Assembly (NCBI GenBank): GCA_903853385.1
Contig: CAINTJ010000030.1
Coordinates: 1 to 64,000 of the forward strand
Length of the DNA: 64,000 nt
Reading direction: 5' to 3'
Origin: an uncultured Gammaproteobacteria bacterium
GTDB lineage: Bacteria; Pseudomonadota; Gammaproteobacteria; Pseudomonadales; Pseudohongiellaceae
Numbering within the stretch: position 1 is the first letter of the stretch; every line of letters begins with the position of its first letter. A model generated the notes under the pieces. That model was given only the letters and a program-made list of their open reading frames with translations. It was not told the origin of the DNA and made no database searches. A program made the translations under genes and the position numbers. Shown here piece by piece: positions 1-64,000 of this stretch.

Positions 1-1049
1 GCGCCCCGGTTCACCAGCGCCGAAGCAAACGAGTGCCGCAGGTCGTGCACCCGCACATCGCGCAGGCCGACCGCACAACGCGCGGTGTTCCAGCTTTCGT
101 AGATGGAGATAAATGGCCTGCCGGTAGCCGGATTCGGAAAGGCCCAGGGACAGCCCGCCGCCTCAGCGCCCAGCTCATTGTGCAGTATCTCGCGCACCTG
201 CTTGAGCAGATTCAGCGCCCCGGCCGACAGGGTCACATAGCGCGGCGCCCCACTCTTGGACAACGGAATGGTCAATTGGCCCAAAGTCAGATTGATGTTT
301 TCCCAGCGTGCGTCGAGCACCTCACGCTTGCGACAGCCGGTCAGCAACAGGAACGCGATGATGGAGGCCAGCATCTTGTTGGGAGAGGCGTTGACTGCGC
401 CCAATAAACGCAGGGCCTCCTCGGGTGTCAAAAAGCGCTCGTGGCGATGGTTGTTGGGTAACTGCTTCACGCCGTGGGCCGGGTTCTTGTCCAGTCCGCC
501 AATGTCCCACTCGATGGCACGGGTAAAAATGGCCTTGAGGCAGTTAAGCAGCCGGTTGATGGTGCCGGGTGCCAGCTTGGTGGGAATCTTGCCGTGGATG
601 AAGGCAGTGATCTCGGCCTTGGTGATGTCAGCCAGCGGCCGGTCTTTGAAGGTCGGCAGAATGTGCTTGTTAAGGATGGAGAGTTCCGCTGCGAAGATGC
701 GCTTGGTGAGTTTTGCGTGGGGTATGTAGCGCTGCTTTAGAAAATCACCAAAAACTATGGTGGTCACTGCCGCGATAATTGGCAGAGACTTTGCCTGGAT
801 GTCTTCTCCTAACAGCAGCCGCGAGCCAAGAGTTTTGGTTATGTTTCTGGCCTGGGCGAGGCTGACTAGCAGGGTGGAGCCAATGTTATAAGTGCGCTGT
901 TTGCCGCACTTCATGGTGTACCTAAAGCGGTAACTTTTTCCGGTCAATCGTATGTCGAGGTAAAGCCCCTTGCAGTTAATGTCAGCAATTAAACGCCGCT
1001 TGGCGGAGGTGGCCAAGGTTACTTCGGACTGGGTTAATCCGTTAATCAT
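1..1049 (-). CDS. Tyrosine recombinase/integrase, 3' end cut by window edge
   Basis: Site-specific recombinase of the phage and genomic-island integrase family, which inserts and excises an element at an attachment site. Reading the minus strand from ATG at 1049 gives about 349 residues. The first ~90 residues look like an arm-type DNA-binding domain. Residues ~95-190 (KRIFAAELSILNKH onward) resemble a SAM-like core-binding domain. The catalytic domain includes LLLTGCRKREVLDARW (first catalytic Arg) and, at the window edge, HDLRHSFASALVNRG (the HxxR motif). The nucleophilic Tyr would lie beyond the left edge. An in-frame stop lies at 1071-1073, so ATG 1049 is the most upstream ATG. No tRNA or att-like repeat is visible on the right, so any element probably extends leftward. 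The family is secure; the identity of the element is unknown. Confidence 0.85.
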   Translation of the reverse strand, partial: MINGLTQSEVTLATSAKRRLIADINCKGLYLDIRLTGKSYRFRYTMKCGKQRTYNIGSTLLVSLAQARNITKTLGSRLLLGEDIQAKSLPIIAAVTTIVFGDFLKQRYIPHAKLTKRIFAAELSILNKHILPTFKDRPLADITKAEITAFIHGKIPTKLAPGTINRLLNCLKAIFTRAIEWDIGGLDKNPAHGVKQLPNNHRHERFLTPEEALRLLGAVNASPNKMLASIIAFLLLTGCRKREVLDARWENINLTLGQLTIPLSKSGAPRYVTLSAGALNLLKQVREILHNELGAEAAGCPWAFPNPATGRPFISIYESWNTARCAVGLRDVRVHDLRHSFASALVNRG

Positions 1050-1295
1050 AATGCCACTGACAATGTGTATTCAAAAACATCTTAACTGACGGTGACATTA
1101 TGGAACGTAAGTAAATGAAACAAATTCGCCCGGCAAGCAGGTGTGCAATCTATGCGGGCAGGCTTAGACAGCAGGGTGTAATAGCCACAACATTGAGTAG
1201 AATAGCTGAGGTAGGCAGCATGACCGGGCCTGCGGCGGTTAGCATCAACCGCGACCACTGACGGCCTATGATTTCTGAAGGGATGGCGGCAACAC

Positions 1296-2081
1296 ATGAC
1301 AGATATACGCGTACTGACCTACGGCGAATATGCGAATAAGCGCTGGTTCAAGCCAACCGACTTCCGCTTCGCGGCCAGTGACCGCACGGTGCCGATCGGA
1401 TTCAGCGAGGTGCCGCAGGCAATGCTGTCGCTGCCCCTGGGCTTCATCAAGGTTGAGCAGTCCTACCAGACGGTGATCGTGCAGGGGCTGCTCCAGGGTC
1501 AAAATTTGCTGGTCGACGCCAACGGCCGCTGGCTGGCGGACTACCTGCCGCTACTCTACCGCGCCTACCCGTTCCGGCTGGCCAAGAACCCCGAGGGTCA
1601 GTATGTGGTGTGCGCCGATCACGACAGTGGGCTGGTGACGGATGCCCCGGCCGGGCACCAGTTCTTCGAGGAAGAAAAAAACCTGGGCAAAGAGGCCGGC
1701 GCGATGGCGAGTCTGTTGATGCAGTTTGAGACCGAGCGGCCCCACATGGCCAATGTGTGCCAGTTGCTGAGCGATAACGAGCTGATCGAACCCTGGCCCA
1801 TCCAGGTGCAACAAAGCGACGGGGTAATTGTCGTCGAAGCACTGTACCGGGTGAACGAGAAGCGGCTGATGGAGTTGTCGGTAGATGCGTTGGCTGCAGT
1901 CAGGGGCTGTGGCGGACTCATGCTGTGCTACGCCCAGCTACTGTCAATGGCCCACCTCAAGCAGCTGGCCACCGCGGCCCAGCGCACCCACTGGGCTAAC
2001 AAGGCCGCAGTGCCCGCGCAAAAGGTTGCCCCCCTCAACATAGTCGATGACAATGGCATCCTCTCGTTTGCCAACATGTAG
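1296..2081 (+). CDS. SapC family protein
   Basis: A 261-residue protein with the features of the SapC family. This family was named after a gene linked to S-layer export in Campylobacter, but its biochemical role in proteobacteria is unclear. Supporting features are the N-terminal block ending in SEVPQAMLSLPLGF, the central LPLLYRAYPFRLA, the FFEEEKNLG segment and the C-terminal block IVVEALYRVNEKRLMEL. No signal peptide is present, so it is probably cytoplasmic. The ATG has a GAAGGGA-like ribosome site around 1277, rather far upstream. The 246-bp gap to the integrase contains a short hairpin (GCGGTT 1235-1240, AACCGC 1247-1252). The next gene starts 58 bp downstream on the same strand. Confidence 0.75.
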   Translation: MTDIRVLTYGEYANKRWFKPTDFRFAASDRTVPIGFSEVPQAMLSLPLGFIKVEQSYQTVIVQGLLQGQNLLVDANGRWLADYLPLLYRAYPFRLAKNPEGQYVVCADHDSGLVTDAPAGHQFFEEEKNLGKEAGAMASLLMQFETERPHMANVCQLLSDNELIEPWPIQVQQSDGVIVVEALYRVNEKRLMELSVDALAAVRGCGGLMLCYAQLLSMAHLKQLATAAQRTHWANKAAVPAQKVAPLNIVDDNGILSFANM

Positions 2082-2139
2082 TACGCGGCCGGCAACCCAT
2101 AAAAGTGCTGGCGGTTGGCAAAAATGGCGGAGTGAAACC

Positions 2140-2931
2140 ATGCACAAGATTACAGCAGTTTTGTCGTTGCTTCTGCTCGCCGGCGCTGCGCTGGGGCAAG
2201 AGCTCACGCTGTTTGAGCCGGCAGAAACACCAGCGGCTGAAGATAAAACCGCACCCGCGCCAACCGGCCTGGTCAATCAAAACGGTCAACCCGTCTACAG
2301 CTTGCGCAGCAGCACCCGCATTGGCGACAACTACACGGTGGAGCTGGTCGACCGCCAAGGCAAAGTCGTCAAGGTAAACTGGCACGCGGGTGATCACACG
2401 CCCATCGCTGGCACGAGTGGCGTTACCATCGAAGATATCCAGCAGCGCACCGTAATTCTGGCACTGCCTGCCAATGATCCCTGTGTGAATTTGCCCAGCA
2501 AGGGTGTGAGCTGCCTCAATGGCGGGCGTGCCAAGCTGAGTCTGTCCACCGCGGCCCCGCTGCCACTGACGGCGCAGGGCGGCCCGCCGCAACCGCGCGG
2601 CGGCACGGCCCTGGGCCCCAATCAGGGCGGGGTACCCCAAAATCCGTTCGAAGCCGCCATCCAGGCCCAGCAGGCACAAGCTGCAGCACAAGGCTTGCCA
2701 GTACCAAATGCGGGCGCCCCCGGCACTTTTGTGAATCCTTTCACGGGCAAAGTTGAGGCCGCCGATCAAGTCTCGGCCGCTGACCAGGCCGCGCGCGATG
2801 CGCGCCAGCGCGCCCGTTCCGAGCGCTTGAACCGCGTTGACCAGCAGCGGATTCCGGATAATCAGGTGCCGGCCGGCATGAGACGGGTCACCACCCCTTT
2901 TGGCGACAGGCTTGTTCCTGTACGTGAATGA
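2140..2931 (+). CDS. Exported proline/glutamine-rich hypothetical protein
   Basis: A 263-residue protein of unknown function. I chose ATG 2140 because it begins a good signal peptide (MHKITAVLSLLLLAGAALGQ, cleavage after about residue 20) and follows GGAGTGAA; the frame is open further upstream, overlapping the SapC gene, but those residues are not signal-like. The mature part has a beta-rich N-terminal half with a Cys pair (PCVNLPSKGVSCLNGG). A Pro/Gly/Gln/Ala-rich linker follows, then a charged helix rich in Arg and Ala, and the C-terminus is TTPFGDRLVPVRE. It is probably periplasmic. Its stop overlaps the start of the downstream glycosyltransferase by four bases, suggesting co-translation. 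It may belong to surface polysaccharide or envelope assembly, but this is only contextual. Confidence 0.6.
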   Translation: MHKITAVLSLLLLAGAALGQELTLFEPAETPAAEDKTAPAPTGLVNQNGQPVYSLRSSTRIGDNYTVELVDRQGKVVKVNWHAGDHTPIAGTSGVTIEDIQQRTVILALPANDPCVNLPSKGVSCLNGGRAKLSLSTAAPLPLTAQGGPPQPRGGTALGPNQGGVPQNPFEAAIQAQQAQAAAQGLPVPNAGAPGTFVNPFTGKVEAADQVSAADQAARDARQRARSERLNRVDQQRIPDNQVPAGMRRVTTPFGDRLVPVRE

Positions 2932-3764
2932 CAACTGCAGTGCATGAAAACCCCGCGGTCAGCCTGAGCATCTCGCTTGTTTGTTACAAGTCCGACCCTC
3001 AGCTCTTACTTGCTACCCTCAATAGCCTGCGGGCAGCGCTGCGTTATGCCGAGCAGCAACGCGCACTGGTGACTACCCTCACCGTAGTCGACAACGGCAA
3101 CGACAGCGAGTCGCTACAGCGGCTGATAACGCAAAGCGGCCTGCAGCCATACTGTGAGCTGATCAGCAATGATCACAATGCCGGTTTCGGCAAAGCCAAC
3201 AATCAGGTTATCGACAATGCCGCCAGCGATTTCCATCTGGTGTTGAATCCTGATGTGGAGCTGGATAACGCTGCGCTACAGCTGGCAATCAGTTATTTGC
3301 AGCAGCAACCGTCAATTGCCGCCGTTACCCCGGCCTGCCGCAATGGTGATGGTGCTACTGAGTATTTGTGCAAACGGTATCCGTCGTTGCGGATGTTGTT
3401 CTTGCGTGGTTTCGCACCGCACTGGTTGCAACGCCGCTGTGCGGACGCAATGGCGCATTATGAGTGCCGGGAACTGGCAGCTTGCACCCGCGCTACTGCG
3501 GTGGAACTAATTAGCGGCTGTTTCATGTTGTGTCGAACCGCGGCCTTGCAACAGGCGGGAGGATTCGACGAAAGCTACTTCCTGTATTTTGAAGATTTTG
3601 CGTTGTCGATTGAGCTGGCACGTATCGGAGCCATTCATTACTTGCCGTCTTGCCACATCGTGCATCACGGCGGCAAGGCCGCCAATAAAGGCTGGCCGCA
3701 TATCGGCTATTTCCTGCAGTCCGCCTGGCATTTTTATTGCGATTATGGCTGGAAATTGTGGTGA
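2928..3764 (+). CDS. Family 2 glycosyltransferase (rhamnosyltransferase-like)
   Basis: A 278-residue GT-A fold glycosyltransferase. The N-terminus has SISLVCYKSDPQLL and TLTVVDNGNDS. Then come NDHNAGFGKANNQ and the metal/nucleotide-binding LVLNPDVEL (the DxD equivalent), and later GGFDESYFLYFEDFALSIELARIG with the acidic catalytic region. These are typical of WbbL-like rhamnosyltransferases and related GT2 enzymes, which add sugars to lipid-linked glycans at the inner membrane. No transmembrane segment is evident. The ATG overlaps the preceding stop (ATGA). The adjacent epimerase and dTDP-rhamnose operon fit transfer of rhamnose or another deoxysugar to a surface polysaccharide. The exact donor and acceptor cannot be read from the sequence. 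Confidence 0.8.
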   Translation: MTTAVHENPAVSLSISLVCYKSDPQLLLATLNSLRAALRYAEQQRALVTTLTVVDNGNDSESLQRLITQSGLQPYCELISNDHNAGFGKANNQVIDNAASDFHLVLNPDVELDNAALQLAISYLQQQPSIAAVTPACRNGDGATEYLCKRYPSLRMLFLRGFAPHWLQRRCADAMAHYECRELAACTRATAVELISGCFMLCRTAALQQAGGFDESYFLYFEDFALSIELARIGAIHYLPSCHIVHHGGKAANKGWPHIGYFLQSAWHFYCDYGWKLW

Positions 3765-3785
3765 GCACTTGATGAGAATCCGCTG

Positions 3786-4700
3786 ATGAAAATTCTGGTT
3801 ACCGGCGCCAGCGGCTATGTCGGCTCCACACTGGTGCCGCTGTTATTGCAACAGCAACACCAGCTAACCATAGTGACGCGCGCGGCTGCCAGGCTGCCGC
3901 AGGCGTGGGCACCGTCAGTGGAAATCATTGAAGGCGATTTGTGCAAAGCCGCGGTATGCGAACAGGCAGTTGCCGGCATGGATGCAGTAATGCATTTGGC
4001 CGGGCTGGCTCACGTCAGTGCCAGCTGGCAGCGTCATCAGCAGGAAAATTTTTTAAACACGCGCCAACTGGCGCTGGCCGCGCTGGCCGCGGGCGTGCAA
4101 GTGTTTGTGTACGTGAGCAGCAGCAAGGCCAATTTTCCCGACCACTCCAGTTACGGCAAGTACAAGCGGGACAGTGAGGCCATGTTGTTGTCGCTGGCAG
4201 GCGCCATGGCAGTGGTGTGTTTGCGGCCCGGCATCATTTATGGTGCCGGCATGCGCAACAATCTGCGCAGCTTGTTGCGGCTGCTGAGCCGGCCGGCGCT
4301 GCCCATCTTCGTCAGATCCGCCAACCCCATCAGCATGATCAGCACGCAGGATTGCTGCCGCGCCATCATGGCGGCACTGACCAACCGGGCGCTGGCCGGC
4401 AAGGTGTGGGAGCTGAACGATGGTGAGACTTACACTTTGGCAGAGCTCGTCATACTAGTGCGGCGCCATCGGCAATTACCGTTGCCGCTGTTCTATGCTC
4501 CGCGCTGGCTGGCAGGTCTCGCTCTTGCCGCGGCGGGAGTGATTCCGGCCTTGCGCAAGCGCGGGCTGGGCTTGCACACCTATCGTGCGCTTTACTGTGA
4601 GCCGGCCGCGCTGACAACTGAGTTTGCCGTGGTGAGTGGAATCCAGCCATCCAGCCGCTTTTACGAGCTGTTGCCTGAACTGCTGGTGCAAGAGCAGTAA
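3786..4700 (+). CDS. NAD-dependent epimerase/dehydratase
   Basis: A 304-residue extended short-chain dehydrogenase. Evidence is the Rossmann motif GASGYVG at residues 7-13, the AGLAHVSASW segment, and the catalytic series VSSSKANF followed by SSYGKYKRDSE (the YxxxK pair). The C-terminal half has the RPGIIYGAGMRNNLRSLLRLL substrate-binding region. It is likely a nucleotide-sugar 4-epimerase or reductase supplying the neighbouring glycosyltransferase; proteins of this type are common in O-antigen loci. It starts 21 bp after the glycosyltransferase stop. A 126-bp gap separates it from rfbA, so rfbA may also have its own promoter. Substrate specificity is unknown. Confidence 0.8.
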   Translation: MKILVTGASGYVGSTLVPLLLQQQHQLTIVTRAAARLPQAWAPSVEIIEGDLCKAAVCEQAVAGMDAVMHLAGLAHVSASWQRHQQENFLNTRQLALAALAAGVQVFVYVSSSKANFPDHSSYGKYKRDSEAMLLSLAGAMAVVCLRPGIIYGAGMRNNLRSLLRLLSRPALPIFVRSANPISMISTQDCCRAIMAALTNRALAGKVWELNDGETYTLAELVILVRRHRQLPLPLFYAPRWLAGLALAAAGVIPALRKRGLGLHTYRALYCEPAALTTEFAVVSGIQPSSRFYELLPELLVQEQ

Positions 4701-4826
4701 GCGGATTTTCTGGTTTTCCCGGTATTTTCAGGGGGAAACATGATGAAGGCCTCACCCAAGGGGTGGAAGATATGCAAAAATGTCGCAGTGCTTATTCAAG
4801 CTCAGTGCTGATTCAAAGAGGCAAAG

Positions 4827-5729
4827 GTGATTAAAAAAGGCATTATTCTGGCCGGCGGTTCCGGCACCCGCTTGCATCCGATTACTGCCACGGTCAGCAA
4901 GCAATTGCTGCCGGTGTACGACAAGCCAATGATCTATTACCCGCTGGCCACGCTGTTGCAGGCCGGCATTCGCGATGTGCTCATCATCACCACGCCGCAG
5001 GATGCACAGGCGTTCCAGCACTTGCTGCAGGACGGCAGCCAGTGGGGCATCAACCTGCACTATGCGCAGCAGCCCAAGCCGGAAGGTTTGGCGCAGGCTT
5101 TCATCATCGGCGAACAGTTCATCGGCAAGGACCGCGTATGCCTGGTACTGGGCGACAATATTTTCTACGGCAGCAATATTGAACAACGGCTGCAAGCCGC
5201 GGTGAAACGCAAAAGCGGCGCCAGCATTTTTGCCTACTATGTGAACGATCCGGAACGCTATGGTGTGGTGAGTTTTGATGGCAATGGCAATGCCGTGCAT
5301 CTGGAAGAAAAGCCGTCAAAGCCGCAGTCCAATTATGCGGTCACCGGTTTGTACATGTACGACAATCAGGTTGTGGACTATGCCAAAAACCTGCAGCCCT
5401 CCAAACGCGGCGAGCTGGAAATCACCGACCTCAACAAGGTTTACCTGGAGCAGCAGACGCTCAACGTGGAGCTGTTCGATCGCGGCACCGCCTGGCTGGA
5501 TACCGGCACCGTCACGTCCTTGCTGGACGCGGCCAACTTCATCCGGGTACTGGAAGAGCGGCAGGGTTTGAAGATTGCGTGCGTGGAAGAGATAGCCTGG
5601 CGCAAAGGCTGGCTCACTGACGAACAATTGCTGTCCCTCGCCAAGCCGCTGGCCAAGAGTGGCTATGGCCTCTATCTGCAAAACCTGCTCAAGCATGAAC
5701 GTGCCGGCAGAAACCAGCAGCAGGTGTAG
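4827..5729 (+). CDS. rfbA: Glucose-1-phosphate thymidylyltransferase
   Basis: Catalyses dTTP plus glucose-1-phosphate to dTDP-glucose, the first step of dTDP-L-rhamnose synthesis. The 300-residue protein opens with the nucleotidyltransferase signature [15 protein letters not shown] and contains [27 protein letters not shown], the metal site [12 protein letters not shown] and the sugar-binding [15 protein letters not shown] region, all at the usual RmlA positions. Length is normal for the family. The start is GTG at 4827, preceded by AAAGAGG. It leads a tightly packed operon (rfbA-rfbC-rfbD-rfbB) with gaps of two bases, one base and a four-base overlap. Confidence 0.97.
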
Positions 5730-5731
5730 GC

Positions 5732-6274
5732 ATGCAACTGATCGCCACCTCTCATCCCGACGTATTGGTGCTGCAGCCGCAAGTCCACGGCGATCATCGC
5801 GGGTTTTTCCTGGAAACCTTCCGCAGCAGTGTGTTTGCAGCCAGCGGCCTGCCTGATGTTTTTGTGCAGGATAACCACAGCAAATCCGGCGCCGGTATCT
5901 TGCGCGGCCTGCATTACCAGGTCCGGCAGCCGCAGGGCAAACTGGTGCGCTGCATCAGTGGTGAAGTATTCGACGTGGCAGTGGATATTCGCAAGAGTTC
6001 GCCCAATTTCGGCCAGTGGGTGGGCGTGCATCTGTCCGCGGACAACAAGCTGGCGTTGTGGGTGCCACCGGGTTTTGCGCACGGGTTTCTGGTGCTGTCG
6101 GCCAGTGCCGAGATTACCTACAAATGCACTACTTACTATGCGCCGGAACATGACCGCAGCCTGCGGTGGAATGATCCCGACTTGAACATTGCCTGGCCGC
6201 GGACGAGTGAGCTGGTGTTGTCAGACAAAGACCGGCTGGCGCCATCGTTGCAACTGGCAGAGCTGTTTCCCTGA
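5732..6274 (+). CDS. rfbC: dTDP-4-dehydrorhamnose 3,5-epimerase
   Basis: Epimerises dTDP-4-keto-6-deoxy-glucose at C3 and C5, the third step of dTDP-L-rhamnose synthesis. The 180-residue cupin-fold protein shows QPQVHGDHRGFFLETF, DNHSKSGAGILRGLHYQ with the catalytic His, GKLVRCISGEVFDVAVDIR, the tyrosine-containing EITYKCTTYYAPEHDRS, and WNDPDLNIAWP near the C-terminus. These match RmlC across its full length. It begins two bases after the rfbA stop and is followed after one base by rfbD, so translation is probably coupled. Confidence 0.97.
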   Translation: MQLIATSHPDVLVLQPQVHGDHRGFFLETFRSSVFAASGLPDVFVQDNHSKSGAGILRGLHYQVRQPQGKLVRCISGEVFDVAVDIRKSSPNFGQWVGVHLSADNKLALWVPPGFAHGFLVLSASAEITYKCTTYYAPEHDRSLRWNDPDLNIAWPRTSELVLSDKDRLAPSLQLAELFP

Positions 6275-6275
6275 C

Positions 6276-7139
6276 ATGAAAATTCTGTTGACGGGCGCCC
6301 ATGGCCAATTGGGCCAAGCACTACAACAACTTGTCACTGCCGACGTGCAACTGGTGGCGCTGTCGTCACAGCAACTGGATCTGGTCGATGCCGGCCAAGT
6401 GCAAGCAGCAATTGCGCAGCATCAGCCCGCGGTGATCATCAATGCCGCCGCCTACACCCAGGTCGACAAGGCCGAGTCGGAAAGTGCACGCGCGTGGGCT
6501 GTCAATCAACAAGGGGTGGCCAATCTTGTCAACGCAACGACCGCCGCTACCCGCCTGCTGCACATCTCCACTGACTTTGTGTTTGACGGACTTGCACACA
6601 CTCCCTATACGACCACTGCTGCCACCCATCCGCTCGGGGTCTACGGCAACAGCAAGCTGGGCGGTGAGCAGGTATTGCTCAGCCAGGCGCCTGAGCGTAG
6701 CTGCATCATTCGCACCGCCTGGCTGTATTCCGCCGGCAGCAAGAATTTTCTGCATACCATGTTGCAGTTGATGCAAACGCGCGACAGTCTGCGCGTGGTA
6801 GCCGACCAGCGTGGCACGCCGACTTCAGCGGCCGGGTTGGCCGCAGCGCTATGGCGAGCAGTGCAACTGCCGGCAGTGACGGGCCTTCTGCACTGGACTG
6901 ACGACGGTGAAACCACCTGGCATGGCTTTGCCTGCGAGATACAGCGACTTGGACTGCAGTACGGCTTGCTGCACCGGCAAGTGCCGATCCATCCGATCGC
7001 CACCCATGACTATCCAACACCGGCACAACGGCCCGCGTACAGTGTGCTGGATAAGGAAAGCACTTTTGCGGCGTTGGGCCTGCGTGCATTGCCGTGGCAA
7101 CGGGCACTGGCAGAAGTCATTCAACAGAGAGCAGCATGA
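6276..7139 (+). CDS. rfbD: dTDP-4-dehydrorhamnose reductase
   Basis: NAD(P)H-dependent reductase that completes dTDP-L-rhamnose. I take ATG 6276, one base after the rfbC stop, because it directly begins the Rossmann strand MKILLTGAHGQLGQAL; the frame is open further upstream inside rfbC without family sequence. Of 287 residues, family landmarks are VIINAAAYTQVDKAESE, the catalytic STDFVFDG region, PLGVYGNSKLGGEQ (YxxxK), and IIRTAWLYSAGSKNF. The C-terminus has YPTPAQRPAYSVLD, typical of RmlD. Its stop overlaps the rfbB start as ATGA. Confidence 0.96.
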   Translation: MKILLTGAHGQLGQALQQLVTADVQLVALSSQQLDLVDAGQVQAAIAQHQPAVIINAAAYTQVDKAESESARAWAVNQQGVANLVNATTAATRLLHISTDFVFDGLAHTPYTTTAATHPLGVYGNSKLGGEQVLLSQAPERSCIIRTAWLYSAGSKNFLHTMLQLMQTRDSLRVVADQRGTPTSAAGLAAALWRAVQLPAVTGLLHWTDDGETTWHGFACEIQRLGLQYGLLHRQVPIHPIATHDYPTPAQRPAYSVLDKESTFAALGLRALPWQRALAEVIQQRAA

Positions 7140-8212
7140 GCAAATTATTGGTCACCGGCGGCGCCGGCTTCATCGGCAGCAATTTTGTGCATTTCTGGTT
7201 ACGCCAGCATCCAGCTGACATGGTGGTGGTGCTGGATGCGCTGACCTATGCCGGCAACAGGCACAATCTAGCCGCTTGCCAAAGCAATCCGGCCTTTCAG
7301 TTCGTGCACGGTTCCATCAATGACCAGGCGCTGGTGGAACAGCTGCTGACACAGCACAGCATCGACACCATTGTGCATTTTGCCGCCGAAAGTCATGTTG
7401 ACCGTTCCATCAGCGGCCCCGATGCCTTTATCGAAACCAATATCATCGGCACCCACACCATGCTCAAAGCGGCGCGGACCGTGTGGTCGGCGCAGGGCGG
7501 TTTTGCCGGCAAACGTTTTCATCATGTTTCCACCGACGAAGTTTATGGCACGCTCAAGCCGGATGATCCGGCCTTTACCGAACTGACTGCGTACGCCCCC
7601 AACTCGCCCTATGCTGCCAGCAAGGCCGCCTCCGATCATCTGGTGCGCGCCTATCACCACACTTACGGCTTGCTGGTGACCACCAGCAATTGCTCCAACA
7701 ATTACGGCCCGTTCCAGTTTCCCGAAAAGCTGTTGCCGCTGTGTTTGCTGAACATTCTGCAAGGCAAACCCTTGCCTATTTACGGTGACGGCATGCAAAT
7801 CCGTGACTGGCTGCACGTTGACGATCACAACCGCGGCATAGAATTGGTGCTGCTGCAGGGGGTGACAGGCGAGACTTACAACATTGGCGGCAACAATGAA
7901 TGGGCCAATCTGAATACGGTGAAACTGCTGTGCAGTATTGCCGATGCATTGTTTGCGGAAGACCCCTCGCTGGCAACGCGCTTTCCCGACAGCCCTTGTA
8001 GCAAGGGTAATGCAGCAGAATCATTGATCAGCTTTGTCACCGATCGTCCTGGCCACGATACCCGCTATGCCATTGATGCCGACAAGATCAGCCGGCATTT
8101 GGGCTACAAGCCGCAACAAACATTCCAGAGCGGGCTGCGCAGTACCGTGCTCTGGTATTTGCAAAATGAAACCTGGTGGCGCGGCATCCAGGACCAGAGT
8201 TATCGTTACTGA
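7136..8212 (+). CDS. rfbB: dTDP-glucose 4,6-dehydratase
   Basis: Converts dTDP-glucose to dTDP-4-keto-6-deoxyglucose, the second step of dTDP-L-rhamnose synthesis, with bound NAD. The start at 7136 overlaps the rfbD stop and begins MSKLLVTGGAGFIGSNFVHF. The 358 residues contain HFAAESHVDRSI, HHVSTDEVYGTL, the catalytic YxxxK in SPYAASKAASDHLVRAYHHTYG, TSNCSNNYGPFQFPEKLLPL, and FVTDRPGHDTRYAID near the end. The last gene of the rhamnose operon. The common enteric order places rfbB first, so the A-C-D-B order is a local variant. Confidence 0.97.
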   Translation: MSKLLVTGGAGFIGSNFVHFWLRQHPADMVVVLDALTYAGNRHNLAACQSNPAFQFVHGSINDQALVEQLLTQHSIDTIVHFAAESHVDRSISGPDAFIETNIIGTHTMLKAARTVWSAQGGFAGKRFHHVSTDEVYGTLKPDDPAFTELTAYAPNSPYAASKAASDHLVRAYHHTYGLLVTTSNCSNNYGPFQFPEKLLPLCLLNILQGKPLPIYGDGMQIRDWLHVDDHNRGIELVLLQGVTGETYNIGGNNEWANLNTVKLLCSIADALFAEDPSLATRFPDSPCSKGNAAESLISFVTDRPGHDTRYAIDADKISRHLGYKPQQTFQSGLRSTVLWYLQNETWWRGIQDQSYRY

Positions 8213-8253
8213 ACCACTGTCTGCCAGCGTGCAGTCTGCATCACAGAGCAACC

Positions 8254-8895
8254 ATGCCTAGCTACCGATCCCGCCAAGCTTATGCGTCCGCCGCCGGTTG
8301 CTGGCTGTGGCTATGCCTGTTGCTGCTCACCACGACAGCCAAGGCTACCGTGCTGGAGGATTTCAGCTTTGAGCAGTTGGTGGCGCAATCGTCGTTCATC
8401 TTTGTCGGCACAGTGCAAAGCTCGCGCGAACAACAACAGGATGAGCTGGTCTACACACTGGTGAGCTTTACGGTTGAACAGACGGTCAAGGGTGCCAGCC
8501 CCGCACCCACCATCGAATTGCGTTTTGTCGGCGGAGCCGCCAAGGGTGTCAACCTCAAAGTGGCAGGCCAGTTCGTGCCGGCAGTGGGCGCGCGCGGTGT
8601 GTTCTTTGTCGCCAACCTCGACAGCAAGCAAATCAATCCGCTCAGCGGCTGGCAGCAAGGCTACTTTCCGCTGATGCAGGATGCCAGCGGCGCGGACTTC
8701 CTCGACATGCGGCTGCGGCCCGACCTGAAAATTCCGGGGCTGGAAGTGGATCCGCTGGTGAGCAAGATGTTGACGATGGGTTTTAGCGCCCAGGCCATCG
8801 ATGCCAAAGTGCCGCGCGCCTTCCTGTTCTCGTTGGATGATTTCCGCATCGCCATCGTTGATCAGATGCGCCGCCCGCAAGCGGCGGCGCAATGA
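8254..8895 (+). CDS. Exported protein coupled to a matrixin protease
   Basis: A 213-residue protein of unknown function. ATG 8254 begins a basic, hydrophobic signal peptide (residues ~1-33, WLWLCLLLLTTTAKA). The mature part starts with TVLEDFSFEQLVAQSSFIFVGTVQSSREQQ and reads like a beta-rich domain: VYTLVSFTVEQTVKG, TIELRFVGGAAKG and RGVFFVANL. No cysteine pairs or obvious catalytic motif were seen. The stop overlaps the start of the downstream matrixin-type protease by four bases, implying co-translation and a shared role. It may be a chaperone, inhibitor or partner of the protease, but that is inference. Confidence 0.6.
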   Translation: MPSYRSRQAYASAAGCWLWLCLLLLTTTAKATVLEDFSFEQLVAQSSFIFVGTVQSSREQQQDELVYTLVSFTVEQTVKGASPAPTIELRFVGGAAKGVNLKVAGQFVPAVGARGVFFVANLDSKQINPLSGWQQGYFPLMQDASGADFLDMRLRPDLKIPGLEVDPLVSKMLTMGFSAQAIDAKVPRAFLFSLDDFRIAIVDQMRRPQAAAQ

Positions 8896-10367
8896 CAAGC
8901 TTGCGCGGCAGGCGCCTCGGCCAAGCCGCGTTGTTGCTGGCGGCGTTTGTGTTGCCGGCCGTGTCTGCTTACAACTCTAACGGCAAGCGCTGGTTCGATG
9001 GCTCCACTACTTTCTATACCGGCTTGCCCGGCATCTCCCCGTCCGGCACGCACTGGTCTGCGGCGTTTGAAGCGGCCATGCAGCAGTGGAGTGACAAGAC
9101 CAGCTTCAAATTCATCGCCAACAAGGACTACCTGAATCCGTGCAACAGTTATAGCCGCAGTGGCACCGGCTCCGATTTTCCGAGTGGCCCCGGCGATCTC
9201 AAAAATGGGGTCGATTTCCGCTCCACTGTGTGTGGCAACGATTGGGGCAGCGGCGTGCTGGCGATTACGCTCACATTAACCACCAGCGGACAGTTCGGCT
9301 TCGAATACTTGCAGGAAGCCGACATCCTTTTCAACGACACCTACAAGTGGGACGTTTACAGTGGCGCCAAGAATTCCAAAATCATTGATTTTGGCAGGAC
9401 GGCCTTGCATGAACTTGGCCATGCGCTGGGGCTGGGTCATGAGCTTACGGCCAAGGCCATCATGGCGGCGCAAATCAGTGACTTCAACGAGTTGCAGCCG
9501 GATGACATTGCTGGCGCCGAATCCGTCTACGGCAAGCAGACCCTGTGTCGGATCACTACCTTGTCAATGAACCATGTGATCAAGGACAGTCTTGGCGGCA
9601 CCGATTGCCGGGTCAATCAGCTGTTCGGGGGCGGTTCCGATGACAGTTTCGTGGATGTCTATCGTCTGTCATTGGCCGCCCCGACCCGGATCTTTGTCGA
9701 CATGCGCTCACCCCAGATGGATGCGGTGCTGGTGTTGACCGACTCCAAACTCAGGGAGCTCGACATCTTTGATGACTATCTGGGCTCTTGTAACGCCCAT
9801 ATGGACAAGACGCTGCCAGCCGGAGAATACCTGCTGCTCGCCAATACCTATGCCAAGCCCGCCAAGTGCGGCTCCAATGTGGGCAGTTACACGCTCACCG
9901 TCTCCGACAGTCAGCCAGTGTTGGGCGAAACCCGCACCACCAGCGGGGTGGCGTCTGCCGCCACCTTGATCAGCGGCGGCGCCAGTGCCGATGGCGGATT
10001 GACCTACCCGAGCAGCTTCACGGCCCAGGACAGCATTACCGTCAGTGCCCATCTCGCGCTGGATCCGGCCCAGATCGGCCAGAACGGCAAAATCTTTGTA
10101 CTGGCCCAGCTCAGCGATGGCAGTCAGTACAGCAAGAACAGCAGTGGTCAATTTGTGCCTTACCATGGCGATCTGAGCCAGATGGCCAGTTACAAGAGTG
10201 GCCCGCTGGCGGCACAGGAGCAGGTCGACATTATCCAGAAGCTGCGCGCTGAAGGCGGCTGGCTGGCTGGGCTGGGGTTTGTGGTTTATGTCGGCTATGC
10301 CCTCGATAGCAAGCCGGCCGACATCCAATATGGCAGTGAGCCCATTCGTTTCAACATCACCCGCTGA
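8892..10367 (+). CDS. Secreted matrixin-type zinc metalloprotease
   Basis: A 491-residue exported metzincin. Residues 1-26 form a signal peptide ending LPAVSA. The catalytic domain spans about 50-215, with the zinc motif HELGHALGLGHE at 173-184 (three His and the general-base Glu) and a Met-turn candidate (AIMAAQ) at 189-194. QPDDIAGAESVYG closes the domain, as in matrixins. Residues ~240-345 resemble a PPC-type beta domain (DVYRLSLAAPTRIFVDMRS, then PAGEYLLLANTY and VGSYTLTVSD), often processed from secreted proteases. The last 130 residues form another beta-rich region. Cys pairs suggest disulfides and a periplasmic or extracellular location. It is coupled to the upstream exported protein. 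Confidence 0.85.
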   Translation: MTSLRGRRLGQAALLLAAFVLPAVSAYNSNGKRWFDGSTTFYTGLPGISPSGTHWSAAFEAAMQQWSDKTSFKFIANKDYLNPCNSYSRSGTGSDFPSGPGDLKNGVDFRSTVCGNDWGSGVLAITLTLTTSGQFGFEYLQEADILFNDTYKWDVYSGAKNSKIIDFGRTALHELGHALGLGHELTAKAIMAAQISDFNELQPDDIAGAESVYGKQTLCRITTLSMNHVIKDSLGGTDCRVNQLFGGGSDDSFVDVYRLSLAAPTRIFVDMRSPQMDAVLVLTDSKLRELDIFDDYLGSCNAHMDKTLPAGEYLLLANTYAKPAKCGSNVGSYTLTVSDSQPVLGETRTTSGVASAATLISGGASADGGLTYPSSFTAQDSITVSAHLALDPAQIGQNGKIFVLAQLSDGSQYSKNSSGQFVPYHGDLSQMASYKSGPLAAQEQVDIIQKLRAEGGWLAGLGFVVYVGYALDSKPADIQYGSEPIRFNITR

Positions 10368-10386
10368 CAAATCCGGCCGATTCCGG

Positions 10387-10415
10387 TTCCGGCCGCGGCC
10401 ATTTCCCCCTATAAT
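10387..10415 (+). promoter_or_regulatory. Putative sigma-70 promoter of the cytochrome c gene
   Basis: TATAAT at 10410-10415 is a perfect -10 element. Seventeen bases upstream, TTCCGG at 10387-10392 is a weak -35. It lies in the 87-bp gap between the protease and the cytochrome gene, about 40 bp before the likely GTG start. Confidence 0.45.
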
Positions 10416-10454
10416 TCGCGCCGTTTTGTGCTCCCCAATTGTGAGGACTGTTGC

Positions 10455-10886
10455 GTGTTCAATGCCAAACCATCCCTGCTCGTGTTAAGTCTGGTCGGCC
10501 TGCTGCTGGCTGTTCCCACCTCTGCGGCCGTCAAAGACCAGATTGCGGCGCGCCTGGAGCCGGTCGGCAAGGTGTGTGTGATGGGTGAAGACTGCGCCAA
10601 GGGCATGAAAGTGGCAGGCGCGGCAGCCTCCGCCCCCAAAACGCCGGAATCGGTTTACAACACTTTCTGTCAGGTCTGCCATGCCAAGGGCGTGAACAAT
10701 GCGCCGACCTTTGCCGACTCCAAGCTGTGGGCGCCGCGCATCGCCAAAGGCAAGGATGTGCTGTACCAGAGCGCCATCAACGGTTTCAACAACGGTGCCA
10801 TGCCAGCGCGCGGCACCTGTGTTGATTGCAGCGATGACGACATCAAGGCCACCGTGGATTACCTGGTCAGCGCCGCCAAGAAGTAG
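10455..10886 (+). CDS. Exported c-type cytochrome (cytochrome c5-like)
   Basis: A small periplasmic electron-transfer haem protein. I prefer GTG 10455 (143 residues), preceded by GAGG at 10442-10445 and starting a signal peptide (FNAKPSLLVLSLVGLLLAVPTSA). A GTG at 10428 in frame would add nine residues. The haem site is CQVCH within VYNTFCQVCHAKGVNNAPTF, with a probable Met ligand in FNNGAMPARGTCVDC. Two further cysteines in CVDC are characteristic of cytochrome c5 relatives. The C-terminus, DDDIKATVDYLVSAAKK, is a typical final helix. It converges on rep with only three bases between stops. The redox partner is unknown. Confidence 0.85.
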   Translation: MFNAKPSLLVLSLVGLLLAVPTSAAVKDQIAARLEPVGKVCVMGEDCAKGMKVAGAAASAPKTPESVYNTFCQVCHAKGVNNAPTFADSKLWAPRIAKGKDVLYQSAINGFNNGAMPARGTCVDCSDDDIKATVDYLVSAAKK

Positions 10887-10889
10887 TTG

Positions 10890-12905
10890 TCAATCCAGCA
10901 AACTCTTCATGCGCGCCAGTGCGTCTTTGCCGCGCGCTGCGGCTTTTTCCGGTGTCTGGTCGCTCTTGCGACCATCCCACTGCAGCAGATCCGGCGGCAG
11001 CTCATCCAGGAAGCGGCTCGGCGAGGTTTCTGATACATCGCCGTATTGTTTGCGATGGCGTGCCATCGTAAAAGTCAGCAGATGCTTGGCGCGGGTGATG
11101 CCGACGTAGGCCAGGCGTCGCTCCTCTTCAATGTTGCCGCCCTCCATGCTGTTGCGATGCGGCAGCAACTCTTCTTCCATGCCCATGATGAACACCACCG
11201 GAAACTCCAGCCCCTTGGCGGCATGCAGCGTCATCAATTGCACGCGGTTGCTTTCTTCTTCCTGTTCCTGCTGTTCCAGCAAATCCCGCAGGATCAGTTT
11301 GTTGATGGCGGTTTCCAGGCTGTCGTCTTCGTCGTTGCCGCGTGCTTTTTCCATGCTGCCTTGCAAGGACGTCAGCAAGGTCTGCACATTGCCTTGCGCA
11401 CGCTCCGCTGCCGCCGGCGTGGCGCATTGCTGGCGCAGCCATTCGTCGTAGTTAATGTCATCGAGCAATTCGCGCACAATGCGCATGCCGTCGCCGCGCT
11501 CCACGTGTTCGCGCTTGGCCTCCATCCACGCGGCAAATTCGCGCAACTTGTCGCGCTGGTTGTCGGCCACATGCTGGTTGAGACCCACATGACTGCAGGC
11601 AGCCAACATGCTGACATTGGCGGTTTTTGAATAGAGCCCCAGCGCTTCCAGCAAACTGGGCCCGATCTTGCGGCGCGGCGTGTTGATGCAGCGCAGAAAC
11701 GCGTTGTCGTCATCCGGATTGATCAGCAGGCGCAGGTAGGCCATCAAATCCTTGATCTCGGTGCGCGCAAAAAACGAAGTACCGCCGGTCAATACATACG
11801 GCACCTGCTGCGCCTGCAAATGGATTTCCAGCAGCCGCGCCTGGTGATTGCCGCGATAGAGCACCGCGAAATCCTTGAAGCGTAAACGCCGGTGTGCGGC
11901 CAGCAGCAGGATTTCAGTGGCGATGCGTTCCACTTCCGCTTCTTCGTTGTTGCAAACCAATACGCGGATCAGATCGCCGTGGCCGTATTCACTCCACAAG
12001 GCTTTTTCATAGACGTGCGGATTGTTGGCGATCAGCGCATTGGCAGCAGTGAGGATGTTATTGGTGGAGCGGTAATTCTGTTCGAGCTTGATGACGCGCA
12101 GTGACGGGTAATCCTGCTGCAACAAATCCATGTTTTCCGGCTTGGCGCCGCGCCAGGAATAGATGGACTGGTCATCATCACCCACCACTGTCAGACAGCC
12201 GCGATCCCCGATCAGCTGTTTCACAAAGTGATACTGCATGTTGTTGGTGTCCTGATACTCATCCACCAGCAGGTAGCGGATATGGCGCCGCCATTTCTCC
12301 AGCACCTCCGGCTTGGCCTGGAACAGTTGGGCCGGCAGCAAGATCAGGTCGTCGAAATCCACCGCATTGAACGCGCGCAGGCTACGCTGGTAATCGGTAT
12401 AGACGCGCGCGGCCAACGCTTCGTCGGGCGTGGTGGCGCTGGCCAGTGCTTGCTCGGGCGTCATAAATGAGTTTTTGAAACGGGAAATGAGGCCGGCCAG
12501 CAGCTTGGTTTGATCGTCGGCCGCTTCATTGTCTTTCAGCATCAGCTCTTTGAGCAGCGATATACAATCAGTCTCGTCAAAAATGCTGAAACTGGATTTC
12601 AGCCCCAGATGCCCACACTCACGCCGGATGATGGTGAGGCCGAGATGGTGAAAGGTGGAAATGATCAAGCCGCGACTGTTCTTGCCCTGCAACAATTTGC
12701 CTACGCGTTCCTTCATCTCGCGCGCGGCCTTGTTGGTAAAGGTCAGCGCGGCAATGTGGTTGGGCTGATAGCCGCACTCATTGATCAGATAGGCAATTTT
12801 CTGCGTGATCACGCTGGTCTTGCCGCTGCCGGCACCGGCCAGCACCAGCAGGGGACCATCGAGATAGCGTACGGCGCTGTGTTGGCGGGCGTTGAGGGTA
12901 GTCAT
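10890..12905 (-). CDS. rep: ATP-dependent DNA helicase Rep
   Basis: Superfamily 1 3'-5' DNA helicase that helps replication forks pass protein roadblocks and restarts stalled forks. ATG 12905 gives 671 residues, close to the usual Rep length (about 673), and begins MTTLNARQHSAV. An open frame upstream adds 19 unlikely residues. Motifs in order: LAGAGSGKTSVIT (Walker A), AALTFTNKAAREMKER, LLVDEYQDTNNMQ (Walker B), VVGDDDQSIYSWRGA, KLEQNYRSTNNIL, LMTLHAAKGLEFPVVFIMG and RRLAYVGITRAKHLL. The absence of a long C-terminal extension, together with its length, fits Rep better than UvrD or PcrA. It is flanked downstream by cytochrome c and upstream by the toxin-antitoxin cassette. Confidence 0.95.
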   Translation of the reverse strand: MTTLNARQHSAVRYLDGPLLVLAGAGSGKTSVITQKIAYLINECGYQPNHIAALTFTNKAAREMKERVGKLLQGKNSRGLIISTFHHLGLTIIRRECGHLGLKSSFSIFDETDCISLLKELMLKDNEAADDQTKLLAGLISRFKNSFMTPEQALASATTPDEALAARVYTDYQRSLRAFNAVDFDDLILLPAQLFQAKPEVLEKWRRHIRYLLVDEYQDTNNMQYHFVKQLIGDRGCLTVVGDDDQSIYSWRGAKPENMDLLQQDYPSLRVIKLEQNYRSTNNILTAANALIANNPHVYEKALWSEYGHGDLIRVLVCNNEEAEVERIATEILLLAAHRRLRFKDFAVLYRGNHQARLLEIHLQAQQVPYVLTGGTSFFARTEIKDLMAYLRLLINPDDDNAFLRCINTPRRKIGPSLLEALGLYSKTANVSMLAACSHVGLNQHVADNQRDKLREFAAWMEAKREHVERGDGMRIVRELLDDINYDEWLRQQCATPAAAERAQGNVQTLLTSLQGSMEKARGNDEDDSLETAINKLILRDLLEQQEQEEESNRVQLMTLHAAKGLEFPVVFIMGMEEELLPHRNSMEGGNIEEERRLAYVGITRAKHLLTFTMARHRKQYGDVSETSPSRFLDELPPDLLQWDGRKSDQTPEKAAARGKDALARMKSLLD

Positions 12906-12962
12906 GCGGGCAGGATCAAGCGGTGGCCGCGCATGATAGCCAGTTTGGTCGTTGCCAGCCAC

Positions 12963-12988
12963 GACAGAAAGTTGGCAGAAACGACAAA
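12963..12988. repeat. 26-bp direct repeat, left copy
   Basis: Starts GACAGAAAGTTGG and ends AAACGACAAA. An exact copy lies at 13704-13729 in the same orientation, 741 bp away. The left copy ends one base before the stop codon of the ParE-like toxin gene. Flanking bases differ between the copies, so the identity is exactly 26 bp. Confidence 0.9.
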
Positions 12989-12989
12989 A

Positions 12990-13280
12990 TCAATGCCGTG
13001 TTTTCAATCGGCGCGGATTTCTGGCGTGATGCATGGCCGCCACGACCACAACAGCGTCAGGCCTTGCAATAAAGAAAACTCCATAGGGGAATCGGTTGAC
13101 GATTGCTCGACGCAACTGCCGGAATATGCACGGAAAGTGATATGGATCAGAAAGAACTGAAGTGATTGTAAAAGAAACTGCAGCCATAAACTCCAAACCA
13201 AGGCCTTGCTGCTTATGCTCGTACCAGTCGTATCCTTCGGTAATATCTATTTCCGCGTCCGGGCGGATGACAAGCCGCAC
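12990..13280 (-). CDS. RelE/ParE family toxin
   Basis: A 96-residue toxin of a type II toxin-antitoxin pair. The sequence has the RelE/ParE pattern: an acidic N-terminal helix with DAEIDITEGYDWYEHKQQGLGLEF, the strand region FPCIFRQLRRAIVNRFPYGVFF, and a C-terminal VVAAMHHARNPRRL. Relatives act on gyrase (ParE) or as ribosome-dependent RNases (RelE); the FPYGVFF and HHARNPR features favour the ParE-like branch. It starts three bases after the antitoxin stop, the usual antitoxin-first order. The whole cassette lies between 26-bp direct repeats, suggesting acquisition. Confidence 0.88.
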   Translation of the reverse strand: MRLVIRPDAEIDITEGYDWYEHKQQGLGLEFMAAVSFTITSVLSDPYHFPCIFRQLRRAIVNRFPYGVFFIARPDAVVVVAAMHHARNPRRLKTRH

Positions 13281-13283
13281 AAC

Positions 13284-13505
13284 TCAACTCCTTTTGAGTA
13301 TTCTTTCCTTAACCTCATCCCATGAGGTGCCAGCCTCGGGATTTTTTTCATACTCTGCAAGGCGCCGGTCCAATTCGGCGGCTTGCGCTGTGGTAAGCGC
13401 TAACTGATCCGGGGATTCGGCAATACTGTCCCAGATCGCTTCCACCAGTTTGAGGCGTTCAGCAACAGATAAGTCTCTGGCTTCCGATAGGAGAGTTGAT
13501 TTCAT
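13284..13505 (-). CDS. Addiction module antitoxin (ParE/RelE partner)
   Basis: A 73-residue antitoxin of the small addiction-module family that pairs with ParE/RelE toxins. ATG 13505 is chosen because MKSTLLSEARDLSVAERLKLV begins the conserved block; the open frame continues far upstream without family features. Typical sequence elements are LSVAERLKLVEAIWDSIAE, then AAELDRRLAEYEKNPEAG and SWDEVKERILKRS. It should neutralise the downstream toxin by direct binding and may repress the operon, although no DNA-binding domain is obvious. Its own promoter should lie in 13506-13700. Confidence 0.88.
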   Translation of the reverse strand: MKSTLLSEARDLSVAERLKLVEAIWDSIAESPDQLALTTAQAAELDRRLAEYEKNPEAGTSWDEVKERILKRS

Positions 13506-13829
13506 GGCTTGCGGTGGTTTCTGGTTTTCTGTAATTGGAGATTTGGTTATTGAGCAGAATACCTGCAGTATAGAAGCGTTTAGGGGGCGGCACCAAAATA
13601 AATTATCTTCGGCCACTCGCAATTTAAGCTGAATAAGGCAGCGCGCCAAGATGTTCATCCTTTCCTGTGCATAGCATGGCGTAATGAAAGCTTGGTTTGC
13701 ATTGACAGAAAGTTGGCAGAAACGACAAAGCTGAACTACCTTGAGGCACAGCAAGTCTGTAAGAGTGATGCGCATTGCCGTGTCGGCACGCGCCTGGCTT
13801 GGGTTACTGTTAGCTGGCAAGGATGCAAC
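13506..13829. other. Intergenic region between antitoxin and comM
   Basis: This 324-bp stretch separates divergent genes. It holds the right copy of the 26-bp repeat, immediately preceded by TT so that TTGACA reads at 13702-13707. No convincing -10 follows at the usual distance. The part left of the repeat (13506-13703) is less GC-rich than its surroundings and should contain the antitoxin promoter. No further gene was recognised. Confidence 0.5.
13704..13729. repeat. 26-bp direct repeat, right copy
   Basis: Exact copy of 12963-12988, same orientation. Together the two copies bracket the toxin-antitoxin operon and its presumed promoter (715 bp between copies). This arrangement could mark insertion of the cassette with duplication of a target, or recombination at short homology. 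Confidence 0.9.
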
Positions 13830-15332
13830 ATGGCACTCGCAATCGTGCACTCACGTGCCACGCTCGGCATTGAGGCCCCGCTCGTCACCGTCGAGGTGCA
13901 CCTGTCCAACGGCTTGCCGAATTTCACCATCGTCGGCCTGCCGGAAACCGCGGTGCGCGAAAGCCGCGAGCGCGTGCGCAGTGCGCTCATCAATTCGCAA
14001 CTGCAATTTCCGCAGCAGCGTATCACCATCAATCTGGCGCCGGCCGAGTTGCCCAAGACCGGCGGCCGTTTCGATCTGGCCATCGCCATTGGCATCCTGG
14101 CCGCTTCGGGTCAGCTCGATGCAACACTATTGGCCAACCGCGTATTTATCGGTGAGCTGGCACTGTCGGGCGAGGTGCGCAGAGTAGGTGGCTTGTTGCC
14201 GGGCTTGCTGGCGTGCTTGCGGGAACAACGCAGCTGCATAGTGCCCACCGACAACAGCCTGGAAGCGGCGCTGTTGCCGGATGCCGATGTGCGGCTGTGT
14301 TCGCATCTGCTGCAAGTGTTGCAGTATTTGCGCAAGGAAATCGAGCTGGATAAACCGCCACCCTTGACGTCAGTTGAAGCCGCGGCGATGCCGGACTTCC
14401 GCGAAGTAATCGGCCAGGATGCCGCCAAGCGCGCGCTGCTGATTGCGGCGGCCGGCGGCCACAATGTTTTGCTGCGCGGCCCGCCCGGCACCGGCAAGAC
14501 CATGCTGGCCTCACGACTGCCCGGCATCCTGCCGCCGCTGCAGCAGGCCGAGGCGCTGGAAGTGGCGGCGATCCACTCGCTGGCCCAGCAGCAAACTTCG
14601 CCCAGACTCTGGCAGCAGCCGCCGTTTCGCACCCCGCACCACACCAGCTCGGCGGTGGCCTTGGCCGGTGGCGGCAGCACGCTGCATCCGGGCGAAATCA
14701 GTCTGGCCCACAATGGGGTGCTGTTTCTCGACGAGCTGCCCGAGTTCAGCCCGCGTGTGCTGGAAGTATTGCGCGAACCGCTGGAATCCGGGCAAATCCA
14801 GATCGCGCGTGCGCGTTACCGCATCCGGCTGCCCGCACGTATCCAGCTGGTGGCCACCATGAATTTGTGTCCATGCGGACTGCAAGGCGCCGACGACCAG
14901 CGCTGTACTTGTTCTGCCGAAAAAATCCGCCAGTATCAGCAGCGCGTGTCAGGGCCCTTGCTGGATCGCATTGATCTGCATGTGAGTGTGTCGCGCCTGG
15001 CGGAAGCTGATAAAGCTGCGTTGTTGCAGCGCGCTCCAGCCGGCGCATCAAGCAGCAGCGAACTGCGTCAACGTGTGATGGCGTGCCGAGAATTGCAATT
15101 GGTGCGCGGCGGCCGACTCAATGGCCATCTGCAACACCAGCAACTGGGCGAACTCTGTGCGCTTTCAAAGTCTGATGCCAGTCTGCTCAATGACGCCGTG
15201 ACGCGCCTGCACCTGTCGACGCGTTCATTTTTTCGTATTCTGAAAATTGCGCGCACGATCGCCGATCTGGAACCGGCACCACTGATTGCCACTGCGCATT
15301 TGCTGGAGGCCATCAATTACCGGCGATTTTGA
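13830..15332 (+). CDS. comM: ComM/YifB family Mg-chelatase-like AAA+ helicase
   Basis: Hexameric AAA+ protein; ComM in naturally transformable bacteria promotes branch migration during integration of incoming DNA. ATG 13830 follows AAGGA and begins MALAIVHSRATLGIEAP, the conserved start (500 residues, normal). Domains: an N-terminal Lon-protease-like domain (FTIVGLPETAVRESRERVRSAL, NLAPAELPKTGGRFDLAIAIGIL), then the AAA+ core with Walker A LLRGPPGTGKTMLASRLPGILP, FRTPHHTSSAVALAGGG, Walker B GVLFLDELPEF, and a cysteine cluster NLCPCGLQGADDQRCTCS. The C-terminal domain ends in LEAINYR. It starts 101 bp after the right direct repeat, so insertion of the cassette left it intact. Confidence 0.93.
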   Translation: MALAIVHSRATLGIEAPLVTVEVHLSNGLPNFTIVGLPETAVRESRERVRSALINSQLQFPQQRITINLAPAELPKTGGRFDLAIAIGILAASGQLDATLLANRVFIGELALSGEVRRVGGLLPGLLACLREQRSCIVPTDNSLEAALLPDADVRLCSHLLQVLQYLRKEIELDKPPPLTSVEAAAMPDFREVIGQDAAKRALLIAAAGGHNVLLRGPPGTGKTMLASRLPGILPPLQQAEALEVAAIHSLAQQQTSPRLWQQPPFRTPHHTSSAVALAGGGSTLHPGEISLAHNGVLFLDELPEFSPRVLEVLREPLESGQIQIARARYRIRLPARIQLVATMNLCPCGLQGADDQRCTCSAEKIRQYQQRVSGPLLDRIDLHVSVSRLAEADKAALLQRAPAGASSSSELRQRVMACRELQLVRGGRLNGHLQHQQLGELCALSKSDASLLNDAVTRLHLSTRSFFRILKIARTIADLEPAPLIATAHLLEAINYRRF

Positions 15333-15498
15333 AGGGACAAGTTAACGAAGCTCATAGCGACGATCCCTTCAATATACCGGAAACCTTAAGTTATGGGGGC
15401 CTAAGCAAGGGGACTCGACAACTCCTACTTGAGTCATGGTGTCAGTCGCACAGTAGTAGAGAAATGTGACTCTGCCCCGGGTTTTCCTTATATTTTTA

Positions 15499-17334
15499 TT
15501 ACAACTTGAACTTGCCCTCAGCAAACACCTTGAGGCAGGCAGCTGCCACCTGCGGGTCATAGATCGTTCCGTTTCCACGCTTGATCTCGTCCAGCGCCGA
15601 GTCTACCCCCAGACCCGGGCGATATGGCCGGTGTGATGCCATCGCTTCGACCACATCAGCCACGCACAGAATGCGCGCCTCTAGTATGATCGCTTCTCCT
15701 TTGAGTCGCCAAGGATAGCCGGAACCGTCCAGCCGTTCATGGTGTTGCAACACCATCTGCGCAATCGGCCAAGGAAAGTCGATATCTTTCAGAATGTCAT
15801 AACCGGCTTGCGGGTGAAATTGAACTAACTTGTACTCGGTTTCATTGAGTCTTCTGGGCATGGCGAGTATCTCGGCAGGTATCTGGATTTTGCCCAGGTC
15901 ATGGACAATGCCACCAAGACGGATGCCGTGTATCTGTTCATCTGGCAGCCCCATTTCCCTGGCGATGGTAACCGCCAGTTCGGCCACTCGCTGCTGGTGT
16001 CCGGCAGTGTAGGGATCACGCAATTCAACGATAGTCGAGATAGCCTCTACGGTATCTTCCAGGTTGCTTTCCAGTTTGACCAACTGTTGCTTGATTTGTA
16101 ACAGGCCCGTGTCACGTTCATGGCGGGTCCGCAATGCACCCACACCGAAAGCCAGATCTGAGGCCATCTCTTCAAGCAGTTTGACCTCTGCCTTATTGAA
16201 GGCATCGGCATGGCCAGAATAGATGGTCAGCACGCCAAATACCTTTTCATGCAGAATAAGGGGCAGGCAAATACTGGCTGCATAGCCGCGCTGTGCCGCT
16301 TTTGCACGCCACGGCAGGATGCGATCGTCGGTCAGGAAGTTTTGTACAACCTGAGTCTCTCCGCTACGTGCTGCGATTCCTGATGGTCCGCGACCGTGCT
16401 CGGTATCCGACCAGACGATGTGGGCCTCCTCAAGATATCCCTCTTCAACGCCATCTTTTGCAACGACACGCATGGTCTTGGCTTCATCGTGTTCCAGATA
16501 GCCCACCCAGGCCATGCGGTAGCCTCTCTGCTTGACGAGGGCTTGGCACAATGTCGAAAGAAATTCCAGTTCGTTGGTGGCACGTACCAACAGGCGATTC
16601 ACCTCGATTAATGTTGCAAGTGCGCGACTGGTATTTGATGCTTCGTATTCATATCGCTTGCGCTCGGTGATATCAACAGCCAATGCATAGACAGCGTCAT
16701 TTTCAATCGAGGCGTTGGCGGACCAGTTCAAGGTTTTATACAAGCCATTCTGGTGACGGTATCGGTTCTCAAATAAGAGCGTCTGATTGCCTTTGCCAAG
16801 GCTCGATAATTCTTCGATGGTTTTATCCTTGTCATCGGGATGGATGAAATCGAGGATATTGGCCCCGATGAATTTATCCAACTCATAGCCCAAAATATCA
16901 CTCCATGCCGAGTTCGCCCGCACTACTTCGCCATTTAGTTTGCAGACTATGTGCAGTGCCATCGGCTGTTCAAAAAATTCTTCTGCCACTTCTTGATACT
17001 GCTTGCGGGCAGTGTTGTCGGTGCCAATCAGCAGGTAACCGATGATTCCGTTTTGCGCATCGCGCAGCGCCGTGACCGAAACGATGGCCGGGAAGCGGCT
17101 TCCGTCCTTGCGGACCTTGGTCAGTTCGTAGATATCCTCAATGCCGCGCGCGGCCTTGAACACCAGCGCCTCGAACCCAGGTGCAATCGTTGTACCGAAT
17201 TCAAGGCTCAACTTCTTCGCCCGCGCGATCAGTTCCTGCGGGTCGGAGATGGCCGCCGGGGTGATCTTGTTCATCACTTCAGCGGCCGTGTAGCCCAGCA
17301 TGCGCTCGGCGCCGACGTTGAAGATCTGGATCAC
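15499..17334 (-). CDS. PAS-PAS-GAF-HD-GYP protein, 5' end interrupted
   Basis: Probable cyclic-di-GMP phosphodiesterase with sensory domains. From GTG 17334 it has 611 residues. A PAS domain that has lost its first strand comes first (FNVGAERMLGYTAAEVMNK to LIGTDNTARKQ, ~1-110), then a second PAS (~115-235, ending AVDITERKRYEYE) and a GAF domain (~245-405). An HD-GYP domain (~430-611) has GGIVHDLGKIQIP (HD pair) and HHERLDGSGYPW (GYP). No transmembrane segment is seen, so sensing is probably cytoplasmic. Immediately upstream the same frame continues through a TAG codon into plausible PAS sequence, so the present start may be a rescue start or the gene may be inactive. An in-frame TTG with strong AAGGAGG at 17484 looks like the original start. 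Confidence 0.8.
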   Translation of the reverse strand: MIQIFNVGAERMLGYTAAEVMNKITPAAISDPQELIARAKKLSLEFGTTIAPGFEALVFKAARGIEDIYELTKVRKDGSRFPAIVSVTALRDAQNGIIGYLLIGTDNTARKQYQEVAEEFFEQPMALHIVCKLNGEVVRANSAWSDILGYELDKFIGANILDFIHPDDKDKTIEELSSLGKGNQTLLFENRYRHQNGLYKTLNWSANASIENDAVYALAVDITERKRYEYEASNTSRALATLIEVNRLLVRATNELEFLSTLCQALVKQRGYRMAWVGYLEHDEAKTMRVVAKDGVEEGYLEEAHIVWSDTEHGRGPSGIAARSGETQVVQNFLTDDRILPWRAKAAQRGYAASICLPLILHEKVFGVLTIYSGHADAFNKAEVKLLEEMASDLAFGVGALRTRHERDTGLLQIKQQLVKLESNLEDTVEAISTIVELRDPYTAGHQQRVAELAVTIAREMGLPDEQIHGIRLGGIVHDLGKIQIPAEILAMPRRLNETEYKLVQFHPQAGYDILKDIDFPWPIAQMVLQHHERLDGSGYPWRLKGEAIILEARILCVADVVEAMASHRPYRPGLGVDSALDEIKRGNGTIYDPQVAAACLKVFAEGKFKL

Positions 17335-17484
17335 GCCCTGGGCATCAGTGGCGATACTTGAGAAGTTGACGCTGTTGAAGATCGCGCTCTGCTAGGCGCC
17401 TGCCTTGATCAGTGTCTCTTGGCGTCGAATCTCAGTTAAGTCTGCATCAGTACTTAACGGTAGATTGCGATTATCCTTATGCAA
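17335..17484 (-). pseudogene. Severed N-terminal segment of the HD-GYP protein (amber codon 31)
   Basis: On the minus strand, TTG 17484 follows AAGGAGG by five bases. It opens a frame reading MHKDNRNLPLSTDADLTEIR and then RQETLIKAGA. A TAG at 17392-17394 is followed without frame change by QSAIFNSVNFSSIATDAQGV, which joins directly to the PAS domain. In relatives I remember, this junction reads GALQ, so a single TTG-to-TAG change would explain the stop. This may be a real nonsense mutation, readthrough, or a sequencing error. Confidence 0.65.
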
Positions 17485-17514
17485 GGAAACCTCCTTGAAA
17501 TACGTTCCATGAAC

Positions 17515-17751
17515 TCAGCGTTTTTCCAGCTGCGCAATACGTTGTTCCAGCTCGGCAACACGCTCATTGGCGCGCGCCAGAATTTGGCGTTGAGCATCAA
17601 ACTCTTCGCGCGTGACCAGTTGCAGTTTGCCGAGGCTGGCCTGCAACAAGTCATGCAGTTCGTGCTGCAGTTTGTCGCGCGCGGCCTCGGCGGCCGGAAA
17701 CAGCGTGGCAGCCTTCTGGCTGAGCTTATGCAGGAATTCATTGTTGAGCAT
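17515..17751 (-). CDS. ubiK: Ubiquinone biosynthesis accessory factor UbiK
   Basis: A 78-residue coiled-coil protein of the BMFP/YqiC family. UbiK helps UbiJ and the ubiquinone-synthesis complex work under oxygen. ATG 17751 begins MLNNEFLHKLSQKAATLFPA, matching the family start; the longer frame upstream is not conserved-looking. The middle is a long helix (AARDKLQHELHDLLQASLGKL), then LVTREEFDAQRQILARANERVAELEQRIAQLE, the classic UbiK C-terminal coiled coil. It is divergent from glnK, a neighbour arrangement common in gammaproteobacteria. It lies 30 bp downstream of the HD-GYP gene's original start region. Confidence 0.9.
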   Translation of the reverse strand: MLNNEFLHKLSQKAATLFPAAEAARDKLQHELHDLLQASLGKLQLVTREEFDAQRQILARANERVAELEQRIAQLEKR

Positions 17752-17788
17752 GGCGTGGACCTCTGGCTGGCTCGGTGCGCCAGAGTAA

Positions 17789-18256
<468 letters not shown>

Positions 18257-18277
18257 GCGCAGCTCGCCGGGTTTTGT

Positions 18278-19006
18278 TCAGCCCGGCTCTCCCCACAGAT
18301 ATTGCAGTAGCGACAGCGCCGCCACCGGCGCTGTTTCGGTTCTGAGCACCCGCGCACCCAGCCGAATCCCGACAAAACCGGCCTGTTTGGCCGCAGCAAT
18401 TTCGGCCGGAGCCAAGCCACCTTCCGGCCCGATCAGCAAACTGACCCCGGCGGCCGGGCGCGGCCCGGACAAACGCCCGCTTTCTTCATGATCGAGCAGC
18501 AGCCGCAGGGTGCCGTCTGCACGTGCCAGCCAGCTGGCCAGGGTTTGCGGCGCCTCGATCAGCGGCACTTTGACGCGCCCACTTTGTTCACAGGCACTGA
18601 TCGCCACCTGCTGCCAATGACTTTGCCGCTTGTCGACACGTTCGCCGCTGAGCTTCACCTCACAGTGTTCCGTGAACAGCGGCACGATCAGGCTGACCCC
18701 CAGCTCGGTGCTTTTCTGGATTGCATAGTCCATGCGCTCGCCGCGCGAAATGCCAAGCCCCAACACGGTGTACAGGGCTGATTCGGTGGCGGGGGCAGTG
18801 GGCGTGCCGATGTTCACTTGCACCACATGCTTGCCTACATTTATGACGGTGGCGGGATAGTCCAGGCCATCGCCACCGAACAGCACCAGCGCATCGCCTG
18901 TGCCCACGCGCAGCACCTTGCCCAGGTAGTGGGCGGTGGCATCCGTCAACTCAAGCGAGCAGTTGGCGCCAAGGGGCTGGGTGGTGAACAGGCGGGAAAT
19001 ACGCAT
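18278..19006 (-). CDS. rsmE: 16S rRNA (uracil-1498-N3)-methyltransferase
   Basis: SPOUT-class methyltransferase that modifies U1498 of 16S rRNA. The 242-residue protein starts MRISRLFTTQPLGAN, with an N-terminal PUA-like domain (HYLGKVLRVGTGDALVLFGGDG). The knotted C-terminal domain has MDYAIQKSTELGVSLIVPLFTEHCEVK, QQVAISACEQSGRVKVP, LLIGPEGGLAPAEI and LGARVLRTETAPVAAL, all RsmE signatures. It is convergent with glnK, 21 bp apart, and a GCCGGG/CCCGGC inverted repeat spans the gap (18266-18287). It is divergent from the ubiquinone hydroxylase gene, leaving a 34-bp shared upstream region. Confidence 0.95.
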   Translation of the reverse strand: MRISRLFTTQPLGANCSLELTDATAHYLGKVLRVGTGDALVLFGGDGLDYPATVINVGKHVVQVNIGTPTAPATESALYTVLGLGISRGERMDYAIQKSTELGVSLIVPLFTEHCEVKLSGERVDKRQSHWQQVAISACEQSGRVKVPLIEAPQTLASWLARADGTLRLLLDHEESGRLSGPRPAAGVSLLIGPEGGLAPAEIAAAKQAGFVGIRLGARVLRTETAPVAALSLLQYLWGEPG

Positions 19007-19040
19007 AAGGTGCCAGGCTTCCTGATATCATGTTTTACAA

Positions 19041-20303
19041 ATGAACAGATCGCATTCTACAACCCACGCCCCTGCTGTCGATTGTGACATCCTGATCAAT
19101 GGCGGCGGCATGGTGGGGCTGTGTTTGGCGCTGGCGCTGGCAGAACAGGGCTTCGAGGTGGTGGTGCTGGATGCACAGCCACCGCCGGCCGGGCTGGCCC
19201 AGTTGCAAACCACGCTGGCCGAACCGGCCTTCGACAGCAGGGTGAGTGCATTGACCCCGGCCAGTCAGGCCTGGCTGCAGCAACTGGGGGTGTGGGAGGC
19301 GCTGGCGGCTTTGCGAGTGTGCCCGTATAGCGACATGCAGGTATGGGATGCCGATGGCACCGGTGCCATTCATTTTACTGCCGAACAAGTACACGCCCCC
19401 TGCCTGGGCCACATCGTGGAAAACCGCCTGCTGTGTGCGGTGCTCTACCAGGCCTTGCGCCAGCTCCCGCAAGTCAGCTTGCACAACGGCCATACGCTGA
19501 AGCAGATTGAACAGTCAATCGACGACAGTAATTCCACCCGCGTGCTGTGTGATAACGGTGCCAGCTTTCGCTGCCGCTTGCTGATCGGTGCTGATGGCGG
19601 CAATTCGGTGGTGCGCACGTTGTGCGGATTCACCACACGGGAGTGGAGCTATCAGCAACAAGCCATCGTCTGCACAATAACAACCGCCAGCCCGCATCAG
19701 TTCACCGCCTGGCAGCGCTTCACCACCGCTGGCCCGCTGGCGGTATTGCCGCTGCTGCTGCCGGGCGCGCCAAGCCAGCATTGCTGTTCGATCGTGTGGA
19801 GTTGCGACAACGACCAGGCCGCAGCGTTGATGGCCTTGCCAGCAGCGGACTTTGCCGCGGAGTTGCAGCGGGCGTTTGAATCCCGACTGGGCCCGATGGC
19901 TTTGCTCACTGCGCGCGTCGCCGTGCCCTTGCAGCAACAACACGCCACTACTTACACCAAGCCCGGCGTGGCCTTGGTGGGCGACGCGGCCCACACCCTG
20001 CATCCCTTGGCAGGCCAGGGGGTCAATCTGGGCCTGGCGGATGCTCGCTGCCTGGCCGAAGTGCTGGCCCAAGCCCGGCAGCGGGGTGAAGATATTGCCG
20101 CCCTGCAGACACTCAGCCGCTACCAGCGGGCACGCACAGGCCCCAATCTGGCGATGATGCTGAGCATGGAGGCTTTCAAGCGCGCCTTTGGCAGCGATAG
20201 CCTGATGCTGCGCTGGTTGCGCAATGCCGGCTTGAAGGTGGCCAACCGGAATCTGGCCTTGAAACGCACGCTGATCCAGCAAGCCATGGGCCTGTCACCC
20301 TGA
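19041..20303 (+). CDS. UbiH/UbiF/VisC family FAD-dependent hydroxylase
   Basis: A 420-residue class A flavin monooxygenase of the ubiquinone-biosynthesis hydroxylase family. The FAD-binding Rossmann motif is ILINGGGMVGLCLALALAEQG (~residues 18-38). The middle has LIGADGGNSVVR and the second FAD motif GVALVGDAAHTLHPLAGQGVNLGLADAR, the family signature. UbiH, UbiF and UbiI act at different ring positions and are hard to separate by eye; I do not choose between them. It is cytoplasmic or loosely membrane-associated. The nearby ubiK supports a role in ubiquinone synthesis. The start at 19041 is 34 bp from the rsmE start on the other strand. Confidence 0.88.
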   Translation: MNRSHSTTHAPAVDCDILINGGGMVGLCLALALAEQGFEVVVLDAQPPPAGLAQLQTTLAEPAFDSRVSALTPASQAWLQQLGVWEALAALRVCPYSDMQVWDADGTGAIHFTAEQVHAPCLGHIVENRLLCAVLYQALRQLPQVSLHNGHTLKQIEQSIDDSNSTRVLCDNGASFRCRLLIGADGGNSVVRTLCGFTTREWSYQQQAIVCTITTASPHQFTAWQRFTTAGPLAVLPLLLPGAPSQHCCSIVWSCDNDQAAALMALPAADFAAELQRAFESRLGPMALLTARVAVPLQQQHATTYTKPGVALVGDAAHTLHPLAGQGVNLGLADARCLAEVLAQARQRGEDIAALQTLSRYQRARTGPNLAMMLSMEAFKRAFGSDSLMLRWLRNAGLKVANRNLALKRTLIQQAMGLSP

Positions 20304-20329
20304 TAAAACGGCTGCCGGGGTGGTCAACC

Positions 20330-20358
20330 TTGCACCCGCACTGCCTCTTGCCTATGAT
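20330..20358 (+). promoter_or_regulatory. Putative sigma-70 promoter of gcvH
   Basis: TTGCAC at 20330-20335 and TATGAT at 20353-20358 are separated by 17 bases, with the predicted start of transcription near 20365, about 30 bp before the gcvH ATG. No glycine-riboswitch structure is evident in this 92-bp gap. Confidence 0.45.
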
Positions 20359-20395
20359 GCCAGTCATGTCATTTTGGAGGGGTTAGTTACACACC

Positions 20396-20782
20396 ATGAG
20401 CGCCGCACCTACCGAACTTTATTACACGGCTGCCCATATCTGGCTGCAACTTGAAGACGCAGACAACGCCCGCGTCGGCATCACTGAGTTTGCCCAGTCG
20501 CAATTGGGTGATGTGGTGTTCGTGGAGTTGCCGGAAGTAGCCAGTGTTGTCAGAGCCGGAGAAGAAGTCAGTCTGGTGGAGTCGGTCAAAACGGCTTCCG
20601 ACATTCCGGCGCCGGTGGCGGGCGCAATCACTGCGGTGAATGAAGCCTTGCGCACTACACCCGAGCTCATCAATTCCTCTCCCTATGACAAGGGTTGGAT
20701 TTTCAAAATCCGCATCAGTAACAAAGGTGAAATGTCAGATCTGCTGGATGCCGGGACTTACCTCAAATCCTGTGTCGACTGA
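20396..20782 (+). CDS. gcvH: Glycine cleavage system H protein
   Basis: Lipoyl carrier protein that shuttles the methylamine group of glycine between the P and T proteins. The 128-residue protein contains YYTAAHIWLQLEDADNARVGITEFAQ, LGDVVFVELPEV, the lipoylation loop SLVESVKTASDIPAPVAG (the Lys is the attachment site) and ELINSSPYDKGWIFKIR near the C-terminus. A strong GGAGGGG ribosome site precedes the ATG. The gcvT and gcvP genes are not adjacent, so it is a detached member of the system here; it may also serve in lipoate transfer. Confidence 0.95.
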   Translation: MSAAPTELYYTAAHIWLQLEDADNARVGITEFAQSQLGDVVFVELPEVASVVRAGEEVSLVESVKTASDIPAPVAGAITAVNEALRTTPELINSSPYDKGWIFKIRISNKGEMSDLLDAGTYLKSCVD

Positions 20783-20849
20783 TTGCTGCCGCTGGCAGCG
20801 CTGACCTCACCACCAGACTGTGTGCAGTCTGGAAATGCAGGCCATAAAC

Positions 20850-21335
20850 GTGATTGATACTGACGGTTACAGGCCCAATGTCGGGCTGATCATCTGCAAC
20901 GGCACCGGCAAACTGCTGTGGGCCAAACGCATAGGGCAGGAAGCCTGGCAATTTCCGCAGGGTGGCATCCAGCGTCATGAAACGCCGGAAGCGGCGATGC
21001 TGCGCGAACTCAATGAAGAAGTGGGGCTGGAACCTGCGGATGTCAGCATTCTGGCGCGCACCAGCGACTGGTTGCATTACAAGCTGCCGCCGCATCTGGT
21101 GCGGCACAAATCGAATCCGGTGTGCATTGGCCAGAAGCAGTTGTGGTTCCTGCTGCAGCTGGTGGGCGATGGCGAAAAAATCCGCTTCGACCGCGGCAAC
21201 AAACCTGAATTCGATGCAGTGCGCTGGATTGACTACTGGACCGCGGCCGAAGAAGTCGTGGAGTTCAAGCGCGACGTTTACAAATCGGCTTTGGCCGAGC
21301 TGGAAACTTCTTATCGCAAACAATTGGAACTTTAA
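20850..21335 (+). CDS. rppH: RNA pyrophosphohydrolase
   Basis: Nudix hydrolase that removes pyrophosphate from mRNA 5' ends and so starts RNase E-dependent decay. I prefer GTG 20850 because it gives the family start (M)[19 protein letters not shown] 20835 and GTG 20820 in the same frame are possible. Length is 161 residues. The Nudix box [23 protein letters not shown] (GX5EX7REUXEEXGU) is intact, preceded by [21 protein letters not shown] and [13 protein letters not shown] are RppH-specific. The stop overlaps the ptsP start by one base, a conserved gene pair in gammaproteobacteria. Confidence 0.93.
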
Positions 21336-23614
21336 TGCTGCAGATCCTGCACAGCATCATGACCGAGGTGAACGGCGCCCGCGATCTTGCGGCGACGCTG
21401 GACATTCTCGTGCGCAGTGTGCAGAACGCGCTGGCAACCCGCGTATGTTCGGTATACCTGCTCGACCGCAGCATCGGCCGCTATGTGCTGATGGCAAGCC
21501 AGGGCCTGGATGCCGCCGCGGTAGGGCGCGTCAGCCTGGCGCCACAAGAAGGCCTGGTGGGCCTGGTGGCGCAACGGGCCGAGCCGGTCAATCTCGACAA
21601 TGCCAGCGCGCATCCGCGTTATCACTACATCCCGGAAACCCGTGAAGAAGAATATGAATCATTTCTGGGTGTGCCGGTCATCCATCATGCGCAAGTGCTG
21701 GGCGTGTTGGTGGTGCAGCAGAAGGAGCGCCGCAAGTTCAACGCCGAAGATGAAGCGTTTCTGATTACCTTGTCAGCGCAGCTGGCGCCGGTGATTGCGC
21801 TGGCTGAATCCAAAGGCATGGCGCAGGGCTTCACGCCGTCCGGCAAACGTAACCGCAACCCGTATTTTGACGGCGTGCCAGGAGCGCCGGGCGTGGTGAT
21901 CGCGCAAGCCATTACCGTGTTTCCGCCGGCGGATTTGTCGGTGATCCCCAATCGCAGCTGTGTCGACATCAAGGCCGAGATCAAATTTTTCAATGGCTGT
22001 CTGGAAGCCGTCCGCGTTGACATCAACGAACTCAAGATCAAGATCAAAGGCCAGTTGCGCCCGGAAGAGCGCGAGTTGTTCGATGCCTACCTGCACATGC
22101 TCAGCGACAGTGCGCTCGGCGCCGAAGTGGTGTCGCTGATCGAACAAGGCAACTGGGCACAGGGGGCGCTCGCGCAAGTGGCGCAGGCCCACATCAACAA
22201 TTTCGCCAGCATCAACGACGACTATCTGCGCGAACGTGCCACCGACATCAAGGATCTGTGTTCACGCGTGCTGTATTACCTGCAGGAAAAGCAGAAAAAG
22301 ACCCGTGTTTATCCGCCCCGCTGCATCGTCATCTGCGAAGAGCTGTCGGCGGCGATGCTGGCGGAAGTGCCGAAAGGCCAGCTGGTGGGCGTGGTGTCGG
22401 CAGAAGGTTCGGCGCATTCACATGTGGCAATTCTGGCGCGCGCGATGGGATTGCCGGCGGTGATGGGCGTAGCCAATTTTCCGTTCGCTGAACTCGATGG
22501 CCACGAAGTGATCCTGGATGGCCACAACGGACGGGTCTATACCGACCCCACCGATGAAATGCGCCAACGCTTCCAGGAAATTGTGCGCGAAGAAGTGCAG
22601 CTGACCGAAGAACTGGAATCGATCAAGGAGCTGCCGTGCGAAACCCTCGACGGTCATCGCGTGCAATTGTGGGTGAACACCGGCCTGCTTACCGATGTGC
22701 TGCGCTCGCGTGAGCGTGGTGCCGAAGGCATCGGCTTGTTTCGCACCGAAGTGCCGTTCATGTTGCGCGAAAGTTTCCCAACCGAAACCGAACAAACCGC
22801 CATCTACCGCGACCAGCTCGAAGCCTTTCATCCCAAGATGGTAACCATGCGCACGCTCGATATCGGCGGCGACAAGCCCTTGTCATATTTTCCGATCAAG
22901 GAAGACAACCCGTTTCTGGGCTGGCGCGGCATCCGCGTCAGCATGGACCATCCGGAACTGTTTCTGAGCCAGGTCAGAGCCATGTTGCGTGCCAGTGTCG
23001 GTTTCAACAACCTGCAAATTCTGCTGCCGATGATCAGCCAGGTTGGCGAGATTGATACGTCCACCATGCTGATCCGCCGCGCCCAGCGTGAATTGTTTGA
23101 AGAAGGCCATGCCGTGCAGATGCCGCCGATTGGTGTGATGATCGAAGTGCCGGCGATGGCGTGGCAGGTGGCGGAGATCGTCAAGCGTTCTGACTTTGTC
23201 TCCGTGGGCAGCAACGACCTGACGCAATACATGCTGGCGGTCGATCGCAACAACCCGCGCGTTACCAACCTGTTTTCCAACTTGCATCCGGCCGTGTTGC
23301 GCGTGATGAACAAAATCGCCGAAGAAGTCACTGCTGCCGGCAAGAAGCTCAGCATCTGCGGCGAAATGGCCGGCAATCCGGCCGCCTCGGTGCTGCTGAT
23401 GGCAATGGGCTTCGACATCCTGTCGATGAATGCCACCAACCTGCTGAAAGTGAAAGCGATGATTCGCGATATCACGCTGGCGCAAGCCAAAGCCTTGCTG
23501 GTGCAGGCGCTGCAGCAGGAAGACACCGAAGCGGTGGTCAGTTTGCTCGACCGCGAACTGCATGGCGTCGGCCTGGATCGCCTGCGTCGCGAAGTGCGTG
23601 AAGGGCAGGACTGA
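21335..23614 (+). CDS. ptsP: PtsP, enzyme I of the nitrogen phosphotransferase system
   Basis: Autophosphorylates from phosphoenolpyruvate and passes phosphate to NPr in the regulatory PTS-Ntr chain. The 759 residues begin with a GAF sensory domain (~1-160: HSIMTEVNGARDLAATLDIL, then APQEGLVGLVAQRAEPVNL and YESFLGVPVIHHAQVLGVLVVQ). Next are the N-terminal EI domain, with the phosphohistidine loop AEGSAHSHVAILARAMGLPA, and the PEP-binding barrel (GIGLFRTEVPFMLRESFPTE, MRTLDIGGDKPLSYFP, SVGSNDLTQYMLAVDRNN, SICGEMAGNP). Length and order match PtsP rather than plain PtsI. It shares one base with rppH and is probably co-translated. Confidence 0.95.
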   Translation: MLQILHSIMTEVNGARDLAATLDILVRSVQNALATRVCSVYLLDRSIGRYVLMASQGLDAAAVGRVSLAPQEGLVGLVAQRAEPVNLDNASAHPRYHYIPETREEEYESFLGVPVIHHAQVLGVLVVQQKERRKFNAEDEAFLITLSAQLAPVIALAESKGMAQGFTPSGKRNRNPYFDGVPGAPGVVIAQAITVFPPADLSVIPNRSCVDIKAEIKFFNGCLEAVRVDINELKIKIKGQLRPEERELFDAYLHMLSDSALGAEVVSLIEQGNWAQGALAQVAQAHINNFASINDDYLRERATDIKDLCSRVLYYLQEKQKKTRVYPPRCIVICEELSAAMLAEVPKGQLVGVVSAEGSAHSHVAILARAMGLPAVMGVANFPFAELDGHEVILDGHNGRVYTDPTDEMRQRFQEIVREEVQLTEELESIKELPCETLDGHRVQLWVNTGLLTDVLRSRERGAEGIGLFRTEVPFMLRESFPTETEQTAIYRDQLEAFHPKMVTMRTLDIGGDKPLSYFPIKEDNPFLGWRGIRVSMDHPELFLSQVRAMLRASVGFNNLQILLPMISQVGEIDTSTMLIRRAQRELFEEGHAVQMPPIGVMIEVPAMAWQVAEIVKRSDFVSVGSNDLTQYMLAVDRNNPRVTNLFSNLHPAVLRVMNKIAEEVTAAGKKLSICGEMAGNPAASVLLMAMGFDILSMNATNLLKVKAMIRDITLAQAKALLVQALQQEDTEAVVSLLDRELHGVGLDRLRREVREGQD

Positions 23615-23658
23615 TCCAGCGCAAGTTACCGCCTGGTAATTCAAGCTTTAATCAGCGT

Positions 23659-23700
23659 GGAAATTTCCCGGGTAAGGCGGCAGCCTCAGGGAAAGTTCCC
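23659..23700. promoter_or_regulatory. Two short palindromes upstream of the copper ATPase
   Basis: GGAAATTTCC (23659-23668) is a perfect palindrome, and GGGAA-AG-TTCCC (23689-23700) lies 21 bases after it, ending 20 bp before the ATPase ATG. The spacing of two turns suggests a paired operator, perhaps for a metal-responsive regulator. No clear -10/-35 pair was found around them, so the assignment is weak. Confidence 0.3.
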
Positions 23701-23720
23701 AAGCCAAACAGGAGCTGAAT

Positions 23721-25919
23721 ATGACAACCCAGGTTGAATCCCTAACAATCACGCTGGACATCACTGGCATGTCGTGTGCCTCGTGCGTGGCGCATATTGA
23801 AAAGGCACTCAAGCAAGTGCCGGGGGTAAGGCAGGCCAGTGTCAATCTCGCCACGGAAAGCGCCACTGTGCAGGGTGAGGCTTTGCAAACAGCTGTGCTG
23901 GTCAGCGCGGTGGAAAACGCCGGGTATCACGCTGCCGTGAGAACCTCTGCAAAAAAGCCGCTAACCGCTCAGGGGAGTAATCCTGAGCGGAACCAGTTTG
24001 TGCTGGCGGCAATACTGACCCTGCCGTTGCTCTATCCGATGGTGCTGAGCTGGTTTGGCCAGCATCTGATGTTCAACGGTTACCTGCAACTGGCACTGGC
24101 CTCGCCCGTGCAATGGTGGTGTGGCCGTCGCTTTTATATCGGCGCTTTCAAGGCGCTGCGCAGTGGCACCGCCAATATGGATACACTGGTGACGCTTGGC
24201 ACCTTTGCGGCCTATGGACTGTCGCTGTTTCATTTGCTGGGTGGCAACAGCGGCATGGATGCGCTGTATTTTGAAGCGGGCACCGTCATCATCACCCTGA
24301 TCCTGCTGGGCAAGTGGCTGGAAGCCCGCGCCAAACAACAAACCACCGCCGCGATCCGCGCCCTGCAGGCCTTGAGCCCCGAGCGCGCCAGCGTCATGCG
24401 CGCAGGGGCCGAAATTGAAGTGGCCATTGCAGACCTGCACAGCGGCGATGAGCTGGTCATTCGCCCGGGCGAACGCGTGGCCGCAGACGGCACCATCCTG
24501 CAAGGTCGCAGTCTGCTGGACGAGGCGCTGATCACCGGCGAAAGTGCGCCGGTGCTGCGTGAAACCGGTGCGCCGGTGATTGGTGGATCCATCAATCTTG
24601 ATGGCCTGTTGCATGTACGTGTAGGTGCCATCGGTACCGAAACCACGCTGGCACGCATCATTCGCCTGGTGGAAAACGCACAAGCCAACAAAGCGCCCAT
24701 TCAACGCTTGGCCGACAAGGTCAGTGGCGTGATGGTGCCGGCAGTAATCCTGATTGCCGTGCTGACCTGGCTGGCGTGGGGGCTGGGTGCGGGTGACTGG
24801 TCACAAGCCACCATCAATGCGGTATCGGTGCTGGTAATTGCCTGCCCGTGTGCGCTTGGGCTTGCCACTCCCGCGGCACTGATGGCGGGCACTGGCGTCG
24901 CGGCCCAAAGCGGCATCCTGATCCGCGATGCCGAAGCCCTGGAAAATGCGCAAGCAGTGACAGTAGTCGCTTTCGACAAAACCGGCACGCTCACCGAAGG
25001 CAAACCGCGCGTGGTGCGCACGGTGGCGTTCGATGGCAGCGATGAGCTCTTGCTCGCGCAAGTGGCGGCGGTGCAGCAAGGCAGTGAGCATCCACTGGCG
25101 CAGGCGGTGTTGCAGGCTGCAGCGCACTCAGTCAAATCCGGGATTACCGCGACCGAGTTGCGCACACTGGCCGGGCGTGGCGTGTCGGCCCGCGTCGATG
25201 GCAAACCATTCTGGTTTGGCAATCAGCGCCTGATGGAAGAACTGGGCTTTGCTGCCGCTATGCTGGTGCAACGCGCGCAGGAATCTTCCAGTGAAGGCTA
25301 CACCTTGTCGTGGGCCGCCATAGAGTCCGGCGGCAATAAACAATTACTTGGCCTGCTACTGTTCCAGGACACCCTGCGCGCCACCGCCCGACAAGCCGTT
25401 GCACAATTACGCCAGCTTGGCATCCGCACACTCATGGTAAGTGGCGACAATCAAGCCAGCGCCGCTGCCATTGCCAGCGCCATCGGGCTCGATGACGTGC
25501 GCGCCAATGTATTGCCCGCACACAAAGCGCAAGTGATCAGCGAGCTGCAACAGCAAGGCGAACGCGTGGCGATGGTGGGTGACGGCATCAATGATGCACC
25601 GGCGCTGGCCGCTGCCGATGTCGGCATCGCGATGGGCGCCGGCACTGATGTGGCGATGCAAACCGCCGGCATCACCTTGATGCAAAGCGATCCATTGCGA
25701 GTGGCAGATGCGATTGCGATTTCACGTCACACTTACCGCAAAATCCGCCAGAACCTGTTCTGGGCCTTTGCCTATAACCTGCTGGGCATACCTCTGGCCG
25801 CCGCCGGCATGCTCAACCCGATGCTGGCCGGCGCCATGATGGCGTTCAGCAGTGTCAGTGTGGTCAGCAATGCCGTGCTGCTGCGTTATTGGCGTCCGAG
25901 TACTGTGGCCGGAGTTTAG
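23721..25919 (+). CDS. copA: Copper-translocating P1B-type ATPase
   Basis: Inner-membrane pump that exports Cu(I). The 732-residue protein has one N-terminal metal-binding domain with GMSCASC at ~14-20, followed by eight predicted membrane segments. Key sites are the phosphatase loop TGES, the CPC motif in VIACPCALGLATPAALM, the phosphorylation site FDKTGTLTEG, the SEHPLAQA motif binding nucleotide, and GDGINDAPALAAADVGIAMG. The single N-terminal domain and CPC motif fit CopA/CtpA; a cytochrome-oxidase assembly role (CcoI/CopA2) is possible too. The start is supported by GGAGCTGA upstream. No copper chaperone or CueR gene is adjacent. Confidence 0.88.
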   Translation: MTTQVESLTITLDITGMSCASCVAHIEKALKQVPGVRQASVNLATESATVQGEALQTAVLVSAVENAGYHAAVRTSAKKPLTAQGSNPERNQFVLAAILTLPLLYPMVLSWFGQHLMFNGYLQLALASPVQWWCGRRFYIGAFKALRSGTANMDTLVTLGTFAAYGLSLFHLLGGNSGMDALYFEAGTVIITLILLGKWLEARAKQQTTAAIRALQALSPERASVMRAGAEIEVAIADLHSGDELVIRPGERVAADGTILQGRSLLDEALITGESAPVLRETGAPVIGGSINLDGLLHVRVGAIGTETTLARIIRLVENAQANKAPIQRLADKVSGVMVPAVILIAVLTWLAWGLGAGDWSQATINAVSVLVIACPCALGLATPAALMAGTGVAAQSGILIRDAEALENAQAVTVVAFDKTGTLTEGKPRVVRTVAFDGSDELLLAQVAAVQQGSEHPLAQAVLQAAAHSVKSGITATELRTLAGRGVSARVDGKPFWFGNQRLMEELGFAAAMLVQRAQESSSEGYTLSWAAIESGGNKQLLGLLLFQDTLRATARQAVAQLRQLGIRTLMVSGDNQASAAAIASAIGLDDVRANVLPAHKAQVISELQQQGERVAMVGDGINDAPALAAADVGIAMGAGTDVAMQTAGITLMQSDPLRVADAIAISRHTYRKIRQNLFWAFAYNLLGIPLAAAGMLNPMLAGAMMAFSSVSVVSNAVLLRYWRPSTVAGV

Positions 25920-25921
25920 CC

Positions 25922-25950
25922 CTGACCCCATCAGCGGTTTTGGCTATACT
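25922..25950 (+). promoter_or_regulatory. Putative sigma-70 promoter of lgt-thyA-folA
   Basis: CTGACC at 25922-25927 and TATACT at 25945-25950 with a 17-base spacer form a good sigma-70 promoter, starting just after the copper ATPase stop. It would drive lgt and the coupled thyA and folA genes. Confidence 0.5.
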
Positions 25951-25984
25951 CACATTAATATCCCTCTTGTGAATGCCTGGCCCC

Positions 25985-26773
25985 ATGATCGTTTTGCCTG
26001 ACCTGGATCCCGTCGCCCTTGCCCTCGGCCCGCTCAAAATCCGCTGGTATGCCCTCACCTATTTGTTCGGTTTTGCGTCAGTCTGGTGGCTCGGCAGTAA
26101 ACGCGTGGCCCGCCCCGGCTCCGGCTGGACCCAGCAGCAGCTGGTCGATCTCATCACCAATGGCATGCTCGGCGTCATCCTGGGCGGCCGGCTTGGCTAC
26201 ATCCTGTTTTATGATCTGGATGCTTATATCGCCGAGCCGCTGCGCATGCTGAAATTATGGGAAGGTGGCATGTCGTTTCATGGCGGCATGGTGGGGGTCA
26301 TCATCGTGATGGCGCTGTATGCGCGCAGCATCGGCAAGAGTTTCATGGAAGTGGCGGATTTCATAGCGCCGCTGACGCCGATTGGGCTGGGGGCCGGCCG
26401 TATCGGCAATTTCATTAACGGCGAGCTGTGGGGCCGCAGCACGGATGTGCCGTGGGCCATGGTGTTTCCGCACGATCCGGCCCAGCTGCCGCGGCATCCG
26501 TCACAGCTCTACCAGTTGGTGCTGGAAGGCATGCTGTTGTTCACGCTGCTATGGTGGTATTCCAGTAAGCCACGGCCGCGGTTTGCGGTGGGTGGCTTGT
26601 TCATGCTCGGCTATGGCGCCCAGCGCATCGTGGTCGAATTCTTTCGCCAGCCGGATGCCCAGCTCAATTTTGTGATGTTCGACTGGATGACGCGCGGCCA
26701 GCAATTGTCGATCGTGATGGTGCTGATCGGCATCGCCATCATGGTGTGGGCTTATCGAAAGGAGGCGCGCTGA
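25985..26773 (+). CDS. lgt: Prolipoprotein diacylglyceryl transferase
   Basis: Inner-membrane enzyme that adds diacylglycerol to the lipobox cysteine, the first step in lipoprotein maturation. ATG 25985 gives [19 protein letters not shown], matching the family start; ATG 25973 would add four residues. About 262 residues with seven hydrophobic helices. Diagnostic motifs are [26 protein letters not shown] and the Lgt signature [17 protein letters not shown], then RHPSQLYQ. The last base of its stop codon is shared with the first base of the thyA ATG, so the genes are coupled. Confidence 0.95.
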
Positions 26774-27567
26774 TGCAGCAATATCTGGATTTGACGCGCC
26801 GCATACTTGCCGAAGGTGCGCGCAAGCAAGATCGCACCGGCACCGGTACGCTGTCGGTGTTCGGCCATCAGATGCGTTTCAATCTGGCGGAGGGCTTTCC
26901 GCTGGTCACCACCAAGAAATTGCATTTGCGTTCGATCATCCACGAGCTGCTGTGGTTTCTCACCGGCGACACCAATATCAAATACCTGCAAGACCACGGC
27001 GTCAGCATCTGGGACGAGTGGGCCGACGCCAATGGCGATCTGGGGCCCGTCTATGGCCGCCAGTGGCGCGCGTGGCCCGGCAAGGACGGCACCACCATCG
27101 ACCAGATCAGCAAGGTGCTGCACAGCATCAAGCACAATCCCGATTCACGCCGGCACATGGTAGTGGCGTACAACCCGACCTTCGTTGACGAAATGGCGCT
27201 GCCGCCCTGCCATTCACTGTTCCAGTTCTATGTTGCCAACGGCAAACTGTCGTGCCAGCTGTATCAACGTTCGGCCGATACCTTCCTGGGCGTGCCGTTC
27301 AATATTGCGTCCTACGCACTGCTCACGCACATGCTGGCGCAGCAGTGCGCTTTGGATGTGGGTGATTTCATCTGGACCGGCGGCGATACCCACTTGTATA
27401 TGAATCATATGGAGCAAGTGCAAACGCAGCTGGCGCGCACGCCGTTCCCGCTGCCCACGCTCACCATCAAGCGCAAACCGGCGAGTTTGTTTGAGTACCA
27501 GTTTGAAGATTTTGAAATTGTGAACTACCAGTGCCACCCCGGCATCTCTGCCCCGATAGCCGTGTGA
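26773..27567 (+). CDS. thyA: Thymidylate synthase
   Basis: Converts dUMP and methylenetetrahydrofolate to dTMP. The 264 residues match ThyA from start to end: [46 protein letters not shown], the active-site Cys in [57 protein letters not shown] and the C-terminal PISAPIAV-like end (GISAPIAV). It overlaps lgt and is followed by folA after five bases, making a folate/thymidylate unit conserved in pseudomonad-like bacteria. Confidence 0.97.
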
Positions 27568-27572
27568 GCCCT

Positions 27573-28076
27573 ATGCTTGTTTCCCTCATCGTTGCCTGCG
27601 CACGCAATCGCGCCATCGGCCTCAACAACCAGATGCCGTGGCATCTGCCGGAAGACCTTAAATATTTCAAACGGGTCACGCTCGGCAAGCCGGTGGTGAT
27701 GGGCCGTAATACCTTTGAATCCATTGGCCGCCCCCTGCCGGGACGCCCGAACATTGTCATCAGTCGCAATGCAGATTATCCGGCGCAGGGAATATCACTG
27801 GCATCTTCGCTGGCAGCGGCGCTGGCAACAGCGCAGACGCTATTGCCGCCAGACCAGCATGAGGTGATGGTGATAGGGGGTGCGCAGATTTATGCACAGG
27901 CCTTGCCGCTGGCGCAGCGACTGTATCTCACCGAAGTCGAGGCCGAACCAGAAGCGGATGCATATTTTCCGGAGTTCACACGCAGTGAATGGCTGGAAGT
28001 CTCGCGCGAGTCGCACACGGCGACCGCACACAATCCCTATCCTTACAGTTTTGTCGTGCTGGACAAGAAGCCATAG
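27573..28076 (+). CDS. folA: Dihydrofolate reductase
   Basis: NADPH-dependent regeneration of tetrahydrofolate, which thyA consumes as dihydrofolate. ATG 27573 begins MLVSLIVACARNRAIGLNNQMPWHLPEDLKYFK, with the substrate Asp/Glu region LPEDL and the WHL loop. The 167 residues also show PVVMGRNTFESIGRPLPGRPNIVISR, EVMVIGGAQIYAQAL and YLTEVEAEPEADAYFPEF, all DHFR landmarks. It starts five bases downstream of thyA, so it is likely co-transcribed and perhaps coupled. Confidence 0.96.
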   Translation: MLVSLIVACARNRAIGLNNQMPWHLPEDLKYFKRVTLGKPVVMGRNTFESIGRPLPGRPNIVISRNADYPAQGISLASSLAAALATAQTLLPPDQHEVMVIGGAQIYAQALPLAQRLYLTEVEAEPEADAYFPEFTRSEWLEVSRESHTATAHNPYPYSFVVLDKKP

Positions 28077-28138
28077 CATGCATTGGTAAACAACAATCAG
28101 AACTGTATTCACTACAGTCGAGCCAGAGGGGATAAGCA

Positions 28139-29671
28139 GTGAGCCAAAATCCGATCCCGGTTCTTATTGTTGGCAGCGGCGCTGCCGGCAGCATGCTCGC
28201 GCTCGAGCTGGCACGCTTCGGCGTTGACTATCGCTGTGTCGATCGCTTGCCGGCACCTTCGCGCTATTCGCGCGCTGTCACTGTGCATGCCCGCACACTC
28301 GAGATGCTGGAGCGTATTGATACGTCGCTGATCGACCGTTTTCTCAAGCGTGGCGTGCACAGCCCCGGTTATGTGATGCATTTTATCGATGGCACTGGCG
28401 CGCGCAGCGAAGTGCGGCCGGGACTGGATTTTACCCAGCTGACTTCGTCGCGCTATCCGCTGCTGCTGTTGCACAGCCAGGATGAAACCGAAGCTCATCT
28501 GCGCAATGTGTTGCAGGAAAAATATGGTCGCACTGCCGAATGGGGCGTGACCTGTACGTCGGTAGTGCAGCAGGCCGATGGCGTGCTGGCCACGCTGCAA
28601 CATGCCGATGGCCGCGAAGAACAAGTGCAGTGCCGATACCTCGTTGCTGCTGACGGCGGCAACTCACGCATCCGTGAGCAACTGGACTGGCAGAAAGACG
28701 GCACCGATTACGCCAGCACTGTGCTGCAGAATCTCGATGTCTATCTGCATGACTTTCCCGATCACAAACAGTGGGTGCATTACTGCATGGGCCCCGGTCA
28801 TTTCGTGATGGTAGTGCAATTGCCCGGCGGCTATTTCCGTTTGCTGATGAGTCAGCCGGCCGACAAGGCCGATGCCGCGGAAGTGCCGCAGAAAGTCTTC
28901 AGCGACATTCTGGCGCAGCATTTTGAAGGCATTCGCCTGGGCGACACGGTGTGGCATTCACGCTGGGGCAGCCGTATTCATCTCGCCAATAGCTATCGGC
29001 AGGGCAACGTGTTTCTGGCCGGCGATGCCGCGCATGTGCATTCCACCGCCGGTGGCCAGGGCATGAACTGCTGCATGCAGGATGCTTACAATCTGGGCTG
29101 GAAACTGGCCTATGTGCTGCAAGGCCTGGCACCAGCGACGCTACTGGACACCTATGACAGTGAACGCAAACCGATTGGCAGCCAGGTGATTGCGGCAGCA
29201 TCGACGATTCACGAATTATTCATGGCCGGCCGCAACAGTGATCCGGCCGCGTTGCTGGCGCTGCAGGCGTCCGGCAAATTGCAGGCGTTGGTGGGCCAGG
29301 TCAGTGGTCTGGATTATCACTATCGTGCCGCAGGCGATGACAAGCCCGGTTTGCAGGCGGGTGACCGCATGCCGGATCTGCAACTGCCGCAGGGCCGCTT
29401 GTACGAGCTGAGCCGGCACCCATGCTTCACGTTGTTGCTGGTGTCACAGGCCGTGACTAGCCCTGCTCAGTACGCGCAGCTTGAGGCCCTGGTGCAACGC
29501 AATCCACACGCTTTGCAGCTGCTGGCGCTTGATAAGGCGCCTGCACAGTTTCTGCAGGACTCCGATGCCCGCCTCTACCTGATTCGCCCGGATGGTTATC
29601 TGGCGCTGCAAGTGCCGGCGTCAGATTTGGAAAGTCTCGAGCATTGGTGTCAGGCTCACCTGCTGCTTTGA
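28139..29671 (+). CDS. FAD-dependent aromatic hydroxylase-like monooxygenase
   Basis: A 510-residue class A flavoprotein monooxygenase of the phenol hydroxylase/TfdB/PheA type. The N-terminal FAD motif is VLIVGSGAAGSMLALELARFG. The middle has YLVAADGGNSRIRE, and the second FAD motif is NVFLAGDAAHVHSTAGGQGMNCCMQDAYNLGWKL. The C-terminal ~120 residues resemble the thioredoxin-like domain found in these enzymes (ending LYLIRPDGYLALQVPASDL). The substrate is probably aromatic but cannot be named. The start is GTG 28139 with AGAGGGGA upstream. It stands alone between folA and the NERD-helicase. Confidence 0.82.
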   Translation: MSQNPIPVLIVGSGAAGSMLALELARFGVDYRCVDRLPAPSRYSRAVTVHARTLEMLERIDTSLIDRFLKRGVHSPGYVMHFIDGTGARSEVRPGLDFTQLTSSRYPLLLLHSQDETEAHLRNVLQEKYGRTAEWGVTCTSVVQQADGVLATLQHADGREEQVQCRYLVAADGGNSRIREQLDWQKDGTDYASTVLQNLDVYLHDFPDHKQWVHYCMGPGHFVMVVQLPGGYFRLLMSQPADKADAAEVPQKVFSDILAQHFEGIRLGDTVWHSRWGSRIHLANSYRQGNVFLAGDAAHVHSTAGGQGMNCCMQDAYNLGWKLAYVLQGLAPATLLDTYDSERKPIGSQVIAAASTIHELFMAGRNSDPAALLALQASGKLQALVGQVSGLDYHYRAAGDDKPGLQAGDRMPDLQLPQGRLYELSRHPCFTLLLVSQAVTSPAQYAQLEALVQRNPHALQLLALDKAPAQFLQDSDARLYLIRPDGYLALQVPASDLESLEHWCQAHLLL

Positions 29672-29787
29672 AAATCAACTGGCTGCCAAAACGGTTGTCA
29701 GCGTAAAAACCCTTGAAAATTATCTAAAACCCGGCGTAACTGGCAGGGTTAGGACCCTGACCCTCAATTATCTTACCGGGCACTGCT

Positions 29788-31656
29788 TTGGCTGAACTGA
29801 TTCCCTCTCTTAATACCTGTCTGCCGAAGATGACGGCGGGCGCGAAGCGCTTTGCGCGGCGTCTGCTGGAGCTGCTCGAAGACGACTACCTGCTGTGGTA
29901 CGACATCCCGGTTGCCAAGCAACGGCGTTATCCCGATTTCATGATTCTGCATCCGGCGCGCGGCCTGCTGTTGCTGGAAGTGAAAGACTGGAAGGCGGAC
30001 GCCTTGCAAACCATCAACAGTGTGGAAGCAGTACTGCTCACCGATACCGGCCTTAAAACCGAGCCCAATCCGCTCGAACAAGCGCGCCAGCGCGCTGTCC
30101 AGGTGGTCAATCAACTGATTCGTGATCCGCAGTTGCGCACCAGCGGCAGCCGTCAGGCCGAAGGTCTGGCGTTTCCGTTCGGCTATGGTGTGGTGTTTCC
30201 CAACATTACCCGCAAACAATTCAATGAGGGTCTGCCGGAAGGTGATCGCCAGAAAGTGTTGCCTGATCATCTGCTGATCTGTCGTGATGATTTTACCGAC
30301 AGCGCTGATTCGGAAGATTTTCAAAAACAGCTGTGGCATATGTTCAATTACCAGTTCCGGCACAAGCTGAGCCTGCCGCAAATCGACCGCATCCGCTGGC
30401 ACCTGTTTCCGGAAATCCGCATCAGCGCGCAGCAGGGCGGGTTCTTTGACCAGGATCCGCAAACACCTGACCTCGCGCAGCAACTGCCGGAGCTGATCCG
30501 CATCATGGACATCCAGCAGGAGCAGCTGGCCCGCAGTATCGGTGAAGGCCATCGCGTTATTCACGGTGTGGCTGGCTCCGGCAAGACGCTGATTCTCGGC
30601 TATCGCTGCTTGCAACTGGCGGAGGTGTTGCATCAGCCGATTCTGGTGCTGTGCTTCAACATCACGCTGGCTGCACGCTTGCGCGCGTTCATTGATGAGA
30701 AAGGCATCAGCAGCAAAGTGCAGGTCTATCACTTCCATGACTGGTGCGGTGAACAATTGCGCGCCTATCAGGTCAACATGATCCGTTCAGAAGCGCCTTA
30801 CTGGGAGCGGCAAGTAGCATCAGTGATCCAGGGAGTTGAGCGTGGCCAGATTCCCAAAGGCCAGTATGGTGCGCTGCTGATCGACGAAGGCCACGACTTC
30901 GAGCCCGAGTGGCTCAAGCTGGTGGCACAGATGGTGGACCCGCAAACCAATTCGCTGCTGCTGCTCTATGATGATGCGCAAACCATCTATCAACGCAAAA
31001 ACAAACTCAAATTCAGTCTCAGCAGCGTTGGCATCCAGGCGCAGGGCCGCACCACCATTCTCAAACTGAACTACCGCAACACCCGTGAGATCCTGCAGTT
31101 CGCCTATGAATTCGCCAAGGAATATCTCAGCCACGGCGATGACGAGATCCCGCTGGTCAAGCCGGAAGCCTCGGGCCGCAATGGCGATGCGCCGGTGATT
31201 GAAAAATGTGAAACGCTGGAACAGGAAGTGGCCTTTGCGCTGCACTGCTTGCAGGTGTGGCAGAGCAAGGGCATCGCCTGGCATGACATCGCCATTCTTT
31301 ATCCCGGCGGCATGGCTGGCACCGGCATGGCCAAGGCCTTGAAGCAGGCCGGCATTGCGTTTTTCTGGCTGGCTACCAGCAGCAACAAGAAGCAGTACCG
31401 TCCGGAGGAAAATCGGGTAAGCCTGATGCCGATTCCCAGCAGCAAGGGCCTGGAGTTTGACCGGGTGATCATTCTCGACAGCAGCTATATTCCGAAGAGC
31501 CGGGCAGAACAGCTGGCACCGGTCGATGAAGAAGTGCGCAGGCTGTATGTGGGTCTGACCCGCGCCAAATCACATCTGGTGCTGAGCTATCACCGCGACA
31601 ATGCGCTCAGCCAGGCGCTGGCGCTCAGTAGCGCACAAAAAACGGCGCCGCCATAA
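29788..31656 (+). CDS. NERD-domain superfamily 1 DNA helicase
   Basis: A 622-residue fusion of a nuclease-related (NERD) domain and a UvrD-like helicase. Residues ~15-180 hold NERD features: DDYLLWYDIPVAKQRRYPDFMILHPARGLLLLEVKDWK (Asp, Glu-x-Lys core). The helicase follows: HRVIHGVAGSGKTLILGYR (Walker A), GALLIDEGHDFEPEW (Walker B), LLYDDAQTIYQRKNK, LKLNYRNTREILQFAYEF, SLMPIPSSKGLEFDRVIILD, and EVRRLYVGLTRAKSHLVLSY. TTG 29788 is used because MAELIPSLNTCLPKMT seems natural, but ATG 29830 is possible and no clear ribosome site exists. Upstream is a CAGGGT/ACCCTG hairpin (29744-29759). Role could be DNA repair or defence; not established. Confidence 0.85.
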   Translation: MAELIPSLNTCLPKMTAGAKRFARRLLELLEDDYLLWYDIPVAKQRRYPDFMILHPARGLLLLEVKDWKADALQTINSVEAVLLTDTGLKTEPNPLEQARQRAVQVVNQLIRDPQLRTSGSRQAEGLAFPFGYGVVFPNITRKQFNEGLPEGDRQKVLPDHLLICRDDFTDSADSEDFQKQLWHMFNYQFRHKLSLPQIDRIRWHLFPEIRISAQQGGFFDQDPQTPDLAQQLPELIRIMDIQQEQLARSIGEGHRVIHGVAGSGKTLILGYRCLQLAEVLHQPILVLCFNITLAARLRAFIDEKGISSKVQVYHFHDWCGEQLRAYQVNMIRSEAPYWERQVASVIQGVERGQIPKGQYGALLIDEGHDFEPEWLKLVAQMVDPQTNSLLLLYDDAQTIYQRKNKLKFSLSSVGIQAQGRTTILKLNYRNTREILQFAYEFAKEYLSHGDDEIPLVKPEASGRNGDAPVIEKCETLEQEVAFALHCLQVWQSKGIAWHDIAILYPGGMAGTGMAKALKQAGIAFFWLATSSNKKQYRPEENRVSLMPIPSSKGLEFDRVIILDSSYIPKSRAEQLAPVDEEVRRLYVGLTRAKSHLVLSYHRDNALSQALALSSAQKTAPP

Positions 31657-31828
31657 GTGCCGCGCCTATGACTAGCAACCACAGCGTGTCTGACACAAAA
31701 TACGGAAATGCCATGAGGCCGATGCCGCATGCCAGTGCTACCGTGTGTTTTTGCTTTTTGCCGTAGCTGAAATAGCCAAGGCCGAAGCTGCCGAACAGCA
31801 TGCCCCACAAAAGGCTGTTGTCATCCAT
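31625..31828 (-). CDS. Small membrane protein
   Basis: A 67-residue protein with two or three hydrophobic segments (SLLWGMLFGSFGLGYFSYG, ALACGIGLMAFPYFV, LWLLVIGAALMAAPFFV) and a basic C-terminus. It resembles a widely distributed small inner-membrane protein of unknown function. ATG 31828 follows GGAGTGAA, a good ribosome site. Its 3' end overlaps the 3' end of the NERD-helicase by 32 bp on the opposite strand, and its start lies 21 bp from the divergent cupin gene, so its control region is squeezed between the two starts. Confidence 0.7.
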   Translation of the reverse strand: MDDNSLLWGMLFGSFGLGYFSYGKKQKHTVALACGIGLMAFPYFVSDTLWLLVIGAALMAAPFFVRY

Positions 31829-31849
31829 TCTTCACTCCAGGGGGTCCAG

Positions 31850-32233
31850 GTGCAGGCCATCATCAAACATCGGGATGCGAGCGCAGAGTACTATACCGAA
31901 GAGCGCTGTCATATCAACGAACTGTCCAACAGCCTGGCCGATCCTGCCGTGTCGATTGCGCAGGCGCGGGTGATGCCGGGTGACACTACCCGCTGGCATC
32001 GCCTGCACGGCATTGTCGAACGCTATGTGATTACGCAGGGCGCCGGGCTGGTGGAAGTGGGTGAGTTGTTGCCACAGCCGGTACTGCCGGGTGACGTGGT
32101 GCTGATTCCGCCCGGCTGCCGGCAACGCATTGCCAACACCGGCAAACACGATCTGGTATTTTTGGCGATTTGCTCGCCGCGCTTTGAACAGCAGTATTAT
32201 CAGGATGCCGAAAATGAACCGTCACAACTCTAA
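31850..32233 (+). CDS. Cupin domain-containing protein
   Basis: A 127-residue single-domain cupin. GTG 31850 follows AGGGGG by five bases and gives VQAIIKHRDASAEYYTEERCHINEL, a family-like start; the open frame continues upstream across the small membrane gene without conserved sequence. The cupin core has AQARVMPGDTTRWHRLHGIVERYVITQGAGLVEVGEL and GDVVLIPPGCRQRIANTGKHDLVFLAICSPRF. The two cupin motifs retain possible metal ligands (His in WHRLHG, Glu in ER). Function unknown. It is followed after 16 bp by the exported hydrolase gene. Confidence 0.78.
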   Translation: MQAIIKHRDASAEYYTEERCHINELSNSLADPAVSIAQARVMPGDTTRWHRLHGIVERYVITQGAGLVEVGELLPQPVLPGDVVLIPPGCRQRIANTGKHDLVFLAICSPRFEQQYYQDAENEPSQL

Positions 32234-32249
32234 CGGAGTGTACAGCCCA

Positions 32250-33377
32250 ATGAAAACCAACCAGAACAAACTGATGGCAGCCACCGCCCTGTTGCTGCTG
32301 GGCATTGCCGCCGCCCAGGCAGCGCAACCGCTCACCTCCTTGCAGCGCGGCGTTGACGAGGTGCTGGTCAAATCGACTGCGCCTGGCCTCAACGGCGGCA
32401 CGGCCCGGCTCTATGTGCGGCAAGTGAGTGCGGTCAAACCCAAGGAAAAGATCCCGGTGCTGTTCGTGCATGGTGCCGGCACGCCGGCCGAAGTGGCGTT
32501 CGATGTGCCAGTGGCCGGCTACAGCTGGATGGAGTATCTGGCCGAACACGGCTTTACCACCTATGCCACCGACATGACCGGCTATGGTCGCTCCACGCGT
32601 CCGCCGCAGATGGGTGATCGCTGCAATCTCAGCACCGAACAACAGCAGCAGGAATTTCCCGATGTGTGTGCTGCCACCTATGCCTCGGCGCTCACCACCA
32701 TGGCCTCCGACTGGGACGATATCGATGCCGTGGTGGAATTCCTGCGCAAGAAACACAAGGTCAGCAAAGTGAATCTGGTGGGCTGGTCGCAGGGCGGGCC
32801 GCGCACGGCCGGTTATGCCGCGCTGCATCCGGACAAGGTCTCCGCCGTGGTGATCCTGGCGCCGGCCTACAACCGCCAGGCCGCTGCCACTGAGGCGGAA
32901 GCGCCCATCGCCGGTGTCGCGCTTACCAAACAATCGCAGCAGGATTTTCTGAAACAGTGGGAGGGCCAGACCGGCTGCGTCAATCAATACGATCCAACGG
33001 TAGCTGCTGCCGTGTGGAAAGACATGCTGGAGTCGGATCCGGTCGGCGCCAAGTGGGGCACCGGCGTGCGCCGCGCCCCGCGCGTGCCCACTTTCGGCTG
33101 GACCCCCACACAAGTGGCTGCCACCAGGACGCCGATCATGCTGGTGACAGGTCTCACCGATGGCCAGGTCAACCCCGAGCGTGTGCGTGAAATGTACGCC
33201 GATCTTGGTGCCAGCAAGAAAGTGCTGATCGAACTGCCCTGCGCTTCCCACAATGCCATGTGGGAACACGGCAACGAGCGGCTGTTCGACGCCAGCTACC
33301 AGTGGCTGCATGCCACCCGCTACCAGGGCAAGACCACCGGCAAGTTTGTGCTGGAGTCTGAGCTGGCAAAGAAATAG
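32250..33377 (+). CDS. Exported alpha/beta hydrolase
   Basis: A 375-residue periplasmic or secreted hydrolase. ATG 32250 follows GGAG and starts a signal peptide (MKTNQNKLMAATALLLLGIA, cleaved near AAQAA). The fold features are VLFVHGAGTPAEVAF (oxyanion loop), YATDMTGYGRSTRP, the nucleophile elbow NLVGWSQGGPRTAGYAAL (GWSQG), a probable acid in LVTGLTDGQV and the catalytic His in LPCASHNAMWEHGNE. Several cysteines (RCN, DVC, GCV) could form disulfides. Likely an esterase or lactonase-type enzyme; the substrate is unknown. The next gene, also exported, starts 53 bp downstream. Confidence 0.82.
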   Translation: MKTNQNKLMAATALLLLGIAAAQAAQPLTSLQRGVDEVLVKSTAPGLNGGTARLYVRQVSAVKPKEKIPVLFVHGAGTPAEVAFDVPVAGYSWMEYLAEHGFTTYATDMTGYGRSTRPPQMGDRCNLSTEQQQQEFPDVCAATYASALTTMASDWDDIDAVVEFLRKKHKVSKVNLVGWSQGGPRTAGYAALHPDKVSAVVILAPAYNRQAAATEAEAPIAGVALTKQSQQDFLKQWEGQTGCVNQYDPTVAAAVWKDMLESDPVGAKWGTGVRRAPRVPTFGWTPTQVAATRTPIMLVTGLTDGQVNPERVREMYADLGASKKVLIELPCASHNAMWEHGNERLFDASYQWLHATRYQGKTTGKFVLESELAKK

Positions 33378-33430
33378 AGTCAGCCCGCATTTCAGTTAAA
33401 ACAGCTTGGTCAAAATAAGAGGAACCTCCC

Positions 33431-33997
33431 ATGTCAGCCAGCCACACCACTTGTTTCAGAGCCGCGCTCATCCCTGTGCTTGCCAGCGTGCTGGCTTTCA
33501 CCGCACCGGTCGCGCACGCGCAGCCGAAGCCGGTCAGCTACGGCGATGACTATGCCCACATTGTCGATCTGCAGGGCCGCTACATTTTCGCGCAAGACTT
33601 CAACGATGCTGACGGCTACGCCGCCGTGTTCACCGAAGACGGCGTGCTCGATTGGGCCGGCGGCGAAATCAAAGGCCGCGATGCCATCCGCAAGTTCAAG
33701 GCCGACGGCGTCTACAATCTCAGCAAGAATGCCGAAAACGCCGCCTGGCCCGCCACCACCCGCCACTTCATCACCAACACCGTGGTCACTGTTGACGGCG
33801 ATACTGCCAAGGCATGGACCTACTGGTTCCAGGCCAACAACAACACGGCTGACCGCAAATCTTTCTACGGCCTGTATGGCCACTATGAAGATGATCTGCG
33901 CCGCGTCAACGGCCAGTGGTTGTTCTCACGCCGGGCTATCTACAATGAAGGCGTCAAAGGCCGCACCAAGGCGGGCACCAAGAATCCGGTGAAGTGA
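33431..33997 (+). CDS. Exported SnoaL-like (NTF2-fold) protein
   Basis: A 188-residue protein with a signal peptide (residues ~1-30, ending APVAHA) and one NTF2/SnoaL-like domain: YAHIVDLQGRYIFAQDFNDADGYAAVFTEDGVLDWAGGEIKGRDAIRKF, then TTRHFITNTVVTVDGDTAKAWTYWFQ and HYEDDLRRVNGQWLFSRRAI. This fold occurs in ketosteroid isomerases, polyketide cyclases and dioxygenase beta subunits, mostly cytoplasmic. Export is less usual. GGAACCTCCC precedes the ATG. Probably co-transcribed with the hydrolase, so both may act on one extracytoplasmic substrate. Confidence 0.75.
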   Translation: MSASHTTCFRAALIPVLASVLAFTAPVAHAQPKPVSYGDDYAHIVDLQGRYIFAQDFNDADGYAAVFTEDGVLDWAGGEIKGRDAIRKFKADGVYNLSKNAENAAWPATTRHFITNTVVTVDGDTAKAWTYWFQANNNTADRKSFYGLYGHYEDDLRRVNGQWLFSRRAIYNEGVKGRTKAGTKNPVK

Positions 33998-34133
33998 GTA
34001 TTGGCGATGACGGGCCTGGTAACAGCGGTGTGTTTGAGTCCCAGGCATAATTTCAGCAAGTCCGAACAGCTGCTTATCCGGCTGAGCCTTATCAAGTGCT
34101 GGTGCCAGTCTGATAAAAGCAGTGAAAGCTGCC

Positions 34134-34985
34134 CTACTCCGCTATCAGATTCTTCACCAGCCAGTGCCCATAAGCCGGGGCCAGTTGCTCTTGCAGCAGC
34201 GGCAGGATCGCGCGCATCTGGCCTGGTAGTGTGAACGGCGGATTCACCACCAGCATGCCGCTGGCCGTCAGGCCGTGGCCGATGCTGTCGGGCGCCACCC
34301 CCAGTTCAAACTGCCATAGATCCTTCACGTTGCTGCGCTCCAGGCCGGCAATCATGCGCTCGATATCACCGCGCGCCACCACCGGATACCACAGCAGAAT
34401 CTGCGCCGAGCGCATGCGTTGATGGATTTCCGCCACCAGCTTCACCACCTGCTTGTAGTCGCCATCAACTTCATAGGAAGGATCGATCAACACCACCGCA
34501 CGTTTCTGGGCCGGCGGCAGCAACGCCAGCGCACGCGCATAGCCGTCGACTTTTTCATAGCGGATACGTTGGTCGCCGCGTACTTCTTTTTGCAGCAAGT
34601 CGAAATCGGCAGTATGCAGTTCGCACAAGTGCAGATGATCCTGATAGCGCAGCACCGCAGCTGCCAACACCGGTGAACCCGGATACTGGCCGCGCTGCAA
34701 AAATTGCGAGAGGTGCTCGTGATAAAGCCGCATCGCAGTGCGGTTGTCGCCATCGAGCTGGTTGAGCAGTTTCATGAAATCCAGTTTCAGGATGCCCTGC
34801 CCGGCTTCGCCGGTTTTTTTGGCCTCATTGGATTGCAGCGAATACATGCCGGCACCGGCGTGGGTGTCGAGATAAAAAATCCCGGCCTCCTTGCGGGTGG
34901 CATAGTGCAGGGTGTTGACCAGCACCAGATGCTTGAGCACATCGGCGTGGTTGCCGGCATGGAAGGCGTGTCGATAGGAGAGCAT
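34134..34985 (-). CDS. rlmJ: 23S rRNA (adenine-2030-N6)-methyltransferase
   Basis: Methylates A2030 of 23S rRNA. ATG 34985 gives 283 residues beginning MLSYRHAFHAGNHADVLKH, the family start. Family motifs are YLDTHAGAGMYSL (SAM site), NQLDGDNRTAMRLYHEHLSQFLQRGQYPGSPVLAA, VLIDPSYEVDGDYKQVV (the N6-adenine catalytic DPxY variant), and LLWYPVVARGDIERM. It is the last gene of a minus-strand set; the MazG-like gene stops two bases upstream of its start. Confidence 0.94.
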   Translation of the reverse strand: MLSYRHAFHAGNHADVLKHLVLVNTLHYATRKEAGIFYLDTHAGAGMYSLQSNEAKKTGEAGQGILKLDFMKLLNQLDGDNRTAMRLYHEHLSQFLQRGQYPGSPVLAAAVLRYQDHLHLCELHTADFDLLQKEVRGDQRIRYEKVDGYARALALLPPAQKRAVVLIDPSYEVDGDYKQVVKLVAEIHQRMRSAQILLWYPVVARGDIERMIAGLERSNVKDLWQFELGVAPDSIGHGLTASGMLVVNPPFTLPGQMRAILPLLQEQLAPAYGHWLVKNLIAE

Positions 34986-34987
34986 GT

Positions 34988-35341
34988 TCAGTATTCGCTG
35001 TATTTGGTGGACTTGCCGCGCACGCGGTCGGCCGGATATTTTTCGGCATTGCGCTGCAGTTTGCTGGCGGCCGCCTCGGCCAGATCGATGTTGAGCACAT
35101 CGGCAAGACGGCACAGGTAGAGTAGCACATCAGCCAGCTCCTCGGCTGCGTGAACGCGCTGCTGGTCATCGAGTTGTGCGGATTGTTCCGGTGTGAGCCA
35201 CTGGAAAATTTCCTGCAGCTCGGCGGCTTCCTTGGTGAGCGCCATCGCCAGGTTTTTCGGCGTGTGGAATTGTTCCCAGTCACGGGCGCGTGCGAATTCA
35301 CGCAGTTGTTGTTGCAGTGTGGTGAGCATGTGGTCGGTCAT
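34988..35341 (-). CDS. MazG-like nucleotide pyrophosphohydrolase
   Basis: A 117-residue all-alpha NTP pyrophosphatase of the MazG/RS21-C6 (dCTPase-like) type. ATG 35341 begins MTDHMLTTLQQQLREFARARDWEQFHTPKNLAMAL. The metal-binding pattern is KEAAELQEIFQW followed by RVHAAEELADVLLYLCRLADVLNIDL (the ExxE and ExxD motifs). The C-terminal KYPADRVRGKSTKYSEY is typical. It hydrolyses non-canonical or excess dNTPs, cleansing the nucleotide pool. It is tightly packed with rlmJ and with the channel gene 10 bp upstream. Confidence 0.88.
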   Translation of the reverse strand: MTDHMLTTLQQQLREFARARDWEQFHTPKNLAMALTKEAAELQEIFQWLTPEQSAQLDDQQRVHAAEELADVLLYLCRLADVLNIDLAEAAASKLQRNAEKYPADRVRGKSTKYSEY

Positions 35342-35351
35342 GCCTGCTTCC

Positions 35352-35957
35352 TCATGAGTGTGCTGCCGGTTCTTGCTGCGACAATTCTTGCAGTGCTGCA
35401 TGCATGCGCGGATCCGGTACCAGCCACATCAGCGCAACCACGCTATAGGCGGCAAATCCCAGCCAGGGATTGATCAGCGTGAGTGCGATGCCGGCTATAT
35501 AAAGTGCCAATGAACTATTGCCCTTCAAGTCTTTGCCGAAGGCATGCGCGAGTGGAGAGTCCTTGCCGTGATGGGCGATCAAGGCTCTGGTAAAAATGGT
35601 ATAGGCCAGTCCGCACAGCAACAGATTGATGCCGTACAGCAGCATCGGCTCCTGCGCAAAATGATTTTCTCCCAGCCAGCCGGAAGTGAACGGCAACAAT
35701 GACAGCCAGAACAACAGGTGCAGGTTGGCCCACAAAATGCCGCCATCAACCGAGCGCGTGGCTTGCAGGGTGTGATGATGGTTGTTCCAGTAGATACCGA
35801 CATAAATGAAACTCAGCACATAACTGATGAATTTCGGCACCAGTGCCTGCAAGTCCGCCAGATGCTCGGCTGTCGGCACTTTCAGTTCCAGCACCATGAT
35901 GGTGATGATGATGGCAAGCACGCCATCAGTGAACGCTTCCAGTCGGGTTTTATGCAT
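35352..35957 (-). CDS. TMEM175-family (DUF1211) membrane protein
   Basis: A 201-residue protein resembling bacterial TMEM175 potassium channels. It begins MHKTRLEAFTDGVLAIIITIMVLEL; RxxxFTD is the RxxxFSD-type signature lining the pore. Five or six hydrophobic helices follow, including ISYVLSFIYVGIYWNNHHH, LFWLSLLPF and LLYGINLLLCGLAYTIF. The predicted role is K+-selective leak across the inner membrane. GGAGAGG precedes the ATG. It appears first in a minus-strand unit with the MazG-like gene and rlmJ. Confidence 0.85.
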   Translation of the reverse strand: MHKTRLEAFTDGVLAIIITIMVLELKVPTAEHLADLQALVPKFISYVLSFIYVGIYWNNHHHTLQATRSVDGGILWANLHLLFWLSLLPFTSGWLGENHFAQEPMLLYGINLLLCGLAYTIFTRALIAHHGKDSPLAHAFGKDLKGNSSLALYIAGIALTLINPWLGFAAYSVVALMWLVPDPRMHAALQELSQQEPAAHS

Positions 35958-35984
35958 GTGCCTCTCCTGCGCAGGGGCAAGTAA

Positions 35985-37280
35985 TCATAAGCCGTACTGC
36001 AGCTTTTTCTGCAGATTCTTCCAGTGATGTCTGAGCAGCAGTTTGTGGGTTTCCAGCATCGGCGCGGCTTCCAGTGCCTGCGGCCACAAGGTGCGGGCCC
36101 GCTCAACTGTATCAAGCAGTTGTGGCCGCAGCACGCGCCACGGCACGCCCACTGCCCTGCCCCATTCGGCAAAATGGCTGAAATCAAGGCTGTACCAGTC
36201 ACGGCAGCCGCCAATCGCCCATGGCTGCTGACGGTCCTGGGGCAATACGGTTTGGGTACACAGCAAATCATAAGCGGGCGCCAGTTCGGCGTGGACTTTG
36301 TCCGGATACACCAGGCTCCAGTTTTTCAGATGGGCATCGCCATTGCCCAGCAAAACATTCACCAGCAAGCGGCGCGCCAGTTGCTGGGTATTGGCAAGCG
36401 CGCTGTGGGTATAGCCATGCACCACCTGGCCAAGCGCAGTGGCGCAGGCAGCGCTGTATTTTTCCGCAGGAGTTTTAAACAGCACTTGCGCAAAGTCTTC
36501 GGCATGGATGCGGTCCCCGCGCGCGCTACGGTCAAAGCGTTGTATCGCCAAACCGAATTCATCCGGGTTAGTGTGCAGGGCTGGCGGCAGTGGCAAATCA
36601 CCCAGGCGCAGCAAGCGCAATGCGGGCACTTCCACCCCGGCCATTTGCGCCAGCCTGGATGCGGTGTATTCGTTTTGTGGCAGTCCGCCCAAATCGCGCG
36701 AGGGCAATTTGAGAATCCAGGTTCCCGGATGTTGCCGATCGGCAACACTGAAGGCGCCATTGTCTTCATGCAGTAACAGTTTGTGTTGGCTGCCGGCCAG
36801 GGCAAACACGGGCTGAGCAGTTGTGGCCGGCAAAGCCAGGGTCACTGCGCTGGCATTGAAGTCCAGCACTCCGGGCGGGATCGCCGCGGGAGCCAGCGCC
36901 TGTACCTGCAGCGCGCCAGGCAAATCTGCGCCCAGCGCCGCCAGCAGTGCAAAGTCATCATCGGCGGGCACGCATACAAGCGCTGCCATCCCGGCGCGCA
37001 GGCCGCTTTCCGGCAACAGATTGGCCAGCACCGGGTGCAAGCCATCAGCGCGTAACCAGGGGCGATCAAACAAGTTGGCACTGGCGGGATGTGCGTGCGT
37101 GCCGCACAGAGTAAAAGCCGGGCGGTGGTTGCTGGCAACCCAGGCCGGGTCAAACACCAGTGCTGTGGCCTGCCCGGCTTGCACCAGATGGCCCAGCACC
37201 GCGTTATGCAGTGTAAGTTGCAGTACCGCTACCGGGCCCGGAGGCCGCGCGCCAACAAAGTGGGGGGACTGGCTGGTCAT
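35985..37280 (-). CDS. hipA: HipA-family serine/threonine kinase toxin
   Basis: A 431-residue toxin kinase; E. coli HipA phosphorylates glutamyl-tRNA synthetase and triggers growth arrest. ATG 37280 follows seven bases after the hipB stop. Features: N-terminal barrel domain (AVLQLTLHNAVLGHLVQ), TWILKLPSRDLGGLPQNEYTASRLAQMAGVEVP, FAIQRFDR-like LAIQRFDRSARGDRIHAEDFAQVL, the kinase catalytic loop NVLLGNGDAHLKNWSLVY with Asp (~310), and LAPAYDLLCTQTVLP carrying the metal Asp. Kinase motifs appear intact, so it is likely active. Paired with a HipB-like repressor. Confidence 0.9.
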   Translation of the reverse strand: MTSQSPHFVGARPPGPVAVLQLTLHNAVLGHLVQAGQATALVFDPAWVASNHRPAFTLCGTHAHPASANLFDRPWLRADGLHPVLANLLPESGLRAGMAALVCVPADDDFALLAALGADLPGALQVQALAPAAIPPGVLDFNASAVTLALPATTAQPVFALAGSQHKLLLHEDNGAFSVADRQHPGTWILKLPSRDLGGLPQNEYTASRLAQMAGVEVPALRLLRLGDLPLPPALHTNPDEFGLAIQRFDRSARGDRIHAEDFAQVLFKTPAEKYSAACATALGQVVHGYTHSALANTQQLARRLLVNVLLGNGDAHLKNWSLVYPDKVHAELAPAYDLLCTQTVLPQDRQQPWAIGGCRDWYSLDFSHFAEWGRAVGVPWRVLRPQLLDTVERARTLWPQALEAAPMLETHKLLLRHHWKNLQKKLQYGL

Positions 37281-37287
37281 GGGGGCC

Positions 37288-37602
37288 TCAGCGGCCAGCG
37301 CTGCCGAGAATGCCGGCCCAGGGGTCGAGATCGGTTGGTGGCGGTGGCGTCGCCGGGGCTTGACTGGCCGCCAACTCGCCACCACCCAGCACGGCCAGCA
37401 CTTGTTCCAGCTTGGCCTGGGGAATCAGCATCAGTTCGGCTTCCAGCCCCTGGGCAATAAGTGCCAACGATTCCAGTCGCGGATTGCCGTTGGCTTCTAT
37501 GCGCTGGTATTGCTGCTGGTTCATGCCGATGCGCAGCTGCATGTCGCTTTGCTGCAGCCCCAGCGCTTTGCGGCGCTGTTTTAACTGGTCGTGCAGATTC
37601 AT
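37288..37602 (-). CDS. hipB: HipB-type XRE antitoxin/repressor
   Basis: A 104-residue DNA-binding antitoxin. The HTH domain is MNLHDQLKQRRKALGLQQSDMQLRIGMNQQQYQRIEANG through RLESLALIAQGLEAELMLIP. The C-terminal tail is Pro-rich (APATPPPPTDLDPW) and ends GILGSAGR; in E. coli HipB the extended C-terminal tail is a degradation signal. It should bind operators upstream and neutralise HipA. It is the first gene of the pair, with a TTGACA promoter and an AT-rich upstream region. Confidence 0.88.
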   Translation of the reverse strand: MNLHDQLKQRRKALGLQQSDMQLRIGMNQQQYQRIEANGNPRLESLALIAQGLEAELMLIPQAKLEQVLAVLGGGELAASQAPATPPPPTDLDPWAGILGSAGR

Positions 37603-37661
37603 AAAGGCAGTCCCGCGCGGGATAGTGGGCGCTTGCCAGTATTACACCATATTTATTGTTA

Positions 37662-37691
37662 ATAAAATGAAAGCTGTATTTATAATGTCAA
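37662..37691 (-). promoter_or_regulatory. Putative hipBA promoter
   Basis: On the minus strand TTGACA (37691-37686) is a perfect -35, and TTTTAT (37667-37662) lies 18 bases downstream as a fair -10. The predicted transcript starts about 50 bp before the hipB ATG. The region is strongly AT-rich compared with its neighbours. Confidence 0.5.
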
Positions 37692-37725
37692 AAATGCAGG
37701 GAATGGTAATGATAGAGGAAATATA

Positions 37726-37762
37726 TACATCATATATAATGTAATATTATTAATATGATGTA
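37726..37762. repeat. 10-bp inverted repeat with overlapping direct repeat
   Basis: TACATCATAT (37726-37735) and ATATGATGTA (37753-37762) are perfect inverted copies separated by 17 bases. ATGTAATATT also occurs twice (37739-37748 and 37758-37767). They sit upstream of hipB and immediately beyond the ubiX stop, in an AT-rich stretch. A HipB operator or another regulator's site is possible; the distance from the promoter (about 35-70 bp upstream) is compatible with autoregulation by looping. Confidence 0.55.
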
Positions 37763-37766
37763 ATAT

Positions 37767-38354
37767 TCACTCGCCCCAGCGCTTGATATCCCCGCCCAAC
37801 TCGAACAGATCCAACGCACGGCCGACGGTCTGGTCCACCATGTCCTGCAAACTGGCGGGTTTGGTATAAAAGGCAGGTACGGGCGGCATTACCACCGCTC
37901 CCATATGGGTCACGTTGAGCATGCTTTGCAGATGGCCGGCATGCAGCGGGGTTTCCCGCACCATCAACACCAGCCGGCGCCGTTCTTTCAACACCACATC
38001 CGCCGCACGGCTCAGCAGCGAGGACGTCACTCCGGTGCTGATTTCCGACAAGCTGCGAATAGAGCAGGGCACCACCAGCATGCCCATGGTGCGAAAGCTG
38101 CCACTGGCGATGGCGGCGCCTATATCAGCATTCTGGTAGTGCACGTCAGCCATTGCACACAGCTCGGCGTATTTGAGGTCGCTTTCATGTGCGAGCGTGA
38201 CGATGGCTGACTTGCTGACCACCAGGTGGGTTTGGATGCCCAGCTCGCGCAACTGCTTGAGGGCAGTGATGCCATAGACAATGCCTGAGGCGCCGCTGAT
38301 GCCAACAATCAGGCGGCGCGGCACAACTTGGGGGGAATGTGGCGTTGAATTCAT
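37767..38354 (-). CDS. ubiX: Flavin prenyltransferase UbiX
   Basis: Makes prenylated FMN, the cofactor of the UbiD decarboxylase, for ubiquinone synthesis. ATG 38354 gives 195 residues; the open frame upstream is not conserved-looking. Motifs: RLIVGISGASGIVYGITALKQL (FMN site), LVVSKSAIVTLAHE, ADIGAAIASGSFRTMGMLVVPCSIRSLSEISTGVTSSLLSRAADVVLKERRRLVLMVRETPLHAGHL and the C-terminal DQTVGRALDLF. It is divergent from uup, with 81 bp between starts. Confidence 0.93.
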   Translation of the reverse strand: MNSTPHSPQVVPRRLIVGISGASGIVYGITALKQLRELGIQTHLVVSKSAIVTLAHESDLKYAELCAMADVHYQNADIGAAIASGSFRTMGMLVVPCSIRSLSEISTGVTSSLLSRAADVVLKERRRLVLMVRETPLHAGHLQSMLNVTHMGAVVMPPVPAFYTKPASLQDMVDQTVGRALDLFELGGDIKRWGE

Positions 38355-38435
38355 GTATGCTCGCCGCTCTTTTTTTGCCAACCGCCACAACGGCGGGTCT
38401 CGGCCCCATTGTAACCACACGCCGCAGCTTTCCCC

Positions 38436-40355
38436 ATGCCACTGTTCCGCCTTGCCGACATCTCATTAGCCTATGGCACCCAGGTGCTGCTCGACAAAGT
38501 TTCGCTGACGATCCAGCCCGGCGAACGCTGGGGCTTGTTGGGCCGCAATGGCGCCGGCAAATCCACGTTCATGAAACTGTTGTGTGGCCAGATCAAGGCC
38601 GACGGAGGTGAGTTCTGGACCGAGCCGGAAATCAAGATCGCCTATCTTGACCAGGAATTGCCACACTCCACCGAGCAAACCGTATTTGACTACATTGCCG
38701 ATGGCCTCGCCGGCGCGGGTGCACTCATCAAGGAATTCCATCACCTGATTGAGCAGGAGCCGACACCACAGGTGCTGGCCAAGCTGGAGCAGGTGCAGCA
38801 CGACATCGAAACCCAGAATGCGTGGGGCGTGCAGCAGCAAGTGGAAAGTGTGATTTCAATGCTGCAATTACCAGCCCAGAAAACCATGGCGGAATTGTCC
38901 GGCGGCTGGATGCGGCGGGTGGCCTTGGGTCGCGCGCTGGTCAGCAACCCGGATGTGCTGTTGCTGGACGAGCCCACTAACCATCTCGACATCCCTGCCA
39001 TCCAGTGGCTGGAAAAACAGTTGCAGGACTATCGCGGCGCCGTGGTGGTCATCACCCATGATCGCAGCTTCTTGCAGGCCGTTGCCAATCGCATCCTCGA
39101 ACTTGATCGCGGCGCATTGCGGGTCTGGCAGCATGATTACCGGCGTTTTCTGGTGTTCCGTGACCAGCAGCTGGAGGCTGAAGCCAAGTCCAACATGGAA
39201 TTCGACAAGAAGATGGCTCAGGAAGAAGTGTGGATACGCCAGGGCGTCAAGGCCCGCCGTACCCGCAACGAGGGCAGGGTGCGTGCACTCGAAGCCATGC
39301 GCAATGAGTTCCAGGCGCGTCGCAATGTCGAAGGCAAGGCCAGCATGCAGCTCAACAGTGCGGATGCCAGCGGCAAGATTGTGATCGAGCTGGAACACAT
39401 CACCCAAACCTTTGGTGAGCGCACCATCATCAAGAATTTTTCCACCAAAATCATGCGTGGCGATAAGATCGGTTTGATCGGGCCCAATGGTGCCGGCAAA
39501 TCCACCTTGCTGAAAATACTGCTGGGCCAGCTGATACCCGATTCCGGCGCAGTGAAAATAGGCACCAAGATCGAACTGGCCTATTTCGATCAGCTGCGCG
39601 GCGAACTGATTGGCGACAAAAGTGTGCGTGACAACCTGAGTGAAGGCAGTGACTACATCGAGATCAACGGCCGTCAAAAACATGTGATTTCCTATTTGCA
39701 GGATTTCCTGTTCACGCCTGATCGTTTGCGCCAGCCGGTGAAAGCACTGTCCGGTGGTGAACAGAACCGCCTCATTCTCGCCAAGCTGTTCAGCAAGCCC
39801 GCCAACCTGCTGGTGATGGACGAACCGACCAACGATCTTGATCTGGAAACACTCGAATTGCTGGAAGAGCTGCTGCTCGAATTCAACGGCACCTTGTTGC
39901 TGGTGAGCCATGACCGCGAATTTCTCGACAACGTGGTGCAAAGCTGCATCGTGTTCGAAGGCAAGGGCAAAGTAGGGCGTTATGTGGGCGGTTATGCCGA
40001 CTGGCTGAAGCAGGGCGGCAGCTTTGCCGATGAAAATGCCGAAGTGAATGCCAGCGCTTTACCCGCCGGTGCGGCGCAGACGGAAACCCTGGCAAGCGAG
40101 TCCACTCCGGTTGAAGTAAAGTCAGCAGCGCCGGCCCTCAAAGCCAAGCGCACCTACAAGGAACAGCGCGAGTTGGACCAGCTGCCGCAAAAAATCGAAG
40201 ACGCCGAAAAAGCCATTACTGCAATTGAGCTGGTGATTGCGCATCCCGAGTTCTATCTGAAATCACGCGCCGACAGCGAGCCGGTGTTCAAGAAGCTGAC
40301 CGCAGCACAACAAGAGTTGGAAAAACTCTATCAACGTTGGCAGCAGTTGGAGTAA
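38436..40355 (+). CDS. uup: ABC-F ATPase Uup
   Basis: A 639-residue soluble ABC-F protein; Uup binds branched DNA intermediates and ribosomes. Two ATPase cassettes are present: GLLGRNGAGKSTFMKLLCG with LSGGWMRRVALGRALVSNPDVLLLDEPTNHLDI, and GLIGPNGAGKSTLLKILLG with LSGGEQNRLILAKLFSKPANLLVMDEPTNDLDLETLE. The linker FDKKMAQEEVWIRQGVKARRTRNEGRV between cassettes and the Uup-type C-terminal coiled coil (TYKEQRELDQLPQKIEDAEKAITAIE to YQRWQQLE) support Uup over EttA or YheS. A hairpin follows the stop. Confidence 0.93.
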   Translation: MPLFRLADISLAYGTQVLLDKVSLTIQPGERWGLLGRNGAGKSTFMKLLCGQIKADGGEFWTEPEIKIAYLDQELPHSTEQTVFDYIADGLAGAGALIKEFHHLIEQEPTPQVLAKLEQVQHDIETQNAWGVQQQVESVISMLQLPAQKTMAELSGGWMRRVALGRALVSNPDVLLLDEPTNHLDIPAIQWLEKQLQDYRGAVVVITHDRSFLQAVANRILELDRGALRVWQHDYRRFLVFRDQQLEAEAKSNMEFDKKMAQEEVWIRQGVKARRTRNEGRVRALEAMRNEFQARRNVEGKASMQLNSADASGKIVIELEHITQTFGERTIIKNFSTKIMRGDKIGLIGPNGAGKSTLLKILLGQLIPDSGAVKIGTKIELAYFDQLRGELIGDKSVRDNLSEGSDYIEINGRQKHVISYLQDFLFTPDRLRQPVKALSGGEQNRLILAKLFSKPANLLVMDEPTNDLDLETLELLEELLLEFNGTLLLVSHDREFLDNVVQSCIVFEGKGKVGRYVGGYADWLKQGGSFADENAEVNASALPAGAAQTETLASESTPVEVKSAAPALKAKRTYKEQRELDQLPQKIEDAEKAITAIELVIAHPEFYLKSRADSEPVFKKLTAAQQELEKLYQRWQQLE

Positions 40356-40360
40356 AAAAT

Positions 40361-40382
40361 CCGGAGCTGCAAGCAGCTCCGG
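40361..40382 (-). terminator. Rho-independent terminator hairpin
   Basis: CCGGAGCTGC (40361-40370) and GCAGCTCCGG (40373-40382) form a perfect 10-bp stem. Read on the minus strand it is followed by ATTTTTT, a good terminator for the DUF3718 gene transcript. On the plus strand it has no U tract but could still stop or stabilise uup mRNA. Confidence 0.7.
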
Positions 40383-40452
40383 TAAAACCCCAGGTGGGGC
40401 AGGGGAGAAAAACGTTAGCGCAAGCAAGACCCCAGCGCCCGACAGCAAAACC

Positions 40453-40638
40453 TCAGCGCAAGGAAGTCGCGCCTGCTTCGGTGCCTTTGCGATAGCGGCT
40501 GACAAAATCCGGCACCGGCATGCCGTTGCAAGCCAGTTCAGATTACAGATTGGCATCCTTGCCTGCGCGCTGACGCAGCAGTTGCTGATACTGATCAAAT
40601 GACGACAAAGTCTTGTAGCAAAGCTCGGTCAGATCACT
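40453..40638 (-). pseudogene. Decayed second DUF3718 domain, in frame after the gene
   Basis: Directly after the TAA of the DUF3718 gene, the same minus-strand frame continues as SDLTELCYKTLSSFDQYQQ, a TAA at 40543-40545, then SELACNGMPVPDFVSRYRKG and a TGA at 40453-40455. This aligns with the first domain (SNLSALC ... IRCNGMTLDRFVASLK). Either the protein once had two domains and two stop codons arose, or a paralogue has decayed. Confidence 0.6.
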
Positions 40639-40923
40639 TTAATCCTTCTTTTTGAAAACCACGTTTCTGGGCGCTGTAGCGGTCTGTGCTTTTAAACTGG
40701 CAACGAAGCGATCCAGCGTCATGCCATTGCAGCGGATTTCACTCATTTCATTGGCTTTGATGCCGTGAGCTGCTGCAAGCTCCAGCAAAGATTGATCAGA
40801 ACTGGCAGCGATAATGCACAGCGCGCTCAGATTGGAACTGTCGCCAGCAACCAGACGCGCAGGTTCTGCTTGGGCAGTTGTGAAGGAAAAAACAAGTGCA
40901 GACAAAACAAACAATTTCTTCAT
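40639..40923 (-). CDS. Exported DUF3718-like protein
   Basis: A 94-residue protein with signal peptide MKKLFVLSALVFSFTTAQA. The mature part, SSNLSALCIIAASSDQSLLELAAAHGIKANEMSEIRCNGMTLDRFVASLK, resembles the DUF3718 family, with its two cysteines probably forming a disulfide. Members are small periplasmic proteins of unknown function that often carry two such domains. Here the coding frame ends KKKD-stop and a second, broken domain follows in frame. An SD-like AGGAGTC precedes the ATG. Confidence 0.7.
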   Translation of the reverse strand: MKKLFVLSALVFSFTTAQAEPARLVAGDSSNLSALCIIAASSDQSLLELAAAHGIKANEMSEIRCNGMTLDRFVASLKAQTATAPRNVVFKKKD

Positions 40924-41160
40924 AAAAGACTCCTGTTAAAAAATTAAGATGAGGAAAAGACCAAAATACCCCTCTATCACGTGCAGACCATGATTTCTGC
41001 TACTGCTTCCGTGCGTGGCAAATTATGGGCGCGCTGTTGGTAGCTTGAAGAAAAGAAGAATTAATTTTTGATAAATCAGGAAGGGAGCAAACGCAGCTTG
41101 CCAACTACGCCGCAGTTGACATGGAGAAATTGCAGATGAAACACAATCGCGTAGAACCGC
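40924..41160. other. Intergenic region upstream of the DUF3718 gene
   Basis: About 240 bp with lower GC content than the flanks. It should hold the DUF3718 promoter on the minus strand. A plus-strand frame at 41121-41315 runs antisense into the amidohydrolase end and lacks any recognisable sequence. I see no RNA gene or repeat here. Confidence 0.4.
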
Positions 41161-41220
41161 TCAGCGCACCGCAGTGGCTTCTATTTCCACCATCAAGCCC
41201 GGAATCGCCATGGTGGCCAC
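41161..41220 (-). pseudogene. Possible C-terminal remnant of a RidA-family gene
   Basis: Minus-strand reading gives stop-VATMAIPGLMVEIEATAVR-stop. The ending resembles RidA/YjgF C-termini (ALPGxLVEIEATAV). It lies right after the amidohydrolase stop, as if a RidA gene once followed it and most was deleted. Only 19 codons remain, so chance is possible. Confidence 0.35.
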
Positions 41221-41229
41221 TCACTGGAC

Positions 41230-42915
41230 TCACAGCTTGCTTTGATCACCATAAACAATCTTGCCACCCACCAGCGTCAGCACCGAGTGCAGTGTCTTCA
41301 GTTGTTCATCACTGACTTTGGCCGGGTCAAAATAATTGCGGTCCAGCACCACCAAATCAGCAAGTTTGCCGGGCTCGAGACTGCCGATGTCATCTTCACG
41401 CAAGAACCAGCGGTTGGCAGCGGTGTAAAGACGCAGCGCATCACTACGTGACAATGTCTGGTCGCCGTTGATCAGTTCGCCGCGCGCATTCTTGCCTGTC
41501 ACCACATAGTAAAGCCCGATCCATGGATTCATCGGCGAGATTTGCATGCCGTCCGAACTCATGCCCATCGGAATGCCGAGCTTCTGCAGTGTGCGGAACG
41601 GCGGGCCATTGTTCTTTTCGGTGCCAATCACGTAACGCCAGCCGCCCAACACGCTGACGCCGCCACCGAGCGCTTTCAGTTTAAGTGCATATTCCTCAGT
41701 GATGAACGGCACATGCGCCACCACCCAGCCCAGCTTCCTGATGCCATCGCCGCCGATTTCGTCGTTGATCTTCTGCCAGCCGTCAATAATGGTTTTGTAG
41801 TCGGTGGCAGTCAGCGAATGGTTTTCATTGCGCCAGCCGGCTTTGGCGACCAGGCGTGTGCCGTTGATCCATTCTGGTGTCTGCTGCAAGACGATCGGCG
41901 AGGCGCTGGCGGTGAACTCACCAATGCCGACGATCTTCAGCATGTCGTCACCGAATTCCGGCAGCGAATTCTTCAGCCTGGCCTGCAACAGCGGCGTGGC
42001 AGGATCGCTTTCCATATAAAGGTAGTTGATACGCATGCGATTGGGCAGTTTGCCTTCGTGGTAAAGCGACAGCAGCGCATCGTAGGCGCGATAGCCATCA
42101 AAGCTGGCAACACCATCGGCATCGGAATTGGTTTCCGGGAAGCCACCCTGATCAAGCTGGGTGGTGAGGCCAAGGCTCACTGCATAGTTCAGTGCATCCA
42201 GCGTGCCGCGCTTTTTGTCGGCTTCGGTTTGCAGCTGCTTGAGTGCAAACAGGGCTTTGGTGGAGGCGTTGGGGGTGGCGCCACCCGCGAGCGAGCCATC
42301 GGTACCTACCGTGATGCCTTTGCTCTCGAAAAACAGTTTGCCGGCACTGTTGGTTACCGAGGGCCCGGAAAAACCCTGCTGTACATAGATGGGATGTTGC
42401 GAGCTGGCAGCATCGAGTTCAGCCATGGTTGGAAAACGCGGCTTTTCCGGCGGCGGCGTGAACTGGTTGATATCGAAACCCCCGATGGCGGTGATCCATT
42501 CTCCTTTCGGCACATTGGCGGCCCGCGCTTTGAGTGTGGCAACCAGTTCGGGAATTGACGTAGCACTTTCCAGACGGGTGTCATGACCGGGACGCAAGCC
42601 CAGCAACACAATGTGGTTATGGTTGTCGATGAGGCCTGGCACCACTGTGTGGCCTTTCAAATCAATTGTGCGAGTGCAGATGGTGGTGGGCGGCTGGGTG
42701 TTGCCACTGCCGACGACACGGCCATCCTGGATGCGCAAGCTCGCCACCACGGTGTCGGCGGCATCCATGGTGTGAATAGCGCCATTGGTCAGTTGCAGAT
42801 CATTGACCTGTTTGCAACCAGGCGCCTGTGCCAGTAGCTGGCAGCTCGCCAACACCAGCGCGGTGGCGAGTGCGCAGTGGAGCCAAGGTCGCGGACTGTT
42901 ATGGTCTGTATGCAT
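41230..42915 (-). CDS. Exported YtcJ-type amidohydrolase
   Basis: A 561-residue metal-dependent hydrolase. An N-terminal signal (residues ~10-30, ALATALVLASCQLLAQA) indicates export, possibly as a lipoprotein (ASC). Domain features: LTNGAIHTMDAADTVVASLRIQDGRVVGSG (first beta domain), HTVVPGLIDNHNHIVLLGLRPG (HxH metal site), WITAIGGFD, GLTTQLDQGGFPE, GWVVAHVPFITEE (later His), MGMSSDGMQISPMNPW (metal Asp), and a C-terminal YTAANRWFLREDDIGSLEPGKLADLVVLDRNYF. YtcJ relatives hydrolyse amides or cyclic amides; the substrate is unknown. AGGGGAA precedes the ATG. The zinc-ribbon membrane gene lies 30 bp upstream. Confidence 0.85.
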   Translation of the reverse strand: MHTDHNSPRPWLHCALATALVLASCQLLAQAPGCKQVNDLQLTNGAIHTMDAADTVVASLRIQDGRVVGSGNTQPPTTICTRTIDLKGHTVVPGLIDNHNHIVLLGLRPGHDTRLESATSIPELVATLKARAANVPKGEWITAIGGFDINQFTPPPEKPRFPTMAELDAASSQHPIYVQQGFSGPSVTNSAGKLFFESKGITVGTDGSLAGGATPNASTKALFALKQLQTEADKKRGTLDALNYAVSLGLTTQLDQGGFPETNSDADGVASFDGYRAYDALLSLYHEGKLPNRMRINYLYMESDPATPLLQARLKNSLPEFGDDMLKIVGIGEFTASASPIVLQQTPEWINGTRLVAKAGWRNENHSLTATDYKTIIDGWQKINDEIGGDGIRKLGWVVAHVPFITEEYALKLKALGGGVSVLGGWRYVIGTEKNNGPPFRTLQKLGIPMGMSSDGMQISPMNPWIGLYYVVTGKNARGELINGDQTLSRSDALRLYTAANRWFLREDDIGSLEPGKLADLVVLDRNYFDPAKVSDEQLKTLHSVLTLVGGKIVYGDQSKL

Positions 42916-42945
42916 GATGATTTCCCCTGGTCCTGGATGTTGCGA

Positions 42946-43239
42946 TCAATGTTTGTATTCGTAACCAATCAATGGAGCCTTGCGTATCCACTTGTCCACT
43001 GCCAGCAGAGCGGCAGGAATGGTGCCCAGCATGAAAAAGATATTGTGCATGTAAAACGCGGTACCGATGAAAACCCAGGTCAGCGCGGTCCAGACGATCA
43101 GCGCGACAATGACGTTACGCACCGGCAAATACGCGGCTTTATGACAAACACTGCAGGATCTTGGCTGCAGCCACAGCAAAGTGAGCTTGTGCAGGTCGGA
43201 AAAGGTGGACTGCCGGCAATGAGGACATCGGTGCATCAC
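42946..43239 (-). CDS. Zinc-ribbon membrane protein
   Basis: A 97-residue protein. MMHRCPHCRQSTFSDLHKL plus SCSVCHKAAYLP give two CxxC pairs that could bind zinc. Two hydrophobic helices follow (VIVALIVWTALTWVFIGTAFYM and IFFMLGTIPAALLAV), ending KAPLIGYEYKH. Function unknown. It starts a minus-strand unit with the amidohydrolase. The upstream 123 bp contain a palindromic operator-like site serving the opposite direction. Confidence 0.65.
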   Translation of the reverse strand: MMHRCPHCRQSTFSDLHKLTLLWLQPRSCSVCHKAAYLPVRNVIVALIVWTALTWVFIGTAFYMHNIFFMLGTIPAALLAVDKWIRKAPLIGYEYKH

Positions 43240-43321
43240 GGTGAAGAACCTTCAAATAAATGTGACATCAGGGGGTGGGGCGTTAATGGTTGACGCGAAT
43301 CAATGCCGCAGGTGTTGAAGG

Positions 43322-43341
43322 ATTGCACAATGGTGTGCAAT
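43322..43341. promoter_or_regulatory. 20-bp palindrome, operator candidate
   Basis: ATTGCACA (43322-43329) and TGTGCAAT (43334-43341) are perfect inverted copies around ATGG. It lies 21 bp before the GTG of a small membrane peptide gene and about 80 bp upstream of the divergent zinc-ribbon gene. The symmetry suits a dimeric regulator; which one is unknown. Confidence 0.55.
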
Positions 43342-43362
43342 TTGTAAAACAGGAGACAGCTC

Positions 43363-43470
43363 GTGAACACCTTGCAACGCAACTTTACCTTATTGGTGCT
43401 TGGTCTGTGCGCAGTGATGATATTGCTGGCCGTGCTCAGCCTGGGTATTGCCGGCGCACATCATCCCTAG
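43363..43470 (+). CDS. 35-residue single-pass membrane peptide
   Basis: GTG 43363 follows AGGAGA with good spacing. The frame reads (M)NTLQRNFTLLVLGL, then CAVMILLAVLSLGIAGAHHP and TAG at 43468-43470. It has a short polar N-terminus, one hydrophobic helix of about 22 residues and an AHHP tail. A strong ribosome site and a palindromic operator upstream favour a real gene. Function unknown; it converges on the M48 protease gene after three bases. Confidence 0.5.
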   Translation: MNTLQRNFTLLVLGLCAVMILLAVLSLGIAGAHHP

Positions 43471-43473
43471 TAC

Positions 43474-44925
43474 TCATTTGACCAGCTTAATCCATTGCCC
43501 GGCTTTGGGTTGACCAGCCGGGTAATCACCATTCATCAGGCGCAGTGTTGCTTCCGGAAATTCCGGCAACCGGCTCTGGCGGGCCAAATCGGCGTAAGTG
43601 CTGCGACCATCGGCCTGGATCCAGCTGATATGCAGCGGATCGGCATAGACAGCTTCTTTAGCGGTGGTCGGGCGCAAGCTCTTGATGGAGTCGAGCAGCG
43701 CCGCATTTACTGCATCGGTCGGGCCGCTGGCGGAAATGCTGTAAGCACGACCCTCATGGTAGAGCACCGCGATGCGTTCACCCGTGGCGGGATTGATGCC
43801 GGTGTAACCTGCAAGGCCGTACTGCTGCAAAGCTTCACCTTGCGCCAGATCGGCGATCTTCAGCACGTCGTGAATAAACTGCGGCGGGGTTAGCGACTGT
43901 TGCAGGCGCTGCGCTTCAACTTTGAGAGTGCCGTGGCTGCCAGCCGGAGCTGTGGCCGTCAGCGTGGTGGTGGTGGCCTGCTGCAGCCAGGCCTCCGGCA
44001 GCACCAGCGTGTAGTTGAGCAGGGGCTGGTAATAGCGGTTACGGCCCTGACTGCCCGCCAGGTTCTGCACTGAGGGGCCTACCAGCAAGCCCGTGGTGGC
44101 GATTCTGAAATCTTGCGGATTTACTGCCACCGGGGTCCGGGTTTTCAGGGTGTTGCTCTGGGCAATGGCGTCGTGCAGGCGGGTATCGTTGCTGGGATGC
44201 GTGGCAAACAAACCGTGATAGGCCGGCGCCTTTTTGGCGTTTTTGCGGTTGAAGTCTTCCTGGTTCTTCAGCACGGTGATTACTTCCACCATTGCATTGG
44301 GATCATAGCCGGCTTTTGCCAGATATTCGGCGCCCAGACCGTCGGCCTCCAGTTCCATCTCGCGTCCATAACCACTGATCAGTGCTCCGCCAAACAGGTC
44401 GGCAGTGTTGCCCAGCGAGCTGACCCCGGTGGCCAATACCGCAGCGGTGCTGAGAATTCTGGAAGTGGTTTGTGCGGTATTTTGCCGCACGGCATGACGG
44501 GCAGTGACATGGCCTATCTCATGCCCCATGACCGCAGCCAGTTGTGATTCCGAAGTCAGGACATCGAGCAGGCCGCGATTGACGTAGATATAGCCGCCCG
44601 GCAATGCGAAAGCGTTGATGTCGGTGCTGTCGATGATCGTAAAGTGGTAGTGCAGCTCGGGCCGATGCGAAATGGCGGCCAGACGCTGACCGACTTTTTC
44701 AACCAGCGCCTGCAGTTTTGCGTCGTGGTAAATCTGGGTGGAAAGCAGCAGTTTTTCATGTTCGGTTCTGCCGGTTTCAAGTTCACTTTTTTCGCTCATT
44801 AGCACGAAATTGGCACCGCCCGTGGGATTGCCGGCACAACTGCCAAGCAGGAGGGCGCACGCCAGCGCGGCCCAGCGCAGCAGCACGCCAGCACACAATC
44901 CTGGTTTTATACGGGGTGAGTTCAT
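43474..44925 (-). CDS. M48-family metalloprotease lipoprotein
   Basis: A 483-residue outer-membrane-type lipoprotein protease. ATG 44925 overlaps the stop of a 33-codon frame (ATGA). The signal peptide ends in lipobox LLGSC (AALACALLLGSC). The peptidase M48 domain has YIYVNRGLLDVLTSESQLAAVMGHEIGHVTARHAV with HExxH, and GREMELEADGLGAEYLAKAGYDP with the third ligand Glu, as in BepA/LoiP. The C-terminal half is a separate domain (LVLPEAWLQQ onward). BepA-like proteins control outer-membrane protein quality. Gene packing with the TolQ-like gene suggests it works with that apparatus. Confidence 0.88.
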   Translation of the reverse strand: MNSPRIKPGLCAGVLLRWAALACALLLGSCAGNPTGGANFVLMSEKSELETGRTEHEKLLLSTQIYHDAKLQALVEKVGQRLAAISHRPELHYHFTIIDSTDINAFALPGGYIYVNRGLLDVLTSESQLAAVMGHEIGHVTARHAVRQNTAQTTSRILSTAAVLATGVSSLGNTADLFGGALISGYGREMELEADGLGAEYLAKAGYDPNAMVEVITVLKNQEDFNRKNAKKAPAYHGLFATHPSNDTRLHDAIAQSNTLKTRTPVAVNPQDFRIATTGLLVGPSVQNLAGSQGRNRYYQPLLNYTLVLPEAWLQQATTTTLTATAPAGSHGTLKVEAQRLQQSLTPPQFIHDVLKIADLAQGEALQQYGLAGYTGINPATGERIAVLYHEGRAYSISASGPTDAVNAALLDSIKSLRPTTAKEAVYADPLHISWIQADGRSTYADLARQSRLPEFPEATLRLMNGDYPAGQPKAGQWIKLVK

Positions 44926-45023
44926 GGATGACCGGAGCTGCAACTGCCGTTGCCGCCGATAAATTGCTTGAGCTGGTTGCTAAGACCGCTGCAGGCATTG
45001 GCTTCCACGCGGGCTGGCAACAT
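44922..45023 (-). CDS. 33-residue peptide between TolQ-like and protease genes
   Basis: ATG 45023 follows GAGGGAA, which overlaps the end of the TolQ-like gene. The frame is MLPARVEANACSGLSNQLKQ, then FIGGNGSCSSGHP and TGA. The TGA overlaps the ATG of the M48 gene. The composition is soluble with two cysteines and a glycine-rich end. It may be a real small protein or a coupling leader that links translation of the two larger genes. Confidence 0.45.
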   Translation of the reverse strand: MLPARVEANACSGLSNQLKQFIGGNGSCSSGHP

Positions 45024-45034
45024 GGGGAGTTCCC

Positions 45035-45862
45035 TCAGGTCGTTCGCAGGCGGCTGATCAGCTCATCTTCTGCATATTGTTCGGTATCCAGCACCAGCCG
45101 GTCTTGCACCAGCTGCAGCTCGTGAAATACATACATCACCAGGATACACAACGTCAGTGCCGTGAAAGTAGAGTTGAATGACAGGCCCAGGCCGGAAGTC
45201 AGCGCGGCCGGGTTGGTACTGTTCAGCACAAACTGAGCACTTTCCAGCGCTTCTCCCAAGCCGCGCACGGTACCGACGAAACCGATGGCCGGGATCGACC
45301 ACACTGCAAAACGTATCGTCGATAATTCGGCATCGAGGCGGGTGGCCTCAATTTCGCAACTGTGGTGCACGGTGGTGGCGGCATCCTGGATGTTGCGGGT
45401 GGCGCCAAAGCGCTTGAGGGCCGACTTCAATACGCGCGGCACTACCGATTCCTGCAAATGTTTGGGGAGTTGATCAAAGCGGCGCAGGTGATCGCGCGCA
45501 TCATCGGGCAGGATGCAGGCGCCCGGCTGCAATTGCAGGATGTCGTCCTCCAGCAATTTTCTGGAACGCTTGGCGTTGGCTACCCGCAAGCCGGCCAGCA
45601 GCAAGGCCCACACGGTCACGATGACGGAGGTTTCCGGCTCCGGCTCGGCAATCACCACCAGAATGGAGCGGGTGGGTTTGTATTTGGAGTCGGCATCAAC
45701 CAGCGCCTGTTGCTGCCCGCGCCATTCCACTGCCGAGGGGCGTACATAGACGGCATAGGTAAGCTGGACGACCAGGGTCACCACCAGCAACAAGGCAATA
45801 CTCATGAAGCGGTCCAGCGTCTTGTTGGTCTGCAGCACGCCCAGCCAGTCGGAAACATTCAT
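45035..45862 (-). CDS. MotA/TolQ/ExbB-like proton channel protein
   Basis: A 275-residue inner-membrane protein. Predicted membrane helices are at about 20-40 (MSIALLLVVTLVVQLTYAVYV), 79-96 (SVIVTVWALLLAGLRVA), 185-206 and 225-248. The third carries IPAIGFVGTVRGLGEAL, the family signature, and the fourth is LGLSFNSTFTALTLCILVMYVF with conserved polar residues. The cytoplasmic loop ~97-184 is moderately charged. Family members form pentamers that, with a TolR/ExbD/MotB partner bearing an Asp, convert proton flow into torque. Candidate partners are the two VWA proteins of the divergent operon. The next genes downstream are the 33-residue peptide and the M48 lipoprotein. Confidence 0.82.
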   Translation of the reverse strand: MNVSDWLGVLQTNKTLDRFMSIALLLVVTLVVQLTYAVYVRPSAVEWRGQQQALVDADSKYKPTRSILVVIAEPEPETSVIVTVWALLLAGLRVANAKRSRKLLEDDILQLQPGACILPDDARDHLRRFDQLPKHLQESVVPRVLKSALKRFGATRNIQDAATTVHHSCEIEATRLDAELSTIRFAVWSIPAIGFVGTVRGLGEALESAQFVLNSTNPAALTSGLGLSFNSTFTALTLCILVMYVFHELQLVQDRLVLDTEQYAEDELISRLRTT

Positions 45863-46182
45863 TGTGTTGCTACCTCAATATTCGCAAACGAGAGTAAACG
45901 CGCTATTTGCCCAAGTCCAGCCCATTCGGGCCGATAAAAACCGTCTGGCAATGGCGGGTGGCAACAATGCCAGAACCCGGCAATAGTGCAGTAAAAATCA
46001 GCAGATTCTTAAGTCCGGGTTCAGCTAAAACCAGAAAGATGAAGGTCTTGGGCGGGCTTTGGGGCTATAAATCAACTTCTTGCCACAGTGTTGGGCAAGG
46101 CCCCTGAAATCAGGGGATAATCGGCCCAGTCTGCCAGTGCTGGCTTGCACCATGGCCGGGTCAATGATCGAAACCAATCTGC
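45863..46182. other. Divergent control region of the envelope cluster
   Basis: This 320-bp gap separates the TolQ-like gene (minus) from the TPR gene (plus) and should hold both promoters. The clearest element is the palindrome at 46101-46116. A TATAAA at 46066-46071 lacks a proper -35. I see no gene here. Confidence 0.45.
46091..46121 (+). promoter_or_regulatory. Putative activated promoter with palindrome in the spacer
   Basis: TTGGGC (46091-46096) and GATAAT (46116-46121) are 19 bases apart, and CCCCTGA-AA-TCAGGGG (46101-46116) lies between, overlapping the first base of the -10. A long spacer with a central dyad resembles MerR-type promoters. It lies about 60 bp upstream of the TPR gene. 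Weak without experiment. Confidence 0.35.
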
Positions 46183-47712
46183 ATGAATGAACCAACCACA
46201 GCACCGTCGTCTCCCCCGGCTGGGAGTGCAGCGCGCAGCAGCGAAGCCCCCACCCTTGGCATGAGCGAGCAGCTCAAGCTGCGCAACGCCCAGCAAAAGA
46301 CCAATGTCGTATTGTGGGGAATTTTTGGCTTGTTGCTGGTTCTGGTGGCGATAGTGATTTTTGTGCTGCCGGGCTATCTGGGCACGGCAACCCCGAAAGT
46401 GGCGGCCGTGCCGGCCACACCCGCTGCCGCAGTGACTGCCACTGCCCCGACTCCCGGGCTCTCGCCGTTTGAAGAAGCACAACGATTGCGTCAGCGCGAA
46501 GCTGCGCAGACGACCCTGGCCTCCCTGCTGGAAGTGCAGGCTGCCCTGGAAGCCAGACAAGTCACCAACTGGGCCGAAACTGCCTACAGCGCAGCACTGG
46601 TGCAGGCCAGGAGTGCTGATGACTTATATGCCACCCAGCAATTTGCCAAAGCCAATGAGCTTTACCAGTCGGCACTGACAGCGTTGCAAAAAATCAGTAA
46701 CAGCCAGAGCGCGGTGTTTACCGAGGCAATGAATGCAGCCAGTGCAGCCTATGCAGCGGGATCAGCGGTCACCGCCGAAACCGCTTATCGCAAGGCGCTG
46801 GTGTTGCAACCTGACAGCGCGGAAGCCGCCAGCGGTTTGAAACGCTCGCTGGTGTTGACGCAGGTAAACAGACTGATGAATGACGGACGCAGCAAACAGG
46901 CCGCGCAACAACTGGAAGCCGCCCGCGATGCCTATCAGCAAGCGGCAACCCTGGATGCCGCCTATAGCGCTGCTGCCACCGCTGTGCGTGAAATGAACAC
47001 CGCCATCGCGGATCGTAATTTTTCCGCCGCCATGTCGCGCGGTTATGCCGCCTTGCAAGCGGATCAATATGAACAAGCCCTGGCCGGATTTCATCAGGCG
47101 CAAACCATGCATCCCAATGCCAGTGAAGTCAGTGCCGCGATTCAGCAGGTCAACGACAAGCAGACTTTTGCCAGCGTGAACGTGCATATGGCGGCCGCAG
47201 CCAAATTCGAGGCTGATGAAAACTGGCAGAGCGCGGTGGAGGCGTGGAATCAGGCGCTGGCGGTGGATGCGAATCTGGTGAAAGCCCAGCAAGGCCTCAA
47301 GCGCAGCCAGAGTCGCAATCAGCTCGATACATTTCTGAATGCCACCATTACGGCGCCGCTGCGGCTGGCGGATGACAGCGTTTACAAGCAGGCCGAGCAA
47401 GTACTGGCAGAGGCAGGCAAGCTGGCCTCTGCCGGCACCAAACTGCAGGGTCAGCTGGGCAAGGTGCGTGACTTCATGACCCGCGTGCGCATTCCGGTGC
47501 AGGTGCAGCTCCAGTCAGACGGACAGACCAAGGTAACGATTTTCCATGTGAGCGAACTGGGGCTGTTTACCAGCCAAAGTGTGAAGCTCACACCGGGTAC
47601 CTACACAGCCGTGGGAATACGCAATGGCTACCGGGATGTGCGCCAGGAATTTTCAGTAAGCATTGACGGACAAGCGCCCGTTGTAACAGTAACCTGTAAA
47701 GAAGCCATCTAG
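46183..47712 (+). CDS. Membrane-anchored TPR protein with beta C-terminal domain
   Basis: A 509-residue protein of unknown function. Residues 1-40 are cytoplasmic and Pro/Ser/Ala-rich. One membrane helix spans ~42-63 (VVLWGIFGLLLVLVAIVIFVLPGYL). After a Pro/Ala linker, ~145-400 hold TPR-like helical repeats (FAKANELYQSALTALQKI, SAVTAETAYRKALVLQPDSAEAASGLKRSL, QYEQALAGFHQAQTMHPNASEV, NWQSAVEAWNQALAVDANLVKAQQGL). The last ~75 residues are a PEGA-like strand domain (VQVQLQSDGQTKVTIFHVSELG, LTPGTYTAVGIRNGYRDVRQEFSVSI). It should sit in the periplasm as a scaffold. First gene of the plus-strand operon; the next starts 20 bp later. Confidence 0.75.
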   Translation: MNEPTTAPSSPPAGSAARSSEAPTLGMSEQLKLRNAQQKTNVVLWGIFGLLLVLVAIVIFVLPGYLGTATPKVAAVPATPAAAVTATAPTPGLSPFEEAQRLRQREAAQTTLASLLEVQAALEARQVTNWAETAYSAALVQARSADDLYATQQFAKANELYQSALTALQKISNSQSAVFTEAMNAASAAYAAGSAVTAETAYRKALVLQPDSAEAASGLKRSLVLTQVNRLMNDGRSKQAAQQLEAARDAYQQAATLDAAYSAAATAVREMNTAIADRNFSAAMSRGYAALQADQYEQALAGFHQAQTMHPNASEVSAAIQQVNDKQTFASVNVHMAAAAKFEADENWQSAVEAWNQALAVDANLVKAQQGLKRSQSRNQLDTFLNATITAPLRLADDSVYKQAEQVLAEAGKLASAGTKLQGQLGKVRDFMTRVRIPVQVQLQSDGQTKVTIFHVSELGLFTSQSVKLTPGTYTAVGIRNGYRDVRQEFSVSIDGQAPVVTVTCKEAI

Positions 47713-47732
47713 TCACTTCCGGCCCGCTATCC

Positions 47733-49817
47733 ATGTCAGAGTTTTCCAACAATCATAATGGCCACAATCAGGATGATGAACCCATTGTCCCGATTGAGTT
47801 CACACCACTCATCGCCTCGCACCAACGCTGGCGCCGGCCCAATGTGGTCAGTGTGGCGATCGGTTGCGGGTTGCTGGTGTTTGTGGCACTCAGCTGGTTT
47901 GTGGTCACCGCACGCTCGGTGTCGTTTGTGGTGAATCCGCCGGAAGCGCTGGTGTCATTGTCTGGGCAAATGGCAGTGAAAGTCGGTTCGCGTTATCTGA
48001 TTCGCCAGGGTGAAGTCGAGCTCACTCTGAAAGCGCCGGGTTATTACGATCACAACGCTACGATTACCGTTGGCGAAACCCAGACGCAGACTTTCAGTAT
48101 GGCCCTGGATCCCTTGCCGGGCTTTCTTGATGTAGATACCGGCGCAGTCACCGGAGCTGAAGTGATTGCCGATGGTAAAGCGGTGGGCACCACGCCACTC
48201 AAACATCTCGGACTCGAAGCGGGCGAACACACACTGACGCTACGCAGCCCGCGCTATGAGCCACAGCAAACCCACGTGCTGATCAAGGGCCGTGCAGCCG
48301 AGCAAAGCCTGTCGCTGGAATTGTTGCCGGCGTGGGCGGCAGTGGCATTTGCCACTACGCCGGTTGGTGCCACCGTCACCATCGATGGCGCCGTGGCCGG
48401 ACAAACGCCGCTCACCACCGAGGTGCTGGCAGGTGAGCACGAAGTCGTGGTGAAGCTGGTGGCCCACAAAGCCTGGACCGATAACCTTACTGTGGTTGCC
48501 CGTCAAAATCTCACGCTGCCTCCGATCACGTTGCAGCAGGCTGATGGTCTGGTGCTGCTGCGTTCCTCTCCCAGCAAAGCCAGTGTGACCGTGGATGGTG
48601 TGTACAAAGGCCAGACACCACTAGAGCTGACGCTGGCACCGAGTCGCGCACATCAACTTACCTTTTTCCTGAACGGCTACAAGGAAGCCAGTCAGCAGGT
48701 GCGCAGCAGTGCTGCCGAAGAAAGTACCGTCAATGCCACACTTGAACCCTTGTTGAGTTCGGTGCAAGTGAAGGCTACCCCGGACGATGCCGAGCTGTTC
48801 GTCAACGGTGTGTCGAAAGGCAAGGCCAACCAGAGTATTGAATTACTGGCCGCCAGCCAGACCATCGAGGTGCGGCGTGAAGGCTACGTGCCTTTTACTA
48901 CTGCTTTCATCTCGCGCCCCGGCATGGAGCAGCAGTTGAACGTAGTGCTGAAAACGCTGGCACAACAAAAGCAGGAATCCGTCAAAGCGCAAATCACCAC
49001 CGTCAACGGCCAGGTGCTGAAACTGTTGCATCCGGGTAATTTCGTAATGGGATCTTCGCGCCGGGAAGCCGGGCGCCAGGCCAACGAAGTGTTGCGCAAT
49101 GTGTCGCTGACCAAAGCGTTTTATCTTTCACTCACCGAAGTCACCAACGCGCAGTTTGCTGCCTTCGATGCCAAACATGTGTCTGGCATGGTCCAGAATC
49201 ATAGTCTTGCCACCGACAACCAGCCGGTCGTGCGCGTGACCTGGGAACAAGCCGCGCGTTACAGCAATTGGCTGAGCGAGAAAGAAAATCTGCCGCCGTT
49301 TTACAAAGTCGAAGGCCAGACCATTGTGGGTAACAATCCCGACAGCACCGGCTACCGGCTGGCTACCGAAGCAGAGTGGGAGTGGGCTGCGCGCGTGAAT
49401 GGCGACCCCAACTCGCTGATGAAATTCCCATGGGGCGATACCTTGCCGCCACCGCCCAATCAAGGCAACTACGCCGATATTTCGGCCGGTACATTTCTGG
49501 GGCGGGTGCTGACGGATTACAACGACGGCTTTGTGGTCTCGGCACCGGTGGCCAGTTTCGCGGCCAACGCCAACGGGTTTTTCGACATCGGCGGCAACGT
49601 GGCGGAATGGGTGCATGATTTCTACGGCATTAGCACCGCTACCGGTAATGCCATTGAACAAAATCCGCTGGGTCCCGGCACCGGCACCTATCATGTGATT
49701 CGCGGCTCCAGCTGGGCACACGGTTCAGTGACAGAGTTGCGTCTTTCCTATCGTGATTACAACAATGCCGAGCGTGACGATGTGGGTTTCCGCATTGCCC
49801 GCTACCTGGGAGAATAA
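47733..49817 (+). CDS. Membrane-anchored PEGA-repeat protein with FGE-like domain
   Basis: A 694-residue protein. One membrane helix at ~38-59 (VSVAIGCGLLVFVALSWFVV) follows a charged cytoplasmic tail. Four or five PEGA-type beta units occupy ~60-430, e.g. VAFATTPVGATVTIDGAVAGQTPL, LLRSSPSKASVTVDGVYKGQTPL and VKATPDDAELFVNGVSKG. Residues ~440-694 form a formylglycine-generating-enzyme/SUMF1 fold: FVMGSSRREAGRQANE, LTEVTNAQFAAFDAKHVSG, YRLATEAEWEWAARV, GFFDIGGNVAEWVHDFYG and VIRGSSWAHGS...GFRIARYLGE. The copper-binding/catalytic cysteines of true FGE in the RGGSW region are absent (AHGSVTELRL instead), so it is probably a binding module, not an oxidase. Confidence 0.82.
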   Translation: MSEFSNNHNGHNQDDEPIVPIEFTPLIASHQRWRRPNVVSVAIGCGLLVFVALSWFVVTARSVSFVVNPPEALVSLSGQMAVKVGSRYLIRQGEVELTLKAPGYYDHNATITVGETQTQTFSMALDPLPGFLDVDTGAVTGAEVIADGKAVGTTPLKHLGLEAGEHTLTLRSPRYEPQQTHVLIKGRAAEQSLSLELLPAWAAVAFATTPVGATVTIDGAVAGQTPLTTEVLAGEHEVVVKLVAHKAWTDNLTVVARQNLTLPPITLQQADGLVLLRSSPSKASVTVDGVYKGQTPLELTLAPSRAHQLTFFLNGYKEASQQVRSSAAEESTVNATLEPLLSSVQVKATPDDAELFVNGVSKGKANQSIELLAASQTIEVRREGYVPFTTAFISRPGMEQQLNVVLKTLAQQKQESVKAQITTVNGQVLKLLHPGNFVMGSSRREAGRQANEVLRNVSLTKAFYLSLTEVTNAQFAAFDAKHVSGMVQNHSLATDNQPVVRVTWEQAARYSNWLSEKENLPPFYKVEGQTIVGNNPDSTGYRLATEAEWEWAARVNGDPNSLMKFPWGDTLPPPPNQGNYADISAGTFLGRVLTDYNDGFVVSAPVASFAANANGFFDIGGNVAEWVHDFYGISTATGNAIEQNPLGPGTGTYHVIRGSSWAHGSVTELRLSYRDYNNAERDDVGFRIARYLGE

Positions 49818-49818
49818 A

Positions 49819-50181
49819 ATGCGTAGGCAGATGCTTGCAATGTGCTTGCTGCTCGCCTGGGTGGCGCCCGTACCGGCTGCCGACACTGCCGCGCCGAAAA
49901 CCGCCATTACCAAAACCGTCACCACAGCCAGGCCCAAATCCGACAAGCTCAGTGCCAGCGAAATCAAGGAAGCCGAAGACATGCTGGCCAAAGAGGCGGC
50001 AGTACAGGCGGCTGAAGCCAAAGCCGCTGCAGCCGCGCCGAAAAAGCCGGAGCTCACCAATCCAGCCACGCCAGCCAAGGCCGCGACCGGGCAGAGCGCG
50101 AAAGCCAGGAATGATGAAGACTTCGTGCCCACCACCAAGATCTCGGAAGATCTGCCGGTGGCGTTCCCGGCTGACATATAA
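49819..50181 (+). CDS. Small exported Ala/Lys-rich protein
   Basis: A 120-residue protein starting one base after the PEGA-FGE stop with GGGAGA upstream. The signal peptide is MRRQMLAMCLLLAWVAPVPA. The mature part has a helical stretch (SASEIKEAEDMLAKEAAVQAAEAKAAAAA), a Pro-rich linker and a C-terminal tail DEDFVPTTKISEDLPVAFPADI that looks like a conserved docking segment. No domain recognised. Its place inside the operon suggests a periplasmic connector of the apparatus. Confidence 0.6.
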   Translation: MRRQMLAMCLLLAWVAPVPAADTAAPKTAITKTVTTARPKSDKLSASEIKEAEDMLAKEAAVQAAEAKAAAAAPKKPELTNPATPAKAATGQSAKARNDEDFVPTTKISEDLPVAFPADI

Positions 50182-50217
50182 CGTGATGACTTCAACTGCC
50201 TTCGATAAACTGCAAGA

Positions 50218-51564
50218 GTGCAACCCACCGTGACCGAGTACTTGATCGAACTTCAGGATCACAATCTCTGCATACGCTCATCGCAGCAAGTACTGGTGCG
50301 CAGCCCGGGCTTTGCCAATATCGCTGGCCCGTTGCCGGTGTTTGGCGAAGCGGCCCGCAGCCAGGCGCGCCAGCATCCTCGCCACAGCTTCAACAATTTC
50401 TGGGCCCAACTGGGGCTGGATCCGCTCACCATCAAGAACAAGCATTTTCGCCACAACGCCGACCTTGCCTATGGCCATCTCAATTCCCTCGTCAGCGAAT
50501 TGAACCTGCAAGGCAGCGCGGTGCTGGCAGTACCTGCCAACTACACACGCGCGCAATTGGCGGTGTTGCTCGGCGTCGCCAAACAGTGTGCATTCACTGC
50601 CGTCGGGCTGGTGGACCTGGCCTTGTTGCAAGCTGCCGGCAGCGTTGCTGACTACGACAGTGACTGCATCATCATCGACCTGCAACTGCATCAAACCGTG
50701 CTCACCAGTTTCCGCAAAACCGGCGCGCATGTGGTGCGAGATCGGGTGGTGCAGATACCGTTTGCCGGCTTGCTGGCCTTGCAAGACGCCTGGCTCAACC
50801 TGATCACCGATGAGTTCATCCGCCAGTGCCGTTTCGATCTGCAACGTGATGCCGAATCCGAACAATACATAGTGAACCAGTTGGGCGCCGTGCTGACTAC
50901 CAGCCGCAACCACAACGAACTGGTGCTTGATATCAATCTCAAGGGCGCGGTGCAGCAGGCGCACTTGACCTTCCATCAGTTCGAACAAAAAGCACTGCCG
51001 GTGTTTGCCCGCATCAACCAGGAACTCGCAGCGCTGCGCAATCCCGGCACCAGTGTGCAGGTGGCTACCGAGCATGTGAATCTGCCGGGTCTCACCAGCA
51101 GCATTGCAGGCCTGGTGGCTGTGGATGACGACATTGCGATGAACATGCTGGTTCGCCATTTCGCCCACATCAAACAAAGTACCGACAACATGCAGCTGGT
51201 AACCAGGTTGCCGCTGGATCAGGCGGCGGCACCCGGCAAGCAACCAGTTCCCGCACGCATGCCAACCCATGTGCTGCTGCAGCACAAAGCCCACGCGTTG
51301 CCGACCGGCCGGCTCTTGCTGGGTGCAGCAGCAGCGGGCATAGAGAGCGCACGCATCATGCCGCTGCAGATTGAAGGCTTCACTGGCGCCATTGCCCTGG
51401 TGCGCAGCGCGCGCGGCCTGCAACTCGAACTGCATACGACCACACCGGTGCTGCTCAATGGCCACAGCGCGCAAAGCGGACACATGCTGGCGATGGGCGA
51501 CACGCTGGTGTTGGGCACCAGCGGCTTCACCGTGCAATTGATCGTGGTGGAGCACGGCACATGA
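50218..51564 (+). CDS. Actin/Hsp70-like ATPase-fold protein
   Basis: A 448-residue soluble protein. The N-terminus YLIELQDHNLCIRSS resembles the first strands of an actin-fold ATPase. GSAVLAVPANYTRAQLAVLLGVAKQCAFTAVGLVDLALLQAAG parallels the Hsp70 segment VTVPAxFxxxQRxAxxxAxxxAG, and DYDSDCIIIDLQLHQTVLTSF the second phosphate loop. Phosphate-loop glycines are partly lost (DYDSD, no DxGxG), so ATP binding may be weak or absent. The C-terminal ~100 residues (LLLGAAAAGIESARIMPLQIEG to GDTLVLGTSGFTVQLIVVEHG) look like an FHA-like beta domain. GTG 50218 start is uncertain (GTG 50230 possible). Its stop overlaps the VWA gene start. Confidence 0.55.
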   Translation: MQPTVTEYLIELQDHNLCIRSSQQVLVRSPGFANIAGPLPVFGEAARSQARQHPRHSFNNFWAQLGLDPLTIKNKHFRHNADLAYGHLNSLVSELNLQGSAVLAVPANYTRAQLAVLLGVAKQCAFTAVGLVDLALLQAAGSVADYDSDCIIIDLQLHQTVLTSFRKTGAHVVRDRVVQIPFAGLLALQDAWLNLITDEFIRQCRFDLQRDAESEQYIVNQLGAVLTTSRNHNELVLDINLKGAVQQAHLTFHQFEQKALPVFARINQELAALRNPGTSVQVATEHVNLPGLTSSIAGLVAVDDDIAMNMLVRHFAHIKQSTDNMQLVTRLPLDQAAAPGKQPVPARMPTHVLLQHKAHALPTGRLLLGAAAAGIESARIMPLQIEGFTGAIALVRSARGLQLELHTTTPVLLNGHSAQSGHMLAMGDTLVLGTSGFTVQLIVVEHGT

Positions 51565-52649
51565 AAAAGAAACGCGGCGTTGACCCGGTCAGCATGTCGT
51601 TTCTGGATGTGATCTCCTGCGGTTTTGGCGCAGTCATTCTGCTGTTCATGGTGATGAAGCATTCCGCCAATATTGATCCGGCTTCTGCCAATCCGGCCAC
51701 CGTTGCAGAAACCAATTTGCTGGAGGAAGAAATCAGGAATGGCAGGGAAGGCCTGGTCAGAGTGCGCAACATCATTTCCGATGTGGATGAGCAAATGGTG
51801 AAGGCGCAGGGGCTGGCACGTTCGATCCAGGACGACATCAAGAAGAATCTTGATGAAGTGAGCAGCAAGGAAGGTCGCACGCTGGCTGAACAGGAAGACA
51901 TTGCCAAGCTGAAAGCCGATCTTGATTCGAAGGAAAAACAACTGCAGCGGCTGCGTGACAGTGACGACAAAATCAAAGGCAACAACATCCGCGAGTTTGT
52001 CGGTGACGGTAATCGCCAGTATCTGACCGGCCTGATCCTGGGTGGCAGCCGCATCCTGATTCTGGTGGACAACTCGGCCAGCATGCTCGACAACACCATC
52101 GTCAACATTATCCGTCGCCGCAATTTGCCACTGGCCGAACGACTCAGCTCGCCCAAGTGGGTGCATGTGCGCAAAACCGTGGATTGGCTTACTACCCAAA
52201 TGCCGGTGCCGAGCCAGTACCAGATTTACACGTTCAACAATGAAGTTAAACCGTTGCTGCCGGGTACTGAAGGCAAGTGGCTGGAAGTGGCCGACAACGC
52301 GCAGCTTAGCAAGGCGGTAACCGCGTTGAGCCAGACTGTGCCCAGCGAAGGTACCAATCTGCAGAACCTGTTCGCCACCATCCGCCGCATGAACCCGCAG
52401 CCCGACAATATTTATCTGATCACTGACGGGCTGCCCACGCTGGGCGCGCGCGGCAAGACCCAGGGCAATGTCAGCGGTGCCGAACGCGAGAGCTTGTTTG
52501 AACAGGCCTTGAAAGAATTGCCGCCCGGCATCCCCATCAACACCATTCTGGAACCGCTGGAAGGCGACCCGATGGCAGCAGGAGCCTATTGGAAACTGGC
52601 GGTACTGACCAAGGGTTCTTTCCTCATGCCTTCGGCCGACTGGCCGTGA
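51561..52649 (+). CDS. VWA protein with TolR/MotB-like N-terminal helix (1)
   Basis: A 362-residue protein. After a basic start, the membrane helix at ~13-32 (SFLDVISCGFGAVILLFM) has Asp16, placed as in TolR/ExbD/MotB helices that carry protons. Residues ~50-142 form a charged coiled coil. A von Willebrand A domain follows (~163-355) with the metal site DNSAS at 170-174, Thr265 in SEGTNL and Asp289 in LITDGLP, so the MIDAS is complete. The domain should be periplasmic and bind a ligand in a Mg-dependent way. The ATG overlaps the stop of the upstream gene. Its paralogue lies next door. Confidence 0.82.
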   Translation: MKKKRGVDPVSMSFLDVISCGFGAVILLFMVMKHSANIDPASANPATVAETNLLEEEIRNGREGLVRVRNIISDVDEQMVKAQGLARSIQDDIKKNLDEVSSKEGRTLAEQEDIAKLKADLDSKEKQLQRLRDSDDKIKGNNIREFVGDGNRQYLTGLILGGSRILILVDNSASMLDNTIVNIIRRRNLPLAERLSSPKWVHVRKTVDWLTTQMPVPSQYQIYTFNNEVKPLLPGTEGKWLEVADNAQLSKAVTALSQTVPSEGTNLQNLFATIRRMNPQPDNIYLITDGLPTLGARGKTQGNVSGAERESLFEQALKELPPGIPINTILEPLEGDPMAAGAYWKLAVLTKGSFLMPSADWP

Positions 52650-52682
52650 GCAGCACAATCATGAACAGGGCATGCATTTAAC

Positions 52683-53696
52683 ATGGCACGCAGAAGACGA
52701 GAAGCCGATCCCTTCACGATGTCGTTCCTCGACATCATGTGCTGTGGTTTTGGCGCCATCATTCTGTTGATGATGATCTCCCGCTCATCGCCGAATACCT
52801 CGCCGCCCAAGGCGCTGGAAGTGTCGGAAACGCCTACCAGCGGCACGGTGCTGGATCGCCAGAAACAATTGTTTGCGATACGCGGTGAAACCAATACCTT
52901 CAACCGCGAACTCAATGCCAAGCATGAGCAGTTGTCGCAGTACAACGAACGCATCGCGCGGCTCAAGGGCGAACTGTCGGAAATCAACGGCAAGTTCAAC
53001 GCTACCTCGGCGCAGTCGACGGAATATGAAAAACAGCGCGGCAAACTGGCGCTGGCGCAACAGCAGTTGACGGATGAAATGAAACGCCTGCAAGCCAGTC
53101 TCGGTGAGCAGATGGATACCCGTTCAGTGGGTGGCGTGCCGGTTGACAGTGAATACATTATTTTTCTGATCGACACGTCCGGCAGCATGTTTGATTACGC
53201 GTGGAACCGCATGATGGCGGCGATGACGCAAACCTTGAAGGTCTACCCGGAAGTGAAAGGCATCCAGGTGATCAATGACCAGGGTGAATATATGTTCTCG
53301 TCCTACCGCGGCACCTGGATCCCGGACAGTCCGGCCCGTCGTGCTGCCATCATGCAGCGTTTGCGCACCTGGAACCCCTACAGTGAAAGCAGCCCGGTGA
53401 ACGGCATCGTGTCGGCGATTCGTACCTATAATGATCCTGCCAAGAAAATCAGCCTCTATGTGTTTGGCGATGATTTCAGCGGCGACTCGATCAAAGACGT
53501 GGTGGCCACAGTCGACCGCTACAACGTGGATGCAGCCACCGGCAAGCGCGTCATGCGCATCCATGGCATCGGCTTTCCCACCATCTTCTCGCAGATCCCC
53601 AAATACCAGACCGGCGCCTACCGCTTCTCCGCACTGATGCGCGAGCTGGCGCGCAAGAATGGCGGCACCTTTGTCGGGCTGGATGATTTTTATTGA
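52683..53696 (+). CDS. VWA protein with TolR/MotB-like N-terminal helix (2)
   Basis: A 337-residue paralogue of the upstream protein. The membrane helix (SFLDIMCCGFGAIILLMM, ~14-31) again has a conserved Asp (17) after DPFTM. A coiled coil spans ~55-145. The VWA domain begins at ~155 with IIFLIDTSGSMFD (MIDAS Asp164, Ser166, Ser168), then SSYRGTWIPDSPARRAAIMQRLRTW and LYVFGDDFSGDSIKDVV. The second metal loop is GDDFSGD rather than TDG, so the metal site differs from its sibling. It ends ARKNGGTFVGLDDFY. Two non-identical copies suggest a heteromeric partner set for one channel. Confidence 0.82.
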   Translation: MARRRREADPFTMSFLDIMCCGFGAIILLMMISRSSPNTSPPKALEVSETPTSGTVLDRQKQLFAIRGETNTFNRELNAKHEQLSQYNERIARLKGELSEINGKFNATSAQSTEYEKQRGKLALAQQQLTDEMKRLQASLGEQMDTRSVGGVPVDSEYIIFLIDTSGSMFDYAWNRMMAAMTQTLKVYPEVKGIQVINDQGEYMFSSYRGTWIPDSPARRAAIMQRLRTWNPYSESSPVNGIVSAIRTYNDPAKKISLYVFGDDFSGDSIKDVVATVDRYNVDAATGKRVMRIHGIGFPTIFSQIPKYQTGAYRFSALMRELARKNGGTFVGLDDFY

Positions 53697-53842
53697 GACA
53701 GATTCACTATCAGTGCGGCGGCGGCTTCGCTGCGATGCAGGTAACTTTTGCTGTTTTCGTTGATCTTGTCGGGCGCCGGGGTGGGTCAACCCTGCAACAT
53801 GTTGTAGCATGGAATCATCACTGACCCGTTGATTCGATACTT

Positions 53843-54115
53843 GTGATTCCACTTCACTTTCAATATCCCCTCCGCTGGCTGGTATTTTTCCTGATCTGTG
53901 CCGGCTTGGGCTATCCCACCTTGCAGCGCTATGACCCCAGAACGACAGGGGGCATCACCGATGCCCAGGAATACTACGCCCTGGCGAGCTCGACCGATTT
54001 GTTCACGGCCAAATCAATTCTCAGTGAGGAAGATCCGCGTCCGCGACTGCTGGTGCCCCTTATTGCCCGCCTGGCGGCATTCTGTTGGTTGGCAATTCAC
54101 TGTGCAACGATGTGA
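53843..54115 (+). pseudogene. Truncated membrane protein fragment
   Basis: A 90-codon frame starting MIPLHFQYPLRWLVFFLICAG, with one hydrophobic segment, then LGYPTLQRYDPRTTGGITDAQEYYALASS and RPRLLVPLIARLAAFCWLAIH. The beginning looks like the N-terminus of a polytopic glycosyltransferase-like membrane protein, a family of several hundred residues, so most of the gene is missing. It stops shortly after a change of content near 54068. Probably a remnant. Confidence 0.45.
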
Positions 54116-54255
54116 TGGACAAGGCCTGGTGGGGGCGGGTGCTGATACGCGGCGGCTATTCAATTGCCCGCTATTTCGCCGGCCATCCCCGGCTTGAACT
54201 GCTGCAGGAGTGCGAGTTGGACGATCACCTGGATTCGGTGTTTCGCAAAAGGTGA
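54073..54255 (+). pseudogene. C-terminal fragment in a shifted frame
   Basis: In the +2 frame relative to the previous fragment, the sequence reads GGILLVGNSLCNDVMDKAWW, GRVLIRGGYSIARYFAGHPR and LELLQECELDDHLDSVFRKR, then TGA. Composition is protein-like throughout and clearly distinct from the upstream fragment. I cannot name the family. It looks like the tail of a lost gene joined to the start of another by deletion. Confidence 0.45.
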
Positions 54256-54257
54256 CT

Positions 54258-55529
54258 TCACAATCCAGGCTTCGGTGCCGGTTTGGCAGCCGACGCTGAC
54301 AGGTCACCAATCTCGGTGCTGTAGATGTCGGCCAGGATTTCGCGCCACTGTTTGTATTGTTCCTGCACGTTGCCTTTGAGCGTAACCACATGTTCATCCA
54401 GATCGATGGTATGCGGCGCAATTTCCGCACCCATGGAATTGCCCAGCTCGGCCAGTGATTGCGCCTGCATTTGCGCTTCATCTTTCTTGTTGAAGGAATC
54501 CTTGATCAGATAGCCGCCACCGAGCAACGCACCCAGCCCGACGTTGTTCACGTTGGCGTCATTGCGTCCCAGTGCATAGAGTCCGCCGACAATGGCGGCC
54601 ACGCCCAGCACCATGTTGCGCGTAGCTTCGCTTTTCAGCTTGTCGTACTTGATGATTTCCGCGTAGCTGCGCGAGCGGAAGTCGTTGTAAGGGCCTTGCA
54701 TCTGGCGGGCAAAATTGCCGTAGTATTCCTGCAACGCATCCACATACAGATAATCGCGTTCGCGAATGGTGTCGATGCGCTTGAGCATCGGGTCATCCGC
54801 GGCCGGCAAACGGTTGAGCTTGATCTGGCCCCGGCCGCTAGTCGTTAAATATTGGTCAAAGGCCTGTGGTGCAAAACTGCGCGCAAACAACAGGCGGGAA
54901 ATGGTGCGAATGCTGAGCAGCCCGTTGCGATCCAGATTTTTTTTGCGATATGCCAGCATGTCGTTGGCGATGCGGTTGTACAGTCCCAGGAAGGCATCTT
55001 CAGTGCGTCGCTGGCGCGGGTCGTAGCTGTATTTGCCAACCACCTCCTTGTATTCCTTCTCATACCACTGCTGGCCCGAGGCATCCTTGACCGACACTTT
55101 CACCAGCATGGTCTGGCCATCGCTTTGCAAAATGGTGCCATGCACCGCGACATCGGTATTGGACTGGTCATTGGGAATCACCCGCACCGTGCCCCAGGCG
55201 CCGCTGCTTTGCAGGGTTTGCACCAACTGATAAGCCGCGTACTGGGTTTCTGCCATGCGCACATCGGCAAAGGTCAGCTCTTCACGTTTGCTGGGGATGT
55301 CATCAAGGCCGGGCTCAAATACGGTCACGCCCACATCCAGCAATTCGTCTTCGTTGAGCTTGCCGGTTTCCGCTGTCAGCTGCGTGAAGGCAGTAGTGGA
55401 AATCGTTTGCGTGCTGCATGCCGTCAGGCTACCAACCAGCAACAGCGAAGGCAGCGCCAGCGTGAAGTAATGTAAATAAAGGCGCAGTAGTGAGTGGTGC
55501 CAACGTGAAGGAGGTGCTGCTTTCATCAA
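54258..55529 (-). CDS. Lipoprotein with glycine-zipper segment
   Basis: A 423-residue lipoprotein of unknown function. Lipobox at LTAC (Cys38) follows a hydrophobic stretch LALPSLLLVGSLTAC. The N-terminal third (DELLDVGVTVFEPGLDDIPSKREELTFADVRMAETQYAAYQLVQ) resembles a GNA1162- or CsgG-like lipoprotein domain: GAWGTVRVIP and HGTILQSDGQTMLVKVSV. A helical middle part follows, then a hydrophobic glycine-zipper (~MVLGVAAIVGGLYALG ... VGLGALLGGGYLI) and a final TIDLDEHVVTLKGNVQEQYKQWREILADIY. It could contribute to an outer-membrane structure. It is transcribed toward the VWA genes; the second lipoprotein gene lies two bases upstream. Confidence 0.65.
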   Translation of the reverse strand: MMKAAPPSRWHHSLLRLYLHYFTLALPSLLLVGSLTACSTQTISTTAFTQLTAETGKLNEDELLDVGVTVFEPGLDDIPSKREELTFADVRMAETQYAAYQLVQTLQSSGAWGTVRVIPNDQSNTDVAVHGTILQSDGQTMLVKVSVKDASGQQWYEKEYKEVVGKYSYDPRQRRTEDAFLGLYNRIANDMLAYRKKNLDRNGLLSIRTISRLLFARSFAPQAFDQYLTTSGRGQIKLNRLPAADDPMLKRIDTIRERDYLYVDALQEYYGNFARQMQGPYNDFRSRSYAEIIKYDKLKSEATRNMVLGVAAIVGGLYALGRNDANVNNVGLGALLGGGYLIKDSFNKKDEAQMQAQSLAELGNSMGAEIAPHTIDLDEHVVTLKGNVQEQYKQWREILADIYSTEIGDLSASAAKPAPKPGL

Positions 55530-55531
55530 CT

Positions 55532-56698
55532 TTATTTGCTCAAGCCTGTGTATTTACGGTATTCGGTCCACAGTTTTTCGCGCAGGTCCGCATCGGGCTC
55601 ATGGGTGGCAGCTTCCCGCAGCTGACGAGCCACCACGTCATCATCGTTGCCGCTGGGGATGTCGGCGGGGGCCGGGTAAGCCGCCTGGGCCTGGCCGGTA
55701 TATTCACCGGTGTGGGCGATGGCCGGCGCATTGGGTAGCGTGCCATTGCCACCGGTGCCATTGGCAGTGCCACCACCGCCACCGCCACCGCCAATGCCTG
55801 AGGTTTTCGCAGAGGCCAATACCGGGGAATTCTGGCCATTGCCGCCGGCCCCGCTGCCTTCGCCTTGTTCCCCCTTGCCGCCCCCAGCCGCCCCCATCAC
55901 TTTACTGCCCGCGCTGTTGGCGGCACCGTCTGCACCCTGACGTGAAGAGATGATCATGCCATCAAAAGTGCCGTAACTTTTTTCCAGGCGCGCATCAAGG
56001 GCGGCGCGGCGTTCGGCCGCAGTCAACACTGCTGCGCCTGCACCCCCGAGTCCGGCGAAGGGATCGCCAGCTTGCTCACCGTTGCCTCCTGCTTGGGTGC
56101 CGGCCGTGCCGCCACCCGCAGTGGCAGTTGCACCACCTGCTGCGCCCTGCGAGCCAGACTTGCCGCCGGCCGCTGCTGGTTGAGTTTCCGCAGCGCCTTT
56201 GGGCCCACCGGCACCCGCCTGTTGAGCCCCGGTCGCGCCTTTGGGTCCACCGGCGGTAGTGGCCGACGCAGTACCCGCTGCGCCCTTCTGACCTGTAGCC
56301 CCGATGGTGGACTGGGTAGCCGGTGTGCCTGCTTGTCCACCCGCAGCCTCGACGCCTTGGGCACTTGCTGCGGCTTGCGCTCCCCCGGCGGCGGCATTGG
56401 CGGCAGCGCCTGCATTGCTGGAGCTTTCACTCGCACCCGAACTGGCGCTTACGCTGACGGGCGCTTGCGAACTTTCCGGGATCGCAGCGCTTTGGCTGGC
56501 AGAACTGCTGGAAGCTTTGGCTGACGAGGCCGGTGGTGGCACCGACGCCGACGACGGCGAAGTAGTCGGCATGGCCGGCGGCGAGCTGCTGGTGTCCTGT
56601 TTCTTCGGATCATCACAACTGCTTACCAGCACGGCCAGCAAGAGCCCCAGCGCCAAGCGGCACCCTCGTGAATGAGTGGTGAATGAAGGAAGGGGCAT
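55532..56698 (-). CDS. Low-complexity collagen-like lipoprotein
   Basis: A 388-residue lipoprotein. Signal and lipobox: LALGLLLAVLVSSC (Cys28). Residues ~35-215 are Ser/Ala/Gly/Thr/Pro-rich, with collagen-like Gly-X-Y runs (GATGQKGAAG, GGPKGATGAQQAGAGGPKGAA). A short ordered block follows (VLTAAERRAALDARLEKSYGTFDGMIIS), then a glycine-rich part with an eight-Gly run. The C-terminus DDDVVARQLREAATHEPDAD plus LREKLWTEYRKYTG is a compact helical tail. A flexible surface tether with a docking tail seems likely. It is followed after two bases by the second lipoprotein gene. Confidence 0.65.
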   Translation of the reverse strand: MPLPSFTTHSRGCRLALGLLLAVLVSSCDDPKKQDTSSSPPAMPTTSPSSASVPPPASSAKASSSSASQSAAIPESSQAPVSVSASSGASESSSNAGAAANAAAGGAQAAASAQGVEAAGGQAGTPATQSTIGATGQKGAAGTASATTAGGPKGATGAQQAGAGGPKGAAETQPAAAGGKSGSQGAAGGATATAGGGTAGTQAGGNGEQAGDPFAGLGGAGAAVLTAAERRAALDARLEKSYGTFDGMIISSRQGADGAANSAGSKVMGAAGGGKGEQGEGSGAGGNGQNSPVLASAKTSGIGGGGGGGGTANGTGGNGTLPNAPAIAHTGEYTGQAQAAYPAPADIPSGNDDDVVARQLREAATHEPDADLREKLWTEYRKYTGLSK

Positions 56699-56947
56699 GG
56701 CAGTCTCCAGATGGCGGTACAGACTTTGGCGATACAGACAGATAAGTGTAAAGTCTGATTCAGAAAAACTGACCTGGCGGCTATGCTCTGACTTAAGCGC
56801 GATCAGGTCAACACCCCCGCAGAGCCGGGGACAAGCAGTAAGCCAGCCGCCAACTTAGGTGGCCGGCCCTTAACCCGGACTTAACCGGACACCACCGGGT
56901 ATTTAGGGTAAAAGTGCGCGCAGGACTTATAGCAGTGGGGAGGTCCA

Positions 56948-57763
56948 ATGCCTGAATTACCTGAAGTAGAAACCACCCGCAGGGGCATTCTGCCTTACCT
57001 GTTGAACCGCAAAATCATGAAGGTGGTGGTACGCGAGCCACGCCTGCGCTGGGAAGTGCCGGCCAGTCTGGCCAGCGAGCTTGCCGGCCAGACCGTGTCG
57101 GGAATTGAGCGGCGCGGCAAATACCTGTTATTGCGCACGCGCAAAGGCACTGCCCTCATTCATCTGGGCATGTCGGGCAGCTTGCGACTGGCGGTGGTGG
57201 GTGAGCCGCTCAAGAAACACGATCATGTGGATCTGGTGCTGGCCAGTGGTCGCTGTCTGCGTTTTCACGATCCGCGTCGTTTCGGCTGTATTTTGTGGAT
57301 CACGGGCGATCCCTACCAACATGCTTTGCTGGCTGAGCTGGGGCCGGAGCCCTTGAGCCACGATTTTTCCGCTGACTATCTGTTGGGAAAATGCGCAGGG
57401 CGCACCACCCCGATCAAGACTTTCATCATGGACAGCCACATAGTAGTTGGCGTGGGCAACATCTACGCCAACGAAGCGTTGTTTGCCGCCGGCATTGATC
57501 CGCTGTGCAAGGCCGGCAGCATGACCATCGAACGCTGTGAATCGCTGGTCCGTGAAATCAAAACCGTGCTGGATCGAGCCATCAAAGTTGGCGGCACGAC
57601 CTTGCGTGATTTTGTGGGGGGCGACGGCAAGCCGGGTTATTTCAGCCAAACGCTGCAGGTGTATGGTCGTGAAGGCCAGCCCTGCGTGAATTGTGCGACA
57701 CCCTTGAAGGATTCAAGACTGGGCGGCAGAGCAACGGTCTACTGCCCACGTTGCCAAAGTTGA
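56948..57763 (+). CDS. mutM: Formamidopyrimidine-DNA glycosylase
   Basis: Removes 8-oxoguanine and formamidopyrimidines and cleaves the AP site. The protein is 271 residues: [18 protein letters not shown] (catalytic Pro2 and Glu3), [27 protein letters not shown] (Lys58 region), [33 protein letters not shown] and the C-terminal zinc finger with C-x2-C (CVNCATPL) and C-x2-C (YCPRCQS). All hallmark residues are present. GGGAGG lies seven bases before the ATG. It is convergent with the ferredoxin-coaD pair. Confidence 0.97.
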
Positions 57764-57773
57764 ACAAGGGAAA

Positions 57774-57790
57774 ACCCGCTGGAGCCGGGT
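57774..57790 (-). terminator. Weak hairpin terminator for ferredoxin-coaD
   Basis: ACCCG (57774-57778) and CGGGT (57786-57790) pair around a seven-base loop. On the minus strand it is followed by TTTT then C. It lies in the 30-bp gap between mutM and the ferredoxin stop. The stem is short. Confidence 0.35.
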
Positions 57791-57793
57791 GGA

Positions 57794-58580
<787 letters not shown>

Positions 58581-58637
58581 TCAGCACTGCCGGTGACAGG
58601 TAGAATGAAGCCCCTACCCACACTGCAGGTAACCGCC

Positions 58638-59027
58638 ATGCGCCAGGCCACACTGTCCCGAAACCTCGCCAAACCCGCCTTTAAATACAGCCATGTGGTG
58701 AAAGTGGGCCCGCACTACTATTTCAGTGGCCTGTTGGCGCAGGATCGCCAGACCGGTGCGATGGTAGGTGAGACCGTAGGAGCACAAGCCGTCACGATTC
58801 TGGCCAACGCCCAGGTGCTGATGCAGGAATACGGACTCGGTTTCGAACATCTCGCCATTGCCCGCATCTTTACCACCGAGATGGACAAATTCAGTGAGAT
58901 CAACGCGGCCTGGGAGCAGGTGTTCAACAACATCCCGCAGGCACCGCCGGCGCGCACCTCGATCGGGGTGGCGGCTCTGCCGCTGCAAGGGCGGGTGGAA
59001 ATCGAGTTTACGTTCTACAAGGAGTGA
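58638..59027 (+). CDS. RidA family protein
   Basis: A 129-residue member of the RidA/YjgF family, which deaminates reactive enamines or imines. I take ATG 58638 because (M)RQATLSRNLAKPAFKYSHVVKVGPHYYFSGLLAQD fits the family start; ATG 58605 and GTG 58593 upstream are less likely. The protein has VTILANAQVLMQEYGLGFEHLAIARIFTTEM, INAAWEQVF, APPARTSIGVAALPLQGRVEIEFTFY. The key Arg in PPARTS is present, so activity is plausible. Its last 13 bp overlap the convergent sterol-desaturase-like gene. Confidence 0.88.
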   Translation: MRQATLSRNLAKPAFKYSHVVKVGPHYYFSGLLAQDRQTGAMVGETVGAQAVTILANAQVLMQEYGLGFEHLAIARIFTTEMDKFSEINAAWEQVFNNIPQAPPARTSIGVAALPLQGRVEIEFTFYKE

Positions 59028-59773
59028 GGTGCCGGCCTGAGCGTTCCCATCATCCGGTCCCAGAATGTGAAGTAGAAGCTGTAGTTGCCATGGCCGTAAC
59101 GATGATGATGCGCATGCAGTGAGGAGGTATTGAACCAGCGCCCCAGCCAATGGTGGCGCGCCGATGGGGGCAGGAAATCCCGGCCGCAATGACCATAGAC
59201 GTTGTAGGCAATGGCGATGGTTTGGAAAATCATAAAAGCCAGCAGATGCACAGGAATAATAAAGACGATGATTACCACACTGATGCCCTCGGCGAACGCT
59301 TCCAGCCAGCCGAAGCTGTAGGCAGTGAAGGAGGTGGGAAACAGGGACTCGTGATGCGGGCGATGGCAAAGTTCAAACAGCAAGCGGCTGTGCATGGCCC
59401 GGTGCAACCAATAGAAGAAAGTGTCATGCAGCAGGATCATCACCGGAATGCTCACCCAAAACCACCACAGCGGATGGTCACTGATCTGGTAGTAAAGCCG
59501 GCTCGATCCAATAAGCCCGTAGCCAAACAGCACGGCAACGATCAGCGTGAACGCAGTCAGCGTGAGCAGCGCTTGCTTCAACTCGCGGCGGATATTCAGT
59601 GGCAGGCTGAAGTTGGCCGGGCGCTCCAGACTGTTGTAGCCGATGCGGGGATGGCGGGACGGGTCCACGCTGAAAAATGCAATAGCAGCAAACACCAGGT
59701 AGCGCAGGCCGTATGAAACGAAGACCAGTATCGCGGGTTGCACAAAGCCGTGTTGGGGCAGCAGGGTCATCAT
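59015..59773 (-). CDS. Sterol desaturase/fatty acid hydroxylase family protein
   Basis: A 252-residue membrane di-iron oxygenase. ATG 59773 (MMTLLPQHGFVQPAILV) is favoured; ATG 59770 is one residue shorter. Hydrophobic helices surround the eight-histidine pattern: HDTFFYWLHRAMH, HRPHHES, and HAHHHRYGHGNY plus WFNTSSLHAHHH. Relatives hydroxylate or desaturate sterols, carotenoids or fatty acids; the substrate is unknown. No obvious operon partner. Convergent overlap with the RidA gene. Confidence 0.85.
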   Translation of the reverse strand: MMTLLPQHGFVQPAILVFVSYGLRYLVFAAIAFFSVDPSRHPRIGYNSLERPANFSLPLNIRRELKQALLTLTAFTLIVAVLFGYGLIGSSRLYYQISDHPLWWFWVSIPVMILLHDTFFYWLHRAMHSRLLFELCHRPHHESLFPTSFTAYSFGWLEAFAEGISVVIIVFIIPVHLLAFMIFQTIAIAYNVYGHCGRDFLPPSARHHWLGRWFNTSSLHAHHHRYGHGNYSFYFTFWDRMMGTLRPAPHSL

Positions 59774-59813
59774 GTGACTGGTCGCGTTGACAAGTGGTCG
59801 GGACTGGTTGGAA

Positions 59814-60314
59814 TTATCCCGGCAGGTGCGGCGCAAAAAAATAAGCATACAGCCAGAGCAGGGAGAAACCCAGCGGCAACACCAGCGGCGTGATGCGTAC
59901 CAGCGCGTGGATGCGTCCGCCGATCACCCGTCCGGCGGCGCTGGTGCGATGTTCGACCATGGTGTGCTGGTAGGAGTCCAGCGCGAGCATTTCGGTCGGC
60001 GACAGCGTCATTTCCGTTTTCAGCCGCGCTACCAGTGCTGCCTGTTCGCGCAGATAGGCATCCTGCGCCCAGGTTGCTGCATAGGTCGATGCCAGAATCA
60101 CGGCCGACAGCGCGATGGCAGCCAGCGGCAGCGTGTCATGGAAGAATTGCGGCCATACGAAGTTGGCATTCCAGGACTGGGCATAAGCCGTGAGCAGAAA
60201 CGCCTGCGACGTCACATACCAGGTGACCCGGCCGGCTATCAGCGTGTGCTCGGCCTGGATATCTTCACGCAGCCCCTTCAGCCGGTCGGCAATCGTGAGC
60301 GAATGCATGTCCAT
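59814..60314 (-). CDS. Two-helix membrane protein
   Basis: A 166-residue protein of unknown function. ATG 60314 follows AGAGG; ATG 60308 is an alternative. The N-terminal half is amphipathic (LTIADRLKGLREDIQAEHTLI); hydrophobic segments are at ~55-75 (LPLAAIALSAVILASTYAATW) and at the C-terminus (ITPLVLPLGFSLLWLYAYFF). A conserved-looking charged region in between (REQAALVARLKTEMTLSPTEMLALDSYQH) suggests a coiled coil. It lies 94 bp after hrpB on the same strand. Confidence 0.6.
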   Translation of the reverse strand: MDMHSLTIADRLKGLREDIQAEHTLIAGRVTWYVTSQAFLLTAYAQSWNANFVWPQFFHDTLPLAAIALSAVILASTYAATWAQDAYLREQAALVARLKTEMTLSPTEMLALDSYQHTMVEHRTSAAGRVIGGRIHALVRITPLVLPLGFSLLWLYAYFFAPHLPG

Positions 60315-60408
60315 CAGTTTGAGCCTCTTGAGTATGAATGGGGAGCCCGCCGGCTTGGCAATGCTGAACCGGATAATAACTGAGCAGCGCGAAATAAAAA
60401 GTCCGGGT

Positions 60409-62931
60409 TCATGTCCCTCTTGGCTTGGCTCTGTGGGTTGCTTGCGCGCTCCTCGGATCATCCGGCCACGGATGGCGCGGGTAGCGTCCTTTCATTTCCT
60501 TTTTGACTTCAGGGTAAGTGCGTTGCCAGAAGCTGTGCAGGTCTTGTGTGATCTGCAGCGGTTTGCCGCCGGGTGACAACAAATGCAGTGTCAGCGCGAT
60601 CTTGTTGTTGGCGATGCGCGGGGTGGTGGCGAGGCCGAACAGCTCCTGCAGTTTTACCGCCAGCACTGGCGGGGCGCCAGCCTCGTAATGAATGCTGCGT
60701 TCCAGCCCGGATGGCACGGTGATGCGTTGCGGCGCATGGGTGTCGATCAATGTTCGCCTATGCCAGTCGCAGCCGGCTTTGAGGGCTTCGCCGAGTTCTT
60801 CGGTGCTTAATGCATCCAGGCGGGTTTTGCCAACAAACGCCGGCTTCAGCCACTGCTCACGCGTGGCCAGCAAGGTGGTGTCATCCACTGCCGGCAAATC
60901 CAGCTCGGGCAGCCATTGCTGCAAACATTGCACGCGCTGCCGCCATTGCTGCAGCGCTTCACTCCACGGCAGGCAGGCCAGCCCATAATTGGCGACAGCA
61001 TCGCACAAGGCTTGTGCGGCCAGGGCCGGATCAGGCCGGCCAGCCGGTTTTGAACTCAGCACAATCTGGTCAAAGCGGATTTCACGCCGGGCAATCAGCG
61101 AGCGGCTGGCGTCATCCCAGCGCACCAGGTCGGCTTCGACAAAGCGCTGCGGAAAATCTTCGCGCAGGCGGGTTTCGTCCACCGGTGCTGCCCGTAGAAT
61201 CAGGCTGTCTTTGCTGTCGAAGCGCAGTTCGCTGGCCACCAGCCAGGGCTCACCCAGCAGCGCACTGTCATCATTCAGCCTGGCCATGCGGCCGTTGCTG
61301 AGCTGGTAACGGTTACGCGCGCTGGCATGCTGGCGTGCGATACGGTCGGGATAGGCATGCACCAGCACATCGCCCAGCGCGCGGGCAGAAAAATCCGCAG
61401 GAGGTTTGGCATCCACGCGCACACGCCGGCGCCACTGCGTGGCGGTTTGTTCAATGGCGGCCACGGCGCCGCGCGCAACACCGGGACTGGCGGGATCGCG
61501 CGTGCGATGGTGGCGCTGGTCATTGAGTGCCTGCCAGCGACGCTGCCAGTCGTCACCGCGATAGCCAATCAGGGGGTCACGCGCATCCACCAGTGCGGCC
61601 AGGTCGCAGGCGATCGCAGTTTCGACCGGCGAGTGCGTGCACAGCAACATGGCAGCCAGCCGCGGATGCGTACCCAGCGTCAACATTTTCTGGCCGAGTG
61701 CGGTCAGATGTTTGCTGTCATCGAGCGCCCCCAGCGTTTGCAGCAAATCCTGCGCGGCGGCAAATGTGCCGGCGGGTGGGGCATCCACAAAGCGCAGCGC
61801 ACTGCTGCCCCACGCGGCCAGTTCCAGTGCGAGGCCGGCCAGATCGACATTGGAGATCTCGGCAGTGCGGGCCAGTTCCAGCCGCTGCGACTTCGGCCAC
61901 AGCCGGTAACTCCAGCCGGCCGCGACGCGGCCGGCGCGGCCGCTGCGCTGATCGGCGGAGGCTTGCGAAATTGACGTGGTTTCCAGCCGCGAAAAGCCGG
62001 AGTTGGCATCAAAGCGCGGCTCGCGTGCGAGACCGGAGTCCACCACCACGCGCACGCCTGGCAAGGTGACGGAGGATTCGGCCAGATTAGTGGCAAGTAT
62101 CAAACGGCGCTTGCCGTCGGGATCAGGCGCCAGCGCAGCGCTCTGCTGTTCAATCGGCATGTCGCCATAGAGCGGAATAATGCGGCACTGCGTGAACGGT
62201 TCACGCTCCAGCTGGCGTGCCACCTCGTTGATTTCGCGCTGGCCGGGTAGAAACACCAGCATATCGCCCTCATGCTTGTGCAGTGCGTCTTCCAGCGCGC
62301 GCCGCACATGCAGTGCCAGCATTTCCTCCCGCTGCGCCGGGAAGTAGTCGATCTGCACCGGATAGCTGCGGCCGGCACTGGTAATGCGCTGCGCATCCAG
62401 AAACGCTGTGAGCCGCTCGCCGTCCAGCGTGGCCGACATCACCACCAGCCGCAGGTCGTCGCGCAAACTGCCCTGCACATCCAGCGCCAGCGCCAGCCCG
62501 AGATCGCCGGCCAGATGCCGCTCATGGAATTCATCGAACAGGATCGCGCCCACGCCTTCCAGCAGCGGGTCGTCCTGGATCATGCGCGTCAGGATGCCTT
62601 CGGTCACCACTTCCACGCGTGTGCGTGCCGACACCTTGTTGTCGAAGCGGATGCGATAGCCCACGCTGTCGCCCACCTGTTCACCCAGCTGCTGCGCCAT
62701 AAACATCGCCGCCGCGCGCGCGGCCACGCGGCGCGGTTCCAGCATCAGGATCTTTTTGCCGGCGCACCACGGCTCATTGAGCAAGGCCAGCGGCACCTGC
62801 GTGGTTTTACCGGCGCCGGGCGGCGCTTCCAGCACCAGACGGGTGTGCGTAGCCAATGCCTGCCTGATGGCCGGTAGCACTACATGGATGGGGAAATCAT
62901 TGTTGTTCACGTAATTATTGATCCGTGGCAA
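60409..62931 (-). CDS. hrpB: ATP-dependent helicase HrpB
   Basis: DEAH-box superfamily 2 helicase of about 840 residues. N-terminal: PIHVVLPAIRQALATHTRLVLEAPPGAGKTTQVPLALL (Walker A), MLEPRRVAARAAAM, ILFDEFHERHLAGDLGLAL (DEFH box), VVMSATLDG, ILATNLAESSVTLPGVRVVVDSGLAR and QRSGRAGRVAAGWSYRL. HrpB-specific C-terminal sequence is present (TVPSGLERSIHYEAGAPPVLAVKLQELFGLATTPRIANNKIALTLHLLSPGGKPLQITQDL). TTG 62931 is the longest start; GTG 62910 is possible. Divergent from trxC; the cellular role of HrpB is unclear. Confidence 0.94.
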   Translation of the reverse strand: MPRINNYVNNNDFPIHVVLPAIRQALATHTRLVLEAPPGAGKTTQVPLALLNEPWCAGKKILMLEPRRVAARAAAMFMAQQLGEQVGDSVGYRIRFDNKVSARTRVEVVTEGILTRMIQDDPLLEGVGAILFDEFHERHLAGDLGLALALDVQGSLRDDLRLVVMSATLDGERLTAFLDAQRITSAGRSYPVQIDYFPAQREEMLALHVRRALEDALHKHEGDMLVFLPGQREINEVARQLEREPFTQCRIIPLYGDMPIEQQSAALAPDPDGKRRLILATNLAESSVTLPGVRVVVDSGLAREPRFDANSGFSRLETTSISQASADQRSGRAGRVAAGWSYRLWPKSQRLELARTAEISNVDLAGLALELAAWGSSALRFVDAPPAGTFAAAQDLLQTLGALDDSKHLTALGQKMLTLGTHPRLAAMLLCTHSPVETAIACDLAALVDARDPLIGYRGDDWQRRWQALNDQRHHRTRDPASPGVARGAVAAIEQTATQWRRRVRVDAKPPADFSARALGDVLVHAYPDRIARQHASARNRYQLSNGRMARLNDDSALLGEPWLVASELRFDSKDSLILRAAPVDETRLREDFPQRFVEADLVRWDDASRSLIARREIRFDQIVLSSKPAGRPDPALAAQALCDAVANYGLACLPWSEALQQWRQRVQCLQQWLPELDLPAVDDTTLLATREQWLKPAFVGKTRLDALSTEELGEALKAGCDWHRRTLIDTHAPQRITVPSGLERSIHYEAGAPPVLAVKLQELFGLATTPRIANNKIALTLHLLSPGGKPLQITQDLHSFWQRTYPEVKKEMKGRYPRHPWPDDPRSAQATHRAKPRGT

Positions 62932-63002
62932 TTGCCGTATGTCCGCATTACTACAAGATGGCGCTAAGATAGTCTGTGCCTGCCAAAGAACACGAGCTTG
63001 CT

Positions 63003-63437
63003 ATGTCCACCACCACTCTCACCTGCGCTTTCTGCACTACCACCAACCGCGTGCCCACCGACCGCCTGGGCGACCAACCCAAATGCGGCAAGTGCAAGCA
63101 GCAGATTTTGCAGGGTCAGCCGCTGGAACTGTCGTCTTTCAACGTGACGGCGGTCATTACCAACAATTCTGTGCCGGTGCTGGTCGATTGCTGGGCGCCC
63201 TGGTGCGGACCCTGCAAAAATTTTGCGCCAGTGTTTGCGGCAGCCGCGCAGCAGCTGGAGCCACGGCTGCGCTTTGCCAAGCTCAACACGGAAGCAGAAC
63301 CCAAGCTCGGCGGACTGTGGAACATTCAATCAATCCCCACGCTGATACTGTTTCGTGAGGGGCACGAAGTGGCGCGCATGTCAGGCGCGTTGCCACTGAA
63401 TCAATTGAAACAGTGGCTGTTGCAGCAAGGCGTGTGA
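63003..63437 (+). CDS. trxC: Thioredoxin 2
   Basis: Reduces disulfides in cytoplasmic proteins under oxidative stress. ATG 63003 gives 144 residues; a GTG at 62976 adds nine unlikely residues. The N-terminal zinc region is CAFCTTTNRVP and PKCGKCKQQIL (two CxxC), typical of TrxC. The thioredoxin fold follows: VLVDCWAPWCGPCKNFAPVFAAAAQQLEP (WCGPC), KLNTEAEPKLGGLWNIQSIPTLILFREG with cis-Pro. It is separated by one base from the convergent flavin reductase gene. Confidence 0.95.
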   Translation: MSTTTLTCAFCTTTNRVPTDRLGDQPKCGKCKQQILQGQPLELSSFNVTAVITNNSVPVLVDCWAPWCGPCKNFAPVFAAAAQQLEPRLRFAKLNTEAEPKLGGLWNIQSIPTLILFREGHEVARMSGALPLNQLKQWLLQQGV

Positions 63438-63438
63438 A

Positions 63439-64000
63439 TCAGGGCAGTGCCGGATAGTCGGTGTAACCAATCTCGCCGGCGGCATACAGTGTTGGAAAGT
63501 TGACCTCATTGAGCCCGGCGCCCACTGCAAAACGCTGCGGCAAATCCGGATTGGCGATGAAGAGTTTGCCATAGGCCACGGCATCGGCATCGCCTGCGGC
63601 CAGCACCGCATTGCCACTGGCCAGATCAAAACCTTCATTGGCCACATAGACGCCGCTGAACAGTTTTCGCAGCTGGGGGCCAATGCTGTCCGCGGCCTGT
63701 TTTTCACGTACCGCTATGAAGGCCAGCTTGCGCTTGCTCAATTCGCGGACGACATGGCTGAAGGTGCCAAGCCGGTCGGAATCGCCCAGATCGCCGGCAT
63801 CGCCGCGCGGCGCCAGATGCATGCCCACACGCTCGGCACCCCACACACTGATGACAGCATCGGTTACTTCCAGCATCAGGCGTGCCCGATTGGCGATGCT
63901 GCCGCCGTAATCATCGGTGCGCTGATTGGCTTTGTCCTGCAGGAACTGGTCGAGCAGATAGCCGTTGGCGCCGTGGATTTCCACGCCGTCAAAGCCGGCG
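63439..64000 (-). CDS. Old yellow enzyme family alkene reductase (partial)
   Basis: C-terminal ~187 residues of an FMN-dependent NADH:flavin oxidoreductase; the 5' end is beyond the right edge. The segment AGFDGVEIHGANGYLLDQFLQDKANQRTDDYGGSIANRARLMLEVTDAVISVWG is the family core. Then come RLGTFSHVVRELSKRKLAFIAVRE, DADAVAYGKLFIANPDLPQRFAVGAGLNEVNFPTLYAAGEIGYTDYPAL, typical of NemA/XenB-type enzymes that reduce activated alkenes, nitro compounds and other electrophiles. Placement beside trxC fits a redox or stress role. Confidence 0.9.
   Translation of the reverse strand, partial: AGFDGVEIHGANGYLLDQFLQDKANQRTDDYGGSIANRARLMLEVTDAVISVWGAERVGMHLAPRGDAGDLGDSDRLGTFSHVVRELSKRKLAFIAVREKQAADSIGPQLRKLFSGVYVANEGFDLASGNAVLAAGDADAVAYGKLFIANPDLPQRFAVGAGLNEVNFPTLYAAGEIGYTDYPALP

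Follow-up and report, generated by a model that had tools for sequence, protein, structure and literature searches.

An ion motor composed of a TolQ-like pentamer and a heterologous pair of TPH-vWA proteins, and lacking ExbD or TolR, was recently predicted, and for the published family AF3 puts the Asp within the Thr ring (PMC12204202, 2025). The cluster analysed here, from a 64,000 nt window of a contig from an uncultured gammaproteobacterium of the family Pseudohongiellaceae, resembles this TPH-vWA motor as the paper describes it, with a TolQ-like gene, a heterologous VWA pair, an Asp in the pore helix, and no tolR or exbD. It also fits the gene definition given in PMC12204202, the comparison with the Idiomarina proteins being one of description, not of sequence. 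The original prediction made from this DNA took the assembly not to be a named system, but by that account its motor core was already in print as a prediction; the core is not new, and the surrounding machine is what we add. Section 8 and the legend to Fig. 4c,d of PMC12204202 do not mention PEGA-FGE, LP54, LP55, Hsp70-NBD, X1, X2 or M48 proteins, and the TPR gene mentioned in that text belongs to the other vWA family of the paper; neighbours of the cluster may appear in the gene-cluster drawing of Fig. 4c. The larger machine is undescribed in the literature searched, a scope outside which preprints and most subscription papers fell, and no phenotype for the cluster was found there.

The channel subunit is a 275 aa protein (45035..45862, minus strand) that had been recognised as MotA/TolQ/ExbB-like by the signature IPAIGFVGTVRGLGEAL, an assignment upheld by a PF01618 score of 43 bits against a curated cut-off of 22.9. 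T198, T232, E75 and R200 are present in 99/99 distinct aligned sequences; T198 and T232 lie in the last two helices and, from knowledge of the family, are presumably the pore threonines. Three helices exceed the hydropathy threshold, and there is probably a fourth. The invariant Arg200 lies in the third helix, where to our knowledge such a residue is unusual for TolQ/ExbB, so the pore may work differently. A PDB sequence search with the MotA profile gave zero matches. Divergence of the channel gene from the VWA operon, a feature of the original prediction, is real in the window but does not hold generally: of the 84 loci that reach 8 kb or more upstream, 82 have MotA on the same strand as the VWA genes. 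The divergent orientation is peculiar to part of the window's genus, in which the gene has been relocated from the operon to the opposite strand. Between the relocated gene and the M48 gene is a scar of 27 codons, a remnant of the X2 C-terminus (44949..45029, minus strand) that matches X2 from L031 by tblastn (74% identity over 27 aa, E 3.6e-7).

The candidate axle proteins, VWA1 (362 aa, 51561..52649) and VWA2 (337 aa, 52683..53696), are encoded on the plus strand, and each has a TM helix, a coiled coil and a VWA domain. As previously noted, both carry an Asp in the N-terminal helix, which is the only TM helix of each protein: Asp16 in VWA1 (SFLDVISCGFGAVILL) and Asp17 in VWA2 (SFLDIMCCGFGAIILL). 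This Asp is found in 99/99 VWA1 sequences with a residue at that position and in 101/101 VWA2 sequences. The nine gaps among the 108 VWA1 sequences are L011, which is truncated where its locus ends, and eight genes of lineage B that the ORF caller shortened at the N-terminus; in five family-f58 loci inspected (not all the same genomes), the Asp is present behind a CTG codon. Among the four core proteins with a single N-terminal TM helix, only VWA1 and VWA2 have a conserved acid inside it. No such acid was found within the hydrophobic helix of TPR (32 sequences) or PEGA-FGE (33 sequences) in the first, lineage-A set, but acids are common just behind these helices (TPR residue 70 in 19/32, PEGA-FGE residue 66 in 21/33). 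Conservation was counted over ORFs without X of 240-360 aa (MotA), 330-480 aa (VWA1) and 300-480 aa (VWA2), with sequences identical over the last 200 residues removed and L155 excluded.

The predicted periplasmic architecture of coiled coil plus VWA domain also stands, with the MIDAS D-S-S-D invariant in both proteins: D170, S172, S174 and D289 in 108/108 VWA1 sequences, accompanied by T265 in 102/108, and D164, S166, S168 and D263 in 101/101 VWA2 sequences, accompanied by S236, also in 101/101. The choice of the Ser that fills the Thr place in VWA2 is putative. VWA1 scores 27.1 bits with the VWA_2 profile, barely above the cut-off of 27.0, and VWA2 matches below cut-off (VWA, 14.5 vs 23.8 bits; VWA_2, 14.1 vs 27.0 bits), its DxSxS and distal Asp being invariant in 101/101 distinct homologues. 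The three PDB matches to the VWA2 profile are to coiled coil, as mostly are weak matches in PHROGs and PADLOC.

By hhalign, the VWA1 helix is related to that of VWA2 (99.7%, E 1.8e-25), and both show the ExbD/TolR-type feature of a single N-terminal TM helix with an Asp near its start. The comparison with TolR and ExbD holds for the position of this Asp but did not extend to homology detectable by profile ranking or hhalign. At E 1, PF02472 has no match to VWA1, and it is not among the best 25 of the 33 matches of VWA2. When 3815 N-termini (the first 110 residues of ORFs) were ranked by hmmsearch with an ExbD/TolR profile of five sequences, the best VWA1 N-terminus ranked 41 and the best VWA2 N-terminus 64 of 2142 matches. 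By hhalign, the two helices score 1.7% and 0.65% against ExbD, no better than unrelated TM helices (9.8% for VWA2 against the TPR helix). As far as sequence comparison can tell, the likeness to ExbD is one of Asp position only. The window's cluster has no ExbD gene, the five PF02472 matches of the genome all being on other contigs, and the other loci contain one ExbD-like N-terminus (L059:9138-9557), ~7 kb beyond VWA2.

The original prediction proposed a search across genomes for co-occurrence of the TolQ-like, VWA-pair, PEGA-FGE and TPR genes, and these do co-occur strongly. A seven-gene core, LP55-LP54-TPR-PEGA/FGE-MotA-VWA1-VWA2, retains its gene order in each of two deep lineages. It was found in Gammaproteobacteria, another family of the phylum, Desulfobacterota and one Omnitrophota genome; in most Gammaproteobacteria of lineage A the core is joined by an Hsp70-NBD protein, the two lipoproteins X1 and X2 and an M48 peptidase, the extension ending in the conserved order VWA2-X1-X2-M48. 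There are 106 loci that match the VWA1 or VWA2 profile with genes in order (some genomes are counted twice, and L155 is a different assembly), a recurrence of ordered genes far beyond chance. Among the 84 VWA loci extending 8 kb or more upstream, which are not all independent and include L155, MotA is present in 83, LP54, TPR and PEGA-FGE in 78 each, and LP55 in 64. LP55 is unrecognised in the other 20, 13 of them from lineage B, so its core status is weaker than that of the other members; in lineage B, an ORF of about its size often occupies the LP55 position. Five of the six loci without LP54, TPR and PEGA-FGE are from one genus that has those genes in a second cluster, with both halves kept in 5/5 genomes. 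Trees were built for six genes, each from 58 to 62 of the 62 chosen loci; all six recover lineage B as a clade with support 1.0, and in two genomes with both lineages the second clusters fall in that clade. The locus count omitted L001-L022, L069-L097 and L118-L126, mainly fragments of loci that are represented otherwise, and still counts some genomes twice (e.g. L042 and L158, whose contigs are equally long). It misses VWA1 in L054, L111, L151 and L155, and VWA2 in L066; except in L155, the missed genes are present (in L054, L066, G043 for L111 and G1093 for L151), and were lost through the choice between overlapping ORFs.

The remaining genes of the cluster extend past both ends of the span first proposed (45035-53696), which holds every element then named but is too short, since LP54 and LP55 belong to the core and M48 to the gammaproteobacterial extension. 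The M48 metallopeptidase (43474..44943, minus strand; PF01435, 131 bits) is a putative lipoprotein, with a lipobox-like N-terminus in 46/63 M48 ORFs. The TPR protein (46183..47712, plus strand), a core member whose TPR matches fall below cut-off, has an N-terminal TM helix at residues ~42-60, the remainder being predicted to be periplasmic. PEGA-FGE (47733..49817, plus strand) has an N-terminal TM helix, five PEGA stretches (167 bits) and a C-terminal FGE/sulfatase-modifying-factor domain (136 bits); no Cys is among its columns conserved at 95% or above, the commonest Cys column being at residue 511 (24/33). SMALL (49819..50181, plus strand) is a short secreted protein with a signal-peptide-like N-terminus and an acidic C-terminus, to which 13 ORFs before MotA or a 448-aa gene were matched in the first locus set. 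The Hsp70-NBD protein of the window, ACT_FHA (50218..51564, plus strand), is predicted to be cytoplasmic. Its AF2 model (pLDDT 92.3) matches the NBD of DnaK/mortalin (Z 27.7, rmsd 2.7-2.9, 312-313 residues), so that by predicted fold it carries an Hsp70-type nucleotide-binding domain; its C-terminal beta domain may be FHA-like by motif (NG...GD), but no Pfam family, FHA included, matched at E 1, and the listed fold matches of the model were taken up by Hsp70 proteins. LP55 (55532..56698, minus strand) has Cys28 in 25/26 sequences, a long low-complexity stretch and a conserved C-terminal motif (block D353-Y383). LP54 (54258..55529, minus strand), whose lipobox Cys is invariant in an alignment of 71, combines a domain of FlgT/PelC/CsgG/TolB-N type with a long helical part. 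The fold matches of its AF2 model (pLDDT 83.3) are headed by FlgT (Z 11.3, rmsd 4.2, 134 residues), tied with PelC (Z 10.6, rmsd 2.4, 112 residues) and others, including CsgG (Z 10.1, rmsd 3.9, 138 residues) and TolB (Z 9.2, rmsd 3.1, 102 residues); a Foldseek search gave no match at E 0.001. Some proteins of this fold form a ring or hub, PelC and CsgG being ring-forming.

We propose that the cluster probably encodes a 5:2-type motor that spans the envelope, is driven by ions (the PMF in our best reading) and acts on the outer membrane, with the other core proteins as likely partners. Five copies of the MotA/TolQ-like protein would form the channel, and the N-terminal helices of one VWA1 and one VWA2 would sit inside the pore, each presenting one Asp to the threonine ring. 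The coiled coils would bring two differing MIDAS-bearing VWA domains into the periplasm, there to grip a partner and move it as protons or sodium ions flow. Likely partners are the inner-membrane-anchored PEGA-FGE rod, the TPR protein, and the lipoproteins LP54 and LP55, of which LP54 may be an outer-membrane ring or hub, like some proteins sharing its fold. Through the Hsp70-NBD protein, lineage-A Gammaproteobacteria may regulate the motor from the cytoplasmic side, and at the outer membrane X1, X2 and the M48 peptidase may work together with it. Our first guess at its task is to assemble or remodel the outer membrane, independently of Tol-Pal. Gene content, order, co-inheritance, invariant residues, lipoprotein signals and the folds of two parts are established here; the assembly, ion flow, force, partners and lipoprotein location are what we infer from them. 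The motor interpretation survives in outline, through co-occurrence, the conserved Asp and Thr, and the same model having been reached independently in PMC12204202; rotation and ligand binding by the MIDAS sites we likewise infer, and homology to ExbD/TolR was not detected. That the complete machine, a VWA1/VWA2-heterodimer ion motor with a PEGA-FGE/TPR link to an LP54 ring and, in Gammaproteobacteria, an Hsp70-type regulator, exists in this form and is previously undescribed is a tentative proposal, which we consider possible rather than probable.

An unlikely alternative is a T9SS-like motorised machine for secretion or surface motility, in which the FGE-bearing rod and LP54 replace the GldK/GldN ring. 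The best NCBIfam match of the FGE domain is indeed GldK, and the domain type of LP54 is common to PelC and CsgG. GldKLMN likewise ties an ion motor to outer-membrane-associated parts, one of them with an FGE-type domain, and as described in PMC8986121 a PMF motor acts on an outer-membrane-associated ring containing GldK. Against this, the GldK match (106 bits) is far below its cut-off (350 bits), FGE domains are common, PEGA-FGE is TM-anchored whereas GldK is a lipoprotein, VWA proteins stand in place of GldM, and no translocon was recognised among the cluster's proteins by Pfam or NCBIfam. We give slightly less credence still to a sensor, in which VWA ligand or envelope strain gates the channel, ion flow is the signal, and the Hsp70-NBD/FHA-like protein relays it inside. 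MIDAS domains bind ligands, and in lineage A the Hsp70-NBD gene stands between those for MotA and VWA1, as a sensor would have it. The Thr/Asp pairing, however, is that of force-generating relatives, as PMC12204202 presents them. The Hsp70-NBD gene, moreover, has no match in the lineage-B, Desulfobacterota and Omnitrophota clusters examined. Zorya-type anti-phage defence, a ZorA/ZorB motor with effectors, is very improbable: Zorya ZorAB belongs to the same superfamily of ion motors and VWA2 matches ZorB weakly (mostly coiled coil, E 0.009), but no ZorA, ZorC or ZorD match was found at E 0.1 among nine proteins scanned with PADLOC-DB, searches found no VWA2 relatives in viral contigs or VWA1 relatives in plasmids, and the cluster is near-universal in the window's family (35/36 genomes), whereas defence genes are usually patchy in distribution.

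The complete machine, if real, would join Ton and Tol as a third type of envelope energiser, with its own transport, secretion or remodelling task at the outer membrane and the lipoproteins as likely clients. Few ways of delivering energy to the outer membrane are known, and the cluster predicts another; VWA/MIDAS grip domains are not known from experiment on any such motor. The two-gene prediction of the literature becomes a system of seven specified genes, whose partners are open to test. Like MotAB/PomAB with FlgT, the cluster combines a MotA-like channel with a protein, LP54, whose domain has FlgT as its best fold match; it differs in that an OmpA-type domain is absent from the listed Pfam matches, and no flagellin was found in the window's genome at E 0.001. 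With Tol-Pal it shares a TolQ-family channel, a partner with a TM Asp and, in the N-domain of LP54, the fold of the TolB N-terminal domain; it differs in having no TolA, TolB or Pal among its listed Pfam and NCBIfam matches, and the window's genome has tolQ, tolR, tolA and tolB separate from the cluster.

The original prediction described a MotA-like gene divergent from an operon with a pair of VWA proteins, and we located all of these genes in the window (contig C30 of a 2.95 Mb genome, G000, with 143 contigs and an estimated completeness of 100%). A Pfam search placed the MotA/TolQ/ExbB-family channel protein (MotA) at 45035-45862 on the minus strand. Divergent from it are genes for the TPR and PEGA-FGE proteins, a short secreted protein, a 448-aa protein with no Pfam match, and VWA1 and VWA2, each of which has one transmembrane helix with an Asp; minus-strand genes for two lipoproteins, LP54 and LP55, come after VWA2, and an M48 peptidase gene sits behind MotA. 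In a scan of genome_contigs, the window's nearest relatives were metagenome-assembled genomes recorded as Gammaproteobacteria or Pseudomonadales, with Pseudohongiella and OM182 ranking lower (VWA2 56% identical).

Querying genome_contigs with VWA2 yielded 46 loci, and further loci were drawn from genomes. Co-occurrence of the TolQ-like, VWA-pair, PEGA-FGE and TPR genes, expected under the original prediction, was found, with a conserved order across a set of 106 loci. The core order is LP55-LP54-TPR-PEGA/FGE-MotA-VWA1-VWA2. The loci fall into two lineages, with VWA1 profile scores of ~500 bits (lineage A) and ~250 bits (lineage B); in most lineage-A Gammaproteobacteria, the 448-aa gene stands between MotA and VWA1, and genes for two more lipoproteins, X1 and X2, and for M48 lie downstream of VWA2. 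Among the 106 loci matching a VWA1 or VWA2 profile, which like the 84 considered next include some genomes twice, 44 have this eleven-gene order, 18 the seven-gene order, another 14 a six-gene order in which LP55 was unrecognised, and 2 the extended order lacking the 448-aa gene. Where at least 8 kb of upstream sequence is available (84 loci), MotA and VWA2 are each present in 83 loci, VWA1 in 80, LP54, TPR and PEGA-FGE in 78 each, and LP55 in 64. Five of the six loci without LP54, TPR and PEGA-FGE are from a single genus, g3 (L029, L030, L032, L034 and L035, matched by position to genomes G012, G033, G028, G023 and G019), in which LP55-LP54-TPR-PEGA/FGE forms a separate second cluster that is kept in 5/5 genomes. 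The sixth, L155 (genome G850, from the phylum of the Desulfofustis record), carries a related yet distinct assembly at 6068-10513, comprising an FHA protein, a MotA/TolQ-like protein, a 230-aa protein, a second FHA-type protein and a 523-aa VWA-FHA protein; the 230-aa protein has the helix SMLDVIASAMGA and a coiled coil, with no VWA match.

The cluster is inherited as a unit. Lineages A and B separate in the trees of MotA, VWA1, VWA2, PEGA-FGE, TPR and LP54, with lineage B recovered as a clade at full support (1.0) in each of the six. Loci from Desulfobacterota and Omnitrophota cluster together in every tree (support 0.69 to 0.997), and the lineage-A loci of Gammaproteobacteria make up a single group in four trees, the exceptions being those of MotA and VWA1. 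Correlations between the tree distances of these genes range from 0.78 to 0.95 (57 loci), which common genome descent alone would also give. Two genomes, G1022 (L128, L129) and G994 (L135, L136), have one cluster of each lineage, and each of the six genes in these copies sorts with its own lineage. Since both lineages are found together in these genomes, they may serve different jobs.

The divergent position of MotA is a matter of local history within the window's genus. MotA is inside the operon in three genomes of this genus (G003, G004, G010) and, to judge by its strand and its distance to VWA1, in G009 too; it is nearby on the opposite strand in G000, G001, G006 and G007, and G002, G005 and G008, with an estimated completeness of 73 to 81%, yielded no MotA of this family. 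A 27-codon remnant of X2 (44949-45029, E 3.6e-7) lies between MotA and M48 in the window, and MotA therefore seems to occupy the former site of X1 and most of X2. This scar is a trace of the rearrangement.

The system is near-fixed in the window's family and rare overall. Full-length VWA1 was found in 35 of 36 genomes of the family, the exception (G005) being an estimated 77% complete, and in 3 of 21 other genomes of the order. In counts that include each search's starting genome, full-length VWA1 was found in 15/398 genomes sampled from the window's phylum (23 pass E 0.001), 31/196 from the family of an Alteromonadaceae record, G456 (37 pass), 3/247 from the phylum of the Desulfofustis record, G454 (17 pass), and 1/193 from the phylum of an Omnitrophota record, G451 (8 pass), where the sole full-length match is the starting genome. 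Searches of viral contigs with VWA2 and of plasmids with VWA1 found none.

Key residues of the channel and of both VWA proteins are invariant or nearly so. MotA T198, T232, E75, P42 and R200 are present in 99/99 distinct sequences from both lineages. Arg200, in the third helix of the protein encoded at 45035-45862, directly follows the GTV motif; an Arg at this position is unusual for the MotA/TolQ/ExbB family. VWA1 Asp16 is found in 99/99 sequences with a residue there, and 9/108 are gapped: one is cut by the locus end, and eight are lineage-B genes, gapped because they seem to start with CTG. In family f58, VWA1 has no ATG, GTG or TTG ahead of the pore helix, and the Asp is visible and a CTG stands at a conserved place in all five loci read (L098, L099, L100, L102, L104); CTG is thus the likely start codon, judging from sequence. 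VWA2 Asp17 is invariant (101/101), as are the MIDAS D, S, S and distal D of VWA1 (108/108; T265, 102/108) and VWA2 (101/101). The hydrophobic helices of TPR (n=32) and PEGA-FGE (n=33) have no conserved acid inside, with acids common just behind. The VWA1 and VWA2 helices are mutually related (hhalign E 1.8e-25); homology to ExbD/TolR was undetected by hhalign and profile search, in which unrelated transmembrane helices score equally high, so what the VWA helix has in common with ExbD's is where the Asp sits and a presumed role. The transmembrane anchors of TPR (46183-47712) and PEGA-FGE (47733-49817) are alike (hhalign 56%, 46% identity, 24 columns), a hint of packing together or of shared origin.

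Structure models relate parts of two of these proteins to known folds. Residues 4 to 317 of the 448-aa protein (pLDDT 92.3) match Hsp70 nucleotide-binding domains (Z 27.7, rmsd 2.7-2.9, 312-313 residues), and its C-terminal end may be FHA-like, to judge by a motif. The N-terminal domain of LP54 (pLDDT 83.3) matches FlgT (Z 11.3, rmsd 4.2, 134 residues), PelC (Z 10.6, rmsd 2.4, 112 residues), CsgG (Z 10.1, rmsd 3.9, 138 residues) and TolB (Z 9.2, rmsd 3.1, 102 residues); Foldseek alone gave nothing at E 0.001, with PelC best at 0.002. PelC and CsgG are outer-membrane lipoproteins that form rings, and FlgT is a flagellar ring protein of the periplasm; these matches suggest a shared fold and are no proof of shared function. 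The lipobox Cys of LP54 is present in 71/71 aligned sequences, and LP54 is probably at the outer membrane. True FGE enzymes carry a catalytic Cys pair. In PEGA-FGE, Cys is absent from columns conserved at 95% or more (the commonest Cys column, residue 511, has 24/33), so this pair seems to be absent.

Beyond the genes, their order and co-inheritance, the conserved residues and these two folds, we infer the assembly, ion flow, force and substrate as follows. The channel and VWA pair would form an ion motor of the 5:2 type, its axle a heterodimer of VWA1 and VWA2. The two different VWA heads could use their MIDAS sites to hold partners and let them go, or could themselves be steered by these partners. 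Proton-motive force would be transmitted as force to PEGA-FGE, TPR or the lipoproteins, along a chain from the inner to the outer membrane that runs from the motor (MotA, VWA1, VWA2) through PEGA-FGE and TPR, as inner-membrane rod and scaffold, to LP54 and LP55. A secretion or motility machine resembling type IX is an unlikely alternative, and one partly compatible with a motor; a pure sensor is somewhat less probable still. Zorya-type defence is very improbable.

The cluster is distinct from Tol and from flagella: the window's genome has a separate tolQ-tolR-tolA (278, 130 and 77 bits, each above cut-off) and a TolB_N match. Of 20 carrier genomes tested, 19 have TolB_N, the exception being the Omnitrophota genome. 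Flagellin was not found in a total of 15 of the family's 36 genomes, the window's among them. A term search found no occurrence of Willebrand, VWA or PEGA in PMC9389320, PMC10341847 and PMC12505986, nor of Willebrand or vWA in PMC12905483. For the wider cluster, we found nothing beyond PMC12204202 in literature whose coverage excludes preprints and most subscription journals. That paper (Mol Biol Evol 2025), by its text and legend, had already predicted the motor core; the original prediction of a proton-driven motor, with a TolQ-like channel and two VWA proteins, was right in outline, and its core is not new. By every feature tested, compared with the paper's description rather than with its Idiomarina seed sequence, the window's motor is the same motor. 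The text and legend of PMC12204202 mention neither the PEGA-FGE, LP54, LP55, Hsp70-NBD (448-aa), X1, X2 and M48 genes nor a fixed wider gene order, and neighbours may appear in its Fig. 4c drawing or supplement. To the motor core, the present analysis adds the entire machine that surrounds it, which is ancient and inherited together with it.
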